In this document: piece by piece, positions 1 through 64,000 of the stretch
Layout of the letters: every line of letters starts with the position of its first letter
Numbering within the stretch: the stretch's first letter is position 1
Source: Natrialba asiatica DSM 12278
GTDB taxonomy: Archaea > Halobacteriota > Halobacteria > Halobacteriales > Natrialbaceae
NCBI RefSeq assembly: GCF_000337555.1
Contig: NZ_AOIO01000007.1
Coordinates: forward strand, 146,293-210,292
Direction of reading: 5' to 3'
DNA: 64,000 nucleotides
The notes under the pieces: model-generated
What the model saw: the letters and a program-made list of their open reading frames with translations, nothing else
Told to the model about the DNA's origin: nothing
The model's database searches: none
Made by a program: the position numbers and the translations under genes

Positions 1-241
1 AGCCGGTTACACAGTGAAAATCCTGACGCTGAGTTTCTCGGGGAAGCTCGTTGAACTCGTCCCACGAATACGACAGTTCGTTTTCGACGGCACCAGTAAC
101 GGTGAACTCCCACGTCTCCATATCCTGCGGGGGCGTGCCGCTCTTCGAGAGCACCGGAAAGCGGTTCGTTCGGCTCTGTCCGGGCGGTAACCGATTCTCG
201 CCAAACTCCTCGTAAATGGACGTTACGTTCCTATCCACCAT
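1..241 (-). CDS. Molybdopterin-dependent sulfite-oxidase-like oxidoreductase, N-terminal part (truncated by window edge)
   Basis: The reverse frame opens with ATG at 241 and stays open to base 1, giving about 80 residues that begin MVDRNVTSIYEEFGENRLPP. The stretch TWEFTVTGAVENELSYSWDEFNELP followed by DFHCVTG is the hallmark of the molybdopterin-binding domain of the sulfite oxidase/YedY superfamily, where the Cys of the HCVTG segment ligates molybdenum. No signal peptide is visible at this start, so the haloarchaeal protein is probably cytoplasmic. The C-terminal part lies outside the window, and substrate and partner cannot be told. The assignment to the superfamily is from remembered motifs and is fairly safe; the exact reaction is not. 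Confidence 0.72.
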   Translation of the reverse strand, partial: MVDRNVTSIYEEFGENRLPPGQSRTNRFPVLSKSGTPPQDMETWEFTVTGAVENELSYSWDEFNELPRETQRQDFHCVTG

Positions 242-371
242 ATCCCGTTTCAGCGGCGGACGCTATAAGAATCCCTGCCCGACAATCGTCACCCTCTCAT
301 ACGCGTTCGATGTGCGGCGTCGCAGGGGGTGGTATTTTTTTGCTGGCGTTCGTGAATAGCCCCGAATCACC

Positions 372-626
372 ATGCCGCTCATTCACTTCGAAATGGCCGA
401 TTCACCCGAACGAACGCAGATCGGAGAGGGACTCGTTCGGTTTGCCGTCCAATCGGGACGCCTGGAAACCGGACGGAACGACGGGAAATACTTCTTACAC
501 CACGCGGACGGGTGTGATGCCGATGGGAAACGAATCAAACCGGGCGACGGGTTCTTTTTCGATACGAATACGGGGGATATCCTCTGTGAAGAACACGGAA
601 AAGACCGAAGCGAAGCTGATGCATAA
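372..626 (+). CDS. Small conserved-looking hypothetical protein (84 aa)
   Basis: An 84-residue protein with normal acidic haloarchaeal composition and no membrane segment. It contains two single cysteines (CDADG and CEEHG) and several Asp/Gly turns but no motif I recognise. A T-rich element around 330-345 could serve as its TATA box. It stands between a molybdoenzyme and a thiol-redox cluster, which does not by itself fix a role. Alternative frames in the same stretch give basic, Arg-rich products typical of shadows, which supports this frame. Confidence 0.55.
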   Translation: MPLIHFEMADSPERTQIGEGLVRFAVQSGRLETGRNDGKYFLHHADGCDADGKRIKPGDGFFFDTNTGDILCEEHGKDRSEADA

Positions 627-800
627 TCTCGTTCCCGTTGAGATTATTCCGTCGGAAGAACGGGCTCGTCTCCGGATCGAGCAGTCACACAACGGCCTCT
701 GGCTGCGATACTTCGTTTCGACGGGCCGCCGATGCGCTTAGAGCGGGAACGGTCTCCGATTCCATATCGGCGTTGACGGCCAGTACAGCCACCAGTGACT

Positions 801-812
801 AGTTTATATACG
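801..812 (+). promoter_or_regulatory. TATA-type promoter of the peroxiredoxin-DsbA pair
   Basis: The sequence AGTTTATATACG is a good haloarchaeal TATA box and lies about 31-42 bases before the ATG at 843, so the transcript should have a very short leader. Confidence 0.5.
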
Positions 813-842
813 CAGCGGACGTAACGCTCTCGAGGCTTCAGT

Positions 843-1373
843 ATGAGCACCGGTCATTACGCTATTTCGGCGGGAGAAATCCACCGCGAGCCGCTGTCGG
901 CGGGGACGCGTGCACCGGAGTTTACGCTCCCAACGACCCCGGACCAAACCGTTTCGCTGAGCGATTTTCACGGTCAGCCGGTCGTACTCGCGTTCTACCC
1001 GGCCGATTGGAGCCCTACCTGTGGCGGCCAGCTATCGCTGTACAACCAGCTCCTCCCGGAGTTCCAGGCCCACGGTGCGCAACTGCTCGGCGTCTCGGTG
1101 GACGGCGTCTGGTGTCACCGTGCCTTCGAGGAAGACAGGAATATCCACTTCCCACTACTCGCCGATTTCGAGCCGAAAGGTGCCATCGCAAAAGCTTACG
1201 GCGTGTATCGTGATGCCGTCGGAACGAGCGAACGGGCGCTGTTCGTTATCGATGCCGGCGGTATTATTCAGTGGAGTTACGTCTCTCCGATCGGAATCAA
1301 CCCCGGTGCCGACGGTATCCTTCGCGAACTCGAGGCCCTTTCCACGACCGTCGATATGGAGGAGAGTCGATGA
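843..1373 (+). CDS. Peroxiredoxin (AhpC/TSA, AhpE/BCP-like)
   Basis: A 176-residue thioredoxin-fold peroxidase that reduces hydroperoxides with a cysteine. The peroxidatic site is visible as FYPADWSPTCGG with Cys60, matching the family pattern in which Thr and Pro precede the Cys; a second Cys at position 91 (VWCHRAF) could be the resolving residue. Length is typical for BCP/AhpE-like enzymes, with no signal peptide, so it acts in the cytoplasm. Its stop overlaps the start of the downstream DsbA-like gene (ATGA), so the two are translated together, and the DsbA-like protein is a plausible electron partner. That partnership is inference. Confidence 0.88.
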   Translation: MSTGHYAISAGEIHREPLSAGTRAPEFTLPTTPDQTVSLSDFHGQPVVLAFYPADWSPTCGGQLSLYNQLLPEFQAHGAQLLGVSVDGVWCHRAFEEDRNIHFPLLADFEPKGAIAKAYGVYRDAVGTSERALFVIDAGGIIQWSYVSPIGINPGADGILRELEALSTTVDMEESR

Positions 1374-1936
1374 GTGGCGACCCGACTCGATCTGACGTCT
1401 CCCAACTGGTTGTTCCCGTGACTGAGGACGACCACCGGCAGGGCCCCGACGATGCCGCCGTCACGCTCGTCGAGTACGGCGACTACCAGTGTTCGCATTG
1501 CGGGCAGGCGTCCCCTCTCATCAAGGACGTGCAGGAACAGTTCGGAGACGATCTGCGGTTCGTCTTTCGGAATTTCCCGCTCACGTCCATACATAAGTAC
1601 GCCCAACACGCCGCCGAGGCAGCCGAAGCCGCCGGTGCGCAGGGCGAAGAGGAATTTTGGTCGATGCACGATCTGCTTTACGAAAACCAAGACGCTCTCG
1701 ACGACGAGTCGCTGATTACGTACGCCGAACAACTCGGTCTCGATCCCGAACGGTTTCGGAGCGACTTCGCAAGTCACGCCTTCGAAGATCGAATCCACGA
1801 ACAGTTCGTCGGCGGGGCTCGTTCGGGAGTCAACGGAACACCGACGTTCTATATCAACGGCGAACGCTACGACGGCTCGTGGTCTCCGTCCCCACTATCG
1901 ACTGCAATTCAGCGAGTACTTTCATCTAGTCGGTGA
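1370..1936 (+). CDS. DsbA-family thioredoxin-fold protein
   Basis: A 188-residue thiol oxidoreductase of the DsbA/FrnE type. The redox motif is Cys41-Ser-His-Cys44 just after a VTLVEYGDYQC strand, the helical insertion holds PLTSIHKYAQHAAEAAEAA, and the cis-proline loop is GVNGTPTFYING. The start was set at 1370, where ATG overlaps the peroxiredoxin stop by four bases, rather than at any earlier in-frame codon. There is no signal peptide or TM segment, so it is cytoplasmic, unlike bacterial DsbA. It closely resembles the N-terminal domain of the next gene, which suggests local duplication. Likely role: thiol-disulfide exchange supporting the peroxidase or protein folding under oxidative stress. 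Confidence 0.85.
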   Translation: MSGDPTRSDVSQLVVPVTEDDHRQGPDDAAVTLVEYGDYQCSHCGQASPLIKDVQEQFGDDLRFVFRNFPLTSIHKYAQHAAEAAEAAGAQGEEEFWSMHDLLYENQDALDDESLITYAEQLGLDPERFRSDFASHAFEDRIHEQFVGGARSGVNGTPTFYINGERYDGSWSPSPLSTAIQRVLSSSR

Positions 1937-1982
1937 TGGGACTGCCGATATCTCTACCAACGCGTGTACAGTCGTCCCAAAC

Positions 1983-1995
1983 ACAGTACTACTGT
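1983..1995. promoter_or_regulatory. Short palindrome just before the DsbA-FNT start
   Basis: ACAGTA-C-TACTGT is a perfect 6-base inverted repeat with one central base, ending eight bases before the ATG at 2004. It would overlap the transcription start and could be an operator. No regulator is identified. Confidence 0.3.
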
Positions 1996-2003
1996 AAAAT
2001 ACT

Positions 2004-3524
2004 ATGAGTGAGACTGAGATACAAACGTTAGAGATGCCGGTTAGCGGACGCGATCATATTCGAGGCTCTGACGGGGCCTCCGTGACGCTCGTCCAATATA
2101 GTGATTATGAATGCCTATCTTGCGGGGATATTTACCCGATCATCCAGCGGATCCAAAACCGGATCGGTACTCGGCTTCAACTCGTGTTTCGGAACTTTCC
2201 ATTAACTCAACAGCATCCGCGCGCACAACAGGCAGCGGAAGCCGCCGAGGCCGCGGGCGCACAGGGCCGATTTTGGGAGATGCACGATCTCCTCTACCAA
2301 CACCAGGACGCGCTTGCTCGAGAGGATCTTATTGGGTATGCTGAACAACTCGCCCTCGATACCGATCGATTCACGGACGAATTAGACACCGGGACGTACG
2401 AGAGGCGGATTCAGAACGACGTTCAAAGTGGCGTGAGAAGCGGTGTGAACGGTGTTCCAACCTTTTTCATTAACGGTGAGCGCTACGATGGGCCGCTCAC
2501 TTTCGACTCGTTACTCGCCACTATCGCCAGCGCAGGCGATCTCATCGATATCCAACAATCGATGCAACGGGAGAACCGCGAGCTTCGAGAGACGATCGAT
2601 AGATCTCGCCAGGGCGCGCCTGCAGCGGGCGAGGCAGTTCGTGACCGTTTTTCTGCGGACGAAATTTTCCAGCGAGTAACGGCGACTGCGTACGAAGATA
2701 TCGATCGGAGCAAACAACTCCTGTTTTTCAGTGGGCTCGCCGCTGGCATCAGCGTCGGGGGGACGTTCCTTGCACGAGCAGCCATGACGACAGCCTATCC
2801 GGACGACCCAACCGGGATCGGGAATATTCTTTATCCGATCGGATTCATAATTATCGTCCTCGGAAACTACCAGCTATTCACCGAAAATACATTAACGCCA
2901 GTAACACTCGTCTTGACGCGATTTGCAAGCCTCCCGCAACTCCTTCGCCTCTGGGGAATCGTTCTTGCTGCGAATGTCATCGGCGCGGGAATCGTCGCCT
3001 ATCTCCTCGCTACCACGAATGTCTTTACTCCGGAAACCGCCGAGACGGCACAGCAATTCGGCGAGCATGCGCTGAGCGTCTCATGGTCGGGACTCTTCTA
3101 TAAAGGCGCATTCGCTGGTGGACTTGTCGCAACGATGGTCTGGCTCGTTCACGCTGCGCGAGATTCGCTCTCGCGATTCTTCATCGTGTACTTGATCATG
3201 TTTACGGTCCCTGCCACGGAACTGTTTCACTGTGTCGTCGGTGCCTGCGAAGTACTGTTCCTGGTGTTTGCCGGCGAAGCGGGGCTTCTCACCGTTTTCA
3301 CTCAATTTTTTGTCCCAGTTGCCCTCGGTAATACGGTCGGTGGTGTCGTGTTTGTCGCTCTTGTGAACTACAGTATGACCGAAATCCGGCACTTCCCCGA
3401 CCGAGGTCAGCAACGCCGTGAACTCTCCTGGCCAGAATGGGTGTTTGGAACTCGTTTGATAGAACGACTCACCTCGATACGGCGTCGCGATGATGCCAAT
3501 ACAAGCGAGACCCCCTCTGAATGA
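2004..3524 (+). CDS. DsbA domain fused to formate/nitrite/hydrosulfide-type (FNT) channel
   Basis: A 506-residue two-part protein. Residues about 1-180 are a DsbA-like thioredoxin domain with Cys37-Leu-Ser-Cys40 and the cis-Pro loop GVPTFFING. A charged linker (about 185-225) leads to a membrane domain (about 235-470) with six hydrophobic stretches and FNT signatures such as GNYQLFTENTL, the FYKGAFAGG segment and GNTVGG. FNT proteins form pentameric channels for formate, nitrite or hydrosulfide with both termini in the cytoplasm, so the thiol domain should sit on the cytoplasmic face. It follows a peroxiredoxin and a second DsbA protein. I infer control of, or chemistry on, a sulfur or oxyanion substrate passing the channel; substrate is unknown. 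Confidence 0.85.
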   Translation: MSETEIQTLEMPVSGRDHIRGSDGASVTLVQYSDYECLSCGDIYPIIQRIQNRIGTRLQLVFRNFPLTQQHPRAQQAAEAAEAAGAQGRFWEMHDLLYQHQDALAREDLIGYAEQLALDTDRFTDELDTGTYERRIQNDVQSGVRSGVNGVPTFFINGERYDGPLTFDSLLATIASAGDLIDIQQSMQRENRELRETIDRSRQGAPAAGEAVRDRFSADEIFQRVTATAYEDIDRSKQLLFFSGLAAGISVGGTFLARAAMTTAYPDDPTGIGNILYPIGFIIIVLGNYQLFTENTLTPVTLVLTRFASLPQLLRLWGIVLAANVIGAGIVAYLLATTNVFTPETAETAQQFGEHALSVSWSGLFYKGAFAGGLVATMVWLVHAARDSLSRFFIVYLIMFTVPATELFHCVVGACEVLFLVFAGEAGLLTVFTQFFVPVALGNTVGGVVFVALVNYSMTEIRHFPDRGQQRRELSWPEWVFGTRLIERLTSIRRRDDANTSETPSE

Positions 3525-4262
3525 ACTCTGATGAGTTTTCTCGATTTGATCTTTCCAACTGCGACGAGCACACGTCGAAGACGACTGACCTACGCCATCG
3601 GGAGACGCATTTCTGATCCGCTCGACGCTGTTGCTGAACTCGCCTACGGAGTGTGATGATCTCACGCCGAGATATTTCGAATCTCGACGCTGTTCTCTCA
3701 GTATCGTCGGTAGAACCTGTTCACCATTCTACCCGACTCAGGATGCGGGCTCAAAGCAGCACTCGCGCCACGAGTTCCGAATCCAGCCACAAGTACGGGA
3801 ACGCTGTCAAGCCCCTCTTCAGCGGAGACCGAGGTGTAGTTCTTATTTCCGGGTTTGGGAATCGTTTCACCCGCACTCAGCCGCTGACTACCAACATATA
3901 GCTACGAAGACCGCATCTGACGGGGAACTCACCTCCTTCGACTAGCGATTTCGGGGTGTACAATCCCGACATAGCTTCACGGTCTCTTCGGTCGCTGGTC
4001 CGTTTCGTAATCGCTTACCACGCCGTACTAACGGGATACAGCTCTCTCCCTTCTCTCTAACCGGTTTTGAACGAGAGCCTGAATTGAGTGCTGGAAATGA
4101 CGAAAAAGACCCTTATATTGTAACGTGGGATCTGTGTATGAAGTACATCTCGCATTCACCTGCAATTGTTGGGGTAAGATTGCCGATTTCCCTGGAACAA
4201 TAACAACCACCATTTACACCGGTGAAGATGAGTGGCCTGACGAAGTCGCCAGCCGACGCTAG
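3525..4262. other. Intergenic stretch without a convincing gene
   Basis: About 740 bases of lower coding quality. A 41-residue frame (3532-3657, beginning MSFLDLIFPTATSTRRRR) is open but has no recognisable features. A TATA-like CTTATATTG near 4110-4118 could start transcription toward the esterase. No RNA gene or IS end was recognised. Confidence 0.4.
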
Positions 4263-5324
4263 ATGCAGTCTATACGGTTGGACGACGGTAAGTCACAAAA
4301 TAGTGAGCGAAATATGATGCAGATCAATCACACGCAGCCGGAAACCGAGTCCAGCGAACTCCGAGCTGAAGAACTCGATTCGGATGCCCAAGCACTGTTA
4401 AATACGCTGGAGGATGAAGGTGCGCCCGACCTTACGCAATTGTCGCCCGAACAAGCTCGAACGCTCCTTGGCGACCTGTTCTCTCCAGATATCGAACCTG
4501 AACCGGTCGCTTCGGTAGATGACCGAAAAATCCCGGCGTACGCGCGTGACATCCGGGTTAGAATCTACGATCCGGACCCGGATCAAACACTCCCTGCAGT
4601 CGTCTACTTCCACGGCGGCGGATGGGTCGTCGGTAATATCGATACCCACGACAAAGTCGCCCGTTCATTGGCAAATCACGGTCAGTGCGTCGTCGTCTCC
4701 GTTGACTACCGAAAAGGGCCGGAACACCCCTTCCCAGGGGCCGTGGAAGATTCCTACTTAGCGACCAAATGGACTGCCGACAACGCCGCAGCACTCGGTG
4801 CGGGTGCAGGGTTGGCTGTCGTCGGTGAGAGTGCGGGTGCCACCCTTGCAACCGTGGTCGCACAGATGGCCGTCGAGAAGGATCTCGGTGCCCCGGAGAT
4901 CGACCACCAGGTACTGTTCTATCCCGTCACCGACCATTCCTTTGACACCGAATCGTACGAGATAAACGCCGAGAATTACTTCTTGACGACCCGAGGAATG
5001 GTCTGGTTCTGGAACCATTATCTCCGCAACGATATCGACGGTGCAAACCTTCGAGCCTCCCCATTACGCGCTCCTGAGCGAGTTCTCACTGCACTCCCTC
5101 CGGTAACTATGTACTCCAGCGGCTACGATCCGCTCCGAACAGAACAGTTCGCGTACGGGAGAGCGCTCGCCGATGCAGGCGTCTCTGTCGACCATACCCA
5201 CTACGAAGATATGATCCACGACTTCGCCAATATGAGCCAGCTTGCGGATCCGTTTCCCGCAATCGAAGCAGGTGTTGATGTGCAAGAACGGGCCGGCAAA
5301 GCGCTTCGTGAGGCCTTCGAGTAA
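4263..5324 (+). CDS. Alpha/beta hydrolase, HSL-type acyl esterase
   Basis: A 353-residue carboxylesterase of the hormone-sensitive-lipase family. The oxyanion-hole motif HGGGW sits near residues 117-121, the nucleophile elbow is GESAG with Ser190, and the rest of the triad is seen as Asp in SSGYDPL and His in MIHDF near the C-terminus. It hydrolyses short acyl esters in the cytoplasm (no signal peptide); the true substrate is unknown. The start is uncertain: ATG at 4263 is used, but ATGs at 4314 and 4317 would drop a weakly conserved leader. The N-terminal 90 residues form the usual cap region. It appears monocistronic. Confidence 0.85.
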   Translation: MQSIRLDDGKSQNSERNMMQINHTQPETESSELRAEELDSDAQALLNTLEDEGAPDLTQLSPEQARTLLGDLFSPDIEPEPVASVDDRKIPAYARDIRVRIYDPDPDQTLPAVVYFHGGGWVVGNIDTHDKVARSLANHGQCVVVSVDYRKGPEHPFPGAVEDSYLATKWTADNAAALGAGAGLAVVGESAGATLATVVAQMAVEKDLGAPEIDHQVLFYPVTDHSFDTESYEINAENYFLTTRGMVWFWNHYLRNDIDGANLRASPLRAPERVLTALPPVTMYSSGYDPLRTEQFAYGRALADAGVSVDHTHYEDMIHDFANMSQLADPFPAIEAGVDVQERAGKALREAFE

Positions 5325-6199
5325 CCGTACTCATCAGGTGCCTAGGTAGATTAATATCCGTATTTTTGGCTGGAGGCCGACAGCGCTCCGCCAGTGCCTG
5401 GGTTTTGCTTCCCGGCCCGCAAACGATGTACTTGCCCCGCTCACTAGAAAGACAATACAACGACACCTTGGTCACTGGAACAGAGGGACTAATGACAACA
5501 GGGGATCAATTGTGCGGTCACACTCTCACCTTCAGTATCGACGAAAGGAATTACAATAGTACATATGTAATTATTGGGTACACAGACGGTAGTAGTATTC
5601 GAATAATACCACCATCGTCTAGAAAGAAGCGAAAACGGATAAAATACGGTGTTACTTCCAATTACCGTTCGGTGATAGTCGATAGATCATCTTTTATTGT
5701 TTCAGCACTGTCTAGTTTAGTATCGCCGCCAGAATATATCTGTTTAGTGATTCTTATAGGCATTGTGTGTTAGAGTAGTGTCCGATCCATTCAAGATATT
5801 CTCCGCTGCTTTCTTGACTGGCCGCTCACGAGTTGTGGAAGCGACCACCTCGAATATTCGAGGCAGACAATCACTTTTCGATCAGGTTTCGGTCGAGATA
5901 GTCGAACTGACCGTTCAAGCCTAATCGAGAGAGATATATAGAGAAGTGAGATCTCCATGGAAGTCGACGAAAAATAGTATTTCGGGAGAACTCGTGTTTT
6001 TCGGTTCATTGATGCAGAATCCCGGCGGCTGGACCAGTGTCTCGTCGTCCGAAGGCTGCGATGTTGGGAATCCTCTCTGACTTCCCATTATTGTGCCTAC
6101 TGTACAATATATATTGCTGTTTGTATCAACAGATATCTTATCTATGGTGGTTTGCGTCGGCGTGGTGTGTGCAGTAAAGTTGCACAGTGATCAATCCGG
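5325..6199. other. AT-richer intergenic stretch, nothing recognised
   Basis: About 875 bases with several open frames, the longest being 135 codons at 5366-5773, but these have Ser/Arg-rich composition and no family resemblance. I see no RNA gene or repeat here. Confidence 0.4.
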
Positions 6200-6653
6200 T
6201 TAAGTGAACTCGAGAAATGCCTCGAGTTCTGATTGGATGCATCCGGCAACACGTTCATAGTACTCCCAGAGCACTTCGTTGAAGGTCTCTCGAGTTGCCT
6301 CGTCGAGACTCGCTGCTCCTCGATACTCCTGATCGGGTATCTCCGGATGATATGTACACACGACCAGCGGTGTGTCGGTATCGAGTTTACCGCCGAACTC
6401 GAATTCCGCTCGAGGAGAGCAGTACTGACCGCGGACTGTCCGGTTCAGCACCGTCTCGCGAGCGCTTCATCCGGCTGTGCCGAATTCGATCAATCGCGCT
6501 GCTAGTAGTTCCCGTGACGGTGTAGCAACTGCTCACGGCTAGCTGCTTTCCGTCGGGCGCAAAGAGATCGATCGCATTGAGCCGGTCCGAAACTACTTTC
6601 CGAGCCGTCTCGATCGCCCTCGCCTTCAGATCCGATTTTGTCTGAAACAGCTG
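6200..6653 (-). pseudogene. Frameshifted remnant of a haloarchaeal small soluble protein gene
   Basis: The 3-prime part (6451-6200) encodes 83 residues of natural-looking sequence (FEFGGKLDTDTPLVVCTYHPEIPDQEYRG then EVLWEYYERVAGCI). Upstream, from about 6653 to 6530, a different reverse frame encodes equally natural sequence (KSDLKARAIETARKVVSDRLNAIDLFAPDGK). The two frames together look like one protein split by a frameshift around 6460-6530, and the upstream piece has no start codon after its in-frame stop at 6654-6656. I believe similar proteins of about 140 residues occur in haloarchaea as domains of unknown function, but this is from memory. Function unknown. Confidence 0.45.
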
Positions 6654-6703
6654 TTACACAGAAACGGGACTGAGCAAGGATTCGTCCGTTCGTCCTGATC
6701 GGA

Positions 6704-7360
6704 CTAATTGCTTAGTCGTCCCGAACTCTGCACCGTCGGGAGGTTCCAGTTGTAAGCAACCGCCGCTAACCGAGTCATAACGGTCACTACCGCACACACC
6801 ACAGCAGCCGTACTCCCGGCCGCTCCTACCGTTCCCACGAGCCAGTATGCACTGCCACCGAGGACTGCACAACTCGCATAGAAATCCTCGAAGAGGATGA
6901 ACGGGGATCGGTCGAGAAGAATATCTGCAAACGCGCCACCGCCGACGGCGTTGATCGTCGCAATAGCAACGATGCCAACCGCTGAAACACCCGCCTCAGT
7001 TGCGACGATAGCGCCGGTCGTCGTAAAGGCAGCGAGCCCGATAGCATCCGAGACAAGGGTGACTGGATGCGTTTCCGGCGATGTTAGAACGATACTCAGC
7101 ACGATTGCCAAGCCGACTCCGAGTAACCCCAAACTGATTTCGATCGGTGACTGGAGTGCTAATGGAACTCGTGTCACGAGGAGATCGCGCGTCGCTCCAC
7201 CAGCAAACGCCATTGCTAGTCCGGCGATGGTAACCCCGAACAGGTCGAACTCCTCACGGATCGCCTTTGATGATCCAACGAGTGCGAACGCAACCAAGCC
7301 GATCGTATTCATCACGGCAAATGGATCGCCGAATAGTAGGGTGATGACGTCCCGACTCAC
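6704..7360 (-). CDS. TRIC/UPF0126 (YadS-like) membrane channel or transporter
   Basis: A 218-residue membrane protein with six or seven hydrophobic segments and the duplicated glycine-rich signatures of the UPF0126/TRIC family: AFALVGSSKAIREEFDLFGV with AGLAMAFAGGATRDLL in the first half and a matching IGLAAFTTTGAIVA with INAVGGGAFADILL in the second. Family members are trimeric cation channels or, in bacteria, linked with glycine transport. The length matches the family. It is oriented away from the folded non-coding region to its right. The name is safe; the transported species is not known. Confidence 0.85.
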   Translation of the reverse strand: MSRDVITLLFGDPFAVMNTIGLVAFALVGSSKAIREEFDLFGVTIAGLAMAFAGGATRDLLVTRVPLALQSPIEISLGLLGVGLAIVLSIVLTSPETHPVTLVSDAIGLAAFTTTGAIVATEAGVSAVGIVAIATINAVGGGAFADILLDRSPFILFEDFYASCAVLGGSAYWLVGTVGAAGSTAAVVCAVVTVMTRLAAVAYNWNLPTVQSSGRLSN

Positions 7361-7526
7361 TGCGCTCGCCTATGAGAGCGAGTCTCTTGAGTGCTCCGTA
7401 TCGAACACTCTCTTCTACTCGAGCCACTGCGACGGAGTACGTGCGGTAGCTGTACGATCTGTACGTACCGTTTGAGTTTTAACCCCACTCCCCGTCGCGA
7501 GTTCAGCAGAGCCAGAGGTCTGAAGT

Positions 7527-7730
7527 TTTAATCGAGGTGGGTAGACGAACGGAACTCGCTTCGTTCCGGTCACCTTTCAACTATCCGAAGCGAAATAGCG
7601 CCGGGCGTGAAAAGCCGGAGGTCAGGCGATGGGTGGGGCAACCCATCGCTGGCGACAACGGGAGGCGTCAGTGGGTGCTGATTGGATCGCTGTCGCGCAC
7701 CGGTGCGCGACGGATAGTGCATCCCACCCC
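7527..7730 (+). ncRNA. Candidate structured non-coding RNA
   Basis: About 200 bases with three consecutive strong hairpins: AGGTG (7535) with CACCT (7571) enclosing CGGAAC/GTTCCG; a perfect 9-base stem GCGATGGGT (7626-7634) / ACCCATCGC (7641-7649); and a stem closed by GTGGG (7671) / CCCAC (7723) that contains a perfect 20-base palindrome at 7692-7711. TTTTAA boxes at about 7474 and 7526 could serve as promoters. The open frame through it is basic and unlike local proteins. It does not match my memory of archaeal RNase P or SRP RNA. Strand is inferred from the promoters. Confidence 0.35.
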
Positions 7731-7843
7731 ACCGTTATCAACTTCTACCCGATTCCCAGTCACTCGAAATCGTCCTCCGTTCGGGCGGCCGTTTGGATTG
7801 GTGACTCGACCACCGCCGATGTCGTCGACCAGTGACCGACGGC

Positions 7844-7890
7844 GGAGCTATAAATCGCAAAGAGAGTACTCGCGCCGAAAGGCGCGGGTG
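7844..7890 (+). promoter_or_regulatory. TATA-like box followed by a GNRA hairpin
   Basis: GCTATAAATC at about 7847-7856 is a good TATA box, and CGCGCC-GAAA-GGCGCG at 7871-7886 is a 6-base hairpin with a GNRA tetraloop. They could belong to a second small RNA or to the leader of the gene at 8040. Confidence 0.3.
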
Positions 7891-8039
7891 GATATCGATC
7901 GGCAGATCCGCTTGTAACGCGAGTTCAGTTCCAGAGTGATGCCTATATCGACGCTCTGCTCGTGATCACGGTCGTTGCGATCCGTCACGCACGGAGCGGG
8001 GGGAGAAGATTTACCACTGACTGGCCATTCAGCTAGGGT

Positions 8040-8465
8040 ATGGACCAGTCGACATCCCGCAAGCGACCGTGGCTTGCAGCAGGACTCGGACTGCTTGTTA
8101 CCGGACTCGGGCAACTGTACCTCCGCCGCTGGAAACGCGCACTCGGATGGGCGGTCTTTGCGGTGCTCGTCGGCGCATTCCTCGTCCCGGAGTCGACACT
8201 CGCAAACCCCGCATCAGCCGACCTCGTGGATGGTGCTCCGCTTCTCGTCGTCGGCGTCCTGAGCGTCGTCGACGCGTATCTCATCGCTCGACGACACAAC
8301 GTCCGACTCGCCGTCGCACAGGAATCCCGTTGTCCGTCCTGCTATCGTGAACTCGACGCTGACGTCGCGTTCTGCCCTTGGTGTGGAAGCGAGGTGCAGT
8401 CGACAGCAGCGGCCGACGGCTCGGCGCGGACCGACCTCGATACTTCGCCGGACGATCGCTTCTGA
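8040..8465 (+). CDS. Small membrane protein with C-terminal zinc ribbon
   Basis: A 141-residue protein with an N-terminal hydrophobic hairpin (LAAGLGLLVTGLGQLYLRRWKRALGW and the AVLVGAFLV segment), a third hydrophobic helix near residues 63-80, and a C-terminal zinc ribbon CPSCYRELDADVAFCPWCG. The GLGQLYLRRWKRAL motif resembles the TM2-type 'G-x-G-x-Y' repeat seen in small archaeal membrane proteins. Zinc-ribbon membrane proteins of this layout are common in haloarchaea without a known function. A further acidic tail follows the ribbon. Confidence 0.75.
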   Translation: MDQSTSRKRPWLAAGLGLLVTGLGQLYLRRWKRALGWAVFAVLVGAFLVPESTLANPASADLVDGAPLLVVGVLSVVDAYLIARRHNVRLAVAQESRCPSCYRELDADVAFCPWCGSEVQSTAAADGSARTDLDTSPDDRF

Positions 8466-8603
8466 ACTCGGGGTAGTTTTGCCCACTGTCGTCTTGTGAC
8501 TTCATCATCGGACAGTCTCTGAAAGCCAAGGCGCGAACCCGTTCTGTGGTGAACTCGTCCTCGGACTGAGCGGTAAAAAGTGCCCGTAACGACCCGAGTT
8601 CGG

Positions 8604-11600
8604 TTACTTTTCGGTGCGGTCCTGGATCGCTTGCCCGCCGTCGCTGGCTGCGGGACCGCCTGACCGACTCGGGGCGTCGAAGGAGACGTCCGGACCGAGG
8701 TACTTCGTCCAGACGACGAGGAGGCTCGGGAGTACGAGCACGCTCGCGAGGAACGCGTAGATGATCGTCAGTCCGGTGATGATGCCGAACTGCTGAAGCG
8801 GTGGCAAGATGGCGAATGCGAGGACGCCGAAGCCGCCGACGGTCGTCGCCGCGCTGCCCAGCAGTGCGCCACCTGTTCCGGTGACCGTCCGGGACATCGC
8901 TTCCCAGACGGATCCGGTTCGTTTCAGTTCGAGGCTATACCGCTCGCTCATGTGGATACTGTAGGCGACGCCGAGCCCGACGGTGAGGCTCGTGATCATC
9001 CCCGTCATGACGTTGAACGGGATTCCGAGTAGGTACATCGTCCCGAGAATCCACGAGACGCTGAAGACGACCGGCAGCAGCGTTACCGCGCCGAGCGTTG
9101 CGCTTCCTTCCGTGATCCGGTAGGCGATCATCAGGAACGCGAAGACGGCGACGAGCGTGATCAGCAGGCTCTCGATAACCGTGTCCATCAACTGCCCCTG
9201 AACGATGTCGAACAGGATCGTCTGGCCGGTTGCCGTAGCCTCGACCCCGTTCCCGTCGATGCCGTCTGCGATGGATCGCATCTCGGTCGTAACGTCGCTC
9301 ATGGCCGCGGTCCCACTCGTCGAGACGACCATCCGAACGGCCTCGTAGTCGCCGTCATCGGTCTGATGGATGACGCCGGCCGCTTCGTCGGGAGCGACCT
9401 CGAACAGTTCATCGTACACTTGTTCGATGTTCCGGTCGGGGATCCCGTCGTCGTCACTATCGGCTGCGGCAACCGTTGCGTTGAACGATTCGTTCTCGGC
9501 GGCGACCTGCTGCATCGTCCCGAGGGGACTCTGAATGTTAGCCTCACCGCTCGAGAGGGTGACGGCAACATCGCTGTCAGCAGTCTCGTTCTCGGCGTCC
9601 GAGAGCTGCTGTAATGTCTCCGGATCGGTTACGTTCCCCTCGACGAGAATCTGCGCTTGCGAGTCCTCCCGAACGAAGTTCTCGTTGACGAACTCGAGAT
9701 TCTCCTTCATCGAGTACTCGCCGGGCTCGAGTGGTCCGGGAAGGTTGTTCGTCCACTCCGGTGGGTCCTCTGCGATGAAGTCCTCCTGATTGAAGCTGGT
9801 ATCGACCTGCGTCGCACCGTATGCACCGCCTGCACTCACGAGGACTGCGACCAGGATGATGACGATCGGTATCCGTCGTGCTGCCGTCGAACCGGTGGAC
9901 AGGACCTGGCTAAACCGGCCGCCACCCGTCCCGAACGCGCGCTTATTCCGATCGAACCCACGGTTTTCGAGGAACCCGTCGAGTTCAACTTTGAGTGCCG
10001 GAATCAAGACGCCGAAGACGAGCAAGGCGGCCGTGATACCGACTGCACTCACGATCCCGAAGTCCTGAATCGGCGGGACCGGACTCGTGAGATTCGAGAG
10101 GAAGCCGATCGCTGTTGTCGCGGTCACCAACACGAGTGCAATGCCGACGCCGGCCAGTGCCACTCGCATCGAGCCGCGGGCGTCATCGTCGCCGTACGCA
10201 CCACCGTTCTGACGCTGTTCGCGGTGGCGCATGAAGATGTGGATCGCGTAGTCTATCGAGAGCCCGATGAGCAGGACCGGCACGGCGATGAACATCTGGT
10301 TGAAGTCGATATCGGCCCAGCCCATGAAGCCGAACGTCCAGACGAGGACGACGGCGATGCCGAATAGCCCGAGGAGGATATCCAAGAGATCGCGGTAGGC
10401 GACGATCAGCGCGACGACGACGAACAGCAGGGCGAGCGGCCCGACGATCGCGAGGCTATCGCCCATCGAATTGTTGATCTCTTCGCCCATGATTCCGCCG
10501 CCGAAGACGATGACATCCGATGTGTCACCGTCGACGCCGTCGTTCGCCAGGGATTGCATCGCGAGTTGCGCGTCGACGAGTTCATCCGATGCCATCCCGC
10601 CTTGACCGCCACTCCCACCGTCGGTCTGGTGCGTAACCAACAGCATCGTCGCGTTCGAACTCGTCGAACCCGCGTCGTAGCTCGTCGGCATGAACGCCTG
10701 TCCGCTCATCTGTCCGGACGAGTTCTCGCCCAGTACGGTTTCGAGCGTCCGCTCGTACGCCGTGGCGTTCATCGCATCGATCGCGTCGATCTGTTCTTGC
10801 AGCGTGGGCGAGGTGGCGTTTTCCAGGGCTGCTTGTTGTGCCTCTAGTTGGCTGCCGAGTTCAGCCAGCCGATCGCTCTGTGCTGCAAGGTCCGTGCTGC
10901 GCTGTTCGAGATCCTCGTACTCGTCGGCGAGGACGCCCTGGGTGCCGCGCTGGTACGCCGTTTCGATCTGGGACTCGTTGTCGGCGGTCCGAAGGAGCTG
11001 TGCCGACTCGTTGAACGTTGCATACTGCGTCTCGTCGAGTTCAACCGACGAGTTTGCACGGACGGTTTCGAACTGTGCACGCGGCGATGTCGACTGGTCT
11101 GCACGAAGCGTATCGAGCGCCGCCCGGAGATCCTGTTGTGTCGCGTTTAGCTCGCTCTGTCGTTGTTCCAGCGCAGCGCGTTCCTCCTGAACGGTTGCGT
11201 TTAACTGCTCGAACTCCGCGGCCGTCGCCTCGAGCTCGCGCTGTTGGTCGCCGGTGATGGACGAGATTGCGACGAGATTCGCCGCGCCGACCGTCGGTTG
11301 CTCGTCGGCGAGTGTCCGATTGATCGTCTCGTTCTCCCGGAACGACTGTTGCAGTCGGAGCGTCTCGAGCAGCGACTCCTGAGTGAGCGTGTTTTCCCCT
11401 TTGACGATCACTTGCGCTGTCGTCGTATTGTTCGCTCCGGTCGAGAAGTTCTCCTCGATGTAGTTCAGTTTCTCCGATTCTGCAGTGTCACTCTGGAACT
11501 GATCGAGCGAGGAGGACTGATCGATCATTCCAGCACCAGCACCCGCGATGACCGTGAGTACGAGCATGAGGGCGATCACGGACCGACTGTGGCTCGTGAC

Positions 11601-11630
11601 CATCGCTGCGAAGCGCTCGAGCCAACTCAT
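8604..11630 (-). CDS. RND-superfamily exporter (MMPL type)
   Basis: A 1008-residue membrane transporter with the duplicated RND layout: one TM helix, a large outside loop, then five TM helices, repeated twice. The first loop holds Gln/Glu-rich coiled-coil sequence (about residues 130-280). Proton-relay type segments include LLIGLSIDYAIHIFMRHREQ in the first half and TVGLGVAYSIHMSERYSLEL in the second, typical of MMPL/HpnN-like exporters. Related proteins move lipids, drugs or membrane components out of the cell using the proton gradient. A TetR gene is divergent upstream with operator-like palindromes between them, so the exporter is probably derepressed by a ligand. Substrate unknown. Confidence 0.88.
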   Translation of the reverse strand: MSWLERFAAMVTSHSRSVIALMLVLTVIAGAGAGMIDQSSSLDQFQSDTAESEKLNYIEENFSTGANNTTTAQVIVKGENTLTQESLLETLRLQQSFRENETINRTLADEQPTVGAANLVAISSITGDQQRELEATAAEFEQLNATVQEERAALEQRQSELNATQQDLRAALDTLRADQSTSPRAQFETVRANSSVELDETQYATFNESAQLLRTADNESQIETAYQRGTQGVLADEYEDLEQRSTDLAAQSDRLAELGSQLEAQQAALENATSPTLQEQIDAIDAMNATAYERTLETVLGENSSGQMSGQAFMPTSYDAGSTSSNATMLLVTHQTDGGSGGQGGMASDELVDAQLAMQSLANDGVDGDTSDVIVFGGGIMGEEINNSMGDSLAIVGPLALLFVVVALIVAYRDLLDILLGLFGIAVVLVWTFGFMGWADIDFNQMFIAVPVLLIGLSIDYAIHIFMRHREQRQNGGAYGDDDARGSMRVALAGVGIALVLVTATTAIGFLSNLTSPVPPIQDFGIVSAVGITAALLVFGVLIPALKVELDGFLENRGFDRNKRAFGTGGGRFSQVLSTGSTAARRIPIVIILVAVLVSAGGAYGATQVDTSFNQEDFIAEDPPEWTNNLPGPLEPGEYSMKENLEFVNENFVREDSQAQILVEGNVTDPETLQQLSDAENETADSDVAVTLSSGEANIQSPLGTMQQVAAENESFNATVAAADSDDDGIPDRNIEQVYDELFEVAPDEAAGVIHQTDDGDYEAVRMVVSTSGTAAMSDVTTEMRSIADGIDGNGVEATATGQTILFDIVQGQLMDTVIESLLITLVAVFAFLMIAYRITEGSATLGAVTLLPVVFSVSWILGTMYLLGIPFNVMTGMITSLTVGLGVAYSIHMSERYSLELKRTGSVWEAMSRTVTGTGGALLGSAATTVGGFGVLAFAILPPLQQFGIITGLTIIYAFLASVLVLPSLLVVWTKYLGPDVSFDAPSRSGGPAASDGGQAIQDRTEK

Positions 11631-11852
11631 CTGCCGAATCGGCCTCCGTGCGCTCTTTCACTCCGCCCCCATTGTCGGTTCTGCACCAGCATCATTCTCC
11701 ATCACGCTGGCGAGATGCGACCGCGTACCGACGGTGCCTGAGAGCGGTTCGTGACGGGTTCGACGCTACTCTTTGCGCCGAATACGCAGCGTCCACGACG
11801 CTCCCCGTCGGGTTGCTCGTCTCGATCGCTACTCGCTGTTTCTCGCTCATCT

Positions 11853-11870
11853 ATTGACTGAATATTCAAT
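11853..11870. promoter_or_regulatory. Operator-like palindrome 1 between exporter and TetR gene
   Basis: ATTGACTGAATATTCAAT contains the perfect palindrome TGAATATTCA (11859-11868) and outer ATTGA/TCAAT arms. Its half-sites recur in the second palindrome at 11951-11968, as expected for a TetR dimer. Confidence 0.45.
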
Positions 11871-11950
11871 TAGCACTTATCAATCTTCCCACTTCAGATG
11901 AGCACAATACCGGTTACCGCGTCGGGCCGTTGCTGTATCGTCCTTATATA

Positions 11951-11968
11951 TGATTGACCATTCAATCA
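11951..11968. promoter_or_regulatory. Operator-like palindrome 2 next to a TATA box
   Basis: TGATTGACCATTCAATCA is a palindrome (TGATTGA/TCAATCA with a 4-base centre) placed directly after a CTTATATA box at about 11943-11950 and before ATTTATATG at 11970-11978. A regulator bound here would block promoter access in either direction. Confidence 0.5.
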
Positions 11969-12170
11969 ATATTTATATGTAGAGATACGATACACTATCT
12001 AAAATGGGTGCTATTACAGGAGTGGTTCGGAACCTGTGCAACTCGGAGGCTCCGGGCGAACGACTCTATTGGGACGGGTCTCTATCGACTATTCGTTCAG
12101 GAGATGATCGTATGGTGCTCCGACAGGATGAGACCGGTGACGGGTCGGATCACCGCGTTACCTGCCACCG

Positions 12171-12782
12171 ATGACGCAACTACCTTCGTTCCTTGACGAA
12201 CCTGACGATACTCGCGGGGCCATCATGAAGGCCACGTACGATGCCCTCTGTAAGCACGGCTACAGCGATCTCACAATCCAACGGATCGGAAACGAGTTCC
12301 CGAAGAGTAAATCACTGTTGTACCACCACTACGACAGCAAAGACGAACTGCTCCTCGACTTCCTCGAGTTCATGCTGGATGAACTCGAGGGACAGATGCC
12401 GGCATACCGAGACGGGAGTGCTGACGAACACATTGCAGATATTGTCGACCGAACGTTTGCGTTCGGGAATACCGAAAATAACCCTCATTTCACGCAGGCA
12501 CTCCTCGAACTCCGCACACAGGCCGCTCACGACGAAGACTATCGCGAGTATTTCACTCGAAGTGATCAATTCGTCCGAAAACACATCGCGCACACGATTC
12601 GCTCGGGTATCGAACAGGGTGTCTTCCAGGAGGTTGATCCGCAGGAAACAGCAGCACTCTTTCAGATCGTGTTCGTCGGCACAATGACACAGCGCGTAAC
12701 CAGCGATGACGACGACGTGTTGAGAGAGGGCCGCGCCATGTTCGATCAGTGTCTTCGGGCGCGTCTTCTCCGTCCGGAGTGA
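12171..12782 (+). CDS. TetR/AcrR-family transcriptional regulator
   Basis: A 203-residue repressor. The N-terminal domain shows the TetR helix-turn-helix pattern: GAIMKATYDALCKHGYSDLTIQRIGNEF then SKSLLYHHYDSKDELLLDFL. The C-terminal helical domain (about 80-200) would bind a small ligand. It is divergent from the RND exporter gene with about 540 bases between, which hold two palindromes with shared half-sites. By family analogy it represses the exporter and itself until a toxic or lipid-like ligand binds. Confidence 0.9.
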   Translation: MTQLPSFLDEPDDTRGAIMKATYDALCKHGYSDLTIQRIGNEFPKSKSLLYHHYDSKDELLLDFLEFMLDELEGQMPAYRDGSADEHIADIVDRTFAFGNTENNPHFTQALLELRTQAAHDEDYREYFTRSDQFVRKHIAHTIRSGIEQGVFQEVDPQETAALFQIVFVGTMTQRVTSDDDDVLREGRAMFDQCLRARLLRPE

Positions 12783-12854
12783 CGAGCGGATCGGATCGCC
12801 AGTGACCGCCAGCACCTGTGTTCGTCGAACGCGTCTCAGGTGCGGGTGTAGCGA

Positions 12855-14087
12855 CTAACTCGGCTCTTCAGCGTCAACATAGACGAGTTCGTCAGCGCTC
12901 TCGAGCAGCCGCACTCCCCAGGTGACGGTGATCGGGACCAACGCGGTCGTGAAGATTGCGATAAAGACCAGGATCGAGAACAACTGCGAATCGATGACGC
13001 CGGCCGAAAGTGCGACTGACGCGATGATGATCTCGACGGTTCCGCGGCCGTTCATCCCGAATCCGACGACGAGCCCTTCTCGCGAGGTGAGCATTGTTGG
13101 CAGTGCAAAGAGCCACGACCCGATTATTTTGCCGATGAATGCGATGGCAACGAGGACGACGAGAATCCCGAACGACTCGAAGAAGACGTCGAAGGTGATA
13201 TCGAACCCGACGATCACGAAAAACACCGGGGCGAAAAAACCCATCGCGAGATCGTAGATGACCGTATGTATGTGCTCGTACAGAGACGGCTCGACATCCG
13301 ATTGCCGGAGGAACATGCCGGCGACAAACCCGCCGATAATCATGTGGAGATCCGCGAGAGTCGCTAATTGAGCGAACAGGAGAGAGACGAGTAGTGCGAA
13401 CATGAAGGCGGTCGTTTTATCGACGAACCCGTACCGTTCGCGGCGGTTCTCGATGTACGCCCAGGCGAGCGGGAGGAACCGATAGCCCAGGACGATCGTA
13501 ATCACGAAAAAGCCCAGCGCTTTCGCCACTATCACACCGATTTCCAGCAGGTTGAGTGCGCCTGCCGTGACGTAGCTATCGACGGCGGCAAAGGCGATTA
13601 GGACGCCGACATCGGAGGCGAGTGCGCCCCCGAGTAGTACGTTCGCGATACGGGTATCGAGTAGCTCGAGATCGGCGAGAATTCGGGATTTCGTTGCGAG
13701 CGAGGTTGCAGCCATCGCAAGGCCCAGGAAGAGTGCTGCTCCGGTCGATACTCCAAGCCAGACGCCCGCGCCGTATCCGAATCCGAACGGGATCACGAAC
13801 GCACCGAACGCGATCAACAGTGATTGTGGCCCCAGCCTGAACAACTCCCGAAGATCGACCTCCATCCCGACGTACACCATCAGGAGAAACACGCCGAGTT
13901 CAGCGAGGACATCCAGGAGGTTCGATGGGTGTAACAGCCCGAGAAGCGGCGGGCCGAAGACGATTCCGGCGAACAACTCGCCCATCATCGTCGGGTAGCC
14001 GATTCGTTCGGCTACCCCACCAAAGATCCAGGCGACTGTAAGCACGAGCAAGAGCCCGAGAACATCGATGCTAACGGTTTCGACCAT
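12855..14087 (-). CDS. Cation:proton antiporter, CPA2 (KefB/NapA-like) membrane domain
   Basis: A 410-residue antiporter with about 12 hydrophobic helices and no cytoplasmic TrkA domain. Family marks are GYPTMMGELFAGIVFGPPLLG near the N-terminus, the ATSLATKSRILADLELL and GGALASDVGVLIAF stretch in the exchange core, and GFGMNGRGTVEIIIASVAL near the C-terminus. It exchanges Na+ or K+ for protons at the cell membrane, which suits a high-salt life. Its start codon overlaps the stop of a 73-codon upstream frame (TAATG), suggesting translational coupling. Confidence 0.9.
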   Translation of the reverse strand: MVETVSIDVLGLLLVLTVAWIFGGVAERIGYPTMMGELFAGIVFGPPLLGLLHPSNLLDVLAELGVFLLMVYVGMEVDLRELFRLGPQSLLIAFGAFVIPFGFGYGAGVWLGVSTGAALFLGLAMAATSLATKSRILADLELLDTRIANVLLGGALASDVGVLIAFAAVDSYVTAGALNLLEIGVIVAKALGFFVITIVLGYRFLPLAWAYIENRRERYGFVDKTTAFMFALLVSLLFAQLATLADLHMIIGGFVAGMFLRQSDVEPSLYEHIHTVIYDLAMGFFAPVFFVIVGFDITFDVFFESFGILVVLVAIAFIGKIIGSWLFALPTMLTSREGLVVGFGMNGRGTVEIIIASVALSAGVIDSQLFSILVFIAIFTTALVPITVTWGVRLLESADELVYVDAEEPS

Positions 14088-14308
14088 TATCCGCCTCTCC
14101 GTTCGATCGACTGTGAAGTCCGTGATCGATACCGTCCGGGAGCGTCAGTCATATCCAACCCATTGCTTTCGAACACTTCAGGTCTTTCTCCCGACATCAC
14201 AGCAACTCTTGTTTCCGTCGAAGTTTCGACGGTGAACTCGAGTACGTTGCTTCGGCTAGCTGGGTCGGTACGGATACGCTCTGCTGCTACTTTAGCCGCT
14301 GGGCGCAT
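14087..14308 (-). CDS. Small hypothetical protein coupled to the antiporter
   Basis: A 73-residue soluble frame (MRPAAKVAAERIRTDPASRS then NVLEFTVETSTETRVAVMSG). Its TAA stop shares a base with the antiporter ATG (TAATG), a common sign of translational coupling. The composition is less acidic than its neighbours and no motif is recognised, so it may be a short leader-type protein or a chance frame. Confidence 0.35.
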   Translation of the reverse strand: MRPAAKVAAERIRTDPASRSNVLEFTVETSTETRVAVMSGERPEVFESNGLDMTDAPGRYRSRTSQSIERRGG

Positions 14309-14349
14309 TCAGGCCGTTCCTTTAGGCATCCACCTTGGATAGAATACCT

Positions 14350-14619
14350 ATGGCATCCGTACCGGACATCGAGATGGTGGACACGGAAGACGAATACATT
14401 CACGTCCGCTTTCGCGACCCTGATCGATACGACGAGATCCGAACACCCGACTGGGCGGATAATCCAGCAGAATCCGTTTCCGAGGGAAGTGAGGTCCGAA
14501 CCGGGAAAATCGACGGAGAGGACGAGTGGGAAGTCACGAGCGTCCTAATCAAGAAGTCCGTTGGCGAGGAGAAAGCCAAAGAGCAGGCGCGTGAAATCGT
14601 CGAAAAGATAGAGTCGTGA
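14350..14619 (+). CDS. Small acidic conserved hypothetical protein (89 aa)
   Basis: A strongly acidic, soluble 89-residue protein (VPDIEMVDTEDEYIHVRFRD then DEIRTPDWADNPAESVSEGS), ending in a charged helix rich in Lys and Glu. ATG at 14350 is preferred over the in-frame TTG at 14335. Natural haloarchaeal composition and its isolated position make it a likely real gene; I recall similar proteins across haloarchaea without a function. Confidence 0.65.
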   Translation: MASVPDIEMVDTEDEYIHVRFRDPDRYDEIRTPDWADNPAESVSEGSEVRTGKIDGEDEWEVTSVLIKKSVGEEKAKEQAREIVEKIES

Positions 14620-14774
14620 ACGCTACTGTTTGCCGTATTTACGGAGGCGTCGAACTGCAGTTATGCCGGGAATCAGTACAACAGACCGTCTGAGACGGTG
14701 CAGGTCGGACGGACGACTTGGAGAGTGACTCCAAAATATCCGTCCAAAGTTGACGATGTGAGAATTTCGCTGCG

Positions 14775-16370
14775 TCAGTGGTCGCCCTCGTGAGGATTGA
14801 GTTCCGTCCCGTAGTTTTCGACATGGTCGGTGTAGTCGATGAAGCGCGGTGCGTCCGGGTCGAACGGCCGTTCCAGCGCCTCAAACGCCTTCTTTTTGTC
14901 CCACGACTGGAGTCCGCCGACTGCTGAGCGGTCTTCGAGGTCGTGGTAGTCGAGGTCGGGCTCTGCGTGCTTCCACGCGTCGAGACCGTGCTCGGTGCGG
15001 ACGATGACGCTCGAATACTCGTCCGCACTCCCGACCGAGCCGATCGTCACATCGGCGGCGTACCCGGTGAAGTCCGCACATTCGTCGCACCCCTTCAGCG
15101 CAGCCCCGTGGAAGTTCTCGATGTCCTCCGCGAGGAGACGCTCGCCGTCCTCGTCGTAGACGTACATGTTTCCGTCGAGCACGTCGAGTTTGCCGATTTC
15201 GTCGGGACTGATGTCGCGTTTTGCTTCTAATTGCTCGCCGATGAGTTTCTGGTAGTTGAAGTTCTTCGTACACATCAGGGCGATCGTGTACTCGACGTCG
15301 CGCACGCCCGCGTTCTGGGACTGATACTCCCACTCGAAGTCCTGGAGAGCACGCACGCCCTCGATTTCACACGGCGTCCCCACGAGCGCGAGCGAGAGAT
15401 CCTCGTGATCCTTGTCCGGGAGTTTGTGCTCCCACTGGGCGAGGTCCAAGTTTCCGAGCGCCATCGTCTGGTTGTAGAAACTTCCCGCGTTGTCGGTGAC
15501 TTCCTCGGGGGTGGTGGCGAGGAAACTCTCCGCCTTCCAGGCCTCCTCGTCGCTCTCGGTGGCGATGAGCGCGCCGTCGATCTCGCCGGCTTCGAGCAGG
15601 TGAATCAGCAGCGAGGAAACCACGCCGCCGTCCTGTGCGCCCTCGCGCCAGTTCGCTTCGACACGCGCGGAAAACTCCGTGATCGGGTCGCCAGCGCCCG
15701 AGACGTTGTCCTCCCCGCCGGTGATCTTCCACTGGCGCTCGTAGCGCAGCCCGCCGCGCGGACAGAAGTCCCAGCAGAGCGAACAGCCGGTGCACATCTT
15801 GACGAGTTCCGGCAGGCCGTCGTCGCCGATACCGATGGAATCGGAGGGACACGCGGCGACGCAGGTGCCACACTGGATGCACCGGCCCTCGTCGATGACT
15901 GCCGTATCGAGTTCCATGAACCACGTCTTGTCGTCGGGCGTCTCGATGTCGTTCATCTCCGAACGGATCGAATACGCCGGTGTATCGACGGCTACCCCGT
16001 CGGGCACGTTGACGCGCTCGTCCGGCGAATCCCCGTGTTCCACGTCTTGACTCACGCCGTCGGCGGGTCGAGTGAACTCGATATCGCCGAGGCTGCCGTT
16101 CTCGTCGACGTTCGCCGCCGATGCACCACCGTCAGCGATGGCCCATTGGCCACTCGCCATGCCGTCCGACCCGTGCGCACCGCAGGTACACTGCCCGTCG
16201 GTGCAGCGTCCGTCACCGTCTGTGGCATCGGCCTCGTTCGTGGTGCGCCCGGTCCGTCGGCTCGTGTGGTGGTTACCGCTCCCGTTGACCGGCGGAACGT
16301 TCGTGCCATCGTCGCTCACGTCGGGGACTCCCGGCAGCGACCGGTCGCTCTCGTGCTCTCGCTCAGTCAT
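14775..16370 (-). CDS. FrhB-like F420 hydrogenase/dehydrogenase beta-subunit protein with two [4Fe-4S] clusters
   Basis: A 531-residue iron-sulfur flavoprotein. Residues 1-150 are a disordered, acidic, Cys-bearing extension (CTDGQCTCG at 56-63). Residues 164-174 and 193-203 hold two classic CxxCxxCxxxC motifs for [4Fe-4S] clusters. The rest is the FrhB N and C domains (LALVGTPCEIEGVRALQ, LMCTKNFNY, GCDECADFTGYAADVTIGSV), which in relatives bind FAD and oxidise coenzyme F420H2. The start ATG at 16370 overlaps the nirA stop by eight bases, so earlier in-frame codons inside nirA were rejected. Coupling to nitrite reductase suggests it feeds electrons from F420H2 to the ferredoxin-type enzyme; this is inference. 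Confidence 0.85.
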   Translation of the reverse strand: MTEREHESDRSLPGVPDVSDDGTNVPPVNGSGNHHTSRRTGRTTNEADATDGDGRCTDGQCTCGAHGSDGMASGQWAIADGGASAANVDENGSLGDIEFTRPADGVSQDVEHGDSPDERVNVPDGVAVDTPAYSIRSEMNDIETPDDKTWFMELDTAVIDEGRCIQCGTCVAACPSDSIGIGDDGLPELVKMCTGCSLCWDFCPRGGLRYERQWKITGGEDNVSGAGDPITEFSARVEANWREGAQDGGVVSSLLIHLLEAGEIDGALIATESDEEAWKAESFLATTPEEVTDNAGSFYNQTMALGNLDLAQWEHKLPDKDHEDLSLALVGTPCEIEGVRALQDFEWEYQSQNAGVRDVEYTIALMCTKNFNYQKLIGEQLEAKRDISPDEIGKLDVLDGNMYVYDEDGERLLAEDIENFHGAALKGCDECADFTGYAADVTIGSVGSADEYSSVIVRTEHGLDAWKHAEPDLDYHDLEDRSAVGGLQSWDKKKAFEALERPFDPDAPRFIDYTDHVENYGTELNPHEGDH

Positions 16371-18069
16371 TGGCAGCGACACCTCCGGAAACGTTCGCAT
16401 CAGCCCGTCGCATGACCGTCTGAAGCCGGTCGTTGTCGACACGTCGACACCACTCGTAGAAGCGCTCGCCGTCGCGGCGTTCGTCGGCGTAGGTCGCGAA
16501 CAATCGCTCGAGAGCCGGAATGACGGCGTCGGCTGGGACGGCAGTCTCGACCCAGTCGATGAACTCGTTGTCGACGCCCAGCGACCCGCCGAGCCCGACG
16601 TCCATGCCCTCGACGATGGTGTCACCTTCCTCGTTGGCGCTGTTCTCGTCGTCGCCAACCTGAACGGTCTCACCGCGGAACCCGATATCGGCAATCTGGG
16701 GCTGGGCGCACGAGGCCGAACAGCCCGACATGTGCATCCGCACCACGTCGAGGTCGTCGGGGGTGTCGATGCGGTTGTCGAGTTCACGTGCCCACGTCTT
16801 GACGCGCTTTTTCGTCTCGATGATCCCGTAGTTGCAGAACTCGCTGCCGGTGCAGCCCACCGCGCCGCGTGAGAACGGTCCGGGGTCGGGCTGGTAATCC
16901 GCGGCGAACGGCTCGGCGAGCAGGTCGTCGACGTTCTCTTCGGGCACGTGGGTGATGAGGAAGTTCTGATCGGTCGCGAGGCGAATCGTGGTGTCGTCCG
17001 TGCCGTACTTGTTGGCTGCGCGGGCAGCCTCGACCAACTCGTCGCCCCCCATCCGGCCCGCGACGACGTTGAATCCCACATAGCGGAGGTCGTCATCGCG
17101 CTGCTCGTGGACACCGACGTGGTCGCCGGTGTACCCGTCGGTGAGATCCTCGCCACGCGACCGGAGGGGCACGGTAGCGCGGTCCCGAATCGCGCGCTCG
17201 AAGTTTTCGGGACCCATCTCCTCCACGAGGTAGCGCATCCGGCAGACGCCGCGGTTGTGCCGGTCGCCGACCTCCTTGAACACCTGGGCGACGGCGCGAC
17301 AGAACTCGACTGCGTCTTCCGGACGGACGAACACGTCGAGGGGAGAGGCCATCCGAGGCCCGTCCGAGAGCCCGCCGCCGACGCGAGCGTGGAAGCCGTA
17401 GTAGGGCTCGCCGTCGAGTTCTTTTCTGGCGGGGGTGAGACCCACGTCGTTGATCTGGGACTGGGCGCAATCCTCCCGACACCCCGTGATCGTTATCTTG
17501 AATTTCCGCGGGAGGTTCGCGTACTCCCGGTTTTCGGTGAAGAACTCGGACACCGCATCGATAACCGGTTGCGCGTCGAAGACCTCGTGGTGGTCGAGAC
17601 CCGCCGCTGGACATCCCAGGACGTTGCGCGCGGAATCGCCGCACCCCTGAATCGTCGTCAGTCCGACGTCATCGTACTTCTCCCAGATTGCGGGCATATC
17701 CTCGAGTTCTATCCAGTGCATCTGGAAGTCTTGTCGCGTGGTGATGTCCACGAACGCGTCGCCCCAGCGGTCATTCTGCTGTGCGCCGCCGTACTCCTCG
17801 GGTGCGGTGGCGTATTCGTCAACAACGTTGCCCACGACCGCAGCTTGCTCGGGCCGCAACGCTCCTCCGGGGACCTTCGTGCGGACCATGAAATAGCCGC
17901 GTTGCTTGCCGTGGCTGTACATCCCGGCCCACTTGAGGCGCTCCCACTCGCCGTCGCCGGCGCGGTCTTCGATCTCGTCGAACGAGAGGCCCTCGTTCGC
18001 GTACTCCTTGACGTCCTCGATAACGTCGAGCGGGTGTTTTTCTTGTTTCCAGCGTTCGACTGTATTCAT
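16363..18069 (-). CDS. nirA: Ferredoxin-type nitrite (or sulfite) reductase, sirohaem-containing
   Basis: A 568-residue sirohaem [4Fe-4S] reductase with the duplicated NIR_SIR ferredoxin-like and catalytic domains. The cofactor cysteines are Cys406 and Cys412 in CTGSEFC and Cys450 and Cys454 in GCSASC; another conserved Cys cluster (GCREDCAQSQ) is in the first half. It makes six-electron reduction of nitrite to ammonia, or sulfite to sulfide, in the cytoplasm. Haloarchaeal homologues act in assimilatory nitrate reduction (Haloferax mediterranei NasD), which favours nitrite. It is the first gene of an overlapping pair with an FrhB-like protein. No nitrate reductase gene is in the window. Confidence 0.88.
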   Translation of the reverse strand: MNTVERWKQEKHPLDVIEDVKEYANEGLSFDEIEDRAGDGEWERLKWAGMYSHGKQRGYFMVRTKVPGGALRPEQAAVVGNVVDEYATAPEEYGGAQQNDRWGDAFVDITTRQDFQMHWIELEDMPAIWEKYDDVGLTTIQGCGDSARNVLGCPAAGLDHHEVFDAQPVIDAVSEFFTENREYANLPRKFKITITGCREDCAQSQINDVGLTPARKELDGEPYYGFHARVGGGLSDGPRMASPLDVFVRPEDAVEFCRAVAQVFKEVGDRHNRGVCRMRYLVEEMGPENFERAIRDRATVPLRSRGEDLTDGYTGDHVGVHEQRDDDLRYVGFNVVAGRMGGDELVEAARAANKYGTDDTTIRLATDQNFLITHVPEENVDDLLAEPFAADYQPDPGPFSRGAVGCTGSEFCNYGIIETKKRVKTWARELDNRIDTPDDLDVVRMHMSGCSASCAQPQIADIGFRGETVQVGDDENSANEEGDTIVEGMDVGLGGSLGVDNEFIDWVETAVPADAVIPALERLFATYADERRDGERFYEWCRRVDNDRLQTVMRRADANVSGGVAAND

Positions 18070-18418
18070 TGGTATTCCCCTCTCGCTACTAGCTACCGAC
18101 GAATCCCTGGGAACGGCTCTCCCAGCGAACTAGCACAGGATAGAAGGGCTTGGGTGTGATTGTCTCTCGGGATACGGCGAGACCTGACGATACTCGTCGA
18201 TTGCGGTTGAAATTGCTGCTGACTACGAGATGACGACAGCCCTCCACATCGATACTGTATGGTGCTTGCCACTGTCCGGCTGGATATGGCCGTCTTCGCC
18301 CCGTGGGCATTATCCACATCGTTCGTCGGCTGTTCCGATACCAACTGTACGTCTAGGGACATCTTCTCAACTGGCTGAGAAATTCCGGTTTCGGAACCCT
18401 TGAGAATCACCGTTAGAA

Positions 18419-19585
18419 ATGTACTCCATGGCTCGCTCTCGGCTCTTTGCCTCTCTCTGTGGACTCGTCTTTCTCGTTAATCTCGCCAGAATCATCTTCG
18501 CCCCGCTTCTGGACGTTTTCATCACCGAATTTCCGATCGGGGAGGCAACTGCTGGGCTCATCGTGACGCTCGCGTGGGTCGGCAGCGCGTCGCTCCGCCT
18601 TCCGACGGGGTGGCTTCTCACGAAGGTGCCGAGACACTACGTCGTCATCGCGTCCGGTGCGATTCTTGCGGTCTCCGCCACTATCGCTGCGACGGCGACG
18701 ACGCTTCCGCATCTCATGGTCGGTGCGTTCTTCATGGGGATGGCTTCCGGCGTGTATTTCGTCTCGGCAAACCCGCTTTTGAGCGAGTTGTATCCGGAGC
18801 GCATCGGCCGTGTCATGGGCGTCCACGGGGCCGCCAATCAGCTCGCCGCGGTGATCGCTGCGCCGTTCGTCGCGCTGACGCTGCTCGTCGACTGGCGGCT
18901 CTCGCTGTGGGCCATCGCCGTCGGCGCTGCGGTGATCACGGTCTACACGTGGATCGCCGCGAGTCGAACCGAGATGCCGGGCGCGGGACAGGCCGACCGT
19001 AATTTCGTCGCCGGCGCGCTTTCGGAGTGGCGGATCATCGTGACGGCACTGGCTATCGTCGGGCTGGCCGTCTTCGTCTGGCAGGGAGTGTTCAACTTCT
19101 ACGAACTGTACATGCAGTCGAAGGGGCTTTCCGATCAGGCGTCAGGGGCGATGCTCACGATCGTCTTCGCCGCTGGCGTTCCGGCGTTTTACTTCGGCGG
19201 CGATCTGGCCGACCGCCTCCCCCACGTCCCGTATCTGCTCGGTATCGTCGGGACGTTTTCCGCGACGCTGCTCGTGTTGACGCGACTCGAGAGTCTCCCC
19301 GCGCTCGTCGTGAGTTCCGCGTTCATCGGCTTCGTCGTCCACATGTTGTACCCGGCCGTCGACACGTACCTTCTCGACACGCTTCCGGACTCGACGCGAG
19401 GGAGCGCCTACGCCGTGTTCAGTTCGATCTGGATGTTCTCGCAGGCGCTCGGCTCGTCGGCCCTGGGCATCCTCCTCGAACGAGGCTACGCCTACGATAC
19501 GGTGTTCAGCGGCGCTGCGATCTTTCTCGGCGCGACGATCCTCGCTCTCGTCCTCTTAGAGCGGACGGACCGACTCCCGAATTAA
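18419..19585 (+). CDS. Major facilitator superfamily transporter
   Basis: A 388-residue permease with 12 hydrophobic helices. The loop-2 region reads GSASLRLPTGWLLTKVPRHY, the usual MFS G-x-L-a-D-r-type motif in a divergent form, and the central loop is TEMPGAGQADRNF. ATG at 18419 or 18428 are both possible. It is divergent from nirA with a 350-base gap. A nitrate/nitrite role would suit the neighbour but I see no diagnostic NarK signature, so the substrate is left open. Confidence 0.85.
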   Translation: MYSMARSRLFASLCGLVFLVNLARIIFAPLLDVFITEFPIGEATAGLIVTLAWVGSASLRLPTGWLLTKVPRHYVVIASGAILAVSATIAATATTLPHLMVGAFFMGMASGVYFVSANPLLSELYPERIGRVMGVHGAANQLAAVIAAPFVALTLLVDWRLSLWAIAVGAAVITVYTWIAASRTEMPGAGQADRNFVAGALSEWRIIVTALAIVGLAVFVWQGVFNFYELYMQSKGLSDQASGAMLTIVFAAGVPAFYFGGDLADRLPHVPYLLGIVGTFSATLLVLTRLESLPALVVSSAFIGFVVHMLYPAVDTYLLDTLPDSTRGSAYAVFSSIWMFSQALGSSALGILLERGYAYDTVFSGAAIFLGATILALVLLERTDRLPN

Positions 19586-19638
19586 CGCGGTTTTCACCTC
19601 CAGCACTCGGCTCCTGAACTCGACTCTTGAACTCGAAA

Positions 19639-22371
19639 TCAGCGCCGAACTCTTCCGAGCAGTTCGTAGTCGTGATCGGGGGTATACCGCCGGAACAGCA
19701 GGCTGTTCGACAGCACGGAGACGCTCGAAAACGCCATCGCCGCCGCAGCCAGGACCGGTTGCAATAATCCGAGCGAGGCAAGCGGAATGAGCGTCGTGTT
19801 GTAACCGAGCGCCCACACGAGGTTCTGTTTGATCTTCTGGATCGTCGCATCGGAGATGCGAATCGCCTTCACGACGTCGAGTGGGTCGTCGCGCATCAGC
19901 ATCACGTCGGCGGCCTCGATGGCGACGTCGGTCCCGGAGCCGATAGCCGTCCCGACGTGCGCGACGGCCAGGGCGGGAGCGTCGTTGACCCCGTCGCCGA
20001 CCATCATCGCCTGCCGGCCGTCGGCTTGAATTGCCGCGACCGCGTCGGACTTGTCCTCGGGGAGCACCTCGGCCCGAACGTTCTCCGGCTTGATCCCGAC
20101 CCGTTCGGCGACCGACCGAGCGGTCCGTTCGTTGTCGCCGGTGATCATCATCACCTCGGTCCCGCGCTCGGAGAGTTCAGTGACTGCCGCCCTCGCGCTG
20201 TCTTTGACGGTGTCGGCATCGGCGACGACGCCGACGAGTTCACCGTCGCTGTCGTTGTCGTTCTCGCTGCCGTCGTTGCTTTCGGGTTTGCCATCGTCGG
20301 CTCCGGCCGGCACGCGAGCGACGAGCATCGCGGTCTTGCCCTCGTTCTCGAGTCGCTCCATCGTCTCGACGGCCGGCGAAGGGTCGATGCCGTTGTTTCG
20401 CAGGAGGGTGCGGTTGCCGACGAGTACCTCGTCGGAGCCGACGGTTGCGCGAACGCCCTGCCCCGGGACGTTCTCGAACGCGTCGGGCTCTGCGAGCTCG
20501 AGGCCGCGTTCGTTCGCCCCGTCGACGATAGCTTGGGCGAGCGGGTGTTCGCTGCCGCGTTCGGCCGCCGCCGCGAGCCGGAGCACGTCGTCTTCGGTGA
20601 GTCGGTCCTCCCCCATTACCCGATCCGCCGACGGGTCGTTCGGACTGCTCGTCTCGCTTGCATCACTCGCGTCACTCGCGAAACCGCCGTCTGCCGCCGC
20701 TTCACCCCCATCAGTCGCGGGCCGGCCGTCCCCGTCTACCGCGACGACATCGGTCAGCTCCATCTCACCCTCGGTGAGCGTTCCCGTCTTGTCGAAGACG
20801 ACCGTATCGACGTCTTTCGTCCGCTCGAGGATGTCGCCGCCCGTAAACAGGACGCCGTTTTTCGCTCCGATAGTCGTTCCGACCATCGTCGCCGCGGGCG
20901 TCGCAAGCCCGAGCGCACAGGGGCAGGCGATGAGCACCGACGATGCGAACACGACGATCGCGAACTCGAAGACCGAGACGCTTCCACCGGCCGGTGCCGG
21001 TCCGCCGGCGACCTGCCCCCACAGCGGGAGCCAGTCGACGACCCCCGCCAGCGTCTCGGGGAACAGGAACCAGACGAATCCCCAGAACAGGGCGTTCGCG
21101 ATGACCGTCGGGACGAAGTACGCCGAGATCCTGTCGGCGAGATTTTGAATGTCCGGCTGGCGGGACTGGGCTTCCTTGACCGTCTGTACGATCTGCTGGA
21201 GCGCCGTCTCGCTGCCGACTTTCGTCGCCTCCACGACGAGCACCCCGTTCTCGTTGATCGTCGAGCCGACCACCTCGTCGCCGGCTTCCTTCTCGACGGG
21301 GACCGACTCGCCGGTCACCATCGACTCGTCGACCGCCGACTGTCCATCGACCACCACGCCGTCGGTCGGAATCTTCTCACCTGGTCGGACCTTCATCCGG
21401 TCGCCGACCGTCACCGCGTCGAGCGGCACCTCGGATTCCTCGCCGTTCTCGTCGACGACCGTCGCCGTCTCGGCTTCCAGTTCCAGCAGCGCCCGGAGCG
21501 CGTCGCTGGCCCGGCCCTTCGAGCGAGCCTCGAGATAGTTTCCGAGCGTGATGAACACCAGGATCAACGCTGCGGTGTCGAAGTACAGACTCCCGGCTAA
21601 CAACCCGAGCAGGACGACGACGCTGTACACGTACGCCGTCGACGACCCCAGCGCGATCAGCACGTCCATGTTCGCCCGCCGATTCTTCACGAGCGCCGTG
21701 TACGAGTTCTCGTAGAACTCCCGCCCGAGCACGATCTGCACCGGCGTCGCGAGCAGGAACTCGATCCACCCGAACTCGACGCCGAACACCTCGTTCGGGA
21801 GCACCCCGCCGCCGAGCAGGAACTTCTCGGCGATGAAAAAGAGCAGCGGTGCCGAGAGCACGGCTCCGAAGAGGGTCAACCGGAGCTGGCGCCGTATCTC
21901 CGCCTGTCGCGCGTCGTCGCGGCGCTTCTGGTCCGACTGCTCCCCGTCGTCGTCGCGGACGGGCGTGTATCCAGCGTCGTCGACTGCATCGTAGAGCGCC
22001 CCTCTGGATACGTCCGCCGGGTTGAACTCGACTTGCGCCTCGTCGGTCGCGTAGTTCGCCTCCGCGCTGATCACGCCGGGAACGGCTTCGAGTGCGTCCT
22101 CGTTAGTGGCGGCGCAGTTCGCGCACGTCATGTCCGAAATCCCGACCGAAGCGGTCGCACGCTCGGCGTGGTAGCCGGCGTCGTCGATCGCGTCGTATAG
22201 CGCGCCGAGCGACACCGCGTCGGGATCGTATTCGACGGTTCCTTCGTCGGTGGCGAAGTTGACGTTCGCCGTCGAAACCCCGTCGAGTTCTTCCAGGGCG
22301 TCGGTGATCGCCTGCGAGCAGTTCGAACAGCTCATGCCCTGGATTTCGAGGTGCGTGGTTCGGGTGTCCAT
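19639..22371 (-). CDS. copA: Copper-exporting P1B-type ATPase
   Basis: A 910-residue heavy-metal ATPase. Two N-terminal heavy-metal-associated domains carry MSCSNC (Cys15, Cys18) and MTCANC (Cys83, Cys86). The membrane metal site is CPC in [16 protein letters not shown], the phosphorylated aspartate is in [10 protein letters not shown], and the hinge motifs [10 protein letters not shown] and [11 protein letters not shown] are intact. CPC with GMxCxxC domains is diagnostic of Cu(I) pumps. A low-complexity acidic/Ser insert lies in the nucleotide-binding domain (about 560-600). It lies 87 bases downstream of an AsnC-TRASH regulator, the arrangement known for copper control in Halobacterium. It acts at the cell membrane, expelling Cu(I). 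Confidence 0.94.
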
Positions 22372-22440
22372 TATCAGACTAGACGGGTGCCGTACTTACC
22401 CGCTTTTCTGATAGCAATCCAAAGGTGACACCTAGGGATT

Positions 22441-22454
22441 CTTTGGAATCCTAA
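22441..22454. promoter_or_regulatory. Putative copper-regulator site upstream of copA
   Basis: CTTTGGAATCCTAA, with the inverted half AATCCAAAG at 22416-22424, forms an interrupted palindrome in the 87-base gap before copA. The core CTTTGGAWTC recurs at 23120-23132 before the regulator gene. Confidence 0.4.
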
Positions 22455-22458
22455 GCAG

Positions 22459-23046
22459 CTAGACGCCCTCCTCGAGCCGGTCGTAGCGCTCTACGAACTG
22501 GCTTCGGCAGGACGGACAACAGAAGTGATACACCTGCTCGTCGATTCGAGTCGATTCCCCCTCGCTGTCGACGGTGTTGCCACACTCCGCGCACGTAAGC
22601 GCGAACTCGGTTCCGCCGTGGGAGGGGTGCCATTCGGCGTCGTCGATCAACGTCACCGTGTAGTCAACATCGTGGCCGTCGAACAGGCCATCGAGCCACC
22701 GTCGGACGTTTTGAACCTGTGCGCGGGCGTAAAACCAGAGTTCACCGTCGGCGGTGACGAACACGTGTTCGACCGCGTCGGCTTCGCCAACCCGATCTTT
22801 GCAGTCATCGACGTCGCCGCTGGCAACCGTCGCCTGGACGAATACCGGAACGCCAGCCTGTAACTGAGAGCGGTCGACGTCGACGGTAAAGCGATTGATC
22901 ACCCCTGCCTCCTGGAGCCGCTGGACGCGATCCGACACCGCAGGCCCGGACAGACCGACTTCGGCGGCGATGTCGCTGAACGGGCGCCTGGCGTCCTCGC
23001 CGAGGAGCTGTAGGATCTCGATGTCGGTTTCGTCGAGCGTTCGCAT
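22459..23046 (-). CDS. AsnC/Lrp-type regulator with TRASH metal-binding domain
   Basis: A 195-residue regulator. Residues 1-60 are an AsnC-type winged helix (LDETDIEILQLLGEDARRPF then GLSGPAVSDRVQRLQEAGVI), the middle is an RAM-like sensor, and the end is a TRASH zinc/copper-sensing finger with Cys152, Cys155, Cys176, Cys177 and Cys180 (CAECG then HFCCPSC). Start at 23046 (MRTLDETDIE) fits AsnC proteins better than the upstream ATG at 23115. The Halobacterium homologue VNG1179C controls the copper pump gene in response to copper, and this gene precedes copA in the same direction, so the same job is likely. Confidence 0.9.
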   Translation of the reverse strand: MRTLDETDIEILQLLGEDARRPFSDIAAEVGLSGPAVSDRVQRLQEAGVINRFTVDVDRSQLQAGVPVFVQATVASGDVDDCKDRVGEADAVEHVFVTADGELWFYARAQVQNVRRWLDGLFDGHDVDYTVTLIDDAEWHPSHGGTEFALTCAECGNTVDSEGESTRIDEQVYHFCCPSCRSQFVERYDRLEEGV

Positions 23047-23119
23047 AGCTCGAGTTCGGCCTCGAGATTCAATACGCCGTCGGTTAGACTTTCGAAGGCA
23101 AATTCGATACGCCATTTCA

Positions 23120-23132
23120 CTTTGGATTCTAA
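23120..23132. promoter_or_regulatory. Second copy of the CTTTGGAWTC motif, upstream of the regulator
   Basis: CTTTGGATTCTAA lies 74 bases before the AsnC-TRASH start and matches the copA site, consistent with autoregulation. Confidence 0.35.
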
Positions 23133-23302
23133 TTCCTTCTGCTCCTTCGGTCGGACTGCAGTCCGCTCGCCCGCCGAGGGATCGCGGGACTCGGTCCCCG
23201 AGAAAGGGAGGGAGAGAAAGAGGGACCCTCGAGACGAGGAGACTGCAGACCCGCGCTCACGACGGGCCGACGTATATGGGTCACTCGGTAGCAGTGTGAG
23301 TA

Positions 23303-24100
23303 ATGGGCCTGTTCGAGAACCTCGCGCTCGTCTTCGCCGCCGGGTTGATCACGGCGCTGGCGACGGGCATCGGCGCCCTTCCGTTTTTCTTCTTCGGGTC
23401 GGTCAGCGACCGCCAAAACATCATCCTCTGGGGACTCGCCTCGGGAATCATGCTCGCAGCTTCCGTGTTCGGCCTCGTCGATGAGGGACTCGCCGAGGGA
23501 AGTCTCGTCGAAATCCTCGTCGGCCTAGCCGCCGGCGTCGTACTCGTCGTCGTCGCTCACGAGTTCATCGTCGACGCCGATATCGACCCCCGGGAGTACG
23601 AGGAGGCGGATTTCAGACGTCTCGTTCTCATTCTAGGCGTGCTCACCGTCCACAGCTTTCCCGAGGGCGTCGCCATCGGCGTTTCGTTCGCCGACCTCGG
23701 CCTCGACGGCGGGTTCGAGATCCTCGGCATAACGATCCCGCTGCTGGCAGTGTTCATGACCGTTGCAATCTCCATCCATAACGTGCCCGAAGGAACGGCG
23801 ATCTCGATTCCGCTCACGTCGCTGGGTGTCCCGAACTGGAAACTGGTCTGGTGGGCGGTCTTTTCGAGTCTGCCCCAGCCGATCGGAGCCGTGCTAGCCT
23901 TCGCTTTCGTTCGCGTCGCCCGCGAGTTCCTCGCCGTCGGCTTCGGCTTTGCCGCCGGGGCGATGATCTACCTCGTGCTCTCGCAGTTCGTCCCCGAGGC
24001 GCTGTCGATCGGCACCCGACTCCCGAACGGCGGCAAACCTGAACTCGTCGGCGGAATCGTGCTCGGAGTGGTGCTCATGATTCCACTCGCGCTCATCTGA
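23303..24100 (+). CDS. ZIP-family divalent metal transporter
   Basis: A 265-residue membrane protein with about eight hydrophobic helices. The metal-binding signatures of ZIP proteins are plain: HSFPEGVAIGVSF in TM4 and IHNVPEGTAISIPL in TM5. The His/Asp-bearing loop between TM3 and TM4 (HEFIVDADIDPREYEEADF) is short and acidic. ZIPs bring Zn2+, Fe2+ or Mn2+ into the cytoplasm. It is divergent from the copper regulator with about 250 bases between. Its stop overlaps the convergent protease gene by a few bases. Confidence 0.9.
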   Translation: MGLFENLALVFAAGLITALATGIGALPFFFFGSVSDRQNIILWGLASGIMLAASVFGLVDEGLAEGSLVEILVGLAAGVVLVVVAHEFIVDADIDPREYEEADFRRLVLILGVLTVHSFPEGVAIGVSFADLGLDGGFEILGITIPLLAVFMTVAISIHNVPEGTAISIPLTSLGVPNWKLVWWAVFSSLPQPIGAVLAFAFVRVAREFLAVGFGFAAGAMIYLVLSQFVPEALSIGTRLPNGGKPELVGGIVLGVVLMIPLALI

Positions 24101-25199
24101 GCGGCGACTGCGATCGCTCGGGCCGAGCGGCGAGCGTCAGGTCGACCGTCTGTTCGGCTCCGTCCCGCAGGACTGTCACCTGGATCGAGTCCTCGGGACG
24201 CGTTTCCAGGGCGAGGTGTCCCGCCAGGTCCTCGAACGTGTCCATCGCTGTTCCTTCGATTTCGAGGATAACGTCGCCGCCGACGGGGATGCGAGTTCCG
24301 TTGACGGAGCGGATCGAACTCGGTCGCAACACGCCGTCCGCCGGCCCGCCTCGAGTCGTCTGGACGACTAACTGCCCACGAGAGTCGCGCATACCGTTCG
24401 CCTCGGCGATCGACGGCGTCACGTTTTCGAGCGCGACGCCCATGTAGGCGTGGTCGTACGTTCCCGAGTCGATAAGTTTCGGAACGACGCGTTGGGTGAG
24501 CGCGGCCGAGATGCCGAACGCGATGTTATCGCCTTGTTTCGAGTTCACGACGCCGAGAACGGTTCCGTCCAGCGACATCAGGGGTCCGCCGCTGTTGCCC
24601 GGGTTCACCGCAGCATCCGTCTGAATCGAGTCGGGGATTCGATAGCCGGAGGGAGACGGGATCAATCGATCGGCGCCGCTGATGATCCCCGTCGTCACCG
24701 TTCCGTCGAGGTTGTACGGGTTTCCGATGGAGACGGCTTCCTGCCCGACCACCGGGGTTTTCGCTACGAATGACAGGGGGCGTGCCGAATCCGGGATGGA
24801 CTCGACCCGAATAACGGCGAGGTCGCTGTGTGGGTCCGTGCCTCGTACGCTCCCGTCGCTCCATTCCCCGTTGGAATACCGGAGTTGAGCCGTCTCCGCG
24901 TTTCCGACGACGTGGGCGTTCGTGACGACGTGGTCTTCGTCGTACTGGAATCCCGTTCCCCGTCCGGTCTTCGTCTGAACTAGCACGATCGAGGAAATCG
25001 TTTCTCGGTAGACCGCCGTGTAATCGTTTCCAGCGGCCTGCGGTTGGGTCTCCGATTTAGTTGACTCCGTCGAGGGATCGGATTGTGACGGGTCGTCGTC
25101 GGCGCGAAAGAGCGACGAACTACAGCCCGAAAGCCCGGTTGCGAGCGACACGCTACTGAACGCGAGAAATCTCCGACGTGTGGATGTCTGCATGGACAT
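24093..25199 (-). CDS. HtrA/DegP-type serine protease, Tat-exported lipoprotein
   Basis: A 368-residue extracytoplasmic protease. The N-terminus reads STRRRFLAFSSVSLATGLSGC, a Tat signal ending in a lipobox Cys. The trypsin-like triad is His in VVTNAHVVG, Asp in DPHSDLAVIR and Ser in NPGNSGGPLM. A C-terminal PDZ domain follows (YDHAYMGVALENVTPS to the end). It would be anchored outside the membrane and degrade or refold damaged secreted proteins. Either of two Met codons (25199, 25193) could be the start. The stop overlaps the ZIP gene end on the other strand. Confidence 0.92.
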   Translation of the reverse strand: MSMQTSTRRRFLAFSSVSLATGLSGCSSSLFRADDDPSQSDPSTESTKSETQPQAAGNDYTAVYRETISSIVLVQTKTGRGTGFQYDEDHVVTNAHVVGNAETAQLRYSNGEWSDGSVRGTDPHSDLAVIRVESIPDSARPLSFVAKTPVVGQEAVSIGNPYNLDGTVTTGIISGADRLIPSPSGYRIPDSIQTDAAVNPGNSGGPLMSLDGTVLGVVNSKQGDNIAFGISAALTQRVVPKLIDSGTYDHAYMGVALENVTPSIAEANGMRDSRGQLVVQTTRGGPADGVLRPSSIRSVNGTRIPVGGDVILEIEGTAMDTFEDLAGHLALETRPEDSIQVTVLRDGAEQTVDLTLAARPERSQSPLR

Positions 25200-25238
25200 C
25201 TCAATCTCGAACTACGGTCCCGTTCGTTGTATATATTA

Positions 25239-25548
25239 GGCTCTGTTGAAACTCACTTGATTCGACACGTTGCTGAAACAGCCGTTAGGTGGGTGTGCGA
25301 CGGTAGTGCCGGTCTTGTGGTGTCTAAACCGTCGCTACAGAACGAGGACGGTCAGATAGCTGCTAGCACCGACGAGAAACGCTGTTTCGACAGGAGCGTG
25401 TTTTTCGTCGAGTTAGTGACGGAACGCCCTGCGGAGTCAATCCCCGCCTCCAGTTTCTCTGAGCAAATTTGTAGGTGGCCTGTGAGTGACACGGGTTCCA
25501 TTTACGACGATCTGCTCGCTTCTCAAACATCCTCAACTAGACAGTGCC
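25239..25548. repeat. Possible short (about 310 bp) decayed IS derivative
   Basis: The stretch begins GGCTCTGTTGAAACTC and ends CTCAACTAGACAGTGCC. The ends pair as GGCwCTGT/ACAGwGCC inverted tips. The right end matches, in reverse, the GGCACTGTCTAGTTGAG end at 45441. No transposase is encoded, as in a deletion derivative or MITE. Confidence 0.4.
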
Positions 25549-26655
25549 TTCCTGTCGTCTCACGGAGGGAGTAGTCGACTCGTTGCCAGCTATATTGTAT
25601 ATAATTAACAATACTACGCCGAGATCTGACATCAATCTGTGTATACTAAACGGTGTCTCCCCATTCCCTGGATACAGTAGATGTTTTCCGAGTAGATAAA
25701 TATACTAACAGCAAATCATACCACATATGCTAGTTTATACCGTACGGAATGGGTACAATAAATAATTCCTCTCTCTGGAAAATAGTTAGTCTTCCACCCA
25801 TTCACTACAGAACTATAGAGGTACGGTAATCATCTCGCAGTTGCTGACCGATCTTCCCTGATGTTGTCCCACTATAGTATTGTGAGTTATGTACAATCAT
25901 GGTCTAAAAACATTCGCTGAACGCTTCGTAATCGCGACTGCGGATAGTGAACGTCTCTCCATGGATCTCCGAGTTCTCCGAAGCGACAAGAAGCGGGGCG
26001 TTTGTAATTTCGTGATCACCGGTAACGCTGCAACGCTCCAGCGGATCGGGGCCTCGCTTTCGTTCCAATACCACGAGTTCAGCGCAGGCCCGAGTGAGGA
26101 ATGCGCTAGACCTGCCAGTGACGGCGGACTACGGGTCTTGAAGGAGTCCGATTCGGTTTACAATAGTACATGGGTAAAAGCATACGCAGCGCTGTTTTGG
26201 TGTATGGCCGCCAGTTCGTGGCGTGGCAGTAACTCCCGACCTGGTTCCGTCGGTTCCCCGGCCGCTTCCGAGGTTGAACTCTCCCGCTGGCTACCGGCAC
26301 GAAATGAGTGGCCGTTCGTAAAGCCGCCTGAGACGTAAACGACCAACTGTTGGAAATCTGTCTGTTGCTCGAGTACACGTCGATTTATTGTTATTTATGC
26401 CCCGCTCACTCCGGGTGTTTCTCCGAAGAGTCCCATGGAAAAATAACACATAATAGAGACTATCTCTGTGATGGCTGTACTTATGCGACGCATCAAGGGT
26501 CATCTCAGTTACCGTCGTCGGCTCGGCAGTCTGATAGCCATCGATCTATTCTCTCATTGCCCTCATCGCTCGAACGATCCACGGTGCGCTTCGCTCTCGA
26601 TCATGTCGTTGTGTTCATAAGTAGTGGAAAAATATAATAGATCTCGGGTGAACCT
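25549..26655. other. AT-rich intergenic stretch before the glucanase gene
   Basis: Some 1.1 kb of low GC compared with the flanks. A 149-codon frame at 25889-26338 is open but not protein-like. A TATA box AAATATAATA at about 26629-26639 is the probable promoter of the GH81 gene, giving a leader of about 140 bases. Confidence 0.45.
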
Positions 26656-26802
26656 ATGGTAATAGCGCATAGTGGTGCGGCAGCTGTAGAACGACCGTCG
26701 ATTCAGCAGTGCCGGGACGTGACGAGCGGAGTGCTAGACGGAAGAGCAGACGGACGCGTTCACCGCCGGAGTGCCGCGCCCGGGCGCTATCGGGAGACAG
26801 TC

Positions 26803-29424
26803 ATGAACGATAGACAACCGTCGGATGACGAGGGCATCGACAGCGAACTACACTCGAGCGACATCTCGCGCAGGAACTACTGCAAACTGATCAGCGCCGC
26901 TTCAGCGGCGGGAGCGGTCGGTGCAGTCGGCACAGTTGGCGCGAGCAGTCATGTTCCGGTCGGCAATGGCAGCTACACGACAGCGTTGCCATCGGGAGCG
27001 GAGGCACCGCAGGCCGCTATCTGGACGACATCGGCGTTCGGCGGCGATCCGGTTCCGACCAACGACTGGTGGTCGAGTCTCGTCTGGAACTCGTTCTCCG
27101 AGAACATGTTCTCTCAGCCGCTGATGCTTCGGGCGGTAGAGGACGGCCTCCTCGTCAAGAATCCGACCGAGTGGATCGATGGGTCGACAACAGTAATGGA
27201 CAATCAGGGGCGCGACCTGACGATCGGACATGCGGGTACCGATAGCTTCGGCGACGCGCGTCTCGACGATCACGGCGACTGGTCGGTCGATGCGATCTGG
27301 GGCGATGGAACCACCACCACACTGCGTGCAACGTTCGCGCAGGGATCACCGTTCGTCTTCTGCGAATACGAGGGCGGCGGCGCCGAGATCGGTTTTGACG
27401 ATGCGCCGGCGGTCTGGGCCGACGAGGGCAACGTTCTCGGCGTCACGGTCTCCGGTCATCACTACGGGTTGTTCGCCCCCTCGGGAACGAACTGGACGGG
27501 CGTCGGTACCGACACGCTCGCCAACGACCTCGGCGGCGCGGGATACTGCTCGATCGCGGCCCTCCCCGAGACCGGTTCCCTCGGTACGTTCGAGGAGTAC
27601 GCGTACAATTTCGTCACCGACACCCAGGTCGACTGGGAGTACGATCAGGCAAATGCCGCGGTCCACACCACGTACAACTTCGAGACCGCCGATAGGCCCG
27701 AGAGCGCGGCGGCGGGAACGATCACAGCCCTGCATCCCCACCAGTGGAAATACAGCGACGACGAGACGTTGGGCACGACCTTCACGTCCCCGCGCGGAGA
27801 GATGCGCGTCGTTGCCGGGCCGTCGTTCTCGACGACCTACGACTACGGCGGCATGCTCCCGTTCTTGCCCGACGAAGGAGATTACGATACCGCGGAACTA
27901 CGGGGATACATCGATGAGATCGATACCGCGATCGACGGGCCAGACACGTACAACGTCGGCAAGGACTACGGCCGACTGGTCGAGAGCAAGGCGCTTGCCG
28001 AACAGTTCGGCCCGAGCGACAAGCGCGACGATATCGTCGGCTCACTTCGCGACCACCTCGAGCGGTGGCTTCAGGCCGAGAGCGGATCGGACGAACTGTT
28101 CTACTACGACGACAATTGGGGAACCCTGCTCGGGTATCCCGAGAGCCACGGCTCGGCGTCGTCGCTGTCCGATCACCACTTCCACTACGGGTACTACGTC
28201 CGCGCCGCCGCCGAGATCGCGCGTACGAACCCCGGGTGGGGCACTGCATCCGAATGGGGCGGCATGGTTGAACACCTGATTCGCGACTACGCAACCCCCG
28301 ATCGCGAAGACGATATGTTCCCCTTCGCCCGGAACTTCAGCCCCTACTGCGGGCACTCCTGGGCGGAAGGAGGCGGCGCAGAGTTCGCCGACGGGAACAA
28401 CCAGGAATCCTCCTCCGAAGCGCTCAACGCGTACGCGGCGATCATCGAGTGGGGCGAATACACCGACAACGCGGAACTGCGGGACTTCGGCGTCTACCTG
28501 TACACGACCGAACTCCACGCCGTCCACGAGTACTGGTTCGACGCCGACGACACGAATCACCCCGACTCGTGGGACTACGACACCGCCGGGATGGTGTGGG
28601 GCAACGGCTACGCCTACGCAACCTGGTGGACCGCGGACGAGGAGGCGATCCACGGTATCAACTGGCTCCCGCTCGCCGGCTACTCACTCCACCTGGGGTG
28701 GGACGATGCGGCCCCCGAAGCGAACTACGACGAACTCGTCGCGAACAAGGGAACCGACGAGTTCAGCTACTGGCCGGATCTCATGTGGATGTACCGGGCG
28801 TTCTCCGACGGGCAGGATGCCGTCGACAAGTTCGAGGCGCGAAAGGACGAGTACGAGGTCGAGGGTGGCCACACCCGCGCCCAGACGTACCACTGGATCT
28901 ACAACCTTCGTGCGATGGGCACACCGGACGGCGACATCACCGCTGATACGCCGTTCTACCAGGTGTTTAGCGACGGGACCCAGCGGACCTACGTCGCCTA
29001 CAATGCTGGCGACTCCGAGCGGACCGTCTCCTTCTCCGATGGGACGCAGTTGTCCGTCCCGGCGAACTCGCTGGCGACGGCTACCGGTGATGATGGTGGT
29101 GATGGCGGCGACGGTGGTGATGGTGGCGACGGCGGCGACGGTAATGATGGAGAAACCTATTCCGGAGACGCCGGTGATGGATGGACTGCTACCGTTTCGG
29201 ACGGCGGTCACTGGGAGTTCGATCCGAACGACGCTGCCGACTGGGCGGACGTGCAGTTCGACGACGGCGGCGGCTGGGTCGGGTATCGCATGGCGGCCGA
29301 CGGGGGCACCCACGTCCACACTCGTGACGCCGCCGATGATGGCGACTCGATCGATGTCCGGTTCGTCTGGGACGACGGGGCCGGTGGACAGTACGTCTCT
29401 GCTGCGTTCACACACCAGTACTGA
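26803..29424 (+). CDS. Secreted endo-beta-1,3-glucanase, GH81, with C-terminal binding-like domain
   Basis: An 873-residue Tat-exported enzyme that cuts beta-1,3-glucans inside the chain. The Tat motif SRRNYCKLISAASAAGAVGA is near residues 25-45. GH81 marks are NDWWSSLVW, then SDHHFHYGYYV at about 456-466 with the catalytic-region Asp457, and ESSSEALNAYAA with Glu535 and Glu539. A run of GGD repeats (about 762-782) links a C-terminal domain of about 85 residues (DGWTATVSDGGHWEF to the end), probably carbohydrate-binding. ATG 26803 is preferred over 26656: it follows a GGGAG sequence and the extra 49 codons are not haloarchaeal in composition. First gene of the glucan locus. Confidence 0.88.
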   Translation: MNDRQPSDDEGIDSELHSSDISRRNYCKLISAASAAGAVGAVGTVGASSHVPVGNGSYTTALPSGAEAPQAAIWTTSAFGGDPVPTNDWWSSLVWNSFSENMFSQPLMLRAVEDGLLVKNPTEWIDGSTTVMDNQGRDLTIGHAGTDSFGDARLDDHGDWSVDAIWGDGTTTTLRATFAQGSPFVFCEYEGGGAEIGFDDAPAVWADEGNVLGVTVSGHHYGLFAPSGTNWTGVGTDTLANDLGGAGYCSIAALPETGSLGTFEEYAYNFVTDTQVDWEYDQANAAVHTTYNFETADRPESAAAGTITALHPHQWKYSDDETLGTTFTSPRGEMRVVAGPSFSTTYDYGGMLPFLPDEGDYDTAELRGYIDEIDTAIDGPDTYNVGKDYGRLVESKALAEQFGPSDKRDDIVGSLRDHLERWLQAESGSDELFYYDDNWGTLLGYPESHGSASSLSDHHFHYGYYVRAAAEIARTNPGWGTASEWGGMVEHLIRDYATPDREDDMFPFARNFSPYCGHSWAEGGGAEFADGNNQESSSEALNAYAAIIEWGEYTDNAELRDFGVYLYTTELHAVHEYWFDADDTNHPDSWDYDTAGMVWGNGYAYATWWTADEEAIHGINWLPLAGYSLHLGWDDAAPEANYDELVANKGTDEFSYWPDLMWMYRAFSDGQDAVDKFEARKDEYEVEGGHTRAQTYHWIYNLRAMGTPDGDITADTPFYQVFSDGTQRTYVAYNAGDSERTVSFSDGTQLSVPANSLATATGDDGGDGGDGGDGGDGGDGNDGETYSGDAGDGWTATVSDGGHWEFDPNDAADWADVQFDDGGGWVGYRMAADGGTHVHTRDAADDGDSIDVRFVWDDGAGGQYVSAAFTHQY
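29086..29150 (+). repeat. Tandem GGD-coding repeat in the GH81 linker
   Basis: About 65 bases of near-repeating GGTGATGGC-type triplets coding Gly-Gly-Asp units, a flexible acidic linker between catalytic and C-terminal domains. Prone to length change by slippage. Confidence 0.8.
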
Positions 29425-29529
29425 CCGGTTCCGATCAGCTGGATAGAGACCGGCTGTATCGGTGGCGAAGACATTGATTCGCCCCGATTTTGCAAAAGAC
29501 TGATTACCGGTTGCTCCAGTGGTGGGGGC

Positions 29530-30666
29530 ATGGACAGGGATCCACTCCGGGACGCGCTACAGGACGCGGGGTTGACCTCGTACCAGGCCGACGCGTACAT
29601 CACGCTACTCGAGCAAGGAATGATGCCAGCGGTGGAGGTCGCCAAGCGCTGTTCCGTCCCGGTGTCCCAGATCTACGATGTCCTTCGCGCTCTCGAGCGG
29701 ATGGACTACATCGAGACGTTCGACCAGGACAAACTCCACGCCCGCCCGCGGGAGCCGATCACTGTCCTTCGTGAACTCCGGTCTCGAAGCGAACTAATGA
29801 ACTCGGCGGCAGATGCGATCGAAGATCGGTGGGAGCAACCGGCAGTTAGCGATCACAAGGTAAGCGTCGTCAAACACGAGGAGACGGTCGTCGACCGGGC
29901 GCGCGATCTGATCCGAGACGCGGAGAGTTTCATCGAACTGTCGGCGACCGTCGACCAATTCCGGACCCTCACGAACGCCCTGGAGGACGCCCGCGATCGC
30001 GGCGTCATCACGAAGGTAGCGGTATACGGGGTCGACCTGGAAGCGCAACTCGCGACCGTCTCGTTCGAAGAAACGGTGACAGAACTCCGCGCGTGCCGAA
30101 TCCCGGGGCCGTTCCTACTCGTGGCAGACCGCACACAGACGTGCTTTACGCCGAACGATTGGGCCAACAGGCCGTTCGGCGTCCTGATCGACGACTACAT
30201 TCTCTCGTTTATCTTCCACTGGTACTTCCAGACGGGCGTCTGGGCGCTCTGGGAGACGGTGTACGAGGATACCGACCCGCCCTACACCTACATGACTCTC
30301 GAAGAGTTCGTCCAGGACGTCGCACCGCTCTGGCGGGACGGAGCGAACGTCGCAGTGACGGTCGACGGGACGTGGGCCGACACGAACGACGCCTGCGAGA
30401 TCACCGGGATCGTCACCGACATCGAATACCCGGGCGTTTACCGGTCCGAGGGCCGTCCGTCGTTCGAGGAGTTAGCCGGCTTCCTGCAACTGACGCTGGC
30501 CGTCGACGGCGACCTGTACAGCGTCGGCGGATGGGGGACCGTTTACGAGGATATCGAGGCGGTCCAAATCACGCTCGAGACCATCGAGTTCGACGAACCG
30601 AACAGTGTGGGAAGCGCCGGCAGCGACGACGCATGGGCGGTCGGGATCGAATCGGAAGACGATTGA
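29530..30666 (+). CDS. TrmB-family sugar-responsive transcriptional regulator
   Basis: A 378-residue regulator. Residues 1-75 form the TrmB winged helix (GLTSYQADAYITLLEQGMMP then SVPVSQIYDVLRALERMDYI), followed by a helical linker (about 80-115) and a large C-terminal sugar-binding region with a PLD-like subdomain (about 115-240) and the TrmB C-terminal beta domain. TrmB proteins bind mono- or oligosaccharides and act as repressor or activator of uptake and catabolic genes. Placed 105 bases after the GH81 gene in the middle of glucan-degrading genes, it is the likely controller of this locus. Confidence 0.9.
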   Translation: MDRDPLRDALQDAGLTSYQADAYITLLEQGMMPAVEVAKRCSVPVSQIYDVLRALERMDYIETFDQDKLHARPREPITVLRELRSRSELMNSAADAIEDRWEQPAVSDHKVSVVKHEETVVDRARDLIRDAESFIELSATVDQFRTLTNALEDARDRGVITKVAVYGVDLEAQLATVSFEETVTELRACRIPGPFLLVADRTQTCFTPNDWANRPFGVLIDDYILSFIFHWYFQTGVWALWETVYEDTDPPYTYMTLEEFVQDVAPLWRDGANVAVTVDGTWADTNDACEITGIVTDIEYPGVYRSEGRPSFEELAGFLQLTLAVDGDLYSVGGWGTVYEDIEAVQITLETIEFDEPNSVGSAGSDDAWAVGIESEDD

Positions 30667-30765
30667 TCGACGACGCTTCTCGAACTCGATTGTGACCGCC
30701 CCAGTGAACTCGTTGGACCGGCGTTTGACTCGGATCCGCACGCGAGCGCCGACCCGGTCGCGAGT

Positions 30766-33522
30766 TCACTGCAGCGTGATCGCGTTGAAGTTCCAGGAGC
30801 CGGTTTCGGCGACGATCCGGACCGTGCTCTGGGTATCGATTGCGACGCCGGTGGCGACGGTAACGTCGGTCCAGTCGTGCCAGCCGCCGGTGGACGGCAC
30901 GTCAACCGTCCCGGAGACGTTCCGGCCGTCGATTTCGAGGTGGAACGCGGAGTCCGACTCAGGCGAGGAGACGTTTGCGACAACGTCGACGGTGCCCTCG
31001 GTGTCGACTACCGACTCGTAGGCCCACCAATTGTTGTCGTCGATCCAGCCGATCGACTCGCCGCCCTCGCCGTTGTCTTCGATCCCGTAATCGCCTGCCG
31101 AGTCGTCGTACGCGACTGCGTCGATCGTCGTCGCGAGGTCGTCTTCGTCATCAGTCCCCTCGACGATCAGCCCATCGACGAGTCGGGGATCTTCCTCGGC
31201 CTCCGGTGGGGCGGTCGCCTCGTAGTACACGTCGTTGCCGCCCATGGTTAGCTCTTGGTCCATCCCGCTCCCGTCGCCCGAATCTAGCTGGACGGTTTCG
31301 TCGACATCGATATCCCGCAGTTCGACCGTTACGTCGCCGCCGAAGATTTTCTCGCCGCTGATGTACACGTCGGCGTTCGCGTTGTCGAAGTCGCTCGTTG
31401 TGACGGTGGTCGTCCCGGGATTCAGTGCCCCGATCCCGTCCTCGAAGCGCTCGATCGTCGTATCTTCGACGACGAGGGAGTCCATGCGCATGTTGTGGCT
31501 GATGCCGACGCCCCGTCCGTCGCCGATCAGGCGCGAGTTCCTGATCGTCGCGTACCCGGAGTACCGGAGGGCGATCCCCAGGTCGACGCCGCGGATGCCG
31601 CCGAAGCCCTCGACGGTCGCGTGCGGGAGTTCGTCCTCGCCGTCCCGACCTCGGAGATTCCAGCCGGTGAAGTTCTCGATTCGGGCGTAGTACTCCGCGT
31701 TGCCCTCGATGACCTCGGCGCGTGCTCCTCGCATGACGTTCATCACGTCGATTCCCGACCCCGAGGCGAACGCGACGTTGTCGAGGTTCCGGAACGGAAT
31801 CGAGCCTTCGTCGACGTAGACGGTGCCGTCGTCGGCCTCGTAGGTGGCGTGGGCGAATTCCGCGACGTTAGGGCCGTCGGTTCCCGGCGCGACGTTGCGT
31901 TCGTCGGTCGGCTTATCGTCGGCGTAGTCCGCGGGCACGTTCGGGATGGTTCCGCGGTGACGACCGATATCCGCCTCGGTCAGTTCGTCGGTCGGTGCGT
32001 TCCGCGTCCGCGGATCGTCGTAGGGAAGCGCCTCGGGGACGTAGTCGCCTAACGCCCGCGTCCAGTAGGCGAAGGCGAAGTTCCGGTGGCCCGCAGCGAC
32101 GTTATTTTCGACGGAGACGAGCGGGCCGTGCAGCCAGAATCCGTGGCCACCGTGGCCGTAGTCGTCGATATTTCGCTCGTGATTGAAGTTCTCGATGAAC
32201 TCGCGCCAGTCGGGGTCTCGGCCGCTCCCTTCCGAGCGGAGCGCGAAGTTGTTCCGGAAGTGGCCGATCTCGACGCCGGTCTCGGTCATAAACCCGGTTC
32301 CGCTGACCTTGTAGCTGATACAATCTTCCACGGCGGCGTAGCTCTGGTGGTTGGTGAATCCCCAGCCGGGGCTGCCCTTCCAGCCGTCGCCGTCGGTCCG
32401 CGGTGCGACGACGCAACCGGTGACGTCGTGGGGATCGAGATCGTAGTCGGGGCCCGTCTTGTGAAAGTGCAGCGCATAGCGGGATTTGACGTTCTCGTTC
32501 GGATCCAGCTCGAGTTCCGAGCCGCCGTATTGGGGGTTGGAGAACCGACGCATCTTGTTCGTCCGTCCGAGATCGTAAAAGCCAGCGTGATCGATCGTCG
32601 ATCCCGCCGCCAGTATCATTACGTGCCCGCGACGCTTGATCTCGGTATTCTCCGATCGGAATCGGACGGAACGGTCCAGGTGCAGTACGTACGAGTTCAG
32701 GTCGTATCCGACCGGCGGAACGTGGTCGTCACTGAGGGGCGCTTCGAGGACGACCGTCGATCCGTCGACGCTCGCGATGGTCACCTCCTCGTCCTGGTTT
32801 TCTCGGGCGGAGACGCCGGGAACGACCAGTGTGTCGCCGGGCCGCCAGTTCGTCGGTAGCGTCTCGAGTTCGAGGTGGCTGTCCCCCGCTCGCGGGTGTG
32901 CGTCGAGGGTCGTATGGGCCGTTTTTGACGCGCCGACGAGTTCGAGACCGCCCCCGACAAGCACCCCTCGGCTCAGTCGGTCGGGGTCCCACTCCTCGTC
33001 GATCGGCCCGCGATCGAGGAACGTGACCGCTGCGGTGACGGCGGGTGCCACCGGGTCGGCCGCCGTGCCGATTTCGACGGTACTCCCCGCGGTCGAGATG
33101 ATCGTGTCTACCCGAAGGTGGGTGTCCGTGGTCGGATCCACTCGATACGTCCCGTCAACCCGGAGCCAGTGAAGGCGTGCGGTTTCACCGCCCAACGTCA
33201 CCGTTACGCCAGCCGGGATTGTTACCCTGGCGTCGGTGTCGGGGACGCCATCGTCCCACGTCGTCGCGTCGTTCCATCGCCCGTCTCCGACGGCCGTGTG
33301 CGTCGGTTGTTCGATCGTCGAATCTCCGTCGACGAGGTCGAGAACCGGCGAACCGTCACTCGAAGCCGCAACCGTCGTTCCCGCCATGCTGCCGGTGGCG
33401 ACGAGCCCGGCGGTTCCGATGCCGACTGCCTCGAGAAAATTCCGTCGGTCGACGCCGGTGGTGTCCGCCCCGCTACTCGGCGGTCGATACTGTTCGTCCG
33501 TTCCGCAATCGTTGTCCGTCAT
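30766..33522 (-). CDS. Secreted G8-domain/right-handed beta-helix protein with C-terminal CBM6
   Basis: A 918-residue Tat substrate (DRRNFLEAVGIGTAGLVATG). Residues about 75-190 are a G8 domain (DGRWNDATTWDDGVPDTDAR and VTIPAGVTVTLGG). The middle (about 250-760) is a long Asn/Gly/His-rich region with right-handed beta-helix character, as in CEMIP-like and other G8 proteins. The last about 125 residues are a CBM6-like module (GESIGWIDDNNWWAYESV then TGSWNFNAITL) that resembles the CBM6 of the GH16 neighbour. Start at 33522 places the RR motif about 27 residues in. No known catalytic motif is seen; activity on a glucan or other polysaccharide is inferred from the module and neighbours. Confidence 0.82.
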   Translation of the reverse strand: MTDNDCGTDEQYRPPSSGADTTGVDRRNFLEAVGIGTAGLVATGSMAGTTVAASSDGSPVLDLVDGDSTIEQPTHTAVGDGRWNDATTWDDGVPDTDARVTIPAGVTVTLGGETARLHWLRVDGTYRVDPTTDTHLRVDTIISTAGSTVEIGTAADPVAPAVTAAVTFLDRGPIDEEWDPDRLSRGVLVGGGLELVGASKTAHTTLDAHPRAGDSHLELETLPTNWRPGDTLVVPGVSARENQDEEVTIASVDGSTVVLEAPLSDDHVPPVGYDLNSYVLHLDRSVRFRSENTEIKRRGHVMILAAGSTIDHAGFYDLGRTNKMRRFSNPQYGGSELELDPNENVKSRYALHFHKTGPDYDLDPHDVTGCVVAPRTDGDGWKGSPGWGFTNHQSYAAVEDCISYKVSGTGFMTETGVEIGHFRNNFALRSEGSGRDPDWREFIENFNHERNIDDYGHGGHGFWLHGPLVSVENNVAAGHRNFAFAYWTRALGDYVPEALPYDDPRTRNAPTDELTEADIGRHRGTIPNVPADYADDKPTDERNVAPGTDGPNVAEFAHATYEADDGTVYVDEGSIPFRNLDNVAFASGSGIDVMNVMRGARAEVIEGNAEYYARIENFTGWNLRGRDGEDELPHATVEGFGGIRGVDLGIALRYSGYATIRNSRLIGDGRGVGISHNMRMDSLVVEDTTIERFEDGIGALNPGTTTVTTSDFDNANADVYISGEKIFGGDVTVELRDIDVDETVQLDSGDGSGMDQELTMGGNDVYYEATAPPEAEEDPRLVDGLIVEGTDDEDDLATTIDAVAYDDSAGDYGIEDNGEGGESIGWIDDNNWWAYESVVDTEGTVDVVANVSSPESDSAFHLEIDGRNVSGTVDVPSTGGWHDWTDVTVATGVAIDTQSTVRIVAETGSWNFNAITLQ

Positions 33523-33634
33523 GGTGTGCACTCGTTTCGTTGGCCTGGAGGCAGCGATGCGCTGAGGAACTGTCCTCTCGTTCGCCGCTCCGCCCAACTA
33601 CTGCAACAGTATACGAAAGCCATATATAGTCCAT

Positions 33635-33654
33635 TTTATCATTCACGTGATGTT
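33635..33654. promoter_or_regulatory. Shared ATCATTSACGTGA element, copy 1
   Basis: TTTATCATTCACGTGATGTT, with the perfect palindrome TCACGTGA, lies about 115 bases before the G8 gene start (on its upstream side) near a TATATA box at 33622-33628. Fifteen of the first sixteen bases recur at 34126-34141 before the GH16 gene. Confidence 0.45.
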
Positions 33655-33702
33655 GAGCGCAATCGTCAGGGACGTCGCGCTCGGTTCTCTCAATCCGCCA
33701 CA

Positions 33703-33720
33703 GTACCGTTTAATCGGTAC
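33703..33720. promoter_or_regulatory. Palindrome GTACCG-N6-CGGTAC over a TATA-like centre
   Basis: Perfect 6-base arms flank TTTAAT, itself the likely TATA element for the small gene starting at 33753. A dimeric regulator bound here would cover the promoter. Confidence 0.45.
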
Positions 33721-33752
33721 ATCCAAGTGCCGGCGATGGATCACCCCTGTTA

Positions 33753-33992
33753 ATGGCCGGCACCTATTCGGATCGGTTCTGGAAGACGATCTGCGAGTAC
33801 CGCTCCGCCGTCGTACTCCTCTTGGGTCTCGAAGCCGTCCTGCTCGCACTCTTGGTGATCGCGCTGTGGCTACAGCCGGCGGGATCCGAAACGAGAACCG
33901 TACTCGCGGCCGATTTCGTCCTCGTCGGGACCGGCTTTTTTGCCGCGGCCTACGTGCTCTATCGCTGTCGGCAGCGCCGGCACGGCCGCTGA
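33753..33992 (+). CDS. Small membrane protein with two TM helices (79 aa)
   Basis: A 79-residue protein with a charged start, two hydrophobic helices (SAVVLLLGLEAVLLALLVIA and FVLVGTGFFAAAYVLY) and a basic tail YRCRQRRHGR. The basic end predicts a cytoplasmic C-terminus. It sits between the G8 and GH16 genes of the glucan locus with its own palindrome-covered promoter, so it is probably a real gene. No family recognised. Confidence 0.55.
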   Translation: MAGTYSDRFWKTICEYRSAVVLLLGLEAVLLALLVIALWLQPAGSETRTVLAADFVLVGTGFFAAAYVLYRCRQRRHGR

Positions 33993-34125
33993 TCACCCCC
34001 GAGTGAGCGACGAGACCCGCGTTCTCGGTTGCCGCTACCACGAGGCGTCGAGTCAGGAAAAATCGTCGTCAGCACGAACGACGAGCCGTAGTACCTCTCC
34101 AAAACATCAACCGTACAGAATTAAC

Positions 34126-34145
34126 TTTATCATTGACGTGACTGT
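34126..34145. promoter_or_regulatory. Shared ATCATTSACGTGA element, copy 2
   Basis: TTTATCATTGACGTGACTGT lies about 125-145 bases before the GH16 start in the same strand orientation as copy 1. The AACTTTATC at its left end could double as a TATA box. Confidence 0.45.
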
Positions 34146-34269
34146 GACATCCATTGTGTCTTCCGGTGGCTCGCGTCGAGTCGATGAGTCGATAGAGTGA
34201 CACCACTGGAAGCGTGGTCGGAAGACGCCGATCCGCCGGGAGACAGCGGATACAATCCAATTGAGAACG

Positions 34270-36126
34270 ATGACAGACCAACGACACGCAGCACGGAGAG
34301 CAGAGGGTTCGAAAGACACGACCGTTCCGCGCAGGCGGTTTCTGGGTGCGGCTGCGGTCGCCGCGGCCGGTGCCGGTCTTGCGAGTTCAGTCGCGAGTGC
34401 GGCTCCCGGTGACGTCGCGTTCGCGGTCAACGCCGGCGGGAGCGCCTACACGGCTGCGGACGGGACTGACTATCGGGCAGATACGAGTTATAGCGGCGGG
34501 AGCGCTGCACAGTCGAGCGATTCGATCGCCGGTACCGACGACGACGACCTCTACCGGAGCGAGCGATACGGCGATTTCAGCTACGACATTGAACTCGCTG
34601 CCGGGACGTACGATATCGAACTCCACTTCGCCGAGACATACTGGGAGGCAAGCGGCGACCGCGTGTTCGACGTTTCGGTAGCGGGTACCGAGGCGGTCGC
34701 CGATCTCGACATCTACGCCGAAGTCGGTCACGACGCGGCGCTGGTGCGGACGATTTCCGGCGTCGATGTTCCCGGCGGGACGCTCACGATATCGGCTACT
34801 AGCGATGTCGACAATGCCGTTATCAACGCGATCAGGGTGGTCGAAGCCAACGGCGACGGCTCGTCTAGCCAGCAGCCGTACGGCGGATCGGCGTGGACGA
34901 TTCCCGGTCGTATCGAGGCTGAAGATTACGATACTGGTGGCGAAGGCGTTGCCTATCACGACACCACCTCGGGGAACGCTGGCGGCGCGTACCGCGCCGA
35001 CGATGTCGATATCGAGTCCGCAACCGAAGGCGGGTACAACGTCGGCTGGATTGCGGCCGACGAATGGCTCGAGTACACCGTTGACGCCGACAGCACCACC
35101 ACCTACGACCTGGATCTTCGAGTCGCCTCCGCCTCGGGCGGTGGGCAGGTTCGCGTCGAGGTCGACGGGACCGACGTCACCGGCTCGCTCGATTTCGATG
35201 CCACCGGCGGCTGGCAAGAGTGGACGACCGTTACCGCCGGTTCGGTCAATCTGGCTGCCGGTCAACACGTCGTCCGAGTTTACGCGGAGACCGGTGACTG
35301 GAACTTCAACTATCTCGAGTTACGCCCCGCGGGCGGTGACGGTGGGGCGACCTATCCCGACGATCCGGGGAACCTCGACGGCCGGTCCTGGGACCAGTTC
35401 TTCGCCGACCACTTCGACGGCGACTCGCTCGATACGAGCGTCTGGGTGGACCAGGAAGGGAACGGCCACGACTACGGCGTCCCCGGCTGGGGGAACGGCG
35501 AGGAGCAGTATTACAGCCGGGACAACAGGTGGGTTGAGAATAGCAACCTGGTCGTCGAGATCCGCGAGGAACAGGCGTCGGACGAACACGGGACGTACGA
35601 CTATACGTCGGGGAAGCTGGTGACTCAGGGTAATCTCGACTTCCAGTACGGTCGCGTCGACTTCCGTTCGAAGCTCGTCGAGGACCAGGGACTGTGGCCG
35701 GCCCACTGGATGTTACCGGCCGGCGACGCGGCCTGGCCGGACGACGGCGAGATCGACATCATGGAACTGGTCGGTAACGAACCCGCGGCGGTCCACGGAA
35801 CCGTCCACGGACCCGGTTACTCGGGCGGCGGCTCCATCGGCGGGGGCTATCACCTCGACAGCGGCGTCTTCGCCGACGACTTCCACGTCTTCTCCGTCGT
35901 GTGGGATCCCGGTGTGATCAAGTGGTACGTCGACGGCGAGCACTTTTTCACGGTCACCCGCGAGGACGTCGAGAGCGGCGGTAACGACTGGGTGTTCGAC
36001 GACGGCCCCTTCTGGTTAATTCTCAATTGCGCCGTCGGCGGCGAGTGGCCCGGCTCGCCCGACGAAACGACGACCTTCCCGCAGCGGATGGAGATCGACT
36101 ACGTTCGGCTGTTCACCGAAGCGTAA
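34270..36126 (+). CDS. Secreted laminarinase: malectin-like domain, CBM6 and GH16 catalytic domain
   Basis: A 618-residue Tat-exported endo-beta-1,3(4)-glucanase. The signal is VPRRRFLGAAAVAAAGAGLA. Residues about 47-195 are malectin-like (VAFAVNAGGSAYTAADGTDY, LHFAETYWEASGDRVFDV), about 210-355 are a CBM6 (GRIEAEDYDTGGEGVAYHDT, GDWNFNYLEL), and about 375-618 are GH16. The catalytic motif is EIDIME with Glu494, Asp496 and Glu499. ATG 34270 is used; the upstream TTG is unlikely. GH16 and GH81 together give complementary attack on laminarin-type glucans. It is followed by the convergent ABC importer operon. Confidence 0.93.
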   Translation: MTDQRHAARRAEGSKDTTVPRRRFLGAAAVAAAGAGLASSVASAAPGDVAFAVNAGGSAYTAADGTDYRADTSYSGGSAAQSSDSIAGTDDDDLYRSERYGDFSYDIELAAGTYDIELHFAETYWEASGDRVFDVSVAGTEAVADLDIYAEVGHDAALVRTISGVDVPGGTLTISATSDVDNAVINAIRVVEANGDGSSSQQPYGGSAWTIPGRIEAEDYDTGGEGVAYHDTTSGNAGGAYRADDVDIESATEGGYNVGWIAADEWLEYTVDADSTTTYDLDLRVASASGGGQVRVEVDGTDVTGSLDFDATGGWQEWTTVTAGSVNLAAGQHVVRVYAETGDWNFNYLELRPAGGDGGATYPDDPGNLDGRSWDQFFADHFDGDSLDTSVWVDQEGNGHDYGVPGWGNGEEQYYSRDNRWVENSNLVVEIREEQASDEHGTYDYTSGKLVTQGNLDFQYGRVDFRSKLVEDQGLWPAHWMLPAGDAAWPDDGEIDIMELVGNEPAAVHGTVHGPGYSGGGSIGGGYHLDSGVFADDFHVFSVVWDPGVIKWYVDGEHFFTVTREDVESGGNDWVFDDGPFWLILNCAVGGEWPGSPDETTTFPQRMEIDYVRLFTEA

Positions 36127-36292
36127 GCACGAATCGAGACGATAACCGGTGGGGGGATCTCTTATTCAGTGGTGTGCCACCGGCGGAACAGATATCTCGT
36201 TGTGAAGGCAACGGCTAACCGAGAAAACATTCATTTATTTGAAAAGTACACGCGAGAACCATGTCACTGAAGCGGACGGCTGTGAACCGCTG

Positions 36293-37378
36293 TTACCGCT
36301 CGTCAGCGTCGAGGCTGGCTCCCTCGAGTGGATCGCTGTGCCAGTACTCGCTGTCTTCCTCGCTACGAAAGCAGGACACTCGGTGGGAAGCCTCGCCGAC
36401 CGAGCGCCTGTCGGGGGTCATTTCACGGCAGTGTTCGGTCGCGTACGGACACCGCGTGTGGAACCGACAGCCGGAGGGCGGATCGACCGGATCGGGGATA
36501 TCGATCTCCCGAACCGGCGGCTCTGCCGGACCCTCCTCGATGCCGAGGGAAGGAGTCGCCCACTTCAACACCTTCGTATAGGGGTGCTGTGGGTTCCGGA
36601 GCACTTCTTCCGCACCACCGAGTTCAACGAGTTCACCGAGGTACATCACGCCGAGTCGACCGTCAGCGTGCTCGGCCAAATAGCGAGCGTTCGAAAGGTC
36701 GTGTGAGATAAAGAGAAAGGACGTGTCGAACGCGCCCTGGAGTTCGAGCATCAGGTCCATCACTTCGACACGCAGTGAGACATCGAGCGCGCTCACGGCC
36801 TCGTCGGCCAGGATGAGGTCCGGATTCATCAGCAGCGCTCGAACCAGTGCGACGCGCTGTTTCTCCCCGCCGCTCAGTTGATGGGGATACCGCCGGGCGT
36901 AGTCGTGGGGCGGCGTCATCCCGACGCGCTCTAACATCGCGAGGATTCGCGCCTCGCGGTCTTCGGGACCCAGCTCTGTCTGGACCGTCTTCAGCGGTTC
37001 GGCGAGCGATGCCTCGACGGTTCGGTGTGGATTCAACGACGATCCGGGGTCCTGGTGAATAATCTGCAGCGACTGACGGATCTCCGAATACGGGATTGAC
37101 GGGTTCGTGAAGCGTTTTTTGGCGTTCCAGATATCCTGCCCGCGGAAGGTGACGGTACCTGAACTCGGTTGTTGGAGGCCAACGGCCGCCTTGCCGAGGG
37201 TAGTTTTGCCGCTGCCGGACTCGCCGACGATGGCGACGACATCGTTTTCGGGAATATCGAGGTCGACACCGTCGACTGCTTGCACCGTCCGTGGTCCCTC
37301 GAAGGGATTGAGGGTGCCGTCCATTTCGAAGTGGATGTCGACGCCGGACATCGAAACGACGGGGTCGTCTGCGCTCAT
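36293..37378 (-). CDS. ABC transporter ATP-binding protein, Opp/Dpp F-type
   Basis: A 361-residue ATPase. Walker A is GESGSGKTT, the signature is LSGGEKQRVALVRAL, Walker B ends DEAVSALD, and the oligopeptide-transporter C-terminal domain has CRFHTRCPYATEHC. Last gene of a five-gene operon, overlapping the preceding ATPase by four bases. It energises import together with the D-type partner. In Pyrococcus and Thermotoga, transporters of this peptide-type family carry beta-gluco-oligosaccharides, and the glucanase neighbours suggest the same here. Confidence 0.9.
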   Translation of the reverse strand: MSADDPVVSMSGVDIHFEMDGTLNPFEGPRTVQAVDGVDLDIPENDVVAIVGESGSGKTTLGKAAVGLQQPSSGTVTFRGQDIWNAKKRFTNPSIPYSEIRQSLQIIHQDPGSSLNPHRTVEASLAEPLKTVQTELGPEDREARILAMLERVGMTPPHDYARRYPHQLSGGEKQRVALVRALLMNPDLILADEAVSALDVSLRVEVMDLMLELQGAFDTSFLFISHDLSNARYLAEHADGRLGVMYLGELVELGGAEEVLRNPQHPYTKVLKWATPSLGIEEGPAEPPVREIDIPDPVDPPSGCRFHTRCPYATEHCREMTPDRRSVGEASHRVSCFRSEEDSEYWHSDPLEGASLDADER

Positions 37379-38433
37379 CGGCTCACCTCCGTCGTCAGAT
37401 CGATTTCGTCGGGGACGCGCTCCCAGTAGTGACAGGCGACGTCGTGGGTTTCGCTGGCGGCTTCCATAGCGGGCTTGACTGCCGCACAGTCAGCGGTCGC
37501 CAGCGGGCATCGCTCGTGGTACGGACAGCCCGGTGGCACGTCGACGGGATCGGGTGCTGACCCCTCGATCGGTTGCATCTCCGCTAGCGGTGACTCGATA
37601 TCGGGCGTCGAGTTCAGCAGCGCTCGGGTGTAGGGATGCCTCGGGGAGCGAAGGAGTTCCTCGGTCCCGCTGACTTCGGCGAGTTCGAACGCGTAAAGGA
37701 CGCCGATCCGGTCCGCGAGCTTCGTCACGAGCGGCAGGTCGTGCGTGATAAAGACCATCGTCAGGTCGTACTTCTCCCGGAGAGCAGAGAGCAGGCTGAT
37801 GATCGATCGCTGCATCAGCAGGTCAAGCGCCGCCGTCGGCTCGTCCATCACGAGCACGTCCGGTTCGAGGACGAGCGAGAGTGCGATGAGCGCGCGCTGT
37901 TTCATCCCGCCGGAGAGTTCGTGGGGGTAACTGCCGAGCACGCGACCGGGATCGAGATAGAGATCCGAGAGGAGTTCGTGCGTCCGTTCCATTCCCGACT
38001 CGACGTCGTAGCCGTGTGCTTCGAGCGTCTCGACGAAGTGGCCGCGGAGTTTCAGCGTCGGGTTGAACGAGGAGAGCGCACCCTGGAATACCATCGAAAT
38101 GTCCTCCCAGCGTAGCTGCTGGAGTTGATCGTCCGAACGGTCGAGGACATCGATCTCCCGGCCCTCCGCCGGCCGGTAGGTGATCGTCCCGGTGGTTACT
38201 CCGGGTTCGACGACGGCGTCCAACAGTGCGGACGCGAACATCGACTTCCCGGAGCCGGATTCGCCGACGATACCGATGATCTCGTTGCGCTCGATGTCGA
38301 TGTCCAATCCGTTGAGGACCGTCGACGTGCCGCGGTCCATAGTGAACTCGACGGAGAGGTCCCGACAGGTGAGGATGGCGTCTGATCGGGTCTGGGTCTT
38401 CGCGGTGGGCGCCGCATCGGCGTGTCTGCTCAT
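37375..38433 (-). CDS. ABC transporter ATP-binding protein, Opp/Dpp D-type
   Basis: A 352-residue ATPase with Walker A GESGSGKSM, signature LSGGMKQRALIALSL, Walker B region VLVMDEPTAALD and the peptide-transporter C-terminal CPYHERCPLATADC cluster. Overlaps both neighbours by four bases, so the operon is translationally coupled. Works as a heterodimer with the F-type subunit. Confidence 0.9.
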   Translation of the reverse strand: MSRHADAAPTAKTQTRSDAILTCRDLSVEFTMDRGTSTVLNGLDIDIERNEIIGIVGESGSGKSMFASALLDAVVEPGVTTGTITYRPAEGREIDVLDRSDDQLQQLRWEDISMVFQGALSSFNPTLKLRGHFVETLEAHGYDVESGMERTHELLSDLYLDPGRVLGSYPHELSGGMKQRALIALSLVLEPDVLVMDEPTAALDLLMQRSIISLLSALREKYDLTMVFITHDLPLVTKLADRIGVLYAFELAEVSGTEELLRSPRHPYTRALLNSTPDIESPLAEMQPIEGSAPDPVDVPPGCPYHERCPLATADCAAVKPAMEAASETHDVACHYWERVPDEIDLTTEVSR

Positions 38434-39467
38434 CGGATCCCACCCCCGGTCGTCGTGGTCGTTTCATCCGCCGGTTCGTCGGCGGTGTCGGTTGTCGAGG
38501 AATGACGGGCACGAACGCGCGGATTGAACATTCGATCCGTGCCCTGTGAGAACAGGATTAGACCGAACGATAGAAGCGTGATCGCCGCCAGCGGCGCGAT
38601 CAGCCAGTGGGCCAGCGACATGACGTGCATCGCACCGCCGCTGACCGCCTGATCGATCATGACGCCCCAATTGACGACGCTGTCGTAGGGCAATACGCCG
38701 AGGAAGTACAGCCCGATCGAGGCGAAGATAACCTGTCTCGCCGCATTAACGAACGTAATTAACACGTATGGCATGATGTTTGGAAGGATGTCTTTGACGA
38801 TGATCGTCGGGGTCGATAGCCCCATGGCCTGCGATGCCTCCACGTAGGAGTGGCGGCTAATCGAGAGGACTTGTGACCGGATCTCTCTGGCGAGTCCGGC
38901 CCAAACGTTGATTGTCAGGACGAGTCCCGTGACGACCGGGTCCTGCGGTTCGAGTAGCGCGGCCAGGATAACGATGAGCGGAAGCCCTGGGATGGTCATC
39001 ACGATGTCAGTGAGCAGTGAGAGGACCCGATCGGTTCGTCCGCCGGAAAACCCTGCGGTCGTGCCCACGGTGACGCCAAGGACCGTCACGAACAGGCCGC
39101 CGGCGACGATCATCTGCAGCATCGACGGTGTTGCGTGGATGATCTGGGCGAGGATGTCGCGACCGAGATTGTCGGTTCCGAGGGGGTGGGTCAGCCCCTC
39201 GGAGAGGGGCGTGATTGACCGCGGCCCCTGGTTGACTTCCGGTTCCGTGTAGAGTCTCGGACCGAATAGGCCGACGAGCGCGTACAGTAGCAGGATCGAC
39301 GCGCCGATGCGAGCACGGACATCGCCTCGGATGATCCGACCCGGGGCGAGCACCCACCGGTCGAACAGCCGCCGGTAGCGCTCTCTGCGACTCATCGTCT
39401 TGTCGGCCACGGCTTCGAACGCGTCACCGTCGTCGATCGCACGCAGTGATTCCGTGCGTTCGCTCAT
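38430..39467 (-). CDS. ABC transporter permease, Opp/Dpp C-type
   Basis: A 345-residue permease with six TM helices; the N-terminal leader is long and hydrophilic. The C-type features are the conserved GTDNLGRDILAQIIHATP stretch and the EAA loop YVEASQAMGLSTPTIIVKDI. It forms the channel with the B-type permease and overlaps both flanking genes by four bases. Confidence 0.9.
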   Translation of the reverse strand: MSERTESLRAIDDGDAFEAVADKTMSRRERYRRLFDRWVLAPGRIIRGDVRARIGASILLLYALVGLFGPRLYTEPEVNQGPRSITPLSEGLTHPLGTDNLGRDILAQIIHATPSMLQMIVAGGLFVTVLGVTVGTTAGFSGGRTDRVLSLLTDIVMTIPGLPLIVILAALLEPQDPVVTGLVLTINVWAGLAREIRSQVLSISRHSYVEASQAMGLSTPTIIVKDILPNIMPYVLITFVNAARQVIFASIGLYFLGVLPYDSVVNWGVMIDQAVSGGAMHVMSLAHWLIAPLAAITLLSFGLILFSQGTDRMFNPRVRARHSSTTDTADEPADETTTTTGGGIR

Positions 39468-40492
39468 CGGTGATCACCCCCTCGAGTCTGGGCTCGAGGA
39501 TCGATGAGCCCGTACGTGAGATCGGCGATGTAGACGCCGAGCACGACTGCGACCGTCATCACGAGGAAGACGCCCATCATGAGCGGGTAGTCGCGCGCTT
39601 CCAGCCCCTCGATCATGTAGTACCCGACGCCGGGGTACGTGAACACCTGTTCGAGGATGACGCTGCCGCCGAGCGCGAACCCGATGGCAATGAGGAGCGC
39701 CGTATACAGCGGCAATACCGCGTTTCGACCGACGTAGCGCGTCGCGATTCGCCGCTCGGAGAGCCCGCGAAGCCGCGCGACTCGCAGGTATTCCTCACCG
39801 AGTACTTGGATGCTGTTGCCGCGCATCCGCAACGCCCAGCCGCCGGCCGCGACAACCGTGTACGACAGGATTAGCAACGAGGCGTGCCAGAGGGCGTCGC
39901 CGAGGAAGGCAAGCGTCTGGATCGGCTCCAGTAGCCCCACTGTCGGTTCCATTTCCGTCGAGTACCGACCGCCCGTCGGAAACAGCTCGAGCTGATAGCC
40001 GAGGAACCAGATCGACAGAATGCCGACGATGTAGTTCGGAATCGAGTTGCAGAAAATCGAGAGCACGGAGAGGCCGTTGTCGAAGTAACTCCCCTCCTTG
40101 TACGCCATTATGGCCCCGAATGAGATGCCGATGGCGAACGAGAGCAATAGCGCGAGGGACATCGTGAAGATCGTCCACGGAAGCGCCTCCGAGATAATCT
40201 CCGAGACGGGAACGCCCTCGTTGATCGACTCGCCGAGGTCTCCTTGCAGCAGTCCGGCCACGTAGTTGATGTACTGCTCGTGGAGCGGCGCATCCGGGAG
40301 GACGTTGAGTTTCTGCTCGACACGGTGGTCAATATCGGCCTGCGACAGCTGGGGATTGTTCTGGATGAGTTCCGCTCGGTAGGCGTCTGCGGGGTTACCG
40401 GGCATCAGCCGCAGAAGGAAAAACGCGAGGGTCATCACCGAGACCACCGTGATGACCGCCTGAAGTGTGCGTTCGAGGTAGTATTGTTGCAT
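39464..40492 (-). CDS. ABC transporter permease, Opp/Dpp B-type
   Basis: A 342-residue permease with six TM helices. It begins with the usual YYLERTLQAVITVVSVMTLA helix and LRLMPGNPADAYR, and the EAA-type loop reads YLRVARLRGLSERRIATRYV. It starts 21 bases after the binding-protein gene and is the second gene of the operon. Confidence 0.9.
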   Translation of the reverse strand: MQQYYLERTLQAVITVVSVMTLAFFLLRLMPGNPADAYRAELIQNNPQLSQADIDHRVEQKLNVLPDAPLHEQYINYVAGLLQGDLGESINEGVPVSEIISEALPWTIFTMSLALLLSFAIGISFGAIMAYKEGSYFDNGLSVLSIFCNSIPNYIVGILSIWFLGYQLELFPTGGRYSTEMEPTVGLLEPIQTLAFLGDALWHASLLILSYTVVAAGGWALRMRGNSIQVLGEEYLRVARLRGLSERRIATRYVGRNAVLPLYTALLIAIGFALGGSVILEQVFTYPGVGYYMIEGLEARDYPLMMGVFLVMTVAVVLGVYIADLTYGLIDPRAQTRGGDHR

Positions 40493-40513
40493 GGGTTGTG
40501 GCGCTCGTCCGAG

Positions 40514-42301
40514 CTAGTCCTCGGCCTTCGCAACGAGTTTTCCAACGCGAGGGAGATACGTCGTCGGGTACTGGACGGACGTCGCCGGGTCCGGGTTCTC
40601 GGCGACCTTGAAGTTCTCGACGGAGACGAAACACTGGTCGATCTTCTCCTGTACCGGAAGTTGGGGTAGGTCGTAGTTGAAGATCCACGCCAACTCCTGA
40701 ATTTTCCGACGTGCGGCGTCGCTGTCGGCATCCATACCGACGAGTGCTTCGAGTTCAGGCGCGAGTTCGACCGTTTCGGGATCCCCGTCGGGGTCGCCCT
40801 TCGGTGGAACGTCGACCGATGTGGGGTAGTTGTAGACGGTCTGGGCGTCCGCGCTGTTTAGGTTCCAGTTGAGGGAGTGGTAGGGGTACGTCCAGCCGTC
40901 GGACCACCAGAAGCCGGCCGCATCGAAGCCCGTATCGCCGTAGAGGTCCTGTCCGAAGTAGACGCTGTCGTCCCGGGTGATGAGGTTGGTCTCGATGCCG
41001 AAGTCCTGGAGGTGCTGGTTGAACGTGATCAGGGCATCGACCCACTCGTTCCAGGCGGCGGGCACCTTGCATTCGAACGTGAGTGTCTCGCCGTCCTCGT
41101 CGACCCAGGTGCCGTCTTCCATCGAGAAGCCGGCCGACTCGAGCAGTTCGGCGGCGCGGTCGGTGTTCCGCCCAGCGTACTCCTCGAAGCCGCCCGGATT
41201 GTCGAGCCAGTCGTCGGCTGAATCGTCGAAGTTGCCGACGATTCCCGTTGGCGTTCCAACGGGTGCTTTTGCGTCGCCACCGCCCGCGGAGTTCTCCGCG
41301 ACGATTTCGCGATCGACGGCGTGGGCGATCGCTTTGCGGACCGCTCGCCGTCCGAAGTGCTTGTGATCGTGGTCGAACGCGATCGACAGGCCCCAGTTGG
41401 CGGGTTGTTGAATCTCGAGGACGGAGTTGGGGAACGATCCCATGATGTCCGGCGATGTGAAGATGTTGTGTAGGGCATCGACCGAGCCGCCGCGGATCGC
41501 CTGCCAGGCTTGCTCGTTCCCGTCGATGAACCGGAACCGGTACTCGGCAAAATTAACCCTATCGGCCCAGTGGGAGTCTTCGAACTTCGTGGTGACGAGT
41601 TCTTGCTCGCCGGTGCGTTCGTACTGGAACGGGCCCGTCCCGATCGGTTCCGCGGCCGCGAAGTCCGAGAGAGCTGTTGACTCGGGATCGTCCTCCAGTT
41701 CCGAGAGGATGTCGTCGTACTGCGCAGCCGGCGTGTCGAGCAGCATGCTCTTGATCGAGTTGAGGAAGACGGGCTCGGAAACGGTCGTTTCGAGTCCGAC
41801 CTCGACGGTCGTCTCGTCAACGGCGGTGACGTTCTCGACGGCGGTGAAGTTTCCGATCGGGTGGCTGTCGTATAGCGAAATGTGGAGTTTCCGGACGAGA
41901 TCGTCCGCCGTGGCGTCAGTGCCGTTGTGCCAGGTCAGATCATCCTGTACCGTCAGTGTTGCCGCATCTTCGGTGACCTCCCAGTCGGCGAGGGCTCCTG
42001 CAACGAATTCCCCGGTCGTCGCCTGGAAGTACACGAGCCGGTCGAAGACCACGTAGCCGGGTCGGTCCGGATAGTTACTGTCGTTCGCACTGTTCCATTG
42101 CATGTCTTCGGGGAGGACCGATGTTGGCGCGGTGAACGTTCGGTCGGTCATTGGCTCATCGCCGGTGATCTCCTCGTTGCTCGGGCTGCTGTCGGTACCG
42201 AAACAGCCTGCAAGCGCCGCCGCCCCCGTCGCGCCGACCAACTGGAGGAATGGCCGGCGTGATGCCTCTACGTCTCTGTGGAACATGCCCTCTGATCGCA
42301 T
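40514..42301 (-). CDS. ABC transporter substrate-binding protein, family 5 (Opp/Dpp type), Tat lipoprotein
   Basis: A 595-residue binding protein of the SBP_bac_5 family. The signal SRRPFLQLVGATGAAALAGC is a Tat lipobox, so it is exported folded and lipid-anchored. Typical segments include DDLTWHNGTDATADDLV and AVRKAIAHAVDREIVAENSA. Start at 42301 is favoured by a TATA box at 42331-42337; 42286 is an alternative. Peptide-family members in Pyrococcus furiosus and Thermotoga bind cello- and laminari-oligosaccharides; adjacency to GH3, GH16 and GH81 suggests that here. Direct proof is absent. Confidence 0.9.
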   Translation of the reverse strand: MRSEGMFHRDVEASRRPFLQLVGATGAAALAGCFGTDSSPSNEEITGDEPMTDRTFTAPTSVLPEDMQWNSANDSNYPDRPGYVVFDRLVYFQATTGEFVAGALADWEVTEDAATLTVQDDLTWHNGTDATADDLVRKLHISLYDSHPIGNFTAVENVTAVDETTVEVGLETTVSEPVFLNSIKSMLLDTPAAQYDDILSELEDDPESTALSDFAAAEPIGTGPFQYERTGEQELVTTKFEDSHWADRVNFAEYRFRFIDGNEQAWQAIRGGSVDALHNIFTSPDIMGSFPNSVLEIQQPANWGLSIAFDHDHKHFGRRAVRKAIAHAVDREIVAENSAGGGDAKAPVGTPTGIVGNFDDSADDWLDNPGGFEEYAGRNTDRAAELLESAGFSMEDGTWVDEDGETLTFECKVPAAWNEWVDALITFNQHLQDFGIETNLITRDDSVYFGQDLYGDTGFDAAGFWWSDGWTYPYHSLNWNLNSADAQTVYNYPTSVDVPPKGDPDGDPETVELAPELEALVGMDADSDAARRKIQELAWIFNYDLPQLPVQEKIDQCFVSVENFKVAENPDPATSVQYPTTYLPRVGKLVAKAED

Positions 42302-42330
42302 GGTGTTACCCTACGTTACGTGTACCATTG

Positions 42331-42337
42331 TAAATAA
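42331..42337 (-). promoter_or_regulatory. TATA box of the ABC importer operon
   Basis: On the reverse strand TTATTTA sits about 30 bases before the ATG at 42301, giving a nearly leaderless transcript. Confidence 0.45.
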
Positions 42338-42534
42338 TTTTTGAATCTATACTATTTGTGATGTCTATTTCACTGTGTGTCCGTGCGGCCCGAATGGAAA
42401 CGGCGGAGAATCGGTGGCAGGATGTAAGGTGGAACCGATCGGCGTGTTCGACTGCGGGCAACAAGCGACTGACAGCGTGCGGTGATCGTTCCTCCTACTC
42501 GCCGACCGTCGCATTCCGGACGGTGAGGGATACG

Positions 42535-42543
42535 TTTATTTAC
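42535..42543 (+). promoter_or_regulatory. TATA box of the GH3 gene
   Basis: TTTATTTAC is centred about 28 bases before the ATG at 42567, fitting a leaderless message. Confidence 0.5.
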
Positions 42544-42566
42544 TACCTCTCCAGATAACTACATCC

Positions 42567-44792
42567 ATGACAAGCCTAGAGGACAGTGAGTCATACCTAG
42601 ATCCATCGCTACCGATCGAAGAGCGCGTCGCAGACCTCCTCGACCGGATGACGCTCGAAGAGAAGATCGGTCAGCTAGCTGGTTCCTACATCGGGGTGCT
42701 TGCTGATGGCCTCCACGGGGTCGACGACGTTATCGACGAAATCGACGAGTATCACATCGGCGCAGTCGCCCCCTTCGGCTGGGGCGGCTCGCCCAACGAG
42801 TCGATCGCGGAGGCCACGGACGCGGCTCGTCGACTGCAAGAGCACGCTCTTGAATCGACGCGACTCGGTGTCCCGCTGCTGTTCGCCGCTGACGCGATTC
42901 ACGGTCACGCCTACATCAAAGAGTCGACGGTCTTCCCGAACAACCTCGGTGCAGCGGCGACGTGGAGTCCCGATCTCGTCGAGCGTGCCGCCGAAATCAC
43001 CGCGACAGAGATGCGAGCAACGGGGGCTGCCCAGAACTACAGTCCAACGTGCGATGTCGTTCGCGATCCGCGGTGGGGACGAACCGGAGAGACGTTCGGC
43101 GAGAGCCCGTTCCTCGTCGGGGCGCTAGCAAGCAGCGAGATCCGAGGCTATCAGGGTGGTGGCCCCGGAGACGCCGTGCTCGCGACGGCAAAACACTTCC
43201 CGGCCTACGGAGCACCGACGCGCGGCGAGGACGCCGCACCGGTCGATGTCTCCCCGTCCACGCTACGACAGATGCTCCTCCCGCCGTTCGAGGCAGTCCT
43301 CAACGAGGACGTTGGGGCAGTAATGCCGTGTTATAACTCGATCGACGGCGAACCGGCTCACGGGTCCCGCCGATATCTGACCGACCTCCTTCGGGAGGAA
43401 CTGAACTTCGACGGACTCGTTGTCTCGGACTGGAACGGCATTACCCAGTTGTACGAGGACCACCGCACGGCGGGAACCCCGATCGAGGCAGCACGTCAAA
43501 CGCGCCTTGCGGGCCTCGACGTTGGCTCGGTTGCCGGTGGCGAACACGCACAGCACATCCGGGACCTCGTCGAGCAGGGCGCATTGTCCGAACGAGCGAT
43601 CGAGGACAGCGCTGAGCGAGTGCTGCGGGCGAAGTTCTCTCTCGGTCTCTTCGAGGATCCGTATCCGGATCCCGATGTTGAAGCCGTACTGGGCGCTCCC
43701 GCCCATCTCGACACCGCTCGCGAGGCCGTTCGGAAGTCGCTTACCCTGTTGCAAAACGAGGAGGACGTACTCCCCCTCGACGATAGCGTCGGTGAGGTAT
43801 TCGTGACCGGCCCGAACGCCGACGAGATGGTCCACCAGAACGGCGGCTGGAGCTGCAACGCGGATACCGGCATTCCCGGGACGACGATTCTCGAGGGAAT
43901 CTCCGATACCGTCGACACCGACACGGTCGTCACCCACGAACCCGGGAGCGGAATCTCCACTCCTGGCGATGTCGATGCCGCCGCAGAACGCGCCGCCGAG
44001 GCGGATATCGCCGTGGTTGCCCTCGGCGAGGACTGGTATCTTCACGAGTTCGGTCCGTCCGCGGAGACCGATGGGGAGACCGGCGAGTTCCCGACGCGGA
44101 ACGAACTCTCACTTCCGGACGCACAGCGTGACCTCGTCGAGGCAGTATCCGCGACCGGCACACCGATCGTTGCAGTCCTCGTCACCGGTCGCCCGCTGGC
44201 CGTCGAGTGGTTGGCAGCGGAAGTCCCGGCGATCCTCATGGCGTACTATCCCGGTCGGGTCGGCGGCGAGGTGATCGCAGAGACCCTGTTCGGAGCGGCC
44301 GAACCCGGCGGGCGGCTTCCAATTTCGATCCCGCGCTCGGCGGAGACGCTCCCGACATACTTCAATCGGCTCCCCCATCCACAACCGATTGGGGCCGATG
44401 AGCACCCCGCGTCGTACGACCCGTTATTCGAGTTCGGTCACGGGCTCAGCTACACCACTATCGAGTACGAGTCGGTCGACGTCTCCCGTGACGTGGTCCG
44501 CCCGGACGAGGAGCTTACGGTTCGGGCCACCGTGGCCAACACCGGCGATCGGCACGGGAGCGAGGTCGTCCAGGTGTTTGGCCGAGACGAGTTCAGTTCG
44601 GTCGTAACGCCCGTCCGCGAACTGTGGGCGTTCGAGCGCGTTGAACTCGATCCCGGGGAGCGAACGGAGGTGGAACTTCGGCTCAGCGCGGACGAGATTG
44701 GACGCTTCGAGCAATCTCACGGTGAGCGAATCCATGAGGGACGTCTCCGGCTCTTCGTGGCGGATCGAACGTTCGACCTCGACGTACGGTGA
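42567..44792 (+). CDS. Cytoplasmic GH3 beta-glucosidase
   Basis: A 741-residue glycoside hydrolase family 3 enzyme. The N-terminal barrel has AADAIHGHAY, KHFPAYGAPTRGEDA and the nucleophile Asp288 in GLVVSDWNGI; the alpha/beta sandwich domain has SLTLLQNEEDVLPLD and VALGEDWYLHEFGPSAETDG; the end is a fibronectin III-like domain (FEFGHGLSYTTIEY to the end). It releases glucose from beta-linked oligosaccharides. There is no signal peptide, unlike the GH81 and GH16 enzymes, so it should act on imported oligosaccharides. It is divergent from the ABC operon with a 265-base promoter region. Confidence 0.92.
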   Translation: MTSLEDSESYLDPSLPIEERVADLLDRMTLEEKIGQLAGSYIGVLADGLHGVDDVIDEIDEYHIGAVAPFGWGGSPNESIAEATDAARRLQEHALESTRLGVPLLFAADAIHGHAYIKESTVFPNNLGAAATWSPDLVERAAEITATEMRATGAAQNYSPTCDVVRDPRWGRTGETFGESPFLVGALASSEIRGYQGGGPGDAVLATAKHFPAYGAPTRGEDAAPVDVSPSTLRQMLLPPFEAVLNEDVGAVMPCYNSIDGEPAHGSRRYLTDLLREELNFDGLVVSDWNGITQLYEDHRTAGTPIEAARQTRLAGLDVGSVAGGEHAQHIRDLVEQGALSERAIEDSAERVLRAKFSLGLFEDPYPDPDVEAVLGAPAHLDTAREAVRKSLTLLQNEEDVLPLDDSVGEVFVTGPNADEMVHQNGGWSCNADTGIPGTTILEGISDTVDTDTVVTHEPGSGISTPGDVDAAAERAAEADIAVVALGEDWYLHEFGPSAETDGETGEFPTRNELSLPDAQRDLVEAVSATGTPIVAVLVTGRPLAVEWLAAEVPAILMAYYPGRVGGEVIAETLFGAAEPGGRLPISIPRSAETLPTYFNRLPHPQPIGADEHPASYDPLFEFGHGLSYTTIEYESVDVSRDVVRPDEELTVRATVANTGDRHGSEVVQVFGRDEFSSVVTPVRELWAFERVELDPGERTEVELRLSADEIGRFEQSHGERIHEGRLRLFVADRTFDLDVR

Positions 44793-44828
44793 TGCACTGA
44801 CTGCCGGTCGTTTCTCGAGGAAGTGGTC

Positions 44829-44841
44829 CTTTTTTCTTTTC
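44829..44841 (+). terminator. T-rich terminator after the GH3 gene
   Basis: CCTTTTTTCTTTTCC, about 35 bases after the GH3 stop, is a typical oligo-T archaeal termination signal without a needed hairpin. Confidence 0.5.
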
Positions 44842-45440
44842 CGACAGTCGAGTTCGTTACGACCCCACTCTAGTGACCGTGTCGCTGACGAGGAGGAGCT
44901 ATGGTGGCAGTCCTCGTCTAATAGGTGTCCTAATTTTCACTTTGCGAGAAATATACGGAGAGTGCCACCTATTTATTGCAGAATCTAGATCGAGAATCGC
45001 ACTACAGTAGACGATTAAATAGATATCATACCCGTACTCGTCGAACAATAACTGAAATATGATATGTATTCTGGCGGGTACTATCTATGAAAGCGGCAAA
45101 TCCTACGCGCCATCGGGGACACCGGTTCTCGGCCTCCCTCCGGAGTAGATGGTCTTCGACCTCCATACCGGAACAACACAGCCGATCCGGTGAGCGGCCC
45201 CTCTCTTCGGTCCACTCTGCTTGTGCTATTAGCCGAACGTGGAGGACTCCCACCCGGTCCATTTACAGAGCGACATCTGTAATGTAATCTCGGGATATAT
45301 TTACAGACGTACTACTGTATATTCATTTGGCTCTGTGGATTGCAGACGACCCGAAAGGAGGACGGTTGTGAGAGTGACATCTACTCGTGATTGATACACG
45401 CATCCACTACCCATTATTTTCTGACTGTGCTCCATCAGTT
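44842..45440. other. AT-richer stretch, nothing recognised
   Basis: About 600 bases with only short frames; the 78-codon reverse frame at 45026-45262 has no family resemblance. It marks the entry into the insertion-sequence region. Confidence 0.4.
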
Positions 45441-45480
45441 GGCACTGTCTAGTTGAGCCAGTTTGAGCAGCGAGTAGGCC
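45441..45480. repeat. IS end GGCACTGTCTAGTTGAG
   Basis: This 40-base end is about 80 percent identical, in reverse orientation, to the end at 25509-25548, and its tip resembles the reverse of AACTAGACAGTATC at 48318. It marks the boundary of one or more insertion sequences. Confidence 0.5.
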
Positions 45481-45659
45481 ATGAATTTGATCTGGATTAA
45501 TGCTCGCAGACCGGCTCAGTAAGAGCGACGAGACGAATTTAGAAGAATCTTGAGAGAACGAGCGAACGGCCGTTGGGACGTTTGCCGTCCGCCTCGATCA
45601 GACTGATTGTTTACTCGAGAACCAACAACGATTCTTACGGAACTAGGCGTTGAATGTTC

Positions 45660-45923
45660 TCACGGAGTACTGATCGTTGACATGCATGATGGTTTATACA
45701 GAACGTGATTCGCCGACAGAAGCCGTCGCAAGTCGTTGTCGACGAGACTGATGTCAGGATTAATGAAGAGTGATATTGTCCATACACTACAATACATATC
45801 GCGACACAGTTGATTCTTGATGTCGCGTTGTGTGGTCTGTCTGGCACTGCTCCAGCGGCTGCATTTTTGCATAAACTCTTCGAGAGATGCGATCTCCCCG
45901 AGATTGAACCTCTTATCAATCAA
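45660..45923 (-). other. Open frame of possible gene-fragment origin
   Basis: An 87-codon frame (MIDKRFNLGEIASLEEFMQK, then RDIKNQLCRDMYCSVW) reads like natural protein rather than shadow sequence, but no family is recognised and it lies among IS debris. It could be the remains of a mobile-element cargo gene. Confidence 0.25.
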
Positions 45924-46104
45924 TTCATCTACTGGTGTGTCTTCTCATGGTTACGGTTGAGCTGCCGGGTTAACTATATTGACTGAAAACGCATCGGAAA
46001 GTGGTTTTACGTCCTCAAAATGCGTATCGATTGCTTACAGAACTCGTGGGTGAGCAGTCGGGCCAGCGTCCGCAAGTGTCTTGAGGGTTTTGCACATTTC
46101 TGGT

Positions 46105-46115
46105 TCTGTTGAAAT
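46105..46115. repeat. IS terminal repeat TCTGTTGAAAT (left)
   Basis: Eleven bases exactly inverted at 48237-48247 (ATTTCAACAGA), and ten of them recur at 25242-25251. Probably the tip of the IS5-type element or of a related one. Confidence 0.4.
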
Positions 46116-46152
46116 CCTCAGGGAGTTACAGGTACGTCGGTAGTGTGAGCGA

Positions 46153-46973
46153 ATGCAGACCCTCCCGAAGTCGCGGTTACTCCGGTTCGTCGAGCAGGCA
46201 TTTCACTTGGCGCGACGAACTGTCGCTCGCTACTCATCGAAATTCTCGAAACGCCGGTACACACTTCACCAGCACATCGTCTTGCTCTGTCTCAAGGTGC
46301 AGAAGAATACGACCTACCGCGAACTGCTCGACGAGCTTATCGAGATGCCCCGGATTCGGAATGCCATCGATCTTGAGGAACTACCGTCTCCTTCGACGTT
46401 ATGTAAGGCGTTCAATCAGCTCGATATGGCGGTTTGGCGTGTCCTGCTCCACCTCTCGGTTACACTTCTCCCGACCAACGGTGTCGTCGGGATCGACGCC
46501 TCCGGGTTCGACCGCAGTCACGCCTCGAAACACTACACGAAACGAACGAGGTTGACGATTCAGCAGTTGAAAGTTACATTGCTCGTAGACATGAGAGCGA
46601 ATGCTATCCTCGATCTGCACGTGACGACAACCAGAAAACACGATTTAAAGATCGCACCGTCGCTCATCAAGCGAAATAGCAGGAATGTGGCGATTCTCCT
46701 CGGAGATAAGGGATACGACGACCAGAAGGTTCGCGCGTTAGCCTGTGACGCTGGTGTTCGTCCCCTCATCAAGCACCGAGAATTTCGCCGCTCCGTAAGG
46801 CGTGGAACGTTCGGCTGGACGCCGACCTCTACGGGCAACGTAGCCAAAACGAGACAGTGAACTCCCGTCTCAAGTGGAAACATGGCGCATTCGCCCGACC
46901 TCGACACTGGTGGAAGCAGTTCCGTGAACTCGTTGTCAACTGTCTTACTCACAACATCGACAAGGCACTCTGA
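46153..46973 (+). pseudogene. IS5-family transposase, frameshifted
   Basis: The reading frame from 46153 encodes a DDE transposase with a helical N-terminus, the first Asp in GVVGIDASGFDRS, the second in LLGDKGYDDQKVR and ends abnormally at about 46860. The expected C-terminus (PLRKAWNVRLDADLYGQRSQ then NETVNSRLKWKHGAFARPRH, with the catalytic Glu) continues in another frame up to TGA 46971-46973. A one-base shift near 46783-46795 therefore inactivates this copy. TCTGTTGAAAT at 46105-46115 is the probable left end. A defective haloarchaeal IS5 element. Confidence 0.8.
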
Positions 46974-47220
46974 ACAGTGGATATAGATGAACGATGGAGG
47001 GTAATTGGTCGCATATATCTGATTTTTGGCAGAAGAGCCGTGAACGACTCAGAGCGTGGATGCAGCACGGCGACTATGTTTCTTTCAGAAGCTTCCTGCT
47101 GAACCAGCTGCTCAGTGTACGTGCGTATCTTTCGCACAGCTTTGGAGTAGTAAGGCGGCGAGAGTGTGGACAACGAGACCAGACGGGAGCCAATAGATTG
47201 CGTAGAATGACCGCTACTCC
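46974..47220. other. Region after the transposase
   Basis: Contains a forward frame from 46994 (MEGNWSHISDFWQKSRERLR) with no family resemblance and no clear IS right end. Probably debris. Confidence 0.3.
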
Positions 47221-47935
47221 CTACAAAACGTCAAGAATTTGACGAGTAAGTTTTTGGGGTTTTGATACCATAGGCCAGTGACCCGTGTCGAGTTCGCACA
47301 GTTGCCACTTACGTTGCTCACACAGTTGCCGAATCATATCGAGGGTGGAGTCGTCCATCCCGTTCTGGGTGCAGAGAACATAGCTGGTAGATAACGATCC
47401 GTCTGAGTTACCGACGTTCACTTGCTGTCTGAACGTGTGCAGTGGATGCGGTACAGCTTTTTGCCGCATCCACTTTGTGTCCTCGTCCGAGATACCCACC
47501 CAACCCGGATGGTCATCGGGGAGAGGCCAGCCGCCAGCATGATCTTTTGCCGCTGCTTCCATCGCTTCCCACTCGTCTGAGGGATAGAATTCAGATGCTG
47601 AAACCGGCTCGTCATCCATTGGAACCAGCGCATCCAGATACACGATGTGACTGAGCCGCTTGGCACTCGTTCTGCCACCCCCGTTACAACAAGGCCTGCA
47701 TAGCTATGTCCGAGTAGGACAACATCCGTGAGATCGTTGTATTCAAGCATATTCACAATATCCATGATATGTGTTTCCAAGTTGATCTCAAAGCGGGCGA
47801 GGTGTTCTCGTTCACCAAGTCCAGTGAGTGTCGGTGTATATACCTCGTGTCCTACCTCACGGAGCGGTGGGGTGAGTACTTCCAGCACCAGCCACCGAGC
47901 CAGGCTCCGGGGACGAGAACAAACTGTCGTTCCAT
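47221..47935 (-). pseudogene. Alpha/beta hydrolase, broken by two frameshifts
   Basis: Three frames read in order give one esterase-like protein: MERQFVLVPGAWLGGWCWK from 47935, then LTPPLREVGHEVYTPTLTGL with the nucleophile region VVLLGHSYAGLVVTGVAERV, then SHIVYLDALVPMDDEPVSAS through ELDTGHWPMVSKPQKL with the catalytic His. One shift lies near 47880-47890 and another near 47655-47670. The family (salicylate-esterase/EstC-like hydrolases of about 235 residues) is recognised from GAWxGGWCW and GHSYAG. It sits inside the IS-rich stretch and is no longer functional. Confidence 0.8.
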
Positions 47936-48236
47936 GTTTCTCGGTAGGACGCGAACGTTATATAGCTATACTGAACGATTCAAGTTCTCTCTTGCTGACA
48001 ACGCTCTTGTGACACGTTGTTGATGGAGAGCATTCTTGCGATTTCTGAGGTCTGTTGCGTGGGTAACGACCCGCGCTGAATACCCATGCGACTAGTCCTG
48101 ATGTCAATTGAGCGATTCTGTCGGAACGGGGAACGCGACATCAACAACCGCTTCGTATGACCGTTCTGACAAAGATCCGCTGCGATATACGCGCTGTTTA
48201 TGCAGCACGGCCTCGTCAAACTATCACTATCTGAGT

Positions 48237-48330
48237 ATTTCAACAGAGATATATTTCTATAACCCTCAAAGACCGCATCGATCGCTCGATGGAGGAACGC
48301 CAGCTGACGAGGTGCTAAACTAGACAGTAT
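48237..48330 (+). pseudogene. C-terminal scrap of an IS6/IS3-like transposase with IS end
   Basis: After the repeat ATTTCAACAGA (48237-48247) the forward frame reads YFYNPQRPHRSLDGGTPADE then VLN and stop, the typical C-terminus of an integrase-fold transposase, followed at once by AACTAGACAGTATC, a match to the IS end at 45441. The rest of the transposase is missing. Confidence 0.6.
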
Positions 48331-48473
48331 CTTCTCATTGTAGATCTTACCTTTTTTACAGTGTCTCACCGATCGGATGACTGCTGCTCGCAGCCGGTGA
48401 TCCCTCTGTCTCTGCCGGTTCAGTTCGGTTGCCTTGTCGACGGTATCGAACGGGACTGTGCGGTCGACTCGTG

Positions 48474-49013
48474 CTACTCGAGTTCAGTGGTAGCGTCCGG
48501 TGTCGGTGTTGGTTGTTTGTCGTCGTGTTCCTGTTTGTGGTCCGTGGTTGGTTCTCGGTCGTGGCTGCGTCGCTGGATCGCTCGGAACGCGAGGATACCG
48601 AGTGCTGCCGTCCAGAGGAGCGCTGTCGCGGCCGGACTGTGGACCGCGAGTCCGGGACTAGGATTCCACGCCGTCCGCAGCGGGAACAGCCACCGAATTC
48701 CCATCGGGGAGAGCGAATCGATCGCGAGGTGTGAGCCGATGGCCAACCCGCCGGCCAGTGCAACCGACCGGTTGCGACTGGCAAGGTAGAGCCCTGCGAG
48801 CAGTCCAACCGCGAAAAGCGGCGTGTGCGTCAGTCCGCGGTGCACGAACGGCCACCCCCAGTCGGCGGGGAACAGAAAGTCACCGTCCGGGAGGAGCCCG
48901 AAAGCGAGTCCGAGCCGCGGATCGACGTCGGTACACCCGCGAACAAGCGCGTACCCGACGAAAGCGTGCGTGGCGAACGCACCAAGGAGAAACAGTATAC
49001 GTCCGAGTTCCAT
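48474..49013 (-). CDS. YdjM/DUF457-like membrane-bound metal-dependent hydrolase family protein
   Basis: About 179 residues from ATG 49013 (190 from ATG 49046). Four hydrophobic segments carry the family's conserved His/Asp positions: GLAFGLLPDGDFLFP, FVHRGLTHTPLF and GSHLAIDSLSPMGIRWLFPL. YdjM-type proteins are inner-membrane putative hydrolases of unknown substrate. A polar, His/Asp/Thr-rich tail ends the protein. It is transcribed in the same direction as the next upstream gene but with 44-77 bases between. Confidence 0.75.
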   Translation of the reverse strand: MELGRILFLLGAFATHAFVGYALVRGCTDVDPRLGLAFGLLPDGDFLFPADWGWPFVHRGLTHTPLFAVGLLAGLYLASRNRSVALAGGLAIGSHLAIDSLSPMGIRWLFPLRTAWNPSPGLAVHSPAATALLWTAALGILAFRAIQRRSHDREPTTDHKQEHDDKQPTPTPDATTELE

Positions 49014-49089
49014 CCGTTTGTCCGTTCTTTCGGACGACTCGTTCACATAGTTTGCGGTCGTGAGGTCCTGCCGGCGGCGCTATCTCCCG

Positions 49090-50505
49090 TCAGTTACCAC
49101 CCCGGTAAAACGGTCGTCGGAACCGGATGCCGGCGTCGTGAAGCTGCCACCGAATCTCCAGACCGATCCACACGATTCCGGTGAGGAGTGCGATTCCGAC
49201 CGCGGCGAACTCGGACGACCCCATCCAAATGGGACTCGCGAACAGGAGCCCGTTATATATTCGATGCGGAAGGGTCGATTCGATGAAGTCTCCGATGGAG
49301 CCGAGGGGGTCGATGCCGATGAGACTGCTTCCACTGCTGCCGCCACCGCCGCTGCTCTCGGCTTCGGTCCGGGATTCGAGGCCGAGTTCGCTGGCGCTTT
49401 GCCCGCCGCTGCTTTCGTCTCCGGTTTCGAGTCGTTCGGCCTCGTAGGGAAGCGTCGAGCCGACTTCCCAGACGATGTCGCCGGACTCGTTGAGTTCCAT
49501 CACGCGGTTGCCGTGCGTGTCGGTGACGAGCGTGTTTCCGTTGGGAAGTCGGTCCGCGTCGCGGGGCCACTGCATCTGGCTGTCGGACCATTCCCAAGAG
49601 CGAGCCCACTCGCTGCCGTTGCGCTGGAACTCCTGGATGCGTCCGTTTTCGGAGTCGGCGACGACGACGGCCGGGCCGCCCTCGCTCTCTGGGATGTAAT
49701 CTGGATTGTGCTGTTCGTACTGGATGTCGTATTCGTTTTCGTCTCCGAGCGTCCAGTCTTCGACGAGTCCTTCCTGTGGATCGAGGAAGACGACTTGATC
49801 CTGATTCCGCAGACTGGCCATGAGATTGCCCGCCATTTCGCCCTCCTCGATGTACTCCACGTCGTTGATGTGGGCCCAGTCACCCGGGTAGGGGCCTCCC
49901 TCTTCGACGGGGAAGTCGCTCTGGGCGTCCCAGAGCCAGTCGACGACTTCCGTCTCGGTGTTCACGATGAACACTTGGTCCGCGACGATGTCGGCGATTG
50001 CGATATGAGTCTCGTTGATCCGATCGGCGTCGTGCCACTCGCCGGCGGTTTCCTGGTGATCGTATCGCTCGTAGAGCACCTCGACCTCGCCGGTCGAGAG
50101 GTTGGCGCGCTCGACGACGTTCAACGCACACGGCGGCGCGGAACACGTTGGCCCTTCGGCGTGGATCGTGTCGGTCGCCGTGTACTCGACCGTCATCGAC
50201 TCGTTTTCGACGGGGTCGACGTCGAAGTACTTCGTTCGCGTGTTGTTGTAATAGACCGGTTCGCCGTCGGGTGCGTACGCGGTGATCGTGCCGGCGCGTC
50301 CCGACTCGGTGATGACGGTGTGGTTCTCCGTCGGCGGTGCTTCGGGCAATTCGTCTTCGGACGCAGTTGAAAGCCCACCCGAGGTCGCCGCACTGGCGAC
50401 GACGGCGGCCGAAACGAGAATGAGGACGATAAACGTTACTCGAAGCCGATTTCGCGAAAGGACAGCGCGAACGCGATCGAGCGACGGCAGTTGTTGGTCG
50501 GTCAC
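49090..50505 (-). CDS. Arylsulfotransferase (ASST)-like beta-propeller protein, membrane-anchored
   Basis: A 471-residue protein with an N-terminal signal anchor (VTFIVLILVSAAVVASAATS), an extracytoplasmic beta-propeller made of blades with His/Asn/Asp-rich turns (DWAHINDVEYIEEGEMAG, YEQHNPDYIPESEGG, WPRDADRLPNGNTLVTDTHG), a Gly/Ser linker, and a C-terminal TM helix (FAAVGIALLTGIVWIGLEI). This layout matches haloarchaeal arylsulfotransferase-family proteins; true sulfate transfer is not shown for them and the catalytic His is not certain here. A role at the cell surface is likely. Confidence 0.75.
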   Translation of the reverse strand: MTDQQLPSLDRVRAVLSRNRLRVTFIVLILVSAAVVASAATSGGLSTASEDELPEAPPTENHTVITESGRAGTITAYAPDGEPVYYNNTRTKYFDVDPVENESMTVEYTATDTIHAEGPTCSAPPCALNVVERANLSTGEVEVLYERYDHQETAGEWHDADRINETHIAIADIVADQVFIVNTETEVVDWLWDAQSDFPVEEGGPYPGDWAHINDVEYIEEGEMAGNLMASLRNQDQVVFLDPQEGLVEDWTLGDENEYDIQYEQHNPDYIPESEGGPAVVVADSENGRIQEFQRNGSEWARSWEWSDSQMQWPRDADRLPNGNTLVTDTHGNRVMELNESGDIVWEVGSTLPYEAERLETGDESSGGQSASELGLESRTEAESSGGGGSSGSSLIGIDPLGSIGDFIESTLPHRIYNGLLFASPIWMGSSEFAAVGIALLTGIVWIGLEIRWQLHDAGIRFRRPFYRGGN

Positions 50506-50734
50506 GGCGGATTCACCACCGGGAGTTCACAGAGCAGTCGGGGAGTCATCGAGTATCATTTCACGAGGCGAGATACTAGTACTTTTGCTACTCTTGTGCG
50601 TCGCTACTAGTGTCTCGTATCGCCGCTACTCTTGATCCAATTTCGCGCACAAACGACCTTACCAAGCAGATGCTTAATCGACAAGAACTGTCGGTTCTTG
50701 CCTATTGAGCGCGGAATGAGTGGTATTTATTGAT

Positions 50735-50987
50735 GCCTATATGGTCTCGAACATCTCAATCTCGACACTGGAGAATCATATACGCTTGATAATGAATACC
50801 TGATCGCTTGGGACGGCGGTATCGAGTTTGAAACTCAACGAGTTGGCGGTCTAAAGTGCCGTTGCTCAGTGGAGAGGGCATTGTCTTCGAGTTCACTGGC
50901 CCGGGAACAGGCTGGTACCAGACACGAGATCTTGATGGGTTCGTTAATGTTCTTCCACCCAAATTTTCTAGCGGAAATAGTTCGTAG
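50735..50987 (+). pseudogene. Remnant of an AIM24/TIGR00266-family gene
   Basis: The forward frame LNLDTGESYTLDNEYLIAWD followed by GGIEFETQRVGGLK changes frame near 50852 and continues PLLSGEGIVFEFTGPGTGWY then QTRDLDGFVNVLPP. This is the C-terminal half of the AIM24 family (conserved YLIAWD and GGLKxxLLSGEG), lacking the N-terminal half and carrying a one-base shift. A decayed gene copy. Confidence 0.7.
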
Positions 50988-51017
50988 CGATCACAAGAGC
51001 AGATAGAATAGTAGTGA

Positions 51018-51905
51018 TCAACTTTTCTGTAGCGGATATCGTTTGTTCATGTCTGGTGTAATACTCCCCCCGGACTCCTTAGAGGCGGATACTTGGGTAG
51101 TTCTGCTTTCCACGCGAGCAACGAACTGTTCGGCCGCATAGATGGTTCCTGCACCGAGCATGACACCTGCTACGACATCGAGTACCCAGTGGATACCGAG
51201 GTACATCGTTGAGAAGACAACGCCCGCGACCACGAACGCTGCAATGGGGAACCACCGTGGATATTCTCGCCGAGACCGCCAGGCGAATAGTAGAACGACG
51301 ATAGCCAATGACGTATGTAGTGACGGAAATACATATGTATTCGCCGAGACCGCTGCCGTGAGATCTTGAGTTTGGGGATAGAACTGGTACATCAGGCCAT
51401 CAACAGATGCCAAGTGATTGCGAGGGACGTATGCGATGAACAGCGTATAACAGATTGACCCGATCAAATAGTTTAGAAGGTATGCGATAAGGAGTTCCTT
51501 GAGATGGCGCTGTGACGGCAACAGGAAATAAAGGATTAGTGGAGCCACTACGAGAAACGGGAATCCGAACATATACATCGCCGAGAAAAATTCTAGCGTG
51601 GTTTCTGGGACAAGATTTTGAAGGATGGCGACGAATTTGCCTTCGATAGCATAGAGTTCATCAGTGATGTTCCAATCAAGTGCATACGAAATTTGCAAAC
51701 TATACTTGTGTGTTGCTCGCTTTGCTAAGAAGAACAGCGCCGCAGTACCAAGGTAGGGTGCAACGTTCCGAAGCCGATAATTGAATTCATCGGTTGTTCG
51801 CCTGATCTGCTGGAGATTAAGACAGACCGAGAAGGTGATCAATAACCCAACCAAGACAGTAAGAGTGGTCAGAGTCATCATGTTTAGTAATGACAGTTCA
51901 AACAT
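51018..51905 (-). CDS. PAP2-superfamily membrane phosphatase (inositol phosphorylceramide synthase type)
   Basis: A 295-residue integral membrane protein with about six TM helices. The phosphatase motifs are FPSLHTSLAIVVL (motif with His) and YLGIHWVLDVVAGVMLG (His and Asp), both near the C-terminus; a basic loop (LPSQRHLKELL) precedes. It removes or transfers phosphate on isoprenoid or lipid phosphates at the outer membrane face. Codon use and GC are lower than in the core genes, with many TTA, ATA and AGA-type codons, suggesting horizontal origin. Confidence 0.85.
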   Translation of the reverse strand: MFELSLLNMMTLTTLTVLVGLLITFSVCLNLQQIRRTTDEFNYRLRNVAPYLGTAALFFLAKRATHKYSLQISYALDWNITDELYAIEGKFVAILQNLVPETTLEFFSAMYMFGFPFLVVAPLILYFLLPSQRHLKELLIAYLLNYLIGSICYTLFIAYVPRNHLASVDGLMYQFYPQTQDLTAAVSANTYVFPSLHTSLAIVVLLFAWRSRREYPRWFPIAAFVVAGVVFSTMYLGIHWVLDVVAGVMLGAGTIYAAEQFVARVESRTTQVSASKESGGSITPDMNKRYPLQKS

Positions 51906-51978
51906 CTACCTCGTTGACTAACATACACGTATGTTGGTTGTTATTTATGCATGAATTTTTTCTAGCACAGTAGTACCC

Positions 51979-52179
51979 TTACACCCTCTTATCGAAATGA
52001 TAGTAGTATCCGATGTATGAATTCCAACGGAACTGGGGCAAGATGCTCTGTGCGGGACAAATATCTCTCGAACTATGTTGGCGGAGATACACCCCGCTGA
52101 CGAGGCAGACCACTGCCACAAGCAATAGTACGCCACTCAAGATGTCCTTCAGCATCCCATAAACTTCGGTATTTTCCAC
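51979..52179 (-). CDS. Possible small single-TM protein (66 aa)
   Basis: A frame of 66 codons with one hydrophobic helix (LSGVLLLVAVVCLVSGVYLR) and a soluble aromatic tail. It is AT-rich like the neighbouring PAP2 gene and lies just upstream of it in the same direction. No family recognised. Confidence 0.3.
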   Translation of the reverse strand: MENTEVYGMLKDILSGVLLLVAVVCLVSGVYLRQHSSRDICPAQSILPQFRWNSYIGYYYHFDKRV

Positions 52180-52548
52180 GATACCAAGACTATTTGAAAC
52201 ACGACTAACTGAACCATTAAATCTAATCTATAAGTCTATCAATAAACGCCCTCTCTGACATTCCGAATACTGCTCATAATATATGATTGCTAGGTAGTTA
52301 CAAAAATCGGGGATAGAACGCAGGATGTTCTCGGCGAAGTCTGAGTGATAAATTCGCAGGTGTAGTGAACAGCAGTTTCAGGAGAGTAGGTGTCTAAAGG
52401 AGAGGATTTCAGCAGCGCCCCTACCGAGTAATTTCGACTAAAATAGAGTCCGGAGTTCATGGCATACCCGAAAAATGACGAAGCTGATCATAGGTGCAGT
52501 GATCGATTTCCATACTAATTTGTAACTCCACAGTGGAACGTGGCAGTG
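52180..52548. other. AT-rich intergenic stretch
   Basis: No gene, repeat or RNA recognised in about 370 bases. Confidence 0.4.
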
Positions 52549-53607
52549 ATGGAGCCACTAGAGATAAGCGGACGGATACTAGCGGGCATTATCCTCATCG
52601 GATTGAATGCATATTTCGTCGCGATCGAGTTCGGCCTGACTCGTGCCCGACAGTATTCAAAATCTGAGTTCGACACGCCGTCGCTCCAACTTGCCTGGGA
52701 TATGACTAATGACCTCGAATTTTATCTGACAACATGTCAAATTTGGATTTCCGGCACGAGTATTGCACTGGGTATCGTTGCTGAACCTGGTCTGGCAGCG
52801 CTATTCGAGCCGTTATTCCAGAATACAGCGCTCGCATCGGTCGGTGCTGGATCGTTACTTGGATTCTTACTTATCAACCTCCTCCACCTTACCCACGGTG
52901 AACAAACACCGACATACCTCGGTGTCGAGCGCTCGAAGCAGGTCTGTCGGTACGGAGCGCGCCCGCTGTACTGGTTCGCGAAGGTACTCGCCCCAGCAAT
53001 CAAGTTCGGTGATTTGGTTGCAAAGGGAACGCTTGGTCTGTTCGGTATCGAGATGACCGGGGCGTGGCGTGAGACCGAACAAGAGGTCATCGAATCCCGG
53101 GCTGACCTCCGCAACCGGCTCGGATCTGTCCTTGAGGAGGGCGACCTCCCCGATGAACGTCGCGAAGAGATCCTGAACGCGTTTCAAATCGGTGATAAAC
53201 CTGTAAGCGAGCTAATGGTCTCTCCGACAGATGTTGTCGCATTGTCTACCGAAGTTGACTCTGAAGAGAATTTTCAGCGGATGGAAGAGCGTCCCCATAC
53301 GCGATATCCCCTAGTCGATGACGATTTGACCGACTTCCGTGGCATTATTTATACCCCGATTCTCGTCAGAAATCGTGACGAATTATTCGATGGTAATATC
53401 GATTTCGCTGAATTAGCTGCTCCACCCATGACGCTCTCCCCCGATACAGATATCAGCGATGCGATCGATCAGTTCCAAACGGAACGACAGGAACTCGCGC
53501 TCGTAATCGAGGATGGCGAAGCCGTTGGATTGGTGACTGTCACGGATCTCTTAGAAGCGATTATGGGCGACATCGAAGACCCTCTTGACCGAGAACAACT
53601 CGGTTAA
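52549..53607 (+). CDS. CNNM/CorC-like protein (DUF21 plus CBS pair), shorter member
   Basis: A 352-residue membrane protein. The N-terminal CNNM (DUF21) domain spans about residues 1-180 with VAIEFGLTRARQYSKSEFDT and HLTHGEQTPTYLGVERSKQV; a CBS pair follows (ISELMVSP-like KPVSELMVSPTDVVALSTEV, then EDGEAVGLVTVTDLLEAIMG). It lacks the C-terminal CorC_HlyC domain. Relatives move Mg2+ or Na+ across the membrane or sense them. ATG 52549 is preferred over GTG 52540. Acts with or parallel to the longer paralogue at 54585. Confidence 0.85.
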   Translation: MEPLEISGRILAGIILIGLNAYFVAIEFGLTRARQYSKSEFDTPSLQLAWDMTNDLEFYLTTCQIWISGTSIALGIVAEPGLAALFEPLFQNTALASVGAGSLLGFLLINLLHLTHGEQTPTYLGVERSKQVCRYGARPLYWFAKVLAPAIKFGDLVAKGTLGLFGIEMTGAWRETEQEVIESRADLRNRLGSVLEEGDLPDERREEILNAFQIGDKPVSELMVSPTDVVALSTEVDSEENFQRMEERPHTRYPLVDDDLTDFRGIIYTPILVRNRDELFDGNIDFAELAAPPMTLSPDTDISDAIDQFQTERQELALVIEDGEAVGLVTVTDLLEAIMGDIEDPLDREQLG

Positions 53608-53849
53608 CGTTATCTCATCCAAGTAGAGCTGTCGACCGGGAACACTGAGGTTCTCCACGGCCAACGCTATGATCTTTCGCCTCGCTACCGCTGTACAGAC
53701 GGCTTGACGAGCGATTTCGGATAACTAGGGGCAGGAACAAGCTCTGTCCGAAAAGCACAGAAGGTAACAACGTCTCAAGCGATACTGAATCGCCGTCGTA
53801 GTGTATCGTTCTGATTCAGCTTTTTCCGTTAGCGGTAGACTGGTGACAC

Positions 53850-54275
53850 ATGTATTCCGATATTGTCGTGCCAACCGATGGGAGTGACTCGAGTGCTGCT
53901 GCAGTTGATCACGGAATTAGTATTGCAGAACCGCACGGAGCGAGAGTTCACTTTCTACACGTAGTGGATGTAGGGACAGAGATGGCTGCCACTGGGAACA
54001 TTGCGCCCGAACTCACAGAGACGTTCGAACAAGAGGCGACTAAGATACTCGATAGAGCGGCTTCAAAGGCCGAAGACGCTGATATAACGTATGAACGGGA
54101 TATCCTTGAAGGGGTCCCTCACGAAGTGATAGCCGAATATAGTACGGATTACGATATCGATCTTATTGTCATGGGGGCAAGTGGACGTTCTGGGATCAAA
54201 GACCATCTTCTAGGAAGTTCGACGGACCGTGTTATTCGCTCCGTTGACACACCTATCCTTATTGCGCGTCCTTAA
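53850..54275 (+). CDS. Universal stress protein, UspA family
   Basis: A 141-residue single-domain USP. It starts MYSDIVVPTDGSDSSAAAVD and holds the ATP-binding signature G-2x-G-9x-G-S/T as GASGRSGIKDHLLGSSTD. Cytoplasmic, probably nucleotide-binding. It sits between two CNNM genes and may sense energy or ion status for them; that link is inference. Confidence 0.92.
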   Translation: MYSDIVVPTDGSDSSAAAVDHGISIAEPHGARVHFLHVVDVGTEMAATGNIAPELTETFEQEATKILDRAASKAEDADITYERDILEGVPHEVIAEYSTDYDIDLIVMGASGRSGIKDHLLGSSTDRVIRSVDTPILIARP

Positions 54276-54584
54276 TGCCAATTCTCGAAGATAGATACAT
54301 TTTTGTCTATACTTTCTGAGACTAATTATTCACCCTGGCAATCGTTGTTGGCATTCACACGGGAGATCCTCAACATGTCCGAACGGTAGATATGCTTAAT
54401 TCCGAAACAATCACGGTTTTGGTGCCCGTTCACTAGTACGAATTATAGTGGCATTTCGAAACGATCGGATTCTCAGAGACCCGACTAAGATCGATTCACT
54501 CCAGACGATTCAGCGGAATTTCAAAAAACAACTGTTCAATCATTACTTAACTTATTCTCATCCATTTTCGGGAGGAAGTATTTG
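54276..54584. other. AT-rich intergenic stretch with a GGAGG sequence before the next gene
   Basis: No gene seen in about 310 bases. GGAGGAAG at 54571-54578 is a strong ribosome-binding site for the ATG at 54585, an uncommon feature in haloarchaea where leaderless messages prevail. Confidence 0.5.
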
Positions 54585-55967
54585 ATGATACCACTCCCAC
54601 CTCCACCCGATATACTGTTGCAGGCCCTGCCTGCCATCGGATTTTTCGATATCATGGTGACTGAAGAGCTTATGACATGGACGGGGGCTGGAATCATCGT
54701 TATCCTTATTGGGGTCTCGGCTTTCTTCTCGTCGTCCGAGATTGCTATGTTCTCACTCCCCAGCCATCGAGTCGATGCGCTCGTTGAGGAGGGCCTTCCC
54801 GGCGCAGACATGATTTCCCATCTCAAATCCGACCCGCACCGACTGCTCGTGACGATTCTTGTCGGAAACAATCTTGTCAATATTGCGATGACATCGATTG
54901 CAACGACTCTATTGGGGTTTTACTTTGGCGGTGCAACCGCAGCCGTCCTTTCTACGCTCGGTATCACAGCGGTCGTCCTCCTGTTCGGCGAGAGCGTACC
55001 AAAGTCCTATGCAATCGAGAACACCGAAACATGGTCACGTCGCGTCGCTAGGCCACTCAAATACTCCGAGTACCTTCTTCTGCCACTTGTCGTGCTCTTT
55101 GACTATCTTACTAAACTTATTAATAGTATCACTGGTGGCGAGATGGCCATCGAGAGCACCTACATCACCCGTGACGAAATTCAAGGGATGATCGAAACTG
55201 GCGAGCGACAGGGTGTTCTTAACGAGGACGAACACGAAATGCTTCAGCGAATCTTTCGGTTCAACAATACCATCGCTAAAGAAGTGATGACTCCGCGTCT
55301 TGATATGACTGCTGTCCCAAAGACCGCAAGCGTCGATGAGGCTATCGAGACACTGGTCCACAGTGGGCATGAGCGTGTTCCCGTTTACGAGAAGAGTTTG
55401 GATAATGTCGTCGGCATCATTCACATTCGCGATCTAATCAGGGAGAGTACCTACGGTGAGAATAGCGATATCGAACTTGATGATGTAATTCAGCCAACTC
55501 TCCATATTCCTGAAAGTAAGAATGCTGACGAACTCTTGGCCGAAATGCGTGAGAACCGTATACAGATGGTCATTGTTATCGATGAATTCGGCACTACTGA
55601 AGGGCTCATCACGATGGAAGATATGGTCGAAAAAATTGTCGGCGATATTCTCGAAGGCGAAGAGGAAGAACCGATCGAGTTCCTTGACACTGATACCGCA
55701 ATCGTGCAAGGAAAACTCAACATTGACGAGATTAACGACGAACTCGATATTGAACTTCCGGAGGGCGAAGAGTTCGAAACTGTCGCTGGATTCATTTTCA
55801 ACCGTGCGGGTCGTCTCGTTGAAGAAGACGAGACAATCGCTTATGACGGTGTTCGGCTTCGTGTTGAACGAGTTGAGGATACACGCATCCTGAATGTTCG
55901 TGTTTCGAAGATCAATGGTGTCGAACGCGATGCGACAGAGACCCCAACAAACATGAAATCTCAGTAA
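54585..55967 (+). CDS. CNNM/CorC hemolysin-family ion transporter, full length
   Basis: A 460-residue membrane protein: DUF21/CNNM domain with four TM helices (about 25-200; SSSEIAMFSLPSHRVDALVE, LFGESVPKSYAIENTE), a CBS pair (about 220-345; EVMTPRLDMTAVPKTASVDE, EFGTTEGLITMEDMVEKIVG), and the CorC_HlyC domain (about 370-455). Family members export or exchange Mg2+ or Na+. The start at ATG 54585 lies 7 bases after GGAGGAAG; TTG 54582 is less likely. Lower-GC codons such as ATT and ACT are more frequent than in distant genes. Confidence 0.9.
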   Translation: MIPLPPPPDILLQALPAIGFFDIMVTEELMTWTGAGIIVILIGVSAFFSSSEIAMFSLPSHRVDALVEEGLPGADMISHLKSDPHRLLVTILVGNNLVNIAMTSIATTLLGFYFGGATAAVLSTLGITAVVLLFGESVPKSYAIENTETWSRRVARPLKYSEYLLLPLVVLFDYLTKLINSITGGEMAIESTYITRDEIQGMIETGERQGVLNEDEHEMLQRIFRFNNTIAKEVMTPRLDMTAVPKTASVDEAIETLVHSGHERVPVYEKSLDNVVGIIHIRDLIRESTYGENSDIELDDVIQPTLHIPESKNADELLAEMRENRIQMVIVIDEFGTTEGLITMEDMVEKIVGDILEGEEEEPIEFLDTDTAIVQGKLNIDEINDELDIELPEGEEFETVAGFIFNRAGRLVEEDETIAYDGVRLRVERVEDTRILNVRVSKINGVERDATETPTNMKSQ

Positions 55968-56054
55968 ACTATATAACTAAACGGAACGCGAAACAGTATG
56001 GATAGGTGAGAATTTTCCTGTAAAGGTAATGGGTCTCGAAGCCGTCGATAGCGT

Positions 56055-57671
56055 ATGGAGACGGATATCGCGGAGTTCGACTTCCTCGTCGTCGGATCGG
56101 GTTCCGGACTCGACGTAGCGAGCGCCGCAGCGAACCGCGGCCAGTCAGTCGCGGTCGTCGAGAAGGGACCCCTCGGCGGCACCTGTCTCAATCGCGGCTG
56201 CATCCCGTCGAAGAAACTGCTGTATCACGCGGAGGTTCGACAGACCATCGAGCGCGCCGACGAGTTCGGGATCGACGCCGAGGTGGCCGGCGTCGACTTC
56301 GCCGAGATCGTCCGCGAGGTCAACGAGGACGTGTCGGGGAGTTCGGACTCGATTTACCGCGGCGTACAGGCCTCGGAGCAGCACACGCTGTTCGAGGGTG
56401 AGTGTCGCTTCGTCGACGACCGGGCGGTCGAACTCGTCGACGGGCCGGACGCCGGTGCACGCGCTCGCGCCGACACGGTTCTCATCGCGGCCGGAACGCG
56501 ACCGGCTATCCCGCCGATCGAAGGCATCGACACCGTCGACTTCCTCACCAGTCGGGATGCCCTCCAACTCGAGACGCCACCCGATCACCTCGTCATCGTC
56601 GGCGGCGGGTACATCGCGGCTGAACTCGCGCACTTCTTCGGGACGTTCGGCAGCGACGTGTCGATCGTGGGTCGCCGCCAGTATCTGCTTCCGGAGAGCG
56701 ACGAGGATAGTGCGGCCGCGCTCACCGAGCGTTACGACGAACGCTTCGACGTGCACACGGGGTACGAGGCCGTCGCCGCCTCGCAATCCGGCGAGGATGT
56801 AACCATCGAGGCGCGGCCGTACCCGCCGGCGTGGGACGATCCGTCGGCGCGCGATCCCGTCACCGTGACCGGCGACACCGTGCTCGTCGCGGCGGGCCGA
56901 CAGCCGAACTCGGATACGCTGAACCTCGGTGCAACCGGCGTCGAAACCGACGAGTTCGGCTTTATCGAGACGGACGAGTACCTGCGCACGACGGCGGATG
57001 GGATCTGGGCACTCGGAGATATCGTCGGGGAGTTCCTGTTGAAGCACAACGCGAACCACGAGGCTCGGGCCGTCGTTCGGAATCTATTCGGCGACGAACT
57101 CGAACCGGTCGATTACACGGCGATGCCCTTCGCCGTGTTCTGCTCGCCGGAAGTGGCCGGCGTCGGGGTCCACGAACAAACGCTCCGCGAGGCGGATCGA
57201 GAGTACGCGACGCGGACGTATCGCTACGAGGATACCGCCCGCGGGCAGGCGATGCACGCCGAGGGATTCGTCAAGGTCATCGCCGAACCGGACGGCGGGC
57301 TACTCGGCTGTCACATCGTCGGGCCGGAGGCGTCGAATCTCATCGAGGAGGTCGTCGTCGCGATGACGGCGGGGACGGGGTCCGTCTGGGATATCCGCGA
57401 GTCGGTCCACATCCATCCAGCGCTGTCGGAGGTCGTCGATCGGGCATTCGCCGGGCAGTTCACGCGTCACGGGGGGACGCACGAGCATCATCACCGGCAC
57501 CAGCACGATCACGATCACGATCACGATCATGACCGTGACCACGACCATGCTCACGAGCACCAGCGTTCTCGCGACCACTCCGACCACGAGCGCGAGCACA
57601 GCAATCACCAGCACGGGCACGACCACGAGGGCCACCGGGGCGACCACGGCCACGACCAGCAGTCCGACTGA
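56055..57671 (+). CDS. Dihydrolipoyl-dehydrogenase/mercuric-reductase-like flavoprotein with His-rich C-terminal tail
   Basis: A 538-residue pyridine nucleotide-disulfide oxidoreductase. FAD-binding VVGSGSGLDVASAAANRG, the redox disulfide in GGTCLNRGCIPSKKLLYH, NAD-binding VIVGGGYIAAELAHFFGTFG, the second FAD motif GIWALGD and the C-terminal base HIHPALSEV are all intact. After about residue 470 follows a 60-residue tail of HD/HDH repeats and HEH groups (HDHDHDHDHDRDHDHAHEHQ) not found in ordinary Lpd. Such tails bind Ni, Co, Zn or Cu. The enzyme probably reduces a disulfide or metal substrate with NAD(P)H. No lipoyl complex genes adjoin it. Confidence 0.85.
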   Translation: METDIAEFDFLVVGSGSGLDVASAAANRGQSVAVVEKGPLGGTCLNRGCIPSKKLLYHAEVRQTIERADEFGIDAEVAGVDFAEIVREVNEDVSGSSDSIYRGVQASEQHTLFEGECRFVDDRAVELVDGPDAGARARADTVLIAAGTRPAIPPIEGIDTVDFLTSRDALQLETPPDHLVIVGGGYIAAELAHFFGTFGSDVSIVGRRQYLLPESDEDSAAALTERYDERFDVHTGYEAVAASQSGEDVTIEARPYPPAWDDPSARDPVTVTGDTVLVAAGRQPNSDTLNLGATGVETDEFGFIETDEYLRTTADGIWALGDIVGEFLLKHNANHEARAVVRNLFGDELEPVDYTAMPFAVFCSPEVAGVGVHEQTLREADREYATRTYRYEDTARGQAMHAEGFVKVIAEPDGGLLGCHIVGPEASNLIEEVVVAMTAGTGSVWDIRESVHIHPALSEVVDRAFAGQFTRHGGTHEHHHRHQHDHDHDHDHDRDHDHAHEHQRSRDHSDHEREHSNHQHGHDHEGHRGDHGHDQQSD

Positions 57672-57696
57672 GATAGTAAACAGTATCCGTATTTAC

Positions 57697-57709
57697 TATA
57701 CACGAAAAG
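57697..57709 (+). promoter_or_regulatory. Promoter/operator-like TATACACGAAAAG before the DoeA-like gene
   Basis: TTTACTATACACG is a TATA-type element 44-60 bases before the ATG at 57753, and the TATACACRA core recurs in the divergent promoter region at 60472-60510. Confidence 0.35.
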
Positions 57710-57752
57710 TTTTAGGTCCCGCTGATCAACTGTTCGCATAGGCCCTGGTATC

Positions 57753-58931
57753 ATGTCACGAGCTGTTTTCGACACTGCCGAATACGACCGTCGACTCGAC
57801 CGGACGAAAGCGCGCTTGCGCGAGGAGAACCTCGACGCGATCGTCGTCGCCGACCCCGCCAACATGAACTACCTCACCGGCTACGACGGCTGGTCGTTCT
57901 ACGTTCACCAGGCGGTCATCGTGACGGCCGACCGCGACGAACCGATCTGGGTCGGCCGCGAAATGGACGCCGACGGCGCACGGGCGACGACCATCCTCTC
58001 CGCAGACAGTATCCAGTCGTACAGCGACGACCACGTTCACTCGCCGTACGACCTCCACCCGATGGACTACGTCGCGGGCGTCCTCGACGAACTCGACGTC
58101 GGCGACGGTCGCATCGGACTCGAGATGGACGCCTACTACTTCACCGCGAAATCCTACACGCGTCTGCAGGAAAACCTTCCCAAGGCCGAGTTCAGCGACG
58201 CGACGCTGCTCGTCAACTGGGTCCGGGTCAAGAAATCCGAACAGGAACTCGCGTACATGCGCGAGGCCGCCCGCATCTCGGAGAACGCCATGCGGGCCGG
58301 AATCGACGCCATCGAGGAGGGCGTCCCCGAGTACGAGGCCGCAGCCGCGATCTACGACGCGCTCATCACCGGCACCGACGAGTTCGGCGGCGACTACCCC
58401 TCGATCGTCCCCCTGATGCCCTCGGGCGACCACACCGGCACGCCGCACCTGACCTGGACCGACCGCCCGTTCGAGGACGGCGACCCGGTCATCATCGAAC
58501 TCTCGGGCTGTCGTCACCGCTATCACTCGCCGCTCGCCCGGACGACGTTCGTCGGCGACCCGCCGGCTGAACTCGAGCGGACCGCGGATATCGTCACCGA
58601 GGGAATCGAGGCCGCGCTCGCCGCCGCCGAACCGGGCGTCACCTGCGAGGCCGTCGAGAAGGCCTGGCGAGAGACCATCGCGCAGTACGACATCGAGAAG
58701 GAGGATCGCATCGGGTACTCGATGGGACTGGGCTACCCGCCGGACTGGGGCGAGCACACGGCGAGCATCCGACCCGGTGACGAGACGGTTCTCGAGGAGG
58801 ACATGACCTTCCACATGATCCCGGGGATTTGGACGGAAGAGATCGGTATGGAAACCAGCGAGACGTTCCGCGTGACGAGTTCCGGCGCAGAAACGTTGGC
58901 GGACTTCCCGCGGCAGTTGTTTACGGCATAA
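57753..58931 (+). CDS. doeA: M24-family hydrolase, ectoine hydrolase (DoeA)-like
   Basis: A 392-residue pita-bread-fold enzyme. Many segments match bacterial DoeA/EutD ectoine hydrolase from memory: NMNYLTGYDGWSFYVHQAV, HPMDYVAGVLDEL, GLEMDAYYFTAKSYTRLQ, GGDYPSIVPLMPSGDHTGTP, SYPPDWGEHTASIRP-type segment and LADFPRQLF at the end. DoeA opens the ectoine ring to N-acetyl-L-2,4-diaminobutyrate. The cytoplasmic location fits (no signal). Downstream genes could deacylate and deaminate the product. A general Xaa-Pro peptidase is the alternative, but the match to DoeA is much closer than to PepQ. Confidence 0.82.
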   Translation: MSRAVFDTAEYDRRLDRTKARLREENLDAIVVADPANMNYLTGYDGWSFYVHQAVIVTADRDEPIWVGREMDADGARATTILSADSIQSYSDDHVHSPYDLHPMDYVAGVLDELDVGDGRIGLEMDAYYFTAKSYTRLQENLPKAEFSDATLLVNWVRVKKSEQELAYMREAARISENAMRAGIDAIEEGVPEYEAAAAIYDALITGTDEFGGDYPSIVPLMPSGDHTGTPHLTWTDRPFEDGDPVIIELSGCRHRYHSPLARTTFVGDPPAELERTADIVTEGIEAALAAAEPGVTCEAVEKAWRETIAQYDIEKEDRIGYSMGLGYPPDWGEHTASIRPGDETVLEEDMTFHMIPGIWTEEIGMETSETFRVTSSGAETLADFPRQLFTA

Positions 58932-59193
58932 CTCGCTGCTCTACCGTCTACGCTCTCCACCGCGTTTTCTCGCTGCCCTTCGGCGGCGAACACCTCTCGG
59001 TTCCCGGATCGGTCTTGTGGGCGCTTCGGAACTCGAGTTCGGCACACCGTCTTTCAGTTCGATCTTGATCGGTACCTGCGGTTGGAAACACGATTTTCAT
59101 CCAGCGCAGGATGCAAAACCGAAATAGCGATTCGGTAAATGAGTCTGCGAGCTTTATGCCACTACCTTTATTAGATCTTAGAAATACATTTTC

Positions 59194-59370
59194 ATGGACA
59201 CTACAGCCCAAGGAATTCTCGGCGTTCAACTCACGCTTATCGGCCTCTATCTCGTTGCATACTTTAACGAACTGTCTTCGTTCCCGGAAGTGGGACTCTT
59301 GCTCGGACTGGGTGGGACGGCTGTGACAATGGATGCGGTTTTTAATAAGTCGTGGAAGAACGATCGTTGA
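59194..59370 (+). CDS. Small membrane protein (58 aa)
   Basis: ATG 59194 to TGA 59368-59370 encodes 58 residues: two hydrophobic helices (ILGVQLTLIGLYLVAYFNEL and VGLLLGLGGTAVTMDAVF) and a charged end KSWKNDR. A TTATTAGATC box lies about 20-30 bases before the start. The natural amphipathic composition suggests a real gene; function unknown. Confidence 0.55.
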   Translation: MDTTAQGILGVQLTLIGLYLVAYFNELSSFPEVGLLLGLGGTAVTMDAVFNKSWKNDR

Positions 59371-59420
59371 CCCGCGTTCACCCTAGTTCCGGGGATATCC
59401 CTAACGAATAAGGGTGATAT

Positions 59421-60395
59421 TTACTGAGAGACGACGTTCTCGAGTTCAGCGTCGCCGTCCTCGAGCGCGCTCACGTTGTGCGCGACGATATCGGCTAACC
59501 GATCCCAGTGTTTCGGCGTGTGCCCGCCCGTGTGGGGGGTCAGCAGACAGTTTTCGAGATCCCAGAGGTCGTGATCGTTCGGCAGCGGTTCGGGTTCGGT
59601 CACGTCGAGCGCGGCTCCCCGAATGCCGTTCGACTGCAGCGCTGCAACGAGCGCGTCGGTATCGACGAGGCCGCCGCGCGCGGCGTTGACGACGACCGCG
59701 TTCGGGGGCAGCGTCGCCAGTTCGTCCGCGCCGACGAGTCCTCGCGTCAGGTCGTTCAGCGGACACGCGAGCACGACGTACTCGCTGCGGGCGAACGCCT
59801 CGTGGATGTCTTCCGCCTCGAACCCGAGGACCTCGTCCGTCGGGCCGCCTTTCGAGGGCGTGTAACGGATGCCGATCGTCTCGACCTCGAAGCCCTGGAG
59901 TCGCCGGACGATTTCCTGACCGATCGAGCCGAGTCCCACCACTGTGACGGTGCTCCCGGTGAACTCGTGGGACTGGAAGTGTCGCCACTCGCCGTTTTGC
60001 TTGCGCCGCCACCCCTCGTGAAGGTTGCGCGCGAAGACGAGCATATTGGCGATCGACTGTTCGGCGATCCCTGGTGCGTGGATGCCGCCGGCGTTCGTCA
60101 CGGCCACGCCGTGCTCGGCCAGCGCCTCCATCGGCACGTGGTCGGTGCCGGCGAACGTACACGCGAAGAGTTCGAGTCGCTCGGCCCGATCGAGGAGGGC
60201 CTCTTCGATCGTGATCCCTGTCACGACCCGCGCCTGCGGGACGAGTTCGCGTTCTTCCGCCGGCGTCCGTGCGAGCGCGACGGTGTGGTTCGGCAGTCGC
60301 TCGCGCAGCGTTTCGGCGTACGATTCCATCGATAGCCCTTCCGTTCCCTCGCGGAGAACGACGACATCTGCGTTCGTGCTCGTACTCGTGTTCAT
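59421..60395 (-). CDS. D-2-hydroxyacid dehydrogenase (NAD-dependent)
   Basis: A 324-residue oxidoreductase. The NAD-binding motif is GLGSIGQEIVRRL, and the catalytic Arg, Glu and His are in NAARGGLVD, DVTEPEPLP and TPHTGGHT. Start at 60395 is used instead of 60458 because the extra 21 residues look unconserved. It would interconvert a 2-oxoacid and a D-2-hydroxyacid. It is divergent from the M20 gene and could supply or remove a 2-oxoacid of the ectoine-like pathway. Confidence 0.9.
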   Translation of the reverse strand: MNTSTSTNADVVVLREGTEGLSMESYAETLRERLPNHTVALARTPAEERELVPQARVVTGITIEEALLDRAERLELFACTFAGTDHVPMEALAEHGVAVTNAGGIHAPGIAEQSIANMLVFARNLHEGWRRKQNGEWRHFQSHEFTGSTVTVVGLGSIGQEIVRRLQGFEVETIGIRYTPSKGGPTDEVLGFEAEDIHEAFARSEYVVLACPLNDLTRGLVGADELATLPPNAVVVNAARGGLVDTDALVAALQSNGIRGAALDVTEPEPLPNDHDLWDLENCLLTPHTGGHTPKHWDRLADIVAHNVSALEDGDAELENVVSQ

Positions 60396-60471
60396 ATGAT
60401 CCTCCGTCGCAGTAGCGTGTTCTCGCCACTGAAACGACTCGTACCCAACGGTTGTCATCGCCTCTCTTATT

Positions 60472-60510
60472 CCTTTTGTGTACCTACCATAAACACTGAT
60501 TGTGTATAAT
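60472..60510. promoter_or_regulatory. Divergent promoter region with TATACACAA-type repeats
   Basis: On the reverse strand ATTATACACAAT (60499-60510) and GGTACACAAAAGG (60472-60484) resemble TATACACGAAAAG upstream of the DoeA-like gene, suggesting a shared regulator. Confidence 0.35.
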
Positions 60511-60539
60511 TAAGTTAGTGGAGTGAGTCAGTGTCTGGC

Positions 60540-61883
60540 ATGAACGAACCGATACGAGATCGTCTCGTGACCCTTCGACGGAACCTTCACCGCCACCCGG
60601 AGCCGGCGTGGCGCGAGTTCTACACGACCGCTCGTCTCGTCGAGGAGATTCGAGCGATCGGCGTCGACGAACTGGCCGTCGGGCCGGACGCTTACGACCC
60701 CGCGGATCGGATGGCCGTTCCCGACGCTGAACTCGGGCCGTGGATCGAGCGCGCTCGCGAGCGGGGCGCGGATCCGGCGCTGCTCGATCGGATGACCGGC
60801 GGCAACACGGGCGCGGTCGCCGTTCTCGACCGCGGCGAGGGACCCGTAATCGGACTGCGGGTCGATATCGATGCGCTGTTCATCGAGGAGTCGACCGCCG
60901 AGGAACACGATCCGGCCGCGGAGGGGTTCCGATCGGAGATCGACGGCGCGATGCACGCCTGCGGGCACGACGTGCACATGACGTGGGGGTTGGCCGTCCT
61001 CGAAGCCATCGCAGAAAGCGACTTTGCGGGTCGGCTGGTCGTCTTCTTCCAGCCCGCCGAGGAGACTAGCGGCGGCGGCTGTCCGATGGCGAAAAGCGAG
61101 TTCGCGGACGGGCTGGACTACCTGCTCGCCGTGCACGTCGGCCTCGATCATCCGACGGGCGAGGTCGTCGCCGGGATCGAGAAGCCACTGGCCATGTGCC
61201 ACGTCGACGCGACGATCCACGGTGCCTCCGCGCACGCGGGGAAAGCGCCGAACGAGGGGGCAAACGCCATGCACGCGATGGGGACGGCGATCGAGAACGC
61301 CTACGGAATTCCCCGCCACAGCGACGGCATGACGCGGGTGAACATCGGGAAAGCCGAAGCGGGTACCGCGAGCAACGTTATCGCCGAGCGCGCCCACATG
61401 GAAGCCGAAGCGCGCGGCGAGACGACCGAGCTGATGGAGTTCGTGAAAGATCGGCTGGAGCGCACCGTCAAATCGGCCGCGACGATGCACGACTGCCGGG
61501 CCGAGGTCGAGGTCGTCAGCGAATCGCCGCGCGCGGACAGCGATCCCGAGTTGCAGGCGCTCGTCAGCGAGGTCGCCGACGGCGCGGCGGGTATCGAGCG
61601 CGTGCTGCCGGCCGCCGACTTCGGCGCGAGCGAGGACGCGACCTTCCTGATGGAACGCGTCCAGCGCGACGGGGGGCTCGCGACGTACCTCATCGTCGGG
61701 ACCGATCACCCGACCAGCCACCACACCCCGACGTTCGACGTCGACGAGGCGAGTCTCGAACACGGGGTCGACGTGCTCGCCGAGACGATCCGCGAACTCG
61801 AGTCTCGGCACCCGATCCCGCACGTCGATCCCGCGGACGCGGACGTAGACACCCCCATCGCGGAGACGGAGGGGAACAGATGA
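60540..61883 (+). CDS. M20-family amidohydrolase/deacylase
   Basis: A 447-residue metallohydrolase of the M20D (AbgA-like) family. Metal ligands are seen in MHACGHDVHMTWG and the catalytic Glu pair in FFQPAEETSGGGCP; a lid domain lies around residues 215-335, and TSHHTPTFDVDE supplies the last His. ATG 60540 is preferred over GTG 60531. It removes acyl groups from amino acids or dipeptide-like amides in the cytoplasm. In the DoeA-like cluster it could act in place of DoeB on N-acetyl-diaminobutyrate. It overlaps the next gene by four bases. Confidence 0.85.
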   Translation: MNEPIRDRLVTLRRNLHRHPEPAWREFYTTARLVEEIRAIGVDELAVGPDAYDPADRMAVPDAELGPWIERARERGADPALLDRMTGGNTGAVAVLDRGEGPVIGLRVDIDALFIEESTAEEHDPAAEGFRSEIDGAMHACGHDVHMTWGLAVLEAIAESDFAGRLVVFFQPAEETSGGGCPMAKSEFADGLDYLLAVHVGLDHPTGEVVAGIEKPLAMCHVDATIHGASAHAGKAPNEGANAMHAMGTAIENAYGIPRHSDGMTRVNIGKAEAGTASNVIAERAHMEAEARGETTELMEFVKDRLERTVKSAATMHDCRAEVEVVSESPRADSDPELQALVSEVADGAAGIERVLPAADFGASEDATFLMERVQRDGGLATYLIVGTDHPTSHHTPTFDVDEASLEHGVDVLAETIRELESRHPIPHVDPADADVDTPIAETEGNR

Positions 61884-63163
61884 GCGGGCACGACGGCCTC
61901 GTCACGCCCGCGGATATCGAGGACGCCCGTGCGCGGATCGACGACATCGTCCACCGAACGCCGCTCGATACGTCGCGAACGTTCGCCGAACTGAGCGGCG
62001 CAGCGTCCGTCGGACTCAAACTCGAGAACGTTCAGCGGACGGGTTCGTTCAAGATCCGCGGCGCGTACAACAAGCTGGCGCAGTTGGATGCCCAAGAACG
62101 GGAGGCGGGCGTTATCTCCGCGAGCGCGGGCAACCACGCCCAGGGCGTCGCGCTGGCGGGACGACTGCTCGATATCGAGACGACCATCGTCGTCCCCGAG
62201 GTCACGCCCGCCGCGAAGATCGAGGCCACCCGCGGCTACGGTGCCGAGGTCGTCGTCGAGGGCGATATCTACGAACGAGCCTACGAGTTCGCACTCGACC
62301 GAGCCGACGAAACCGGGGAGACGTTCGTCCACCCGTTCGACGACGAGGCGATCATCGCCGGCCAGGGGACGATCGGACTCGAACTTCGCGACCAGTACCC
62401 TGAGATGGAGACGGTGCTCGTCGCGATCGGCGGCGGCGGCCTCATCTCGGGCGTCGGCACGGCGCTCGAGGCCGCCGAGCACGACATCCGTGTTATCGGC
62501 GTCCAGCCCGAGGGTGCCGCCCACGCGAAACGGACGCTCGAGACCGCAGCAGACGCTCGGGACGACGAGGGTGCGGGCATACACGAACTCGCAGACGTGG
62601 ATACCGTCGCGGAGGGGATCGCGGACACCCGGATGCTCGAGACCACGGCCGCGACCGCCCGCGCGGTCGTCGACGACGCGGTGACGGTCACGGACCGCGA
62701 AATCGCGACCGCCGTCACCCTGCTGGCGGAGCGGGCCAAGACCGTCGCCGAGGGTGCCGGTGCCGCTCCGCTCGCGGCCGCGCTGTCGGACGACGCCGGA
62801 CTCGCTCTCGAAGGCGAACACGTCGGCGTCGTCGTCTCCGGCGGCAACGTGAACCTCACCGAGCACGCCGAATTGACCCGAACCGGCCTGCACGAACTCG
62901 GGCGCTACGTCGAGGCGCGGCTGGCCCTCGACGGCTGGCCGACGGCTATCGGCGATGTAGTCGAAACGGTCGAGGCCGAAGGGGCCGAACTCGACGCGTT
63001 AGAGCGCGCCCGCCGCGGCGCAGGGACGGTCGACCGTCCGAACCGCGTTCCGGTGACGATCGGACTCGAAGGGAGCGGTCCCGAGCATCTCGACGGCGTG
63101 CTCTCCGCGCTGGCTGAACTCGGCGCTATTTCGGTCATCGAGTGCTCTCGTTGTGACCGATAG
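61880..63163 (+). CDS. Threonine dehydratase-like PLP enzyme with C-terminal ACT domain
   Basis: A 427-residue type-II PLP enzyme. The PLP lysine is Lys58 in GSFKIRGAYN, the phosphate loop is GGGGLISGVG, and the Asn-rich SAGNHAQG is intact. The end (about 345-427, RVPVTIGLEGSGPEHLDGVL) is an ACT regulatory domain. The start overlaps the M20 stop (ATGA). It deaminates Thr/Ser to 2-oxoacids (IlvA/TdcB), or, as EutB in ectoine clusters, a hydroxyectoine-derived amino acid. Position in this operon favours the catabolic role; a biosynthetic IlvA cannot be ruled out. Confidence 0.85.
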   Translation: MSGHDGLVTPADIEDARARIDDIVHRTPLDTSRTFAELSGAASVGLKLENVQRTGSFKIRGAYNKLAQLDAQEREAGVISASAGNHAQGVALAGRLLDIETTIVVPEVTPAAKIEATRGYGAEVVVEGDIYERAYEFALDRADETGETFVHPFDDEAIIAGQGTIGLELRDQYPEMETVLVAIGGGGLISGVGTALEAAEHDIRVIGVQPEGAAHAKRTLETAADARDDEGAGIHELADVDTVAEGIADTRMLETTAATARAVVDDAVTVTDREIATAVTLLAERAKTVAEGAGAAPLAAALSDDAGLALEGEHVGVVVSGGNVNLTEHAELTRTGLHELGRYVEARLALDGWPTAIGDVVETVEAEGAELDALERARRGAGTVDRPNRVPVTIGLEGSGPEHLDGVLSALAELGAISVIECSRCDR

Positions 63164-63365
63164 CCGTGGCGCACGGTTTTCGTTTACTAACCGCGCTGGG
63201 GCACCTGTCGCAGTCGGCTGTGAGTATTCGACTTCGTTGTCCGAGTGCACCGCCGCCTTGTGGGCTCGTTCTTCCTGTACCGGGACCCGAGTACCGCCGT
63301 ACCCTCAATGCGGTGCCCGACGACGCGGCGTATTAGCCGGCCCAAAAACCGGAACGGTTTTATTG

Positions 63366-63381
63366 TTTAGGTTGGCCTAAA
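63366..63381. promoter_or_regulatory. Iron-box-like operator (DtxR/IdeR/SirR type)
   Basis: TTTAGGTTGGCCTAAA is a perfect 6-base inverted repeat around TTGG and is close to the IdeR/DtxR iron box TTAGGTTAGCCTAA. It lies between a TTTTATTG TATA-like element (about 63355-63362) and the ATG at 63387, an ideal position for repression. Confidence 0.6.
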
Positions 63382-63386
63382 ATACT

Positions 63387-63563
63387 ATGGCCGATGAACT
63401 CGAGGACCGTCTCGTCTCAGTTCGGCAAGTGCCCGTAACGGCGACAGTGGCGATGTGCCGTCTGCTCGGTGTTCGAAATCGAGCGGACACGGTGAGAACG
63501 CACCCGACGGAACCGAGCGCCACAGTTCCGTCCCGACGGAGTACGTGGTTCGACGATGAGTGA
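63387..63563 (+). CDS. Small protein, first gene of iron-box operon (58 aa)
   Basis: ATG 63387 to TGA 63561-63563 encodes 58 residues (MADELEDRLVSVRQVPVTAT, ending RRSTWFDDE). It starts six bases after the iron-box palindrome and overlaps the next frame by eight bases. No domain recognised, but the position and coupling support a real gene. Confidence 0.5.
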   Translation: MADELEDRLVSVRQVPVTATVAMCRLLGVRNRADTVRTHPTEPSATVPSRRSTWFDDE

Positions 63564-63834
63564 GAAGAACTCGTGCGTCGGAACGAAACGGACGGCGGCA
63601 TCGTCGGTGAGCGAGACGCGGTTCGGATGGTTCTTCGATCCGACGCTCGCGACGCCGTACACCGGGGATGACGCGGATACGGGTGTCGCGCTTGGTCAGA
63701 GCGCTGGGTCGTCGGCAATTGGCGTTCGTGCCGGGTACGGCTCCCATCTGTACGACGGACTTCCCGGCGTCTCCGCTGACGCCGACGCCCTCGTCGAACG
63801 CTACCAGGACGGCACTGGAGGAGTCGACCAATGA
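63556..63834 (+). CDS. Hypothetical protein of the iron-box operon (92 aa)
   Basis: A 92-residue soluble, Gly/Asp-rich protein (MSEKNSCVGTKRTAASSVSE then RFGWFFDPTLATPYTGDDAD). It overlaps both neighbours (start inside the previous gene, stop shared with the next ATG as AATGA), so it is surely co-translated. Function unknown; iron or redox link inferred from position. Confidence 0.6.
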   Translation: MSEKNSCVGTKRTAASSVSETRFGWFFDPTLATPYTGDDADTGVALGQSAGSSAIGVRAGYGSHLYDGLPGVSADADALVERYQDGTGGVDQ

Positions 63835-64000
63835 GCGCGCTAGACTCGTCGCGGCCGGAGACAACCCTCGATTACGACGTCGTCGTAGTCGGTGGCGGAC
63901 CTGCGGGCTGCTCGGTCGGCGTTTTCACCGCCCGGTATGATCTAGAGACGGTGATCTTCGATCGCGGGCGCTCGTCGATCCAACGGTGTGCGTACCTCGA
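63831..64000 (+). CDS. FAD/NAD(P)-dependent oxidoreductase, N-terminal part (truncated by window edge)
   Basis: From ATG 63831 the frame reads TTLDYDVVVVGGGPAGCSVG then TARYDLETVIFDRGRSS, a GxGxxG Rossmann FAD-binding start of a thioredoxin-reductase-like flavoprotein. The rest lies beyond base 64000. As the third gene behind an iron box it may be a ferric or siderophore reductase; this is inference. Confidence 0.75.
   Translation, partial: MSALDSSRPETTLDYDVVVVGGGPAGCSVGVFTARYDLETVIFDRGRSSIQRCAYL

Follow-up and report, generated by a model that had tools for sequence, protein, structure and literature searches.

A conserved fusion of a DsbA-type thiol domain to an FNT channel in Natrialba asiatica and its relatives, possibly a redox-controlled transporter

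Thiol oxidoreductases of the BdbD and DsbA kind act outside the cytoplasmic membrane, and in mycobacteria AhpE and mycoredoxin form a pair in which a 1-Cys peroxiredoxin is served by a dedicated donor of thioredoxin fold. FNT channels and DsbA proteins are already known kinds of protein, as are, from database annotation, fusions of NhaA to DsbA. Channels for hydrosulfide and for nitrite both belong to the FNT family, and the residues that mark its subfamilies are set out in Table 4 of PMC5525234, of which the accessible part is cited here throughout. Our literature search, outside which most subscription papers lay, returned no paper describing a DsbA-FNT or FNT-DsbA protein, and the word 'fused' has no occurrence in the accessible part of PMC5525234; the DsbA-FNT architecture may well be listed automatically in domain databases.

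Within the window, by which we mean the whole stretch of 64,000 nucleotides of Natrialba asiatica DSM 12278 that was analysed (contig NZ_AOIO01000007.1, positions 146,293 to 210,292), one gene encodes such a protein (Table 1). The original prediction, made from the sequence letters, had placed a thiol domain with a Cys37-x-x-Cys40 motif and an FNT channel in a single reading frame adjoined by a peroxiredoxin and a second DsbA, and this layout was borne out. The protein carries both Pfam families above their cut-offs, with Thioredoxin_4 at residues 15-174 (E 3.2e-23), DSBA at 54-171 (likewise above cut-off) and Form_Nir_trans at 220-456 (E 1.3e-49), the last scoring 169.2 bits against a curated cut-off of 34.6; Na_H_antiport_1 was absent from the window fusion protein in the Pfam search, FNT being found instead. 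Cysteines are four in all, at residues 37, 40, 410 and 415. The genes for the peroxiredoxin and the stand-alone DsbA lie just upstream on the same strand, the ATG of the latter at 1370 overlapping the stop codon of the former, and 67 bases separate the stand-alone DsbA gene from the fusion gene. Elsewhere in the window, the minus strand encodes what we take to be a small membrane protein resembling the TRIC/YadS group (6704-7360) and presumably a large RND/MMPL-like transporter (8604-11630).

Table 1. The fusion gene, its parts and its upstream neighbours, in window coordinates
Feature	Position	Strand	Basis or remark
AhpE-like 1-Cys peroxiredoxin gene, 176 aa	843..1373	+	Pfam AhpC-TSA, E 1.1e-37
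Stand-alone DsbA-family protein, predicted cytoplasmic	1370..1936	+	Pfam Thioredoxin_4, E 7.4e-25; CSHC motif
DsbA-FNT fusion gene	2004..3524	+	Single ATG-started frame, 506 aa, without internal stop
DsbA/Thioredoxin_4 domain, residues 15-174	2046..2525	+	Pfam Thioredoxin_4; fold match BdbD 3eu3
Active-site motif Cys37-Leu-Ser-Cys40	2112..2123	+	Sequence
Helical linker joining the domains, residues 178-217	2535..2654	+	AlphaFold2 model; low confidence at 204-213
FNT channel domain, residues 220-456, six TM segments, TM2 and TM5 broken	2661..3371	+	Pfam, AlphaFold2 model
Pore histidine, residue 409 (FocA His209), then Cys410	3228..3233	+	Alignment to E. coli FocA, NirC and YfdC
Cys415 (FocA position 215)	3246..3248	+	Same FocA/NirC/YfdC alignment

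The DsbA-FNT fusion is real and conserved, and is not a sequencing artefact. Both grounds on which the original prediction was expected to fall, a sequencing error joining two genes and absence from relatives, were removed by a search of 391 genomes sampled from the class, 16 of which yielded 18 full-length, stop-free matches spanning both domains; these copies rule out erroneous or chance joining. Through profile search on stop-to-stop frames, we read the architecture of 80 loci in a scan of named genomes and identified 16 DsbA-FNT genes (one, L105, cut by a contig end), five FNT-DsbA genes, two broken fusions (L095, a split gene, and L098, a broken frame), 20 FNT genes with universal-stress (USP) domains and 37 FNT genes alone. 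A sixth FNT-DsbA protein was found among plasmid records, on Salinibacter ruber pSR116, and the six proteins of this reverse order come from salt-loving bacteria, namely Salinibacter, Balneolaceae and relatives. Pfam independently confirmed both orders (FNT first in L057 and L101, DsbA first in L056, L073 and L099) and the presence of both families in 19/19 members of alignment A1. The source Natrialba genome has three FNT genes, namely two DsbA-FNT copies, which share 58% identity, and one FNT whose C-terminus bears universal-stress domains. A phylum search at a strict limit found the fusion in 1/294 genomes, the window's own, in a sample that left out other carriers. When relatives of the DsbA domain alone were sought, this DsbA type was present in 4/61 genomes, all four of them fusion carriers, at ten places: seven fusion genes (one a split copy) and three stand-alone genes beside a peroxiredoxin.

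Several of the related genes show further variation. In the second copy of Natrialba aegyptia, an element of about 120 bases with 25-base inverted ends (L063:9483-9610) separates the DsbA part from the FNT part and, through the stop codon it carries, splits the fusion gene. The Haladaptatus halobius gene (L098, around 7818-9587) runs in more than one frame and is thus broken or misread, and the annotated start of L056 (NZ_CP096020.1, 199881-201389) stands at the FNT part and omits the DsbA domain, the frame being open through both. Many haloarchaeal FNT relatives carry two universal-stress-protein domains at the C-terminus (20/80 loci by profile search, identified in Pfam as Usp; among them L129, L133-L136, L138-L141 and G000:C20, i.e. 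L002), which is a second kind of cytoplasmic attachment to the same channel family.

An AlphaFold2 model of the whole protein from a 72-row alignment (mean pLDDT 89.6, pTM 0.67), which replaced a weak earlier model from 19 close sequences (pLDDT 70), shows both folds, and the six-helix FNT channel of the original prediction appears in it with the broken helices of TM2 and TM5 at residues 279-287/294-304 and 388-404/410-422. Structure matching placed the FNT part with LciA, HSC and FocA at Z about 33 (FocA 9g49, Z 33.0; HSC 3tds, Z 33.0) and the DsbA part with BdbD 3eu3 (Z 22.8, rmsd 2.4 over 175 residues). As the linker is uncertain at 204-213, the model does not fix the relative placement of the two domains. 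No hydrophobic stretch was found before residue 235 of the fusion protein, and the DsbA domain is therefore not of the exported kind. Across 22 fused proteins, segments predicted inside carry on average 9.0, 2.4, 1.8 and 7.6 Lys+Arg and those predicted outside 0.0, 0.4 and 0.1, a pattern by which both FNT ends, and hence the thiol domain, very probably lie in the cytoplasm, as had been proposed. As inside loops carry Lys/Arg and outside loops almost none, both orders put the thiol domain on the same side, and C-terminal attachment in the bacterial FNT-DsbA proteins would likewise leave it cytoplasmic.

The proposed link of the thiol domain to hydrosulfide transport was not supported by comparison of subfamily residues. 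Aligned with E. coli FocA, NirC and YfdC, the window protein has Y75, F79, L89, F90, T91, E92, A156, G172, V175, V202, F208, H209, C210, V212, C215, F254 and N262 at FocA positions, which include the family-conserved Leu89, Thr91 and His209. It shows the whole YfdC pattern of F79, F90, E92, G172, I/V/M/L at 202, V212 and F254, and does not fit the HSC, NirC or FocA pattern in the accessible part of PMC5525234 (Table 4); at the HSC marks F202, A212, N172, E/D208 and a small residue at 92 it has V, V, G, F and E instead. Position 86, which is charged in 75-81% of YfdC members (PMC5525234), is Asn in the window protein, and we accordingly call the channel YfdC-type by its residues and assign it to neither the alpha nor the beta group. 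The one direct hint of formate comes from the Halocatena salina plasmid, where the fusion is preceded by two formamidase genes with an AmiS/UreI transporter gene between them and is followed by a peroxiredoxin; a link to formate through formamidase was considered and set aside, as it concerns one genome only and the sole other locus with it, L034, is apparently the same place.

The two domains have left different phylogenetic records. Our tree of 54 DsbA domains contains 36 that are FNT-linked, 30 from DsbA-FNT genes (two of them broken) and six from FNT-DsbA genes, and all of these fall into one clade (98/98) apart from the NhaA-fused and stand-alone DsbAs; the six C-terminal domains form a clade (100/100), and the NhaA-linked DsbAs make up a separate one that also takes in two rows not scored as fused. 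Pieces below 120 aa, identical copies and L190 (a near-copy of L058) were left out, the split L095 and the broken L098 were counted as fused in this tree, and L095 also in the independent-pairs test given below. The fused FNT domains fall in several lineages, comprising the window group with Halosolutus, Halocatena, Haladaptatus and Saliphagus, the Natrinema, Halostagnicola and second Natrialba copies, a third group near Salinibacteraceae proteins, and a Halocatena/YIM A00010 set that branches from inside the unfused FNTs of haloarchaea. A single clade of all fused FNTs was rejected (AU p 1.4e-51) over 50 rows, which remained after removal of pieces below 200 aa (two, both L098), of identical copies (161 to 123) and of near-duplicates of unfused rows (123 to 92), followed by thinning and removal of distant references. 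One clade of DsbAs and several lineages of FNTs together imply that the pairing outlived changes of FNT partner or was made anew: either the DsbA stayed attached while FNT partners and domain order changed, or close DsbAs joined FNTs more than once. Placing the FNT-DsbA clade or the Halocatena/YIM A00010 set outside the other fused DsbAs was not rejected (p 0.277 and 0.217), so that a domain that changed ends and a domain fused twice both stand. Grouping the C-terminal DsbAs with the NhaA type (AU p 0.169) or with bacterial peroxiredoxin-linked DsbAs (AU p 0.123) was likewise not rejected, and grouping the Halocatena/YIM A00010 fused set with haloarchaeal neighbour DsbAs was (p 0.0135). We do not favour an origin by tandem duplication of the neighbouring DsbA and later fusion, both because of this last rejection and because the neighbour belongs to a different clade from the fused domain.

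The neighbouring peroxiredoxin has its best PDB relatives in M. tuberculosis Rv2238c, which we take to be AhpE. As the peroxidatic Cys is the only invariant cysteine among 10 relatives, the enzyme should depend on a thiol donor other than itself. No neighbour of the fusions recurs more often than peroxiredoxin, at 6/33 fused loci: upstream with its own DsbA at four, and directly downstream without a separate DsbA at two in Halocatena; the other 27 have none nearby. The next real neighbour cluster, an alpha/beta hydrolase, occurs at 5/33 loci and reflects partly close synteny, other clusters occur at 4 or 3 of 33 at varied distances, and no sulfur or nitrite enzyme was recognised among recurrent neighbours at the 33 fused loci. 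A plasmid search for this peroxiredoxin gave 20 records at E 1e-20. At identities of at least 60%, this DsbA type is the next gene in 10/10 records (Halosolutus, Bosea, Halocatena marina twice, three Azospirillum, Sinorhizobium, Granulicella and Halocatena salina), the next gene in the Halocatena salina record being the DsbA-FNT fusion itself, whereas among the 10 records below 50% identity nine have no DsbA match and one has a match about 250 kb away. From gene neighbourhood only, we infer that the peroxiredoxin and this DsbA type are partners, and its pairing with the fusion in Halocatena indicates that the fused DsbA can probably stand in for the stand-alone one. On plasmids of Nostoc and Trichormus (L058, L190) a close stand-alone DsbA relative lies among GroEL, Hsp20 and DnaK genes, in Trichormus also YfdX genes, a stress-island setting.

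The active-site motif differs with domain order. CxxC is kept in 29/30 rows from DsbA-FNT genes and in 5/5 NhaA rows, and all six C-terminal domains have CxxS (five CPTS and one CVTS; L057, L100, L101, L107, L108, L118). As CxxS cannot form an internal disulfide and one DsbA-FNT protein has SxxC, a CxxC switch is not universal. The latter protein (L041/L073, G249) reads SSEC in place of CxxC and has one cysteine in its whole frame. A cysteine just after TM6, in a DRxC motif in most, is present in all six FNT-DsbA proteins, in several of the third FNT group and in unfused L106, L111 and L116; in the FNT-DsbA proteins, together with the C-terminal CxxS, it suggests a monothiol version.

The explanation that we prefer, although we give it somewhat less than an even chance, is that a peroxide- or thiol-responsive domain tethered to the mouth of the channel controls small-solute flux. 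Peroxide would oxidise the AhpE-like peroxiredoxin, the DsbA domain would exchange thiols with it and with the thiol pool of the cell, and the redox state or docking of the DsbA domain at the cytoplasmic mouth would then alter passage through the channel, the solute being small and probably the anion of a weak acid, for instance formate, that moves with a proton. Transport control, its direction at the gating step and the solute are conjecture; the fusion would probably serve to tie the channel to the oxidation state of the cell. Tethering in either order, cytoplasmic placement, the kept CxxC in archaea, the kept FNT residues and the peroxiredoxin pairing make a redox-responsive module the simplest reading, while the 27 loci without peroxiredoxin and the monothiol bacterial version weigh most against one mechanism common to all. 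Its wider form, a thiol-redox-controlled FNT channel in which a DsbA lineage found here only on FNT, in either order, performs peroxide/thiol-sensing control or relay at the cytoplasmic mouth, as a dithiol in haloarchaea and as a monothiol (CxxS) in Balneolota/Rhodothermota, is a genuine possibility that we hold more tentatively.

The channel might instead serve mainly as an anchor, with the DsbA domain placed at the membrane to reduce the peroxiredoxin or further proteins of the cytoplasm, and with transport running unregulated by it. We regard this as unlikely, though it deserves attention, as the adjacent 1-Cys peroxiredoxin would need such a donor, close relatives of that enzyme occur paired with this DsbA type, and the joining of the same type to NhaA implies that the membrane partner varies; yet the equivalents of Leu89, Thr91, His209 and Asn262 are kept in the fused proteins, needlessly for a mere anchor, and the FNT-linked DsbAs are a lineage of their own. 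Disulfide exchange of the thiol domain with Cys410 and Cys415, at or near the pore histidine, could also open or close the pore directly, and the window and Natrinema/Natrialba lineages do combine CxxC with cysteines at FocA 210 and 215 and have few or no others. This we consider improbable: one or both pore cysteines are missing in fused L012, L056, L096, L099 and L107 (both in L096, L099 and L107), both are present in unfused bacterial relatives, and solved FocA (3kly) likewise has a Cys right after the pore histidine. In the 50-row tree, Cys is found at FocA 210 in 19/24 fused vs 5/26 unfused rows, at 215 in 15/24 vs 14/26, and in the tail in 9/24 vs 2/26 (L111 and L116 having been thinned out), but none of the three tracks fusion over independent pairs, a weak test of 3 to 6 pairs only. 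Coupling through the pore cysteines thus draws no support from the independent pairs, and such chemistry has no comparative support beyond shared ancestry.

The remaining alternatives to redox control concern what the channel carries. It could admit a species of sulfur or nitrogen (HS-, persulfide, nitrite/NO) for processing by the thiol domain on entry, a reading to which the hydrosulfide and nitrite channels of the family (PMC5525234), the predicted position of the thiol domain at the inner mouth and two DsrE-family genes near the Salinibacter FNT-DsbA gene lend some colour. We give it little credence, as the residues marking HSC and NirC in the accessible part of PMC5525234 are not those of the window protein and the recurrent neighbours of fused genes include no recognised sulfur or nitrite enzyme. 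Very improbable, to our minds, is an aquaporin-like pore passing a neutral oxidant or acid (H2O2, formic acid), with the thiol domain and peroxiredoxin pathway acting on what enters. Aquaporins match the model at Z about 18, the equivalents of FocA Lys156 and Glu208 are lost, and the peroxiredoxin linkage would fit, but both losses are common to unfused YfdC-type proteins.

If redox control of the fusion holds true, it would open a direct route to asking if, and by what means, redox state governs a channel of FNT fold, and would give a way into the uncharacterised YfdC groups. One DsbA type recurs on NhaA, on both ends of FNT and next to peroxiredoxin, which suggests that a thiol module of the cytoplasm can be moved about to control transport under stress. 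Among known systems, the hydrosulfide channel HSC (PDB 3tdo) shares the FNT fold (Z about 33) and differs in its subfamily-marking residues, at about 20% identity. With the YfdC subfamilies (PMC5525234) the window protein agrees at FocA 75, 79, 90, 91, 92, 172, 202, 212 and 254 in the accessible part of that source, whereas E. coli YfdC and the stand-alone relatives compared here have no DsbA domain and window position 86 is Asn, not charged. BdbD and DsbA share fold (Z 22.8) and CxxC with the fused domain, which in contrast has no export signal and is predicted to be cytoplasmic. The AhpE-mycoredoxin pair resembles the proposed partnership in joining a 1-Cys peroxiredoxin with a dedicated donor of thioredoxin fold, although the candidate donor here is DsbA-type and, in the fusion, tethered to a channel. 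Another H+-coupled transporter, the Na+/H+ antiporter NhaA, bears the same Thioredoxin_4/DsbA type at its C-terminus (e.g. Streptomyces sp. Caat 7-52, L164) with CxxC in 5/5, but it belongs to a transporter family unrelated to FNT and its DsbA domains form a separate clade.

Follow-up and report, generated by a model that had tools for sequence, protein, structure and literature searches.

In the 64,000-nucleotide stretch of Natrialba asiatica DSM 12278 DNA analyzed here (the window), a gene on the minus strand (30766..33522) encodes a protein of 918 amino acids in which a putative Tat-type signal is followed by a G8 domain, then a CEMIP-type β-helix and finally a CBM6 module. The reading frame is uninterrupted from the ATG at 33522 to the stop codon at 30766-30768 and the gene is real; the coordinates assigned to it in the initial annotation were correct. 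The N-terminus (about residues 1-50; 33373..33522, minus strand) has the sequence DRRNFLEAVGIGTAGLVA and carries a twin-arginine pattern, RRNFLE at residues 26-31, followed by a hydrophobic stretch, as judged by eye. The NCBIfam Tat model TIGR01409 gave 14.0 bits against a cut-off of 16.7, and the twin-arginine pair is invariant in 11 relatives. The G8 domain (residues 88-206; 32905..33261, minus strand) was identified with Pfam PF10162 (47.1 bits, cut-off 22.9), and a search of the host's own genome found this protein as its single G8 match (E 3.0e-13). The CEMIP_beta-hel domain (PF24606; residues 388-488; 32059..32361, minus strand) passed its Pfam threshold narrowly, with 28.2 bits versus a cut-off of 27.3. 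None of the relatives tested received a name from NCBIfam.

The C-terminal CBM6 (residues 802-917; 30772..31119, minus strand; PF03422, 48.5 bits, cut-off 28.9) also clearly matches the CBM6 domains of laminarinases with solved structures (5fui, 1w9s and 8zvk by phmmer). It had initially been described as closely resembling the CBM6 of the neighboring GH16 enzyme, with the ending WNFNxxxL in both. The shared ending was confirmed (WNFNAITL in the G8 protein, WNFNYLEL in the GH16 enzyme), but the close resemblance was overstated, as identity is 33% over 161 amino acids and 35% by module. The nearest modules found were the CBM6 of an ortholog in genome G016 (63%) and the terminal CBM6 of a second GH81 enzyme in the same G016 locus (57%). 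E819, W826, W881 and N911 align with the cleft of the ZgLamC CBM6 (5fui) and all four residues are kept; an acid, two aromatics and an asparagine of this type are what we take to be the β-1,3-glucan-binding cleft of CBM6 modules. In GH81 enzymes, deletion of CBM56 or CBM6 has been shown to lower activity on curdlan (PMC9609564).

The genes around the G8 gene form a coherent β-1,3-glucan locus, as they encode, by Pfam, a GH81 endo-β-1,3-glucanase with CBM56 and an RR signal (26656..29424, plus strand), a TrmB-family sugar-responsive regulator (29530..30666, plus strand), a GH16 enzyme with malectin and CBM6 modules and an RR signal (34261..36126, plus strand), which is the direct neighbor and conserved partner of the G8 gene, oppF/D/C/B-type ABC transporter genes (36293..40492, minus strand; oppF and oppB were scanned by Pfam and orthologs are conserved in sister loci), a family-5 solute-binding protein (SBP_bac_5; 40514..42301, minus strand) and a GH3 β-glucosidase family protein (42567..44792, plus strand). 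The ability of haloarchaea to grow on curdlan, pachyman and laminarin has been ascribed to genes of families GH81 and GH3, joined in some strains by GH161 (PMC9726719). The intergenic region between the G8 and GH16 genes contains a 16-bp direct repeat, with one copy on the G8 side (TTTATCATTCACGTGA; 33635..33650, plus strand) and the other on the GH16 side (TTTATCATTGACGTGA; 34126..34141, plus strand). This repeat is also present, with 2 mismatches, in G047, a genome of the same genus; since it was not found in L020, L022 and L026, it is regarded as a side matter only. The pattern TACT-N-AGTA, presumably a TrmB-like half-site, was considered as well and rejected as evidence of co-regulation, because it occurs once in the window (33599, upstream of the G8 gene) and is missing upstream of the other locus genes.

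Relatives of the G8 protein and their genomic contexts

G8 was found in 9 of the 125 genomes of the same family. Searches with the core detected relatives in 23 of 391 genomes from the class and, under a stricter threshold, in 18 of 392 genomes from the order; these two samples overlap. A scan of genome contigs with the single sequence recovered no relative and an alignment-based scan of such contigs recovered 11. In a tree of 34 cores, the window protein falls with full support (100/99) into a clade of five members from one family only (clade A), which comprises, besides the window protein, L026/L030 and L021/L052 (both from G016), L022/L031 (G066) and L020/L032 (G104). The remaining haloarchaeal members, grouped here as clade B, show about 37-45% identity, and a bacterial group, made up of Acidobacteria plus a single gammaproteobacterial record, is further removed. 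The CEMIP_beta-hel match is above the cut-off in one of the other four clade A members (31.1 bits) and below it in three (22.4-26.9 bits); it is stronger in clade B, at 34-52 bits in nearly all members scanned, with a maximum of 51.7.

The C-terminal tails differ among the clade A members, consisting of CBM6 in the window protein and L026, fn3 and CBM6 in L022, malectin in L020 and CBM56 in L021, the last detected by BLAST and missed by Pfam at 1e-3. The L022 CBM6 is 62% identical to the CBM6 of the window GH16, the L020 malectin 66% identical to its malectin module and the L021 CBM56 65% identical to the CBM56 of the window GH81. Judged by sequence, these tails are exchanged with the enzymes of the locus, and their kinship to GH16 and GH81 modules is the best evidence that clade A proteins would encounter β-1,3-glucan.

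An ortholog of the GH16 enzyme (86-100% identical) was present in 6 of the 125 family genomes, and an intact G8 gene adjoins it in four of these six (G000, G016, G104 and G066), in two arrangements, either divergent with 747-799 bp between the genes or in tandem with 266 bp. In G047, a 122-residue in-frame remnant of the G8 gene lies beside GH16, composed of the gene start, residues 515 to about 562 and the CBM6 end; in G042, the GH16 ortholog is present and the G8 gene is missing. Co-occurrence of GH16 and G8 gave a Fisher p of 2.6e-8, a value uncorrected for the kinship of these related genomes. Since the GH16-G8 pair in G066 occurs without any GH81, and the GH81 loci of G010, G017, G089 and G113 contain neither this GH16 nor G8, the partner of the G8 gene is GH16 more than the whole locus. 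GH81 loci without G8 (the same four and that of G042) also indicate that the G8 gene is dispensable for β-1,3-glucan use.

Within clade A, three of the five members lie in a full GH81/TrmB/opp/GH3 locus, and L021, which is the other clade A gene in G016, has no adjoining glucanase within its 19 kb. The proposed association of the gene with glucan loci is supported for clade A, where four of five members are located beside GH16 and every member has a tail related to those of β-1,3-glucanases. Presence mostly outside glucan loci, which the initial annotation had listed as a refutation of its reading, was found for the wider family and not for clade A. The sister-clade haloarchaeal proteins (among them L033, L069 from Halorubellus salinus, L071 from Haloferax profundi and L070 from HArc-gm2) share the core, the His/Glu set described below and the twin arginine; however, they do not adjoin GH16 or GH81, and those scanned lack a β-glucan-type tail, except for a CBM6 in L080 and, past a stop, in L073, and have other tails instead, such as PKD and PA14. 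By BLAST, the GH16 catalytic domain was absent from the clade B and acidobacterial contexts examined. Several clade B genes of one lineage have a common neighborhood of housekeeping-like genes, and L080 and L073 adjoin glycosyltransferase and rmlA-like genes (gene names were assigned by eye in both cases).

Among 72,556 plasmid records searched by tblastn, relatives were found in seven, all from Rhodobacterales (L092-L098) and all located in exopolysaccharide clusters with glycosyltransferases, export genes and, in most, sulfotransferases. GH16 lies within 12 kb of the relative in six of these seven Roseobacter plasmids, and one of these GH16 enzymes is of a subtype that occurs in 6 of the 72,556 records, all among the seven that carry G8. 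The plasmids offer a lead that pairing with GH16 may be repeated in another domain of life, the records being related and the counts carrying no significance test. The Roseobacter G8 proteins resemble the 918-amino-acid protein in having G8, CEMIP_beta-hel and the RYxxHxH motif, but differ from it by RTX repeats (in two of four scanned) and PA14 (in one), and their GH16 belongs to a different subgroup that is distantly similar to the window GH16.

Similarity to human TMEM2 and a conserved His/Glu set

A profile built from clade A and clade B members matched human TMEM2 (8c6i_A) weakly in the PDB (E 9.8e-5), and with a profile of 12 relatives, bacterial ones included, 8c6i_A was the sole PDB match, with an E of 2.5e-23. 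Comparison of a predicted structure with CEMIP and polysaccharide lyase folds, as had been suggested in the initial annotation, gave a concordant result, with 8c6i_A ranked first by Foldseek (E 1.1e-13, TM 0.47 by query length). The AF2 model used has a mean pLDDT of 63, a pTM of 0.71 and 348 residues below 50; its G8 part is mostly above 90, the model is weak past the first coils and the tail is unmodelled. Behind 8c6i_A in the Foldseek results came glycosidases and lyases built on a β-helix, namely phage capsule depolymerases, GH110, exopolygalacturonase and PL6. Their β-helix is likewise right-handed and parallel, but they are weaker fold matches (TM-scores by query length roughly 0.1-0.25, rmsd mostly >13 Å), with no matching Pfam family and no shared motif found; because of these low TM-scores, the matches below the first rank did not count towards family assignment.

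As in TMEM2 and CEMIP (KIAA1199, HYBID), the G8 domain of the archaeal protein runs on into a right-handed β-helix, and the protein has in common with TMEM2 (8c6i), in the same order, GHxMxM, RYxxHFH, a histidine, ExGxE and FWxxxP. In TMEM2, the β-helix makes three turns before a lectin-like domain interrupts it (PMC10206443). The archaeal protein, in contrast, lacks this lectin-like GG domain, which corresponds to a gap of about 171 residues (TMEM2 246-416, by computed offset); the profile alignment skips from 163 to 335 of the TMEM2 chain, and no lectin-like (GG/POMGNT1-like) Pfam match was obtained in the archaeal protein. It is also without the second lectin-like domain of TMEM2; in place of these domains it carries a putative Tat signal and a CBM6 tail. 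The family is homologous to human TMEM2, and on sequence grounds the 918-amino-acid protein belongs to the CEMIP-type G8/β-helix proteins, with a tail of the β-glucan-binding type, encoded beside a GH16 laminarinase.

The β-helix segment at residues 267-474 (32101..32724, minus strand), proposed here as the active-site region because of its conservation in archaea, bacteria and TMEM2 (8c6i), contains the conserved set H267, R284, H300, R348, Y349, H352, H354, H392, E414, E418, W463 and N474. The HxH motif (H352 and H354; 32461..32469, minus strand) within RYxxHxH is invariant in the archaeal rows, the acidobacterial/gammaproteobacterial rows and the Roseobacter relatives, and is found in TMEM2 too. 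Across clades A and B and the acidobacterial and Roseobacter groups, 33 positions are near-invariant; TMEM2 keeps 21 of them (64%), versus 34 of the 204 remaining aligned columns (17%; Fisher p 7e-8, uncorrected for relatedness). The polar and aromatic positions shared with TMEM2 are W226, D230, E245, H267, R284, H300, R348, Y349, H352, H354, H392, E414 and E418, among which H300, R348, Y349, H352, H354, H392, E414 and E418 correspond to TMEM2 H519, R546, Y547, H550, H552, H585, E608 and E612 (TMEM2 numbering being a computed offset of 82 from the construct). According to the secondary structure of the AF2 model, successive coils start with the HxH strand, the H392 strand and the strand that precedes E414, which suggests that in the model these strands form one exposed ribbon.

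The initial annotation had seen no catalytic motif in the G8 and β-helix part. This holds for known families, as none of the GH or PL family profiles in Pfam or NCBIfam was matched, but it overlooks the deeply conserved His/Glu set that the protein has in common with human TMEM2 and that may be the active site of the whole family, although the same residues could be structural instead. In β-helix enzymes the active site lies on the concave face, and that of TMEM2 could not be located by its authors, who reported that just one of the two acids of the chondroitinase B-like Ca site is present (PMC10206443). The refinement table of the 8c6i model lists one Ni2+ ion. The enzymatic status of TMEM2 and the position of any active site are openly disputed, as no hyaluronidase activity was detected in one study (PMC10206443) and no activity in another (PMC10276149), whereas activity has been claimed in a third (PMC10474455).

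Possible functions of the G8/CEMIP protein

The best explanation for these observations, to which we give about an even chance, is that the protein is a Tat-exported polysaccharide-active enzyme of the G8/CEMIP type that was recruited into β-1,3-glucan breakdown and cooperates with GH16 on material containing this glucan. The CBM6 would keep the protein on β-1,3-glucan, and a polysaccharide chain would lie in the β-helix groove over the face formed by H300, H352, H354, H392, E414 and E418. This site would cut bonds beyond the reach of GH16 and GH81, be it at a branch point, at a decoration or in the backbone of insoluble or mixed glucan; what it releases could then pass to GH16 and GH81, the opp-type transporter and GH3. 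Speaking against this reading, the loss-of-activity mutations of CEMIP/TMEM2 quoted in the papers examined sit in the lectin-like GG domain, which the archaeal protein lacks. No demonstration of catalytic activity for a prokaryotic G8/CEMIP member was found in the same papers. Nor was a description of the protein found there, and the suggestion that it represents an undescribed component is reasonable.

A cooperating enzyme is favored over a non-catalytic binder, in which CBM6 and the β-helix would hold and present β-1,3-glucan near the cell and GH16/GH81 with no cleavage. Such a binder, which we consider rather unlikely, would be consistent with the β-glucan-type tails in five of five orthologs, with the dispensability of the G8 gene in related loci and with the lack of detectable hyaluronidase activity in human TMEM2 (PMC10206443). 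However, the strongest conservation from archaea to human is that of the His/Glu/Arg set inside the β-helix, for which a pure binding protein has no obvious need, and the tails are freely swapped.

Less probable still is a depolymerase of the cell's own or a neighbor's exopolysaccharide, a role that other members of the family may have, recruited to the locus since natural β-1,3-glucan is embedded in such matrices. The location of all seven plasmid relatives in exopolysaccharide clusters and of L080 and L073 beside glycosyltransferase/rmlA-like genes points in this direction, but the clade A tails are of kinds found in β-1,3-glucanases, and the gene lies in a catabolic locus with an importer and GH3 and with no glycosyltransferase cluster seen alongside. 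That the gene is a chance neighbor with no role in glucan use would fit the wider family, most of which lies outside glucan loci, yet is very unlikely given the GH16-G8 adjacency in four genomes and two gene arrangements and the swapping of tails with locus enzymes.

Homology to CEMIP/TMEM2 could also suggest a hyaluronidase or another glycosaminoglycan-degrading enzyme, as claimed for CEMIP, and haloarchaea that grow on hyaluronan exist, including one isolate that also uses laminarin (PMC13260240); this reading, the least probable of all, is rejected as the main one because the GG domain, reported to be necessary for hyaluronan degradation by CEMIP/TMEM2 (PMC10276149), is missing from the archaeal protein, and it is further opposed by the β-glucan type of the tails and by the fact that the haloarchaeal hyaluronan paper mentions neither CEMIP nor a G8 domain (PMC13260240).

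Returning to the preferred reading of an enzyme that cooperates with GH16, a broader and more tentative proposal, possible rather than probable, is that the G8/CEMIP β-helix represents an undescribed glycan-cleaving family common to archaea, bacteria and vertebrates, with H300, H352, H354, H392, E414 and E418 as the active face, a repeated partnership with GH16, and the lectin-like domain and the CBM6, CBM56 and malectin tails as interchangeable targeting modules. A compact microbial relative that lacks the lectin insert and is paired with a glucanase of known reaction provides a tractable test for the TMEM2 question. Should the protein prove active, it would establish a new family of carbohydrate-active proteins, name residues for testing in CEMIP and TMEM2, and add to GH81, GH16 and GH3 an extra haloarchaeal component of β-1,3-glucan use.

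Remnant of the G8 gene in a congeneric genome

An in-frame remnant of the G8 gene was found in G047, a genome from the same genus as the window (locus L059, 11999-12367). This remnant lacks approximately residues 20-514 and 563-866, and its CBM6 end shows about 92% identity to the CBM6 end encoded in the window.

At both loci where the G8 gene has been lost, L059 and L060 (the latter in genome G042), the oppB, oppC, oppD and binding-protein genes are likewise absent and, in the oppF region, oppF is truncated; identity is still 92-96% for GH81, TrmB, GH16 and GH3.

Elements between the G8 and GH16 genes

The region between the G8 and GH16 genes carries two copies of a 16-bp direct repeat, TTTATCATTSACGTGA, one toward G8 (33635-33650) and the other toward GH16 (34126-34141). 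This repeat is also present, with 2 mismatches, in G047 and was not found in L020, L022 and L026, three loci with G8-gene orthologues from the same clade. Upstream of G8, the palindrome TACTGCAACAGTA (33599-33611), whose pattern occurs only once in the 64 kb window, was found in G047 as well. The intergenic region also contains a 79-residue ORF on the forward strand (33753-33992) with two hydrophobic stretches, which possibly encodes a small membrane protein.

More distant G8/β-helix proteins

Among the archaeal relatives, a G8/β-helix protein of 1737 residues (L080:5648-10861, genome G323) ends in two CBM6 modules, and its gene adjoins a second G8 gene as well as glycosyltransferase and rmlA-like genes. 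In MAG QS_4_69_31, the G8 gene at locus L073 (around 8070) has a single in-frame TGA that interrupts its CBM6; past this codon, the rest of the module follows with no change of reading frame. On Roseobacter plasmids (L092-L098), G8/β-helix proteins and GH16 are encoded within exopolysaccharide clusters, where some proteins carry RTX secretion signals.
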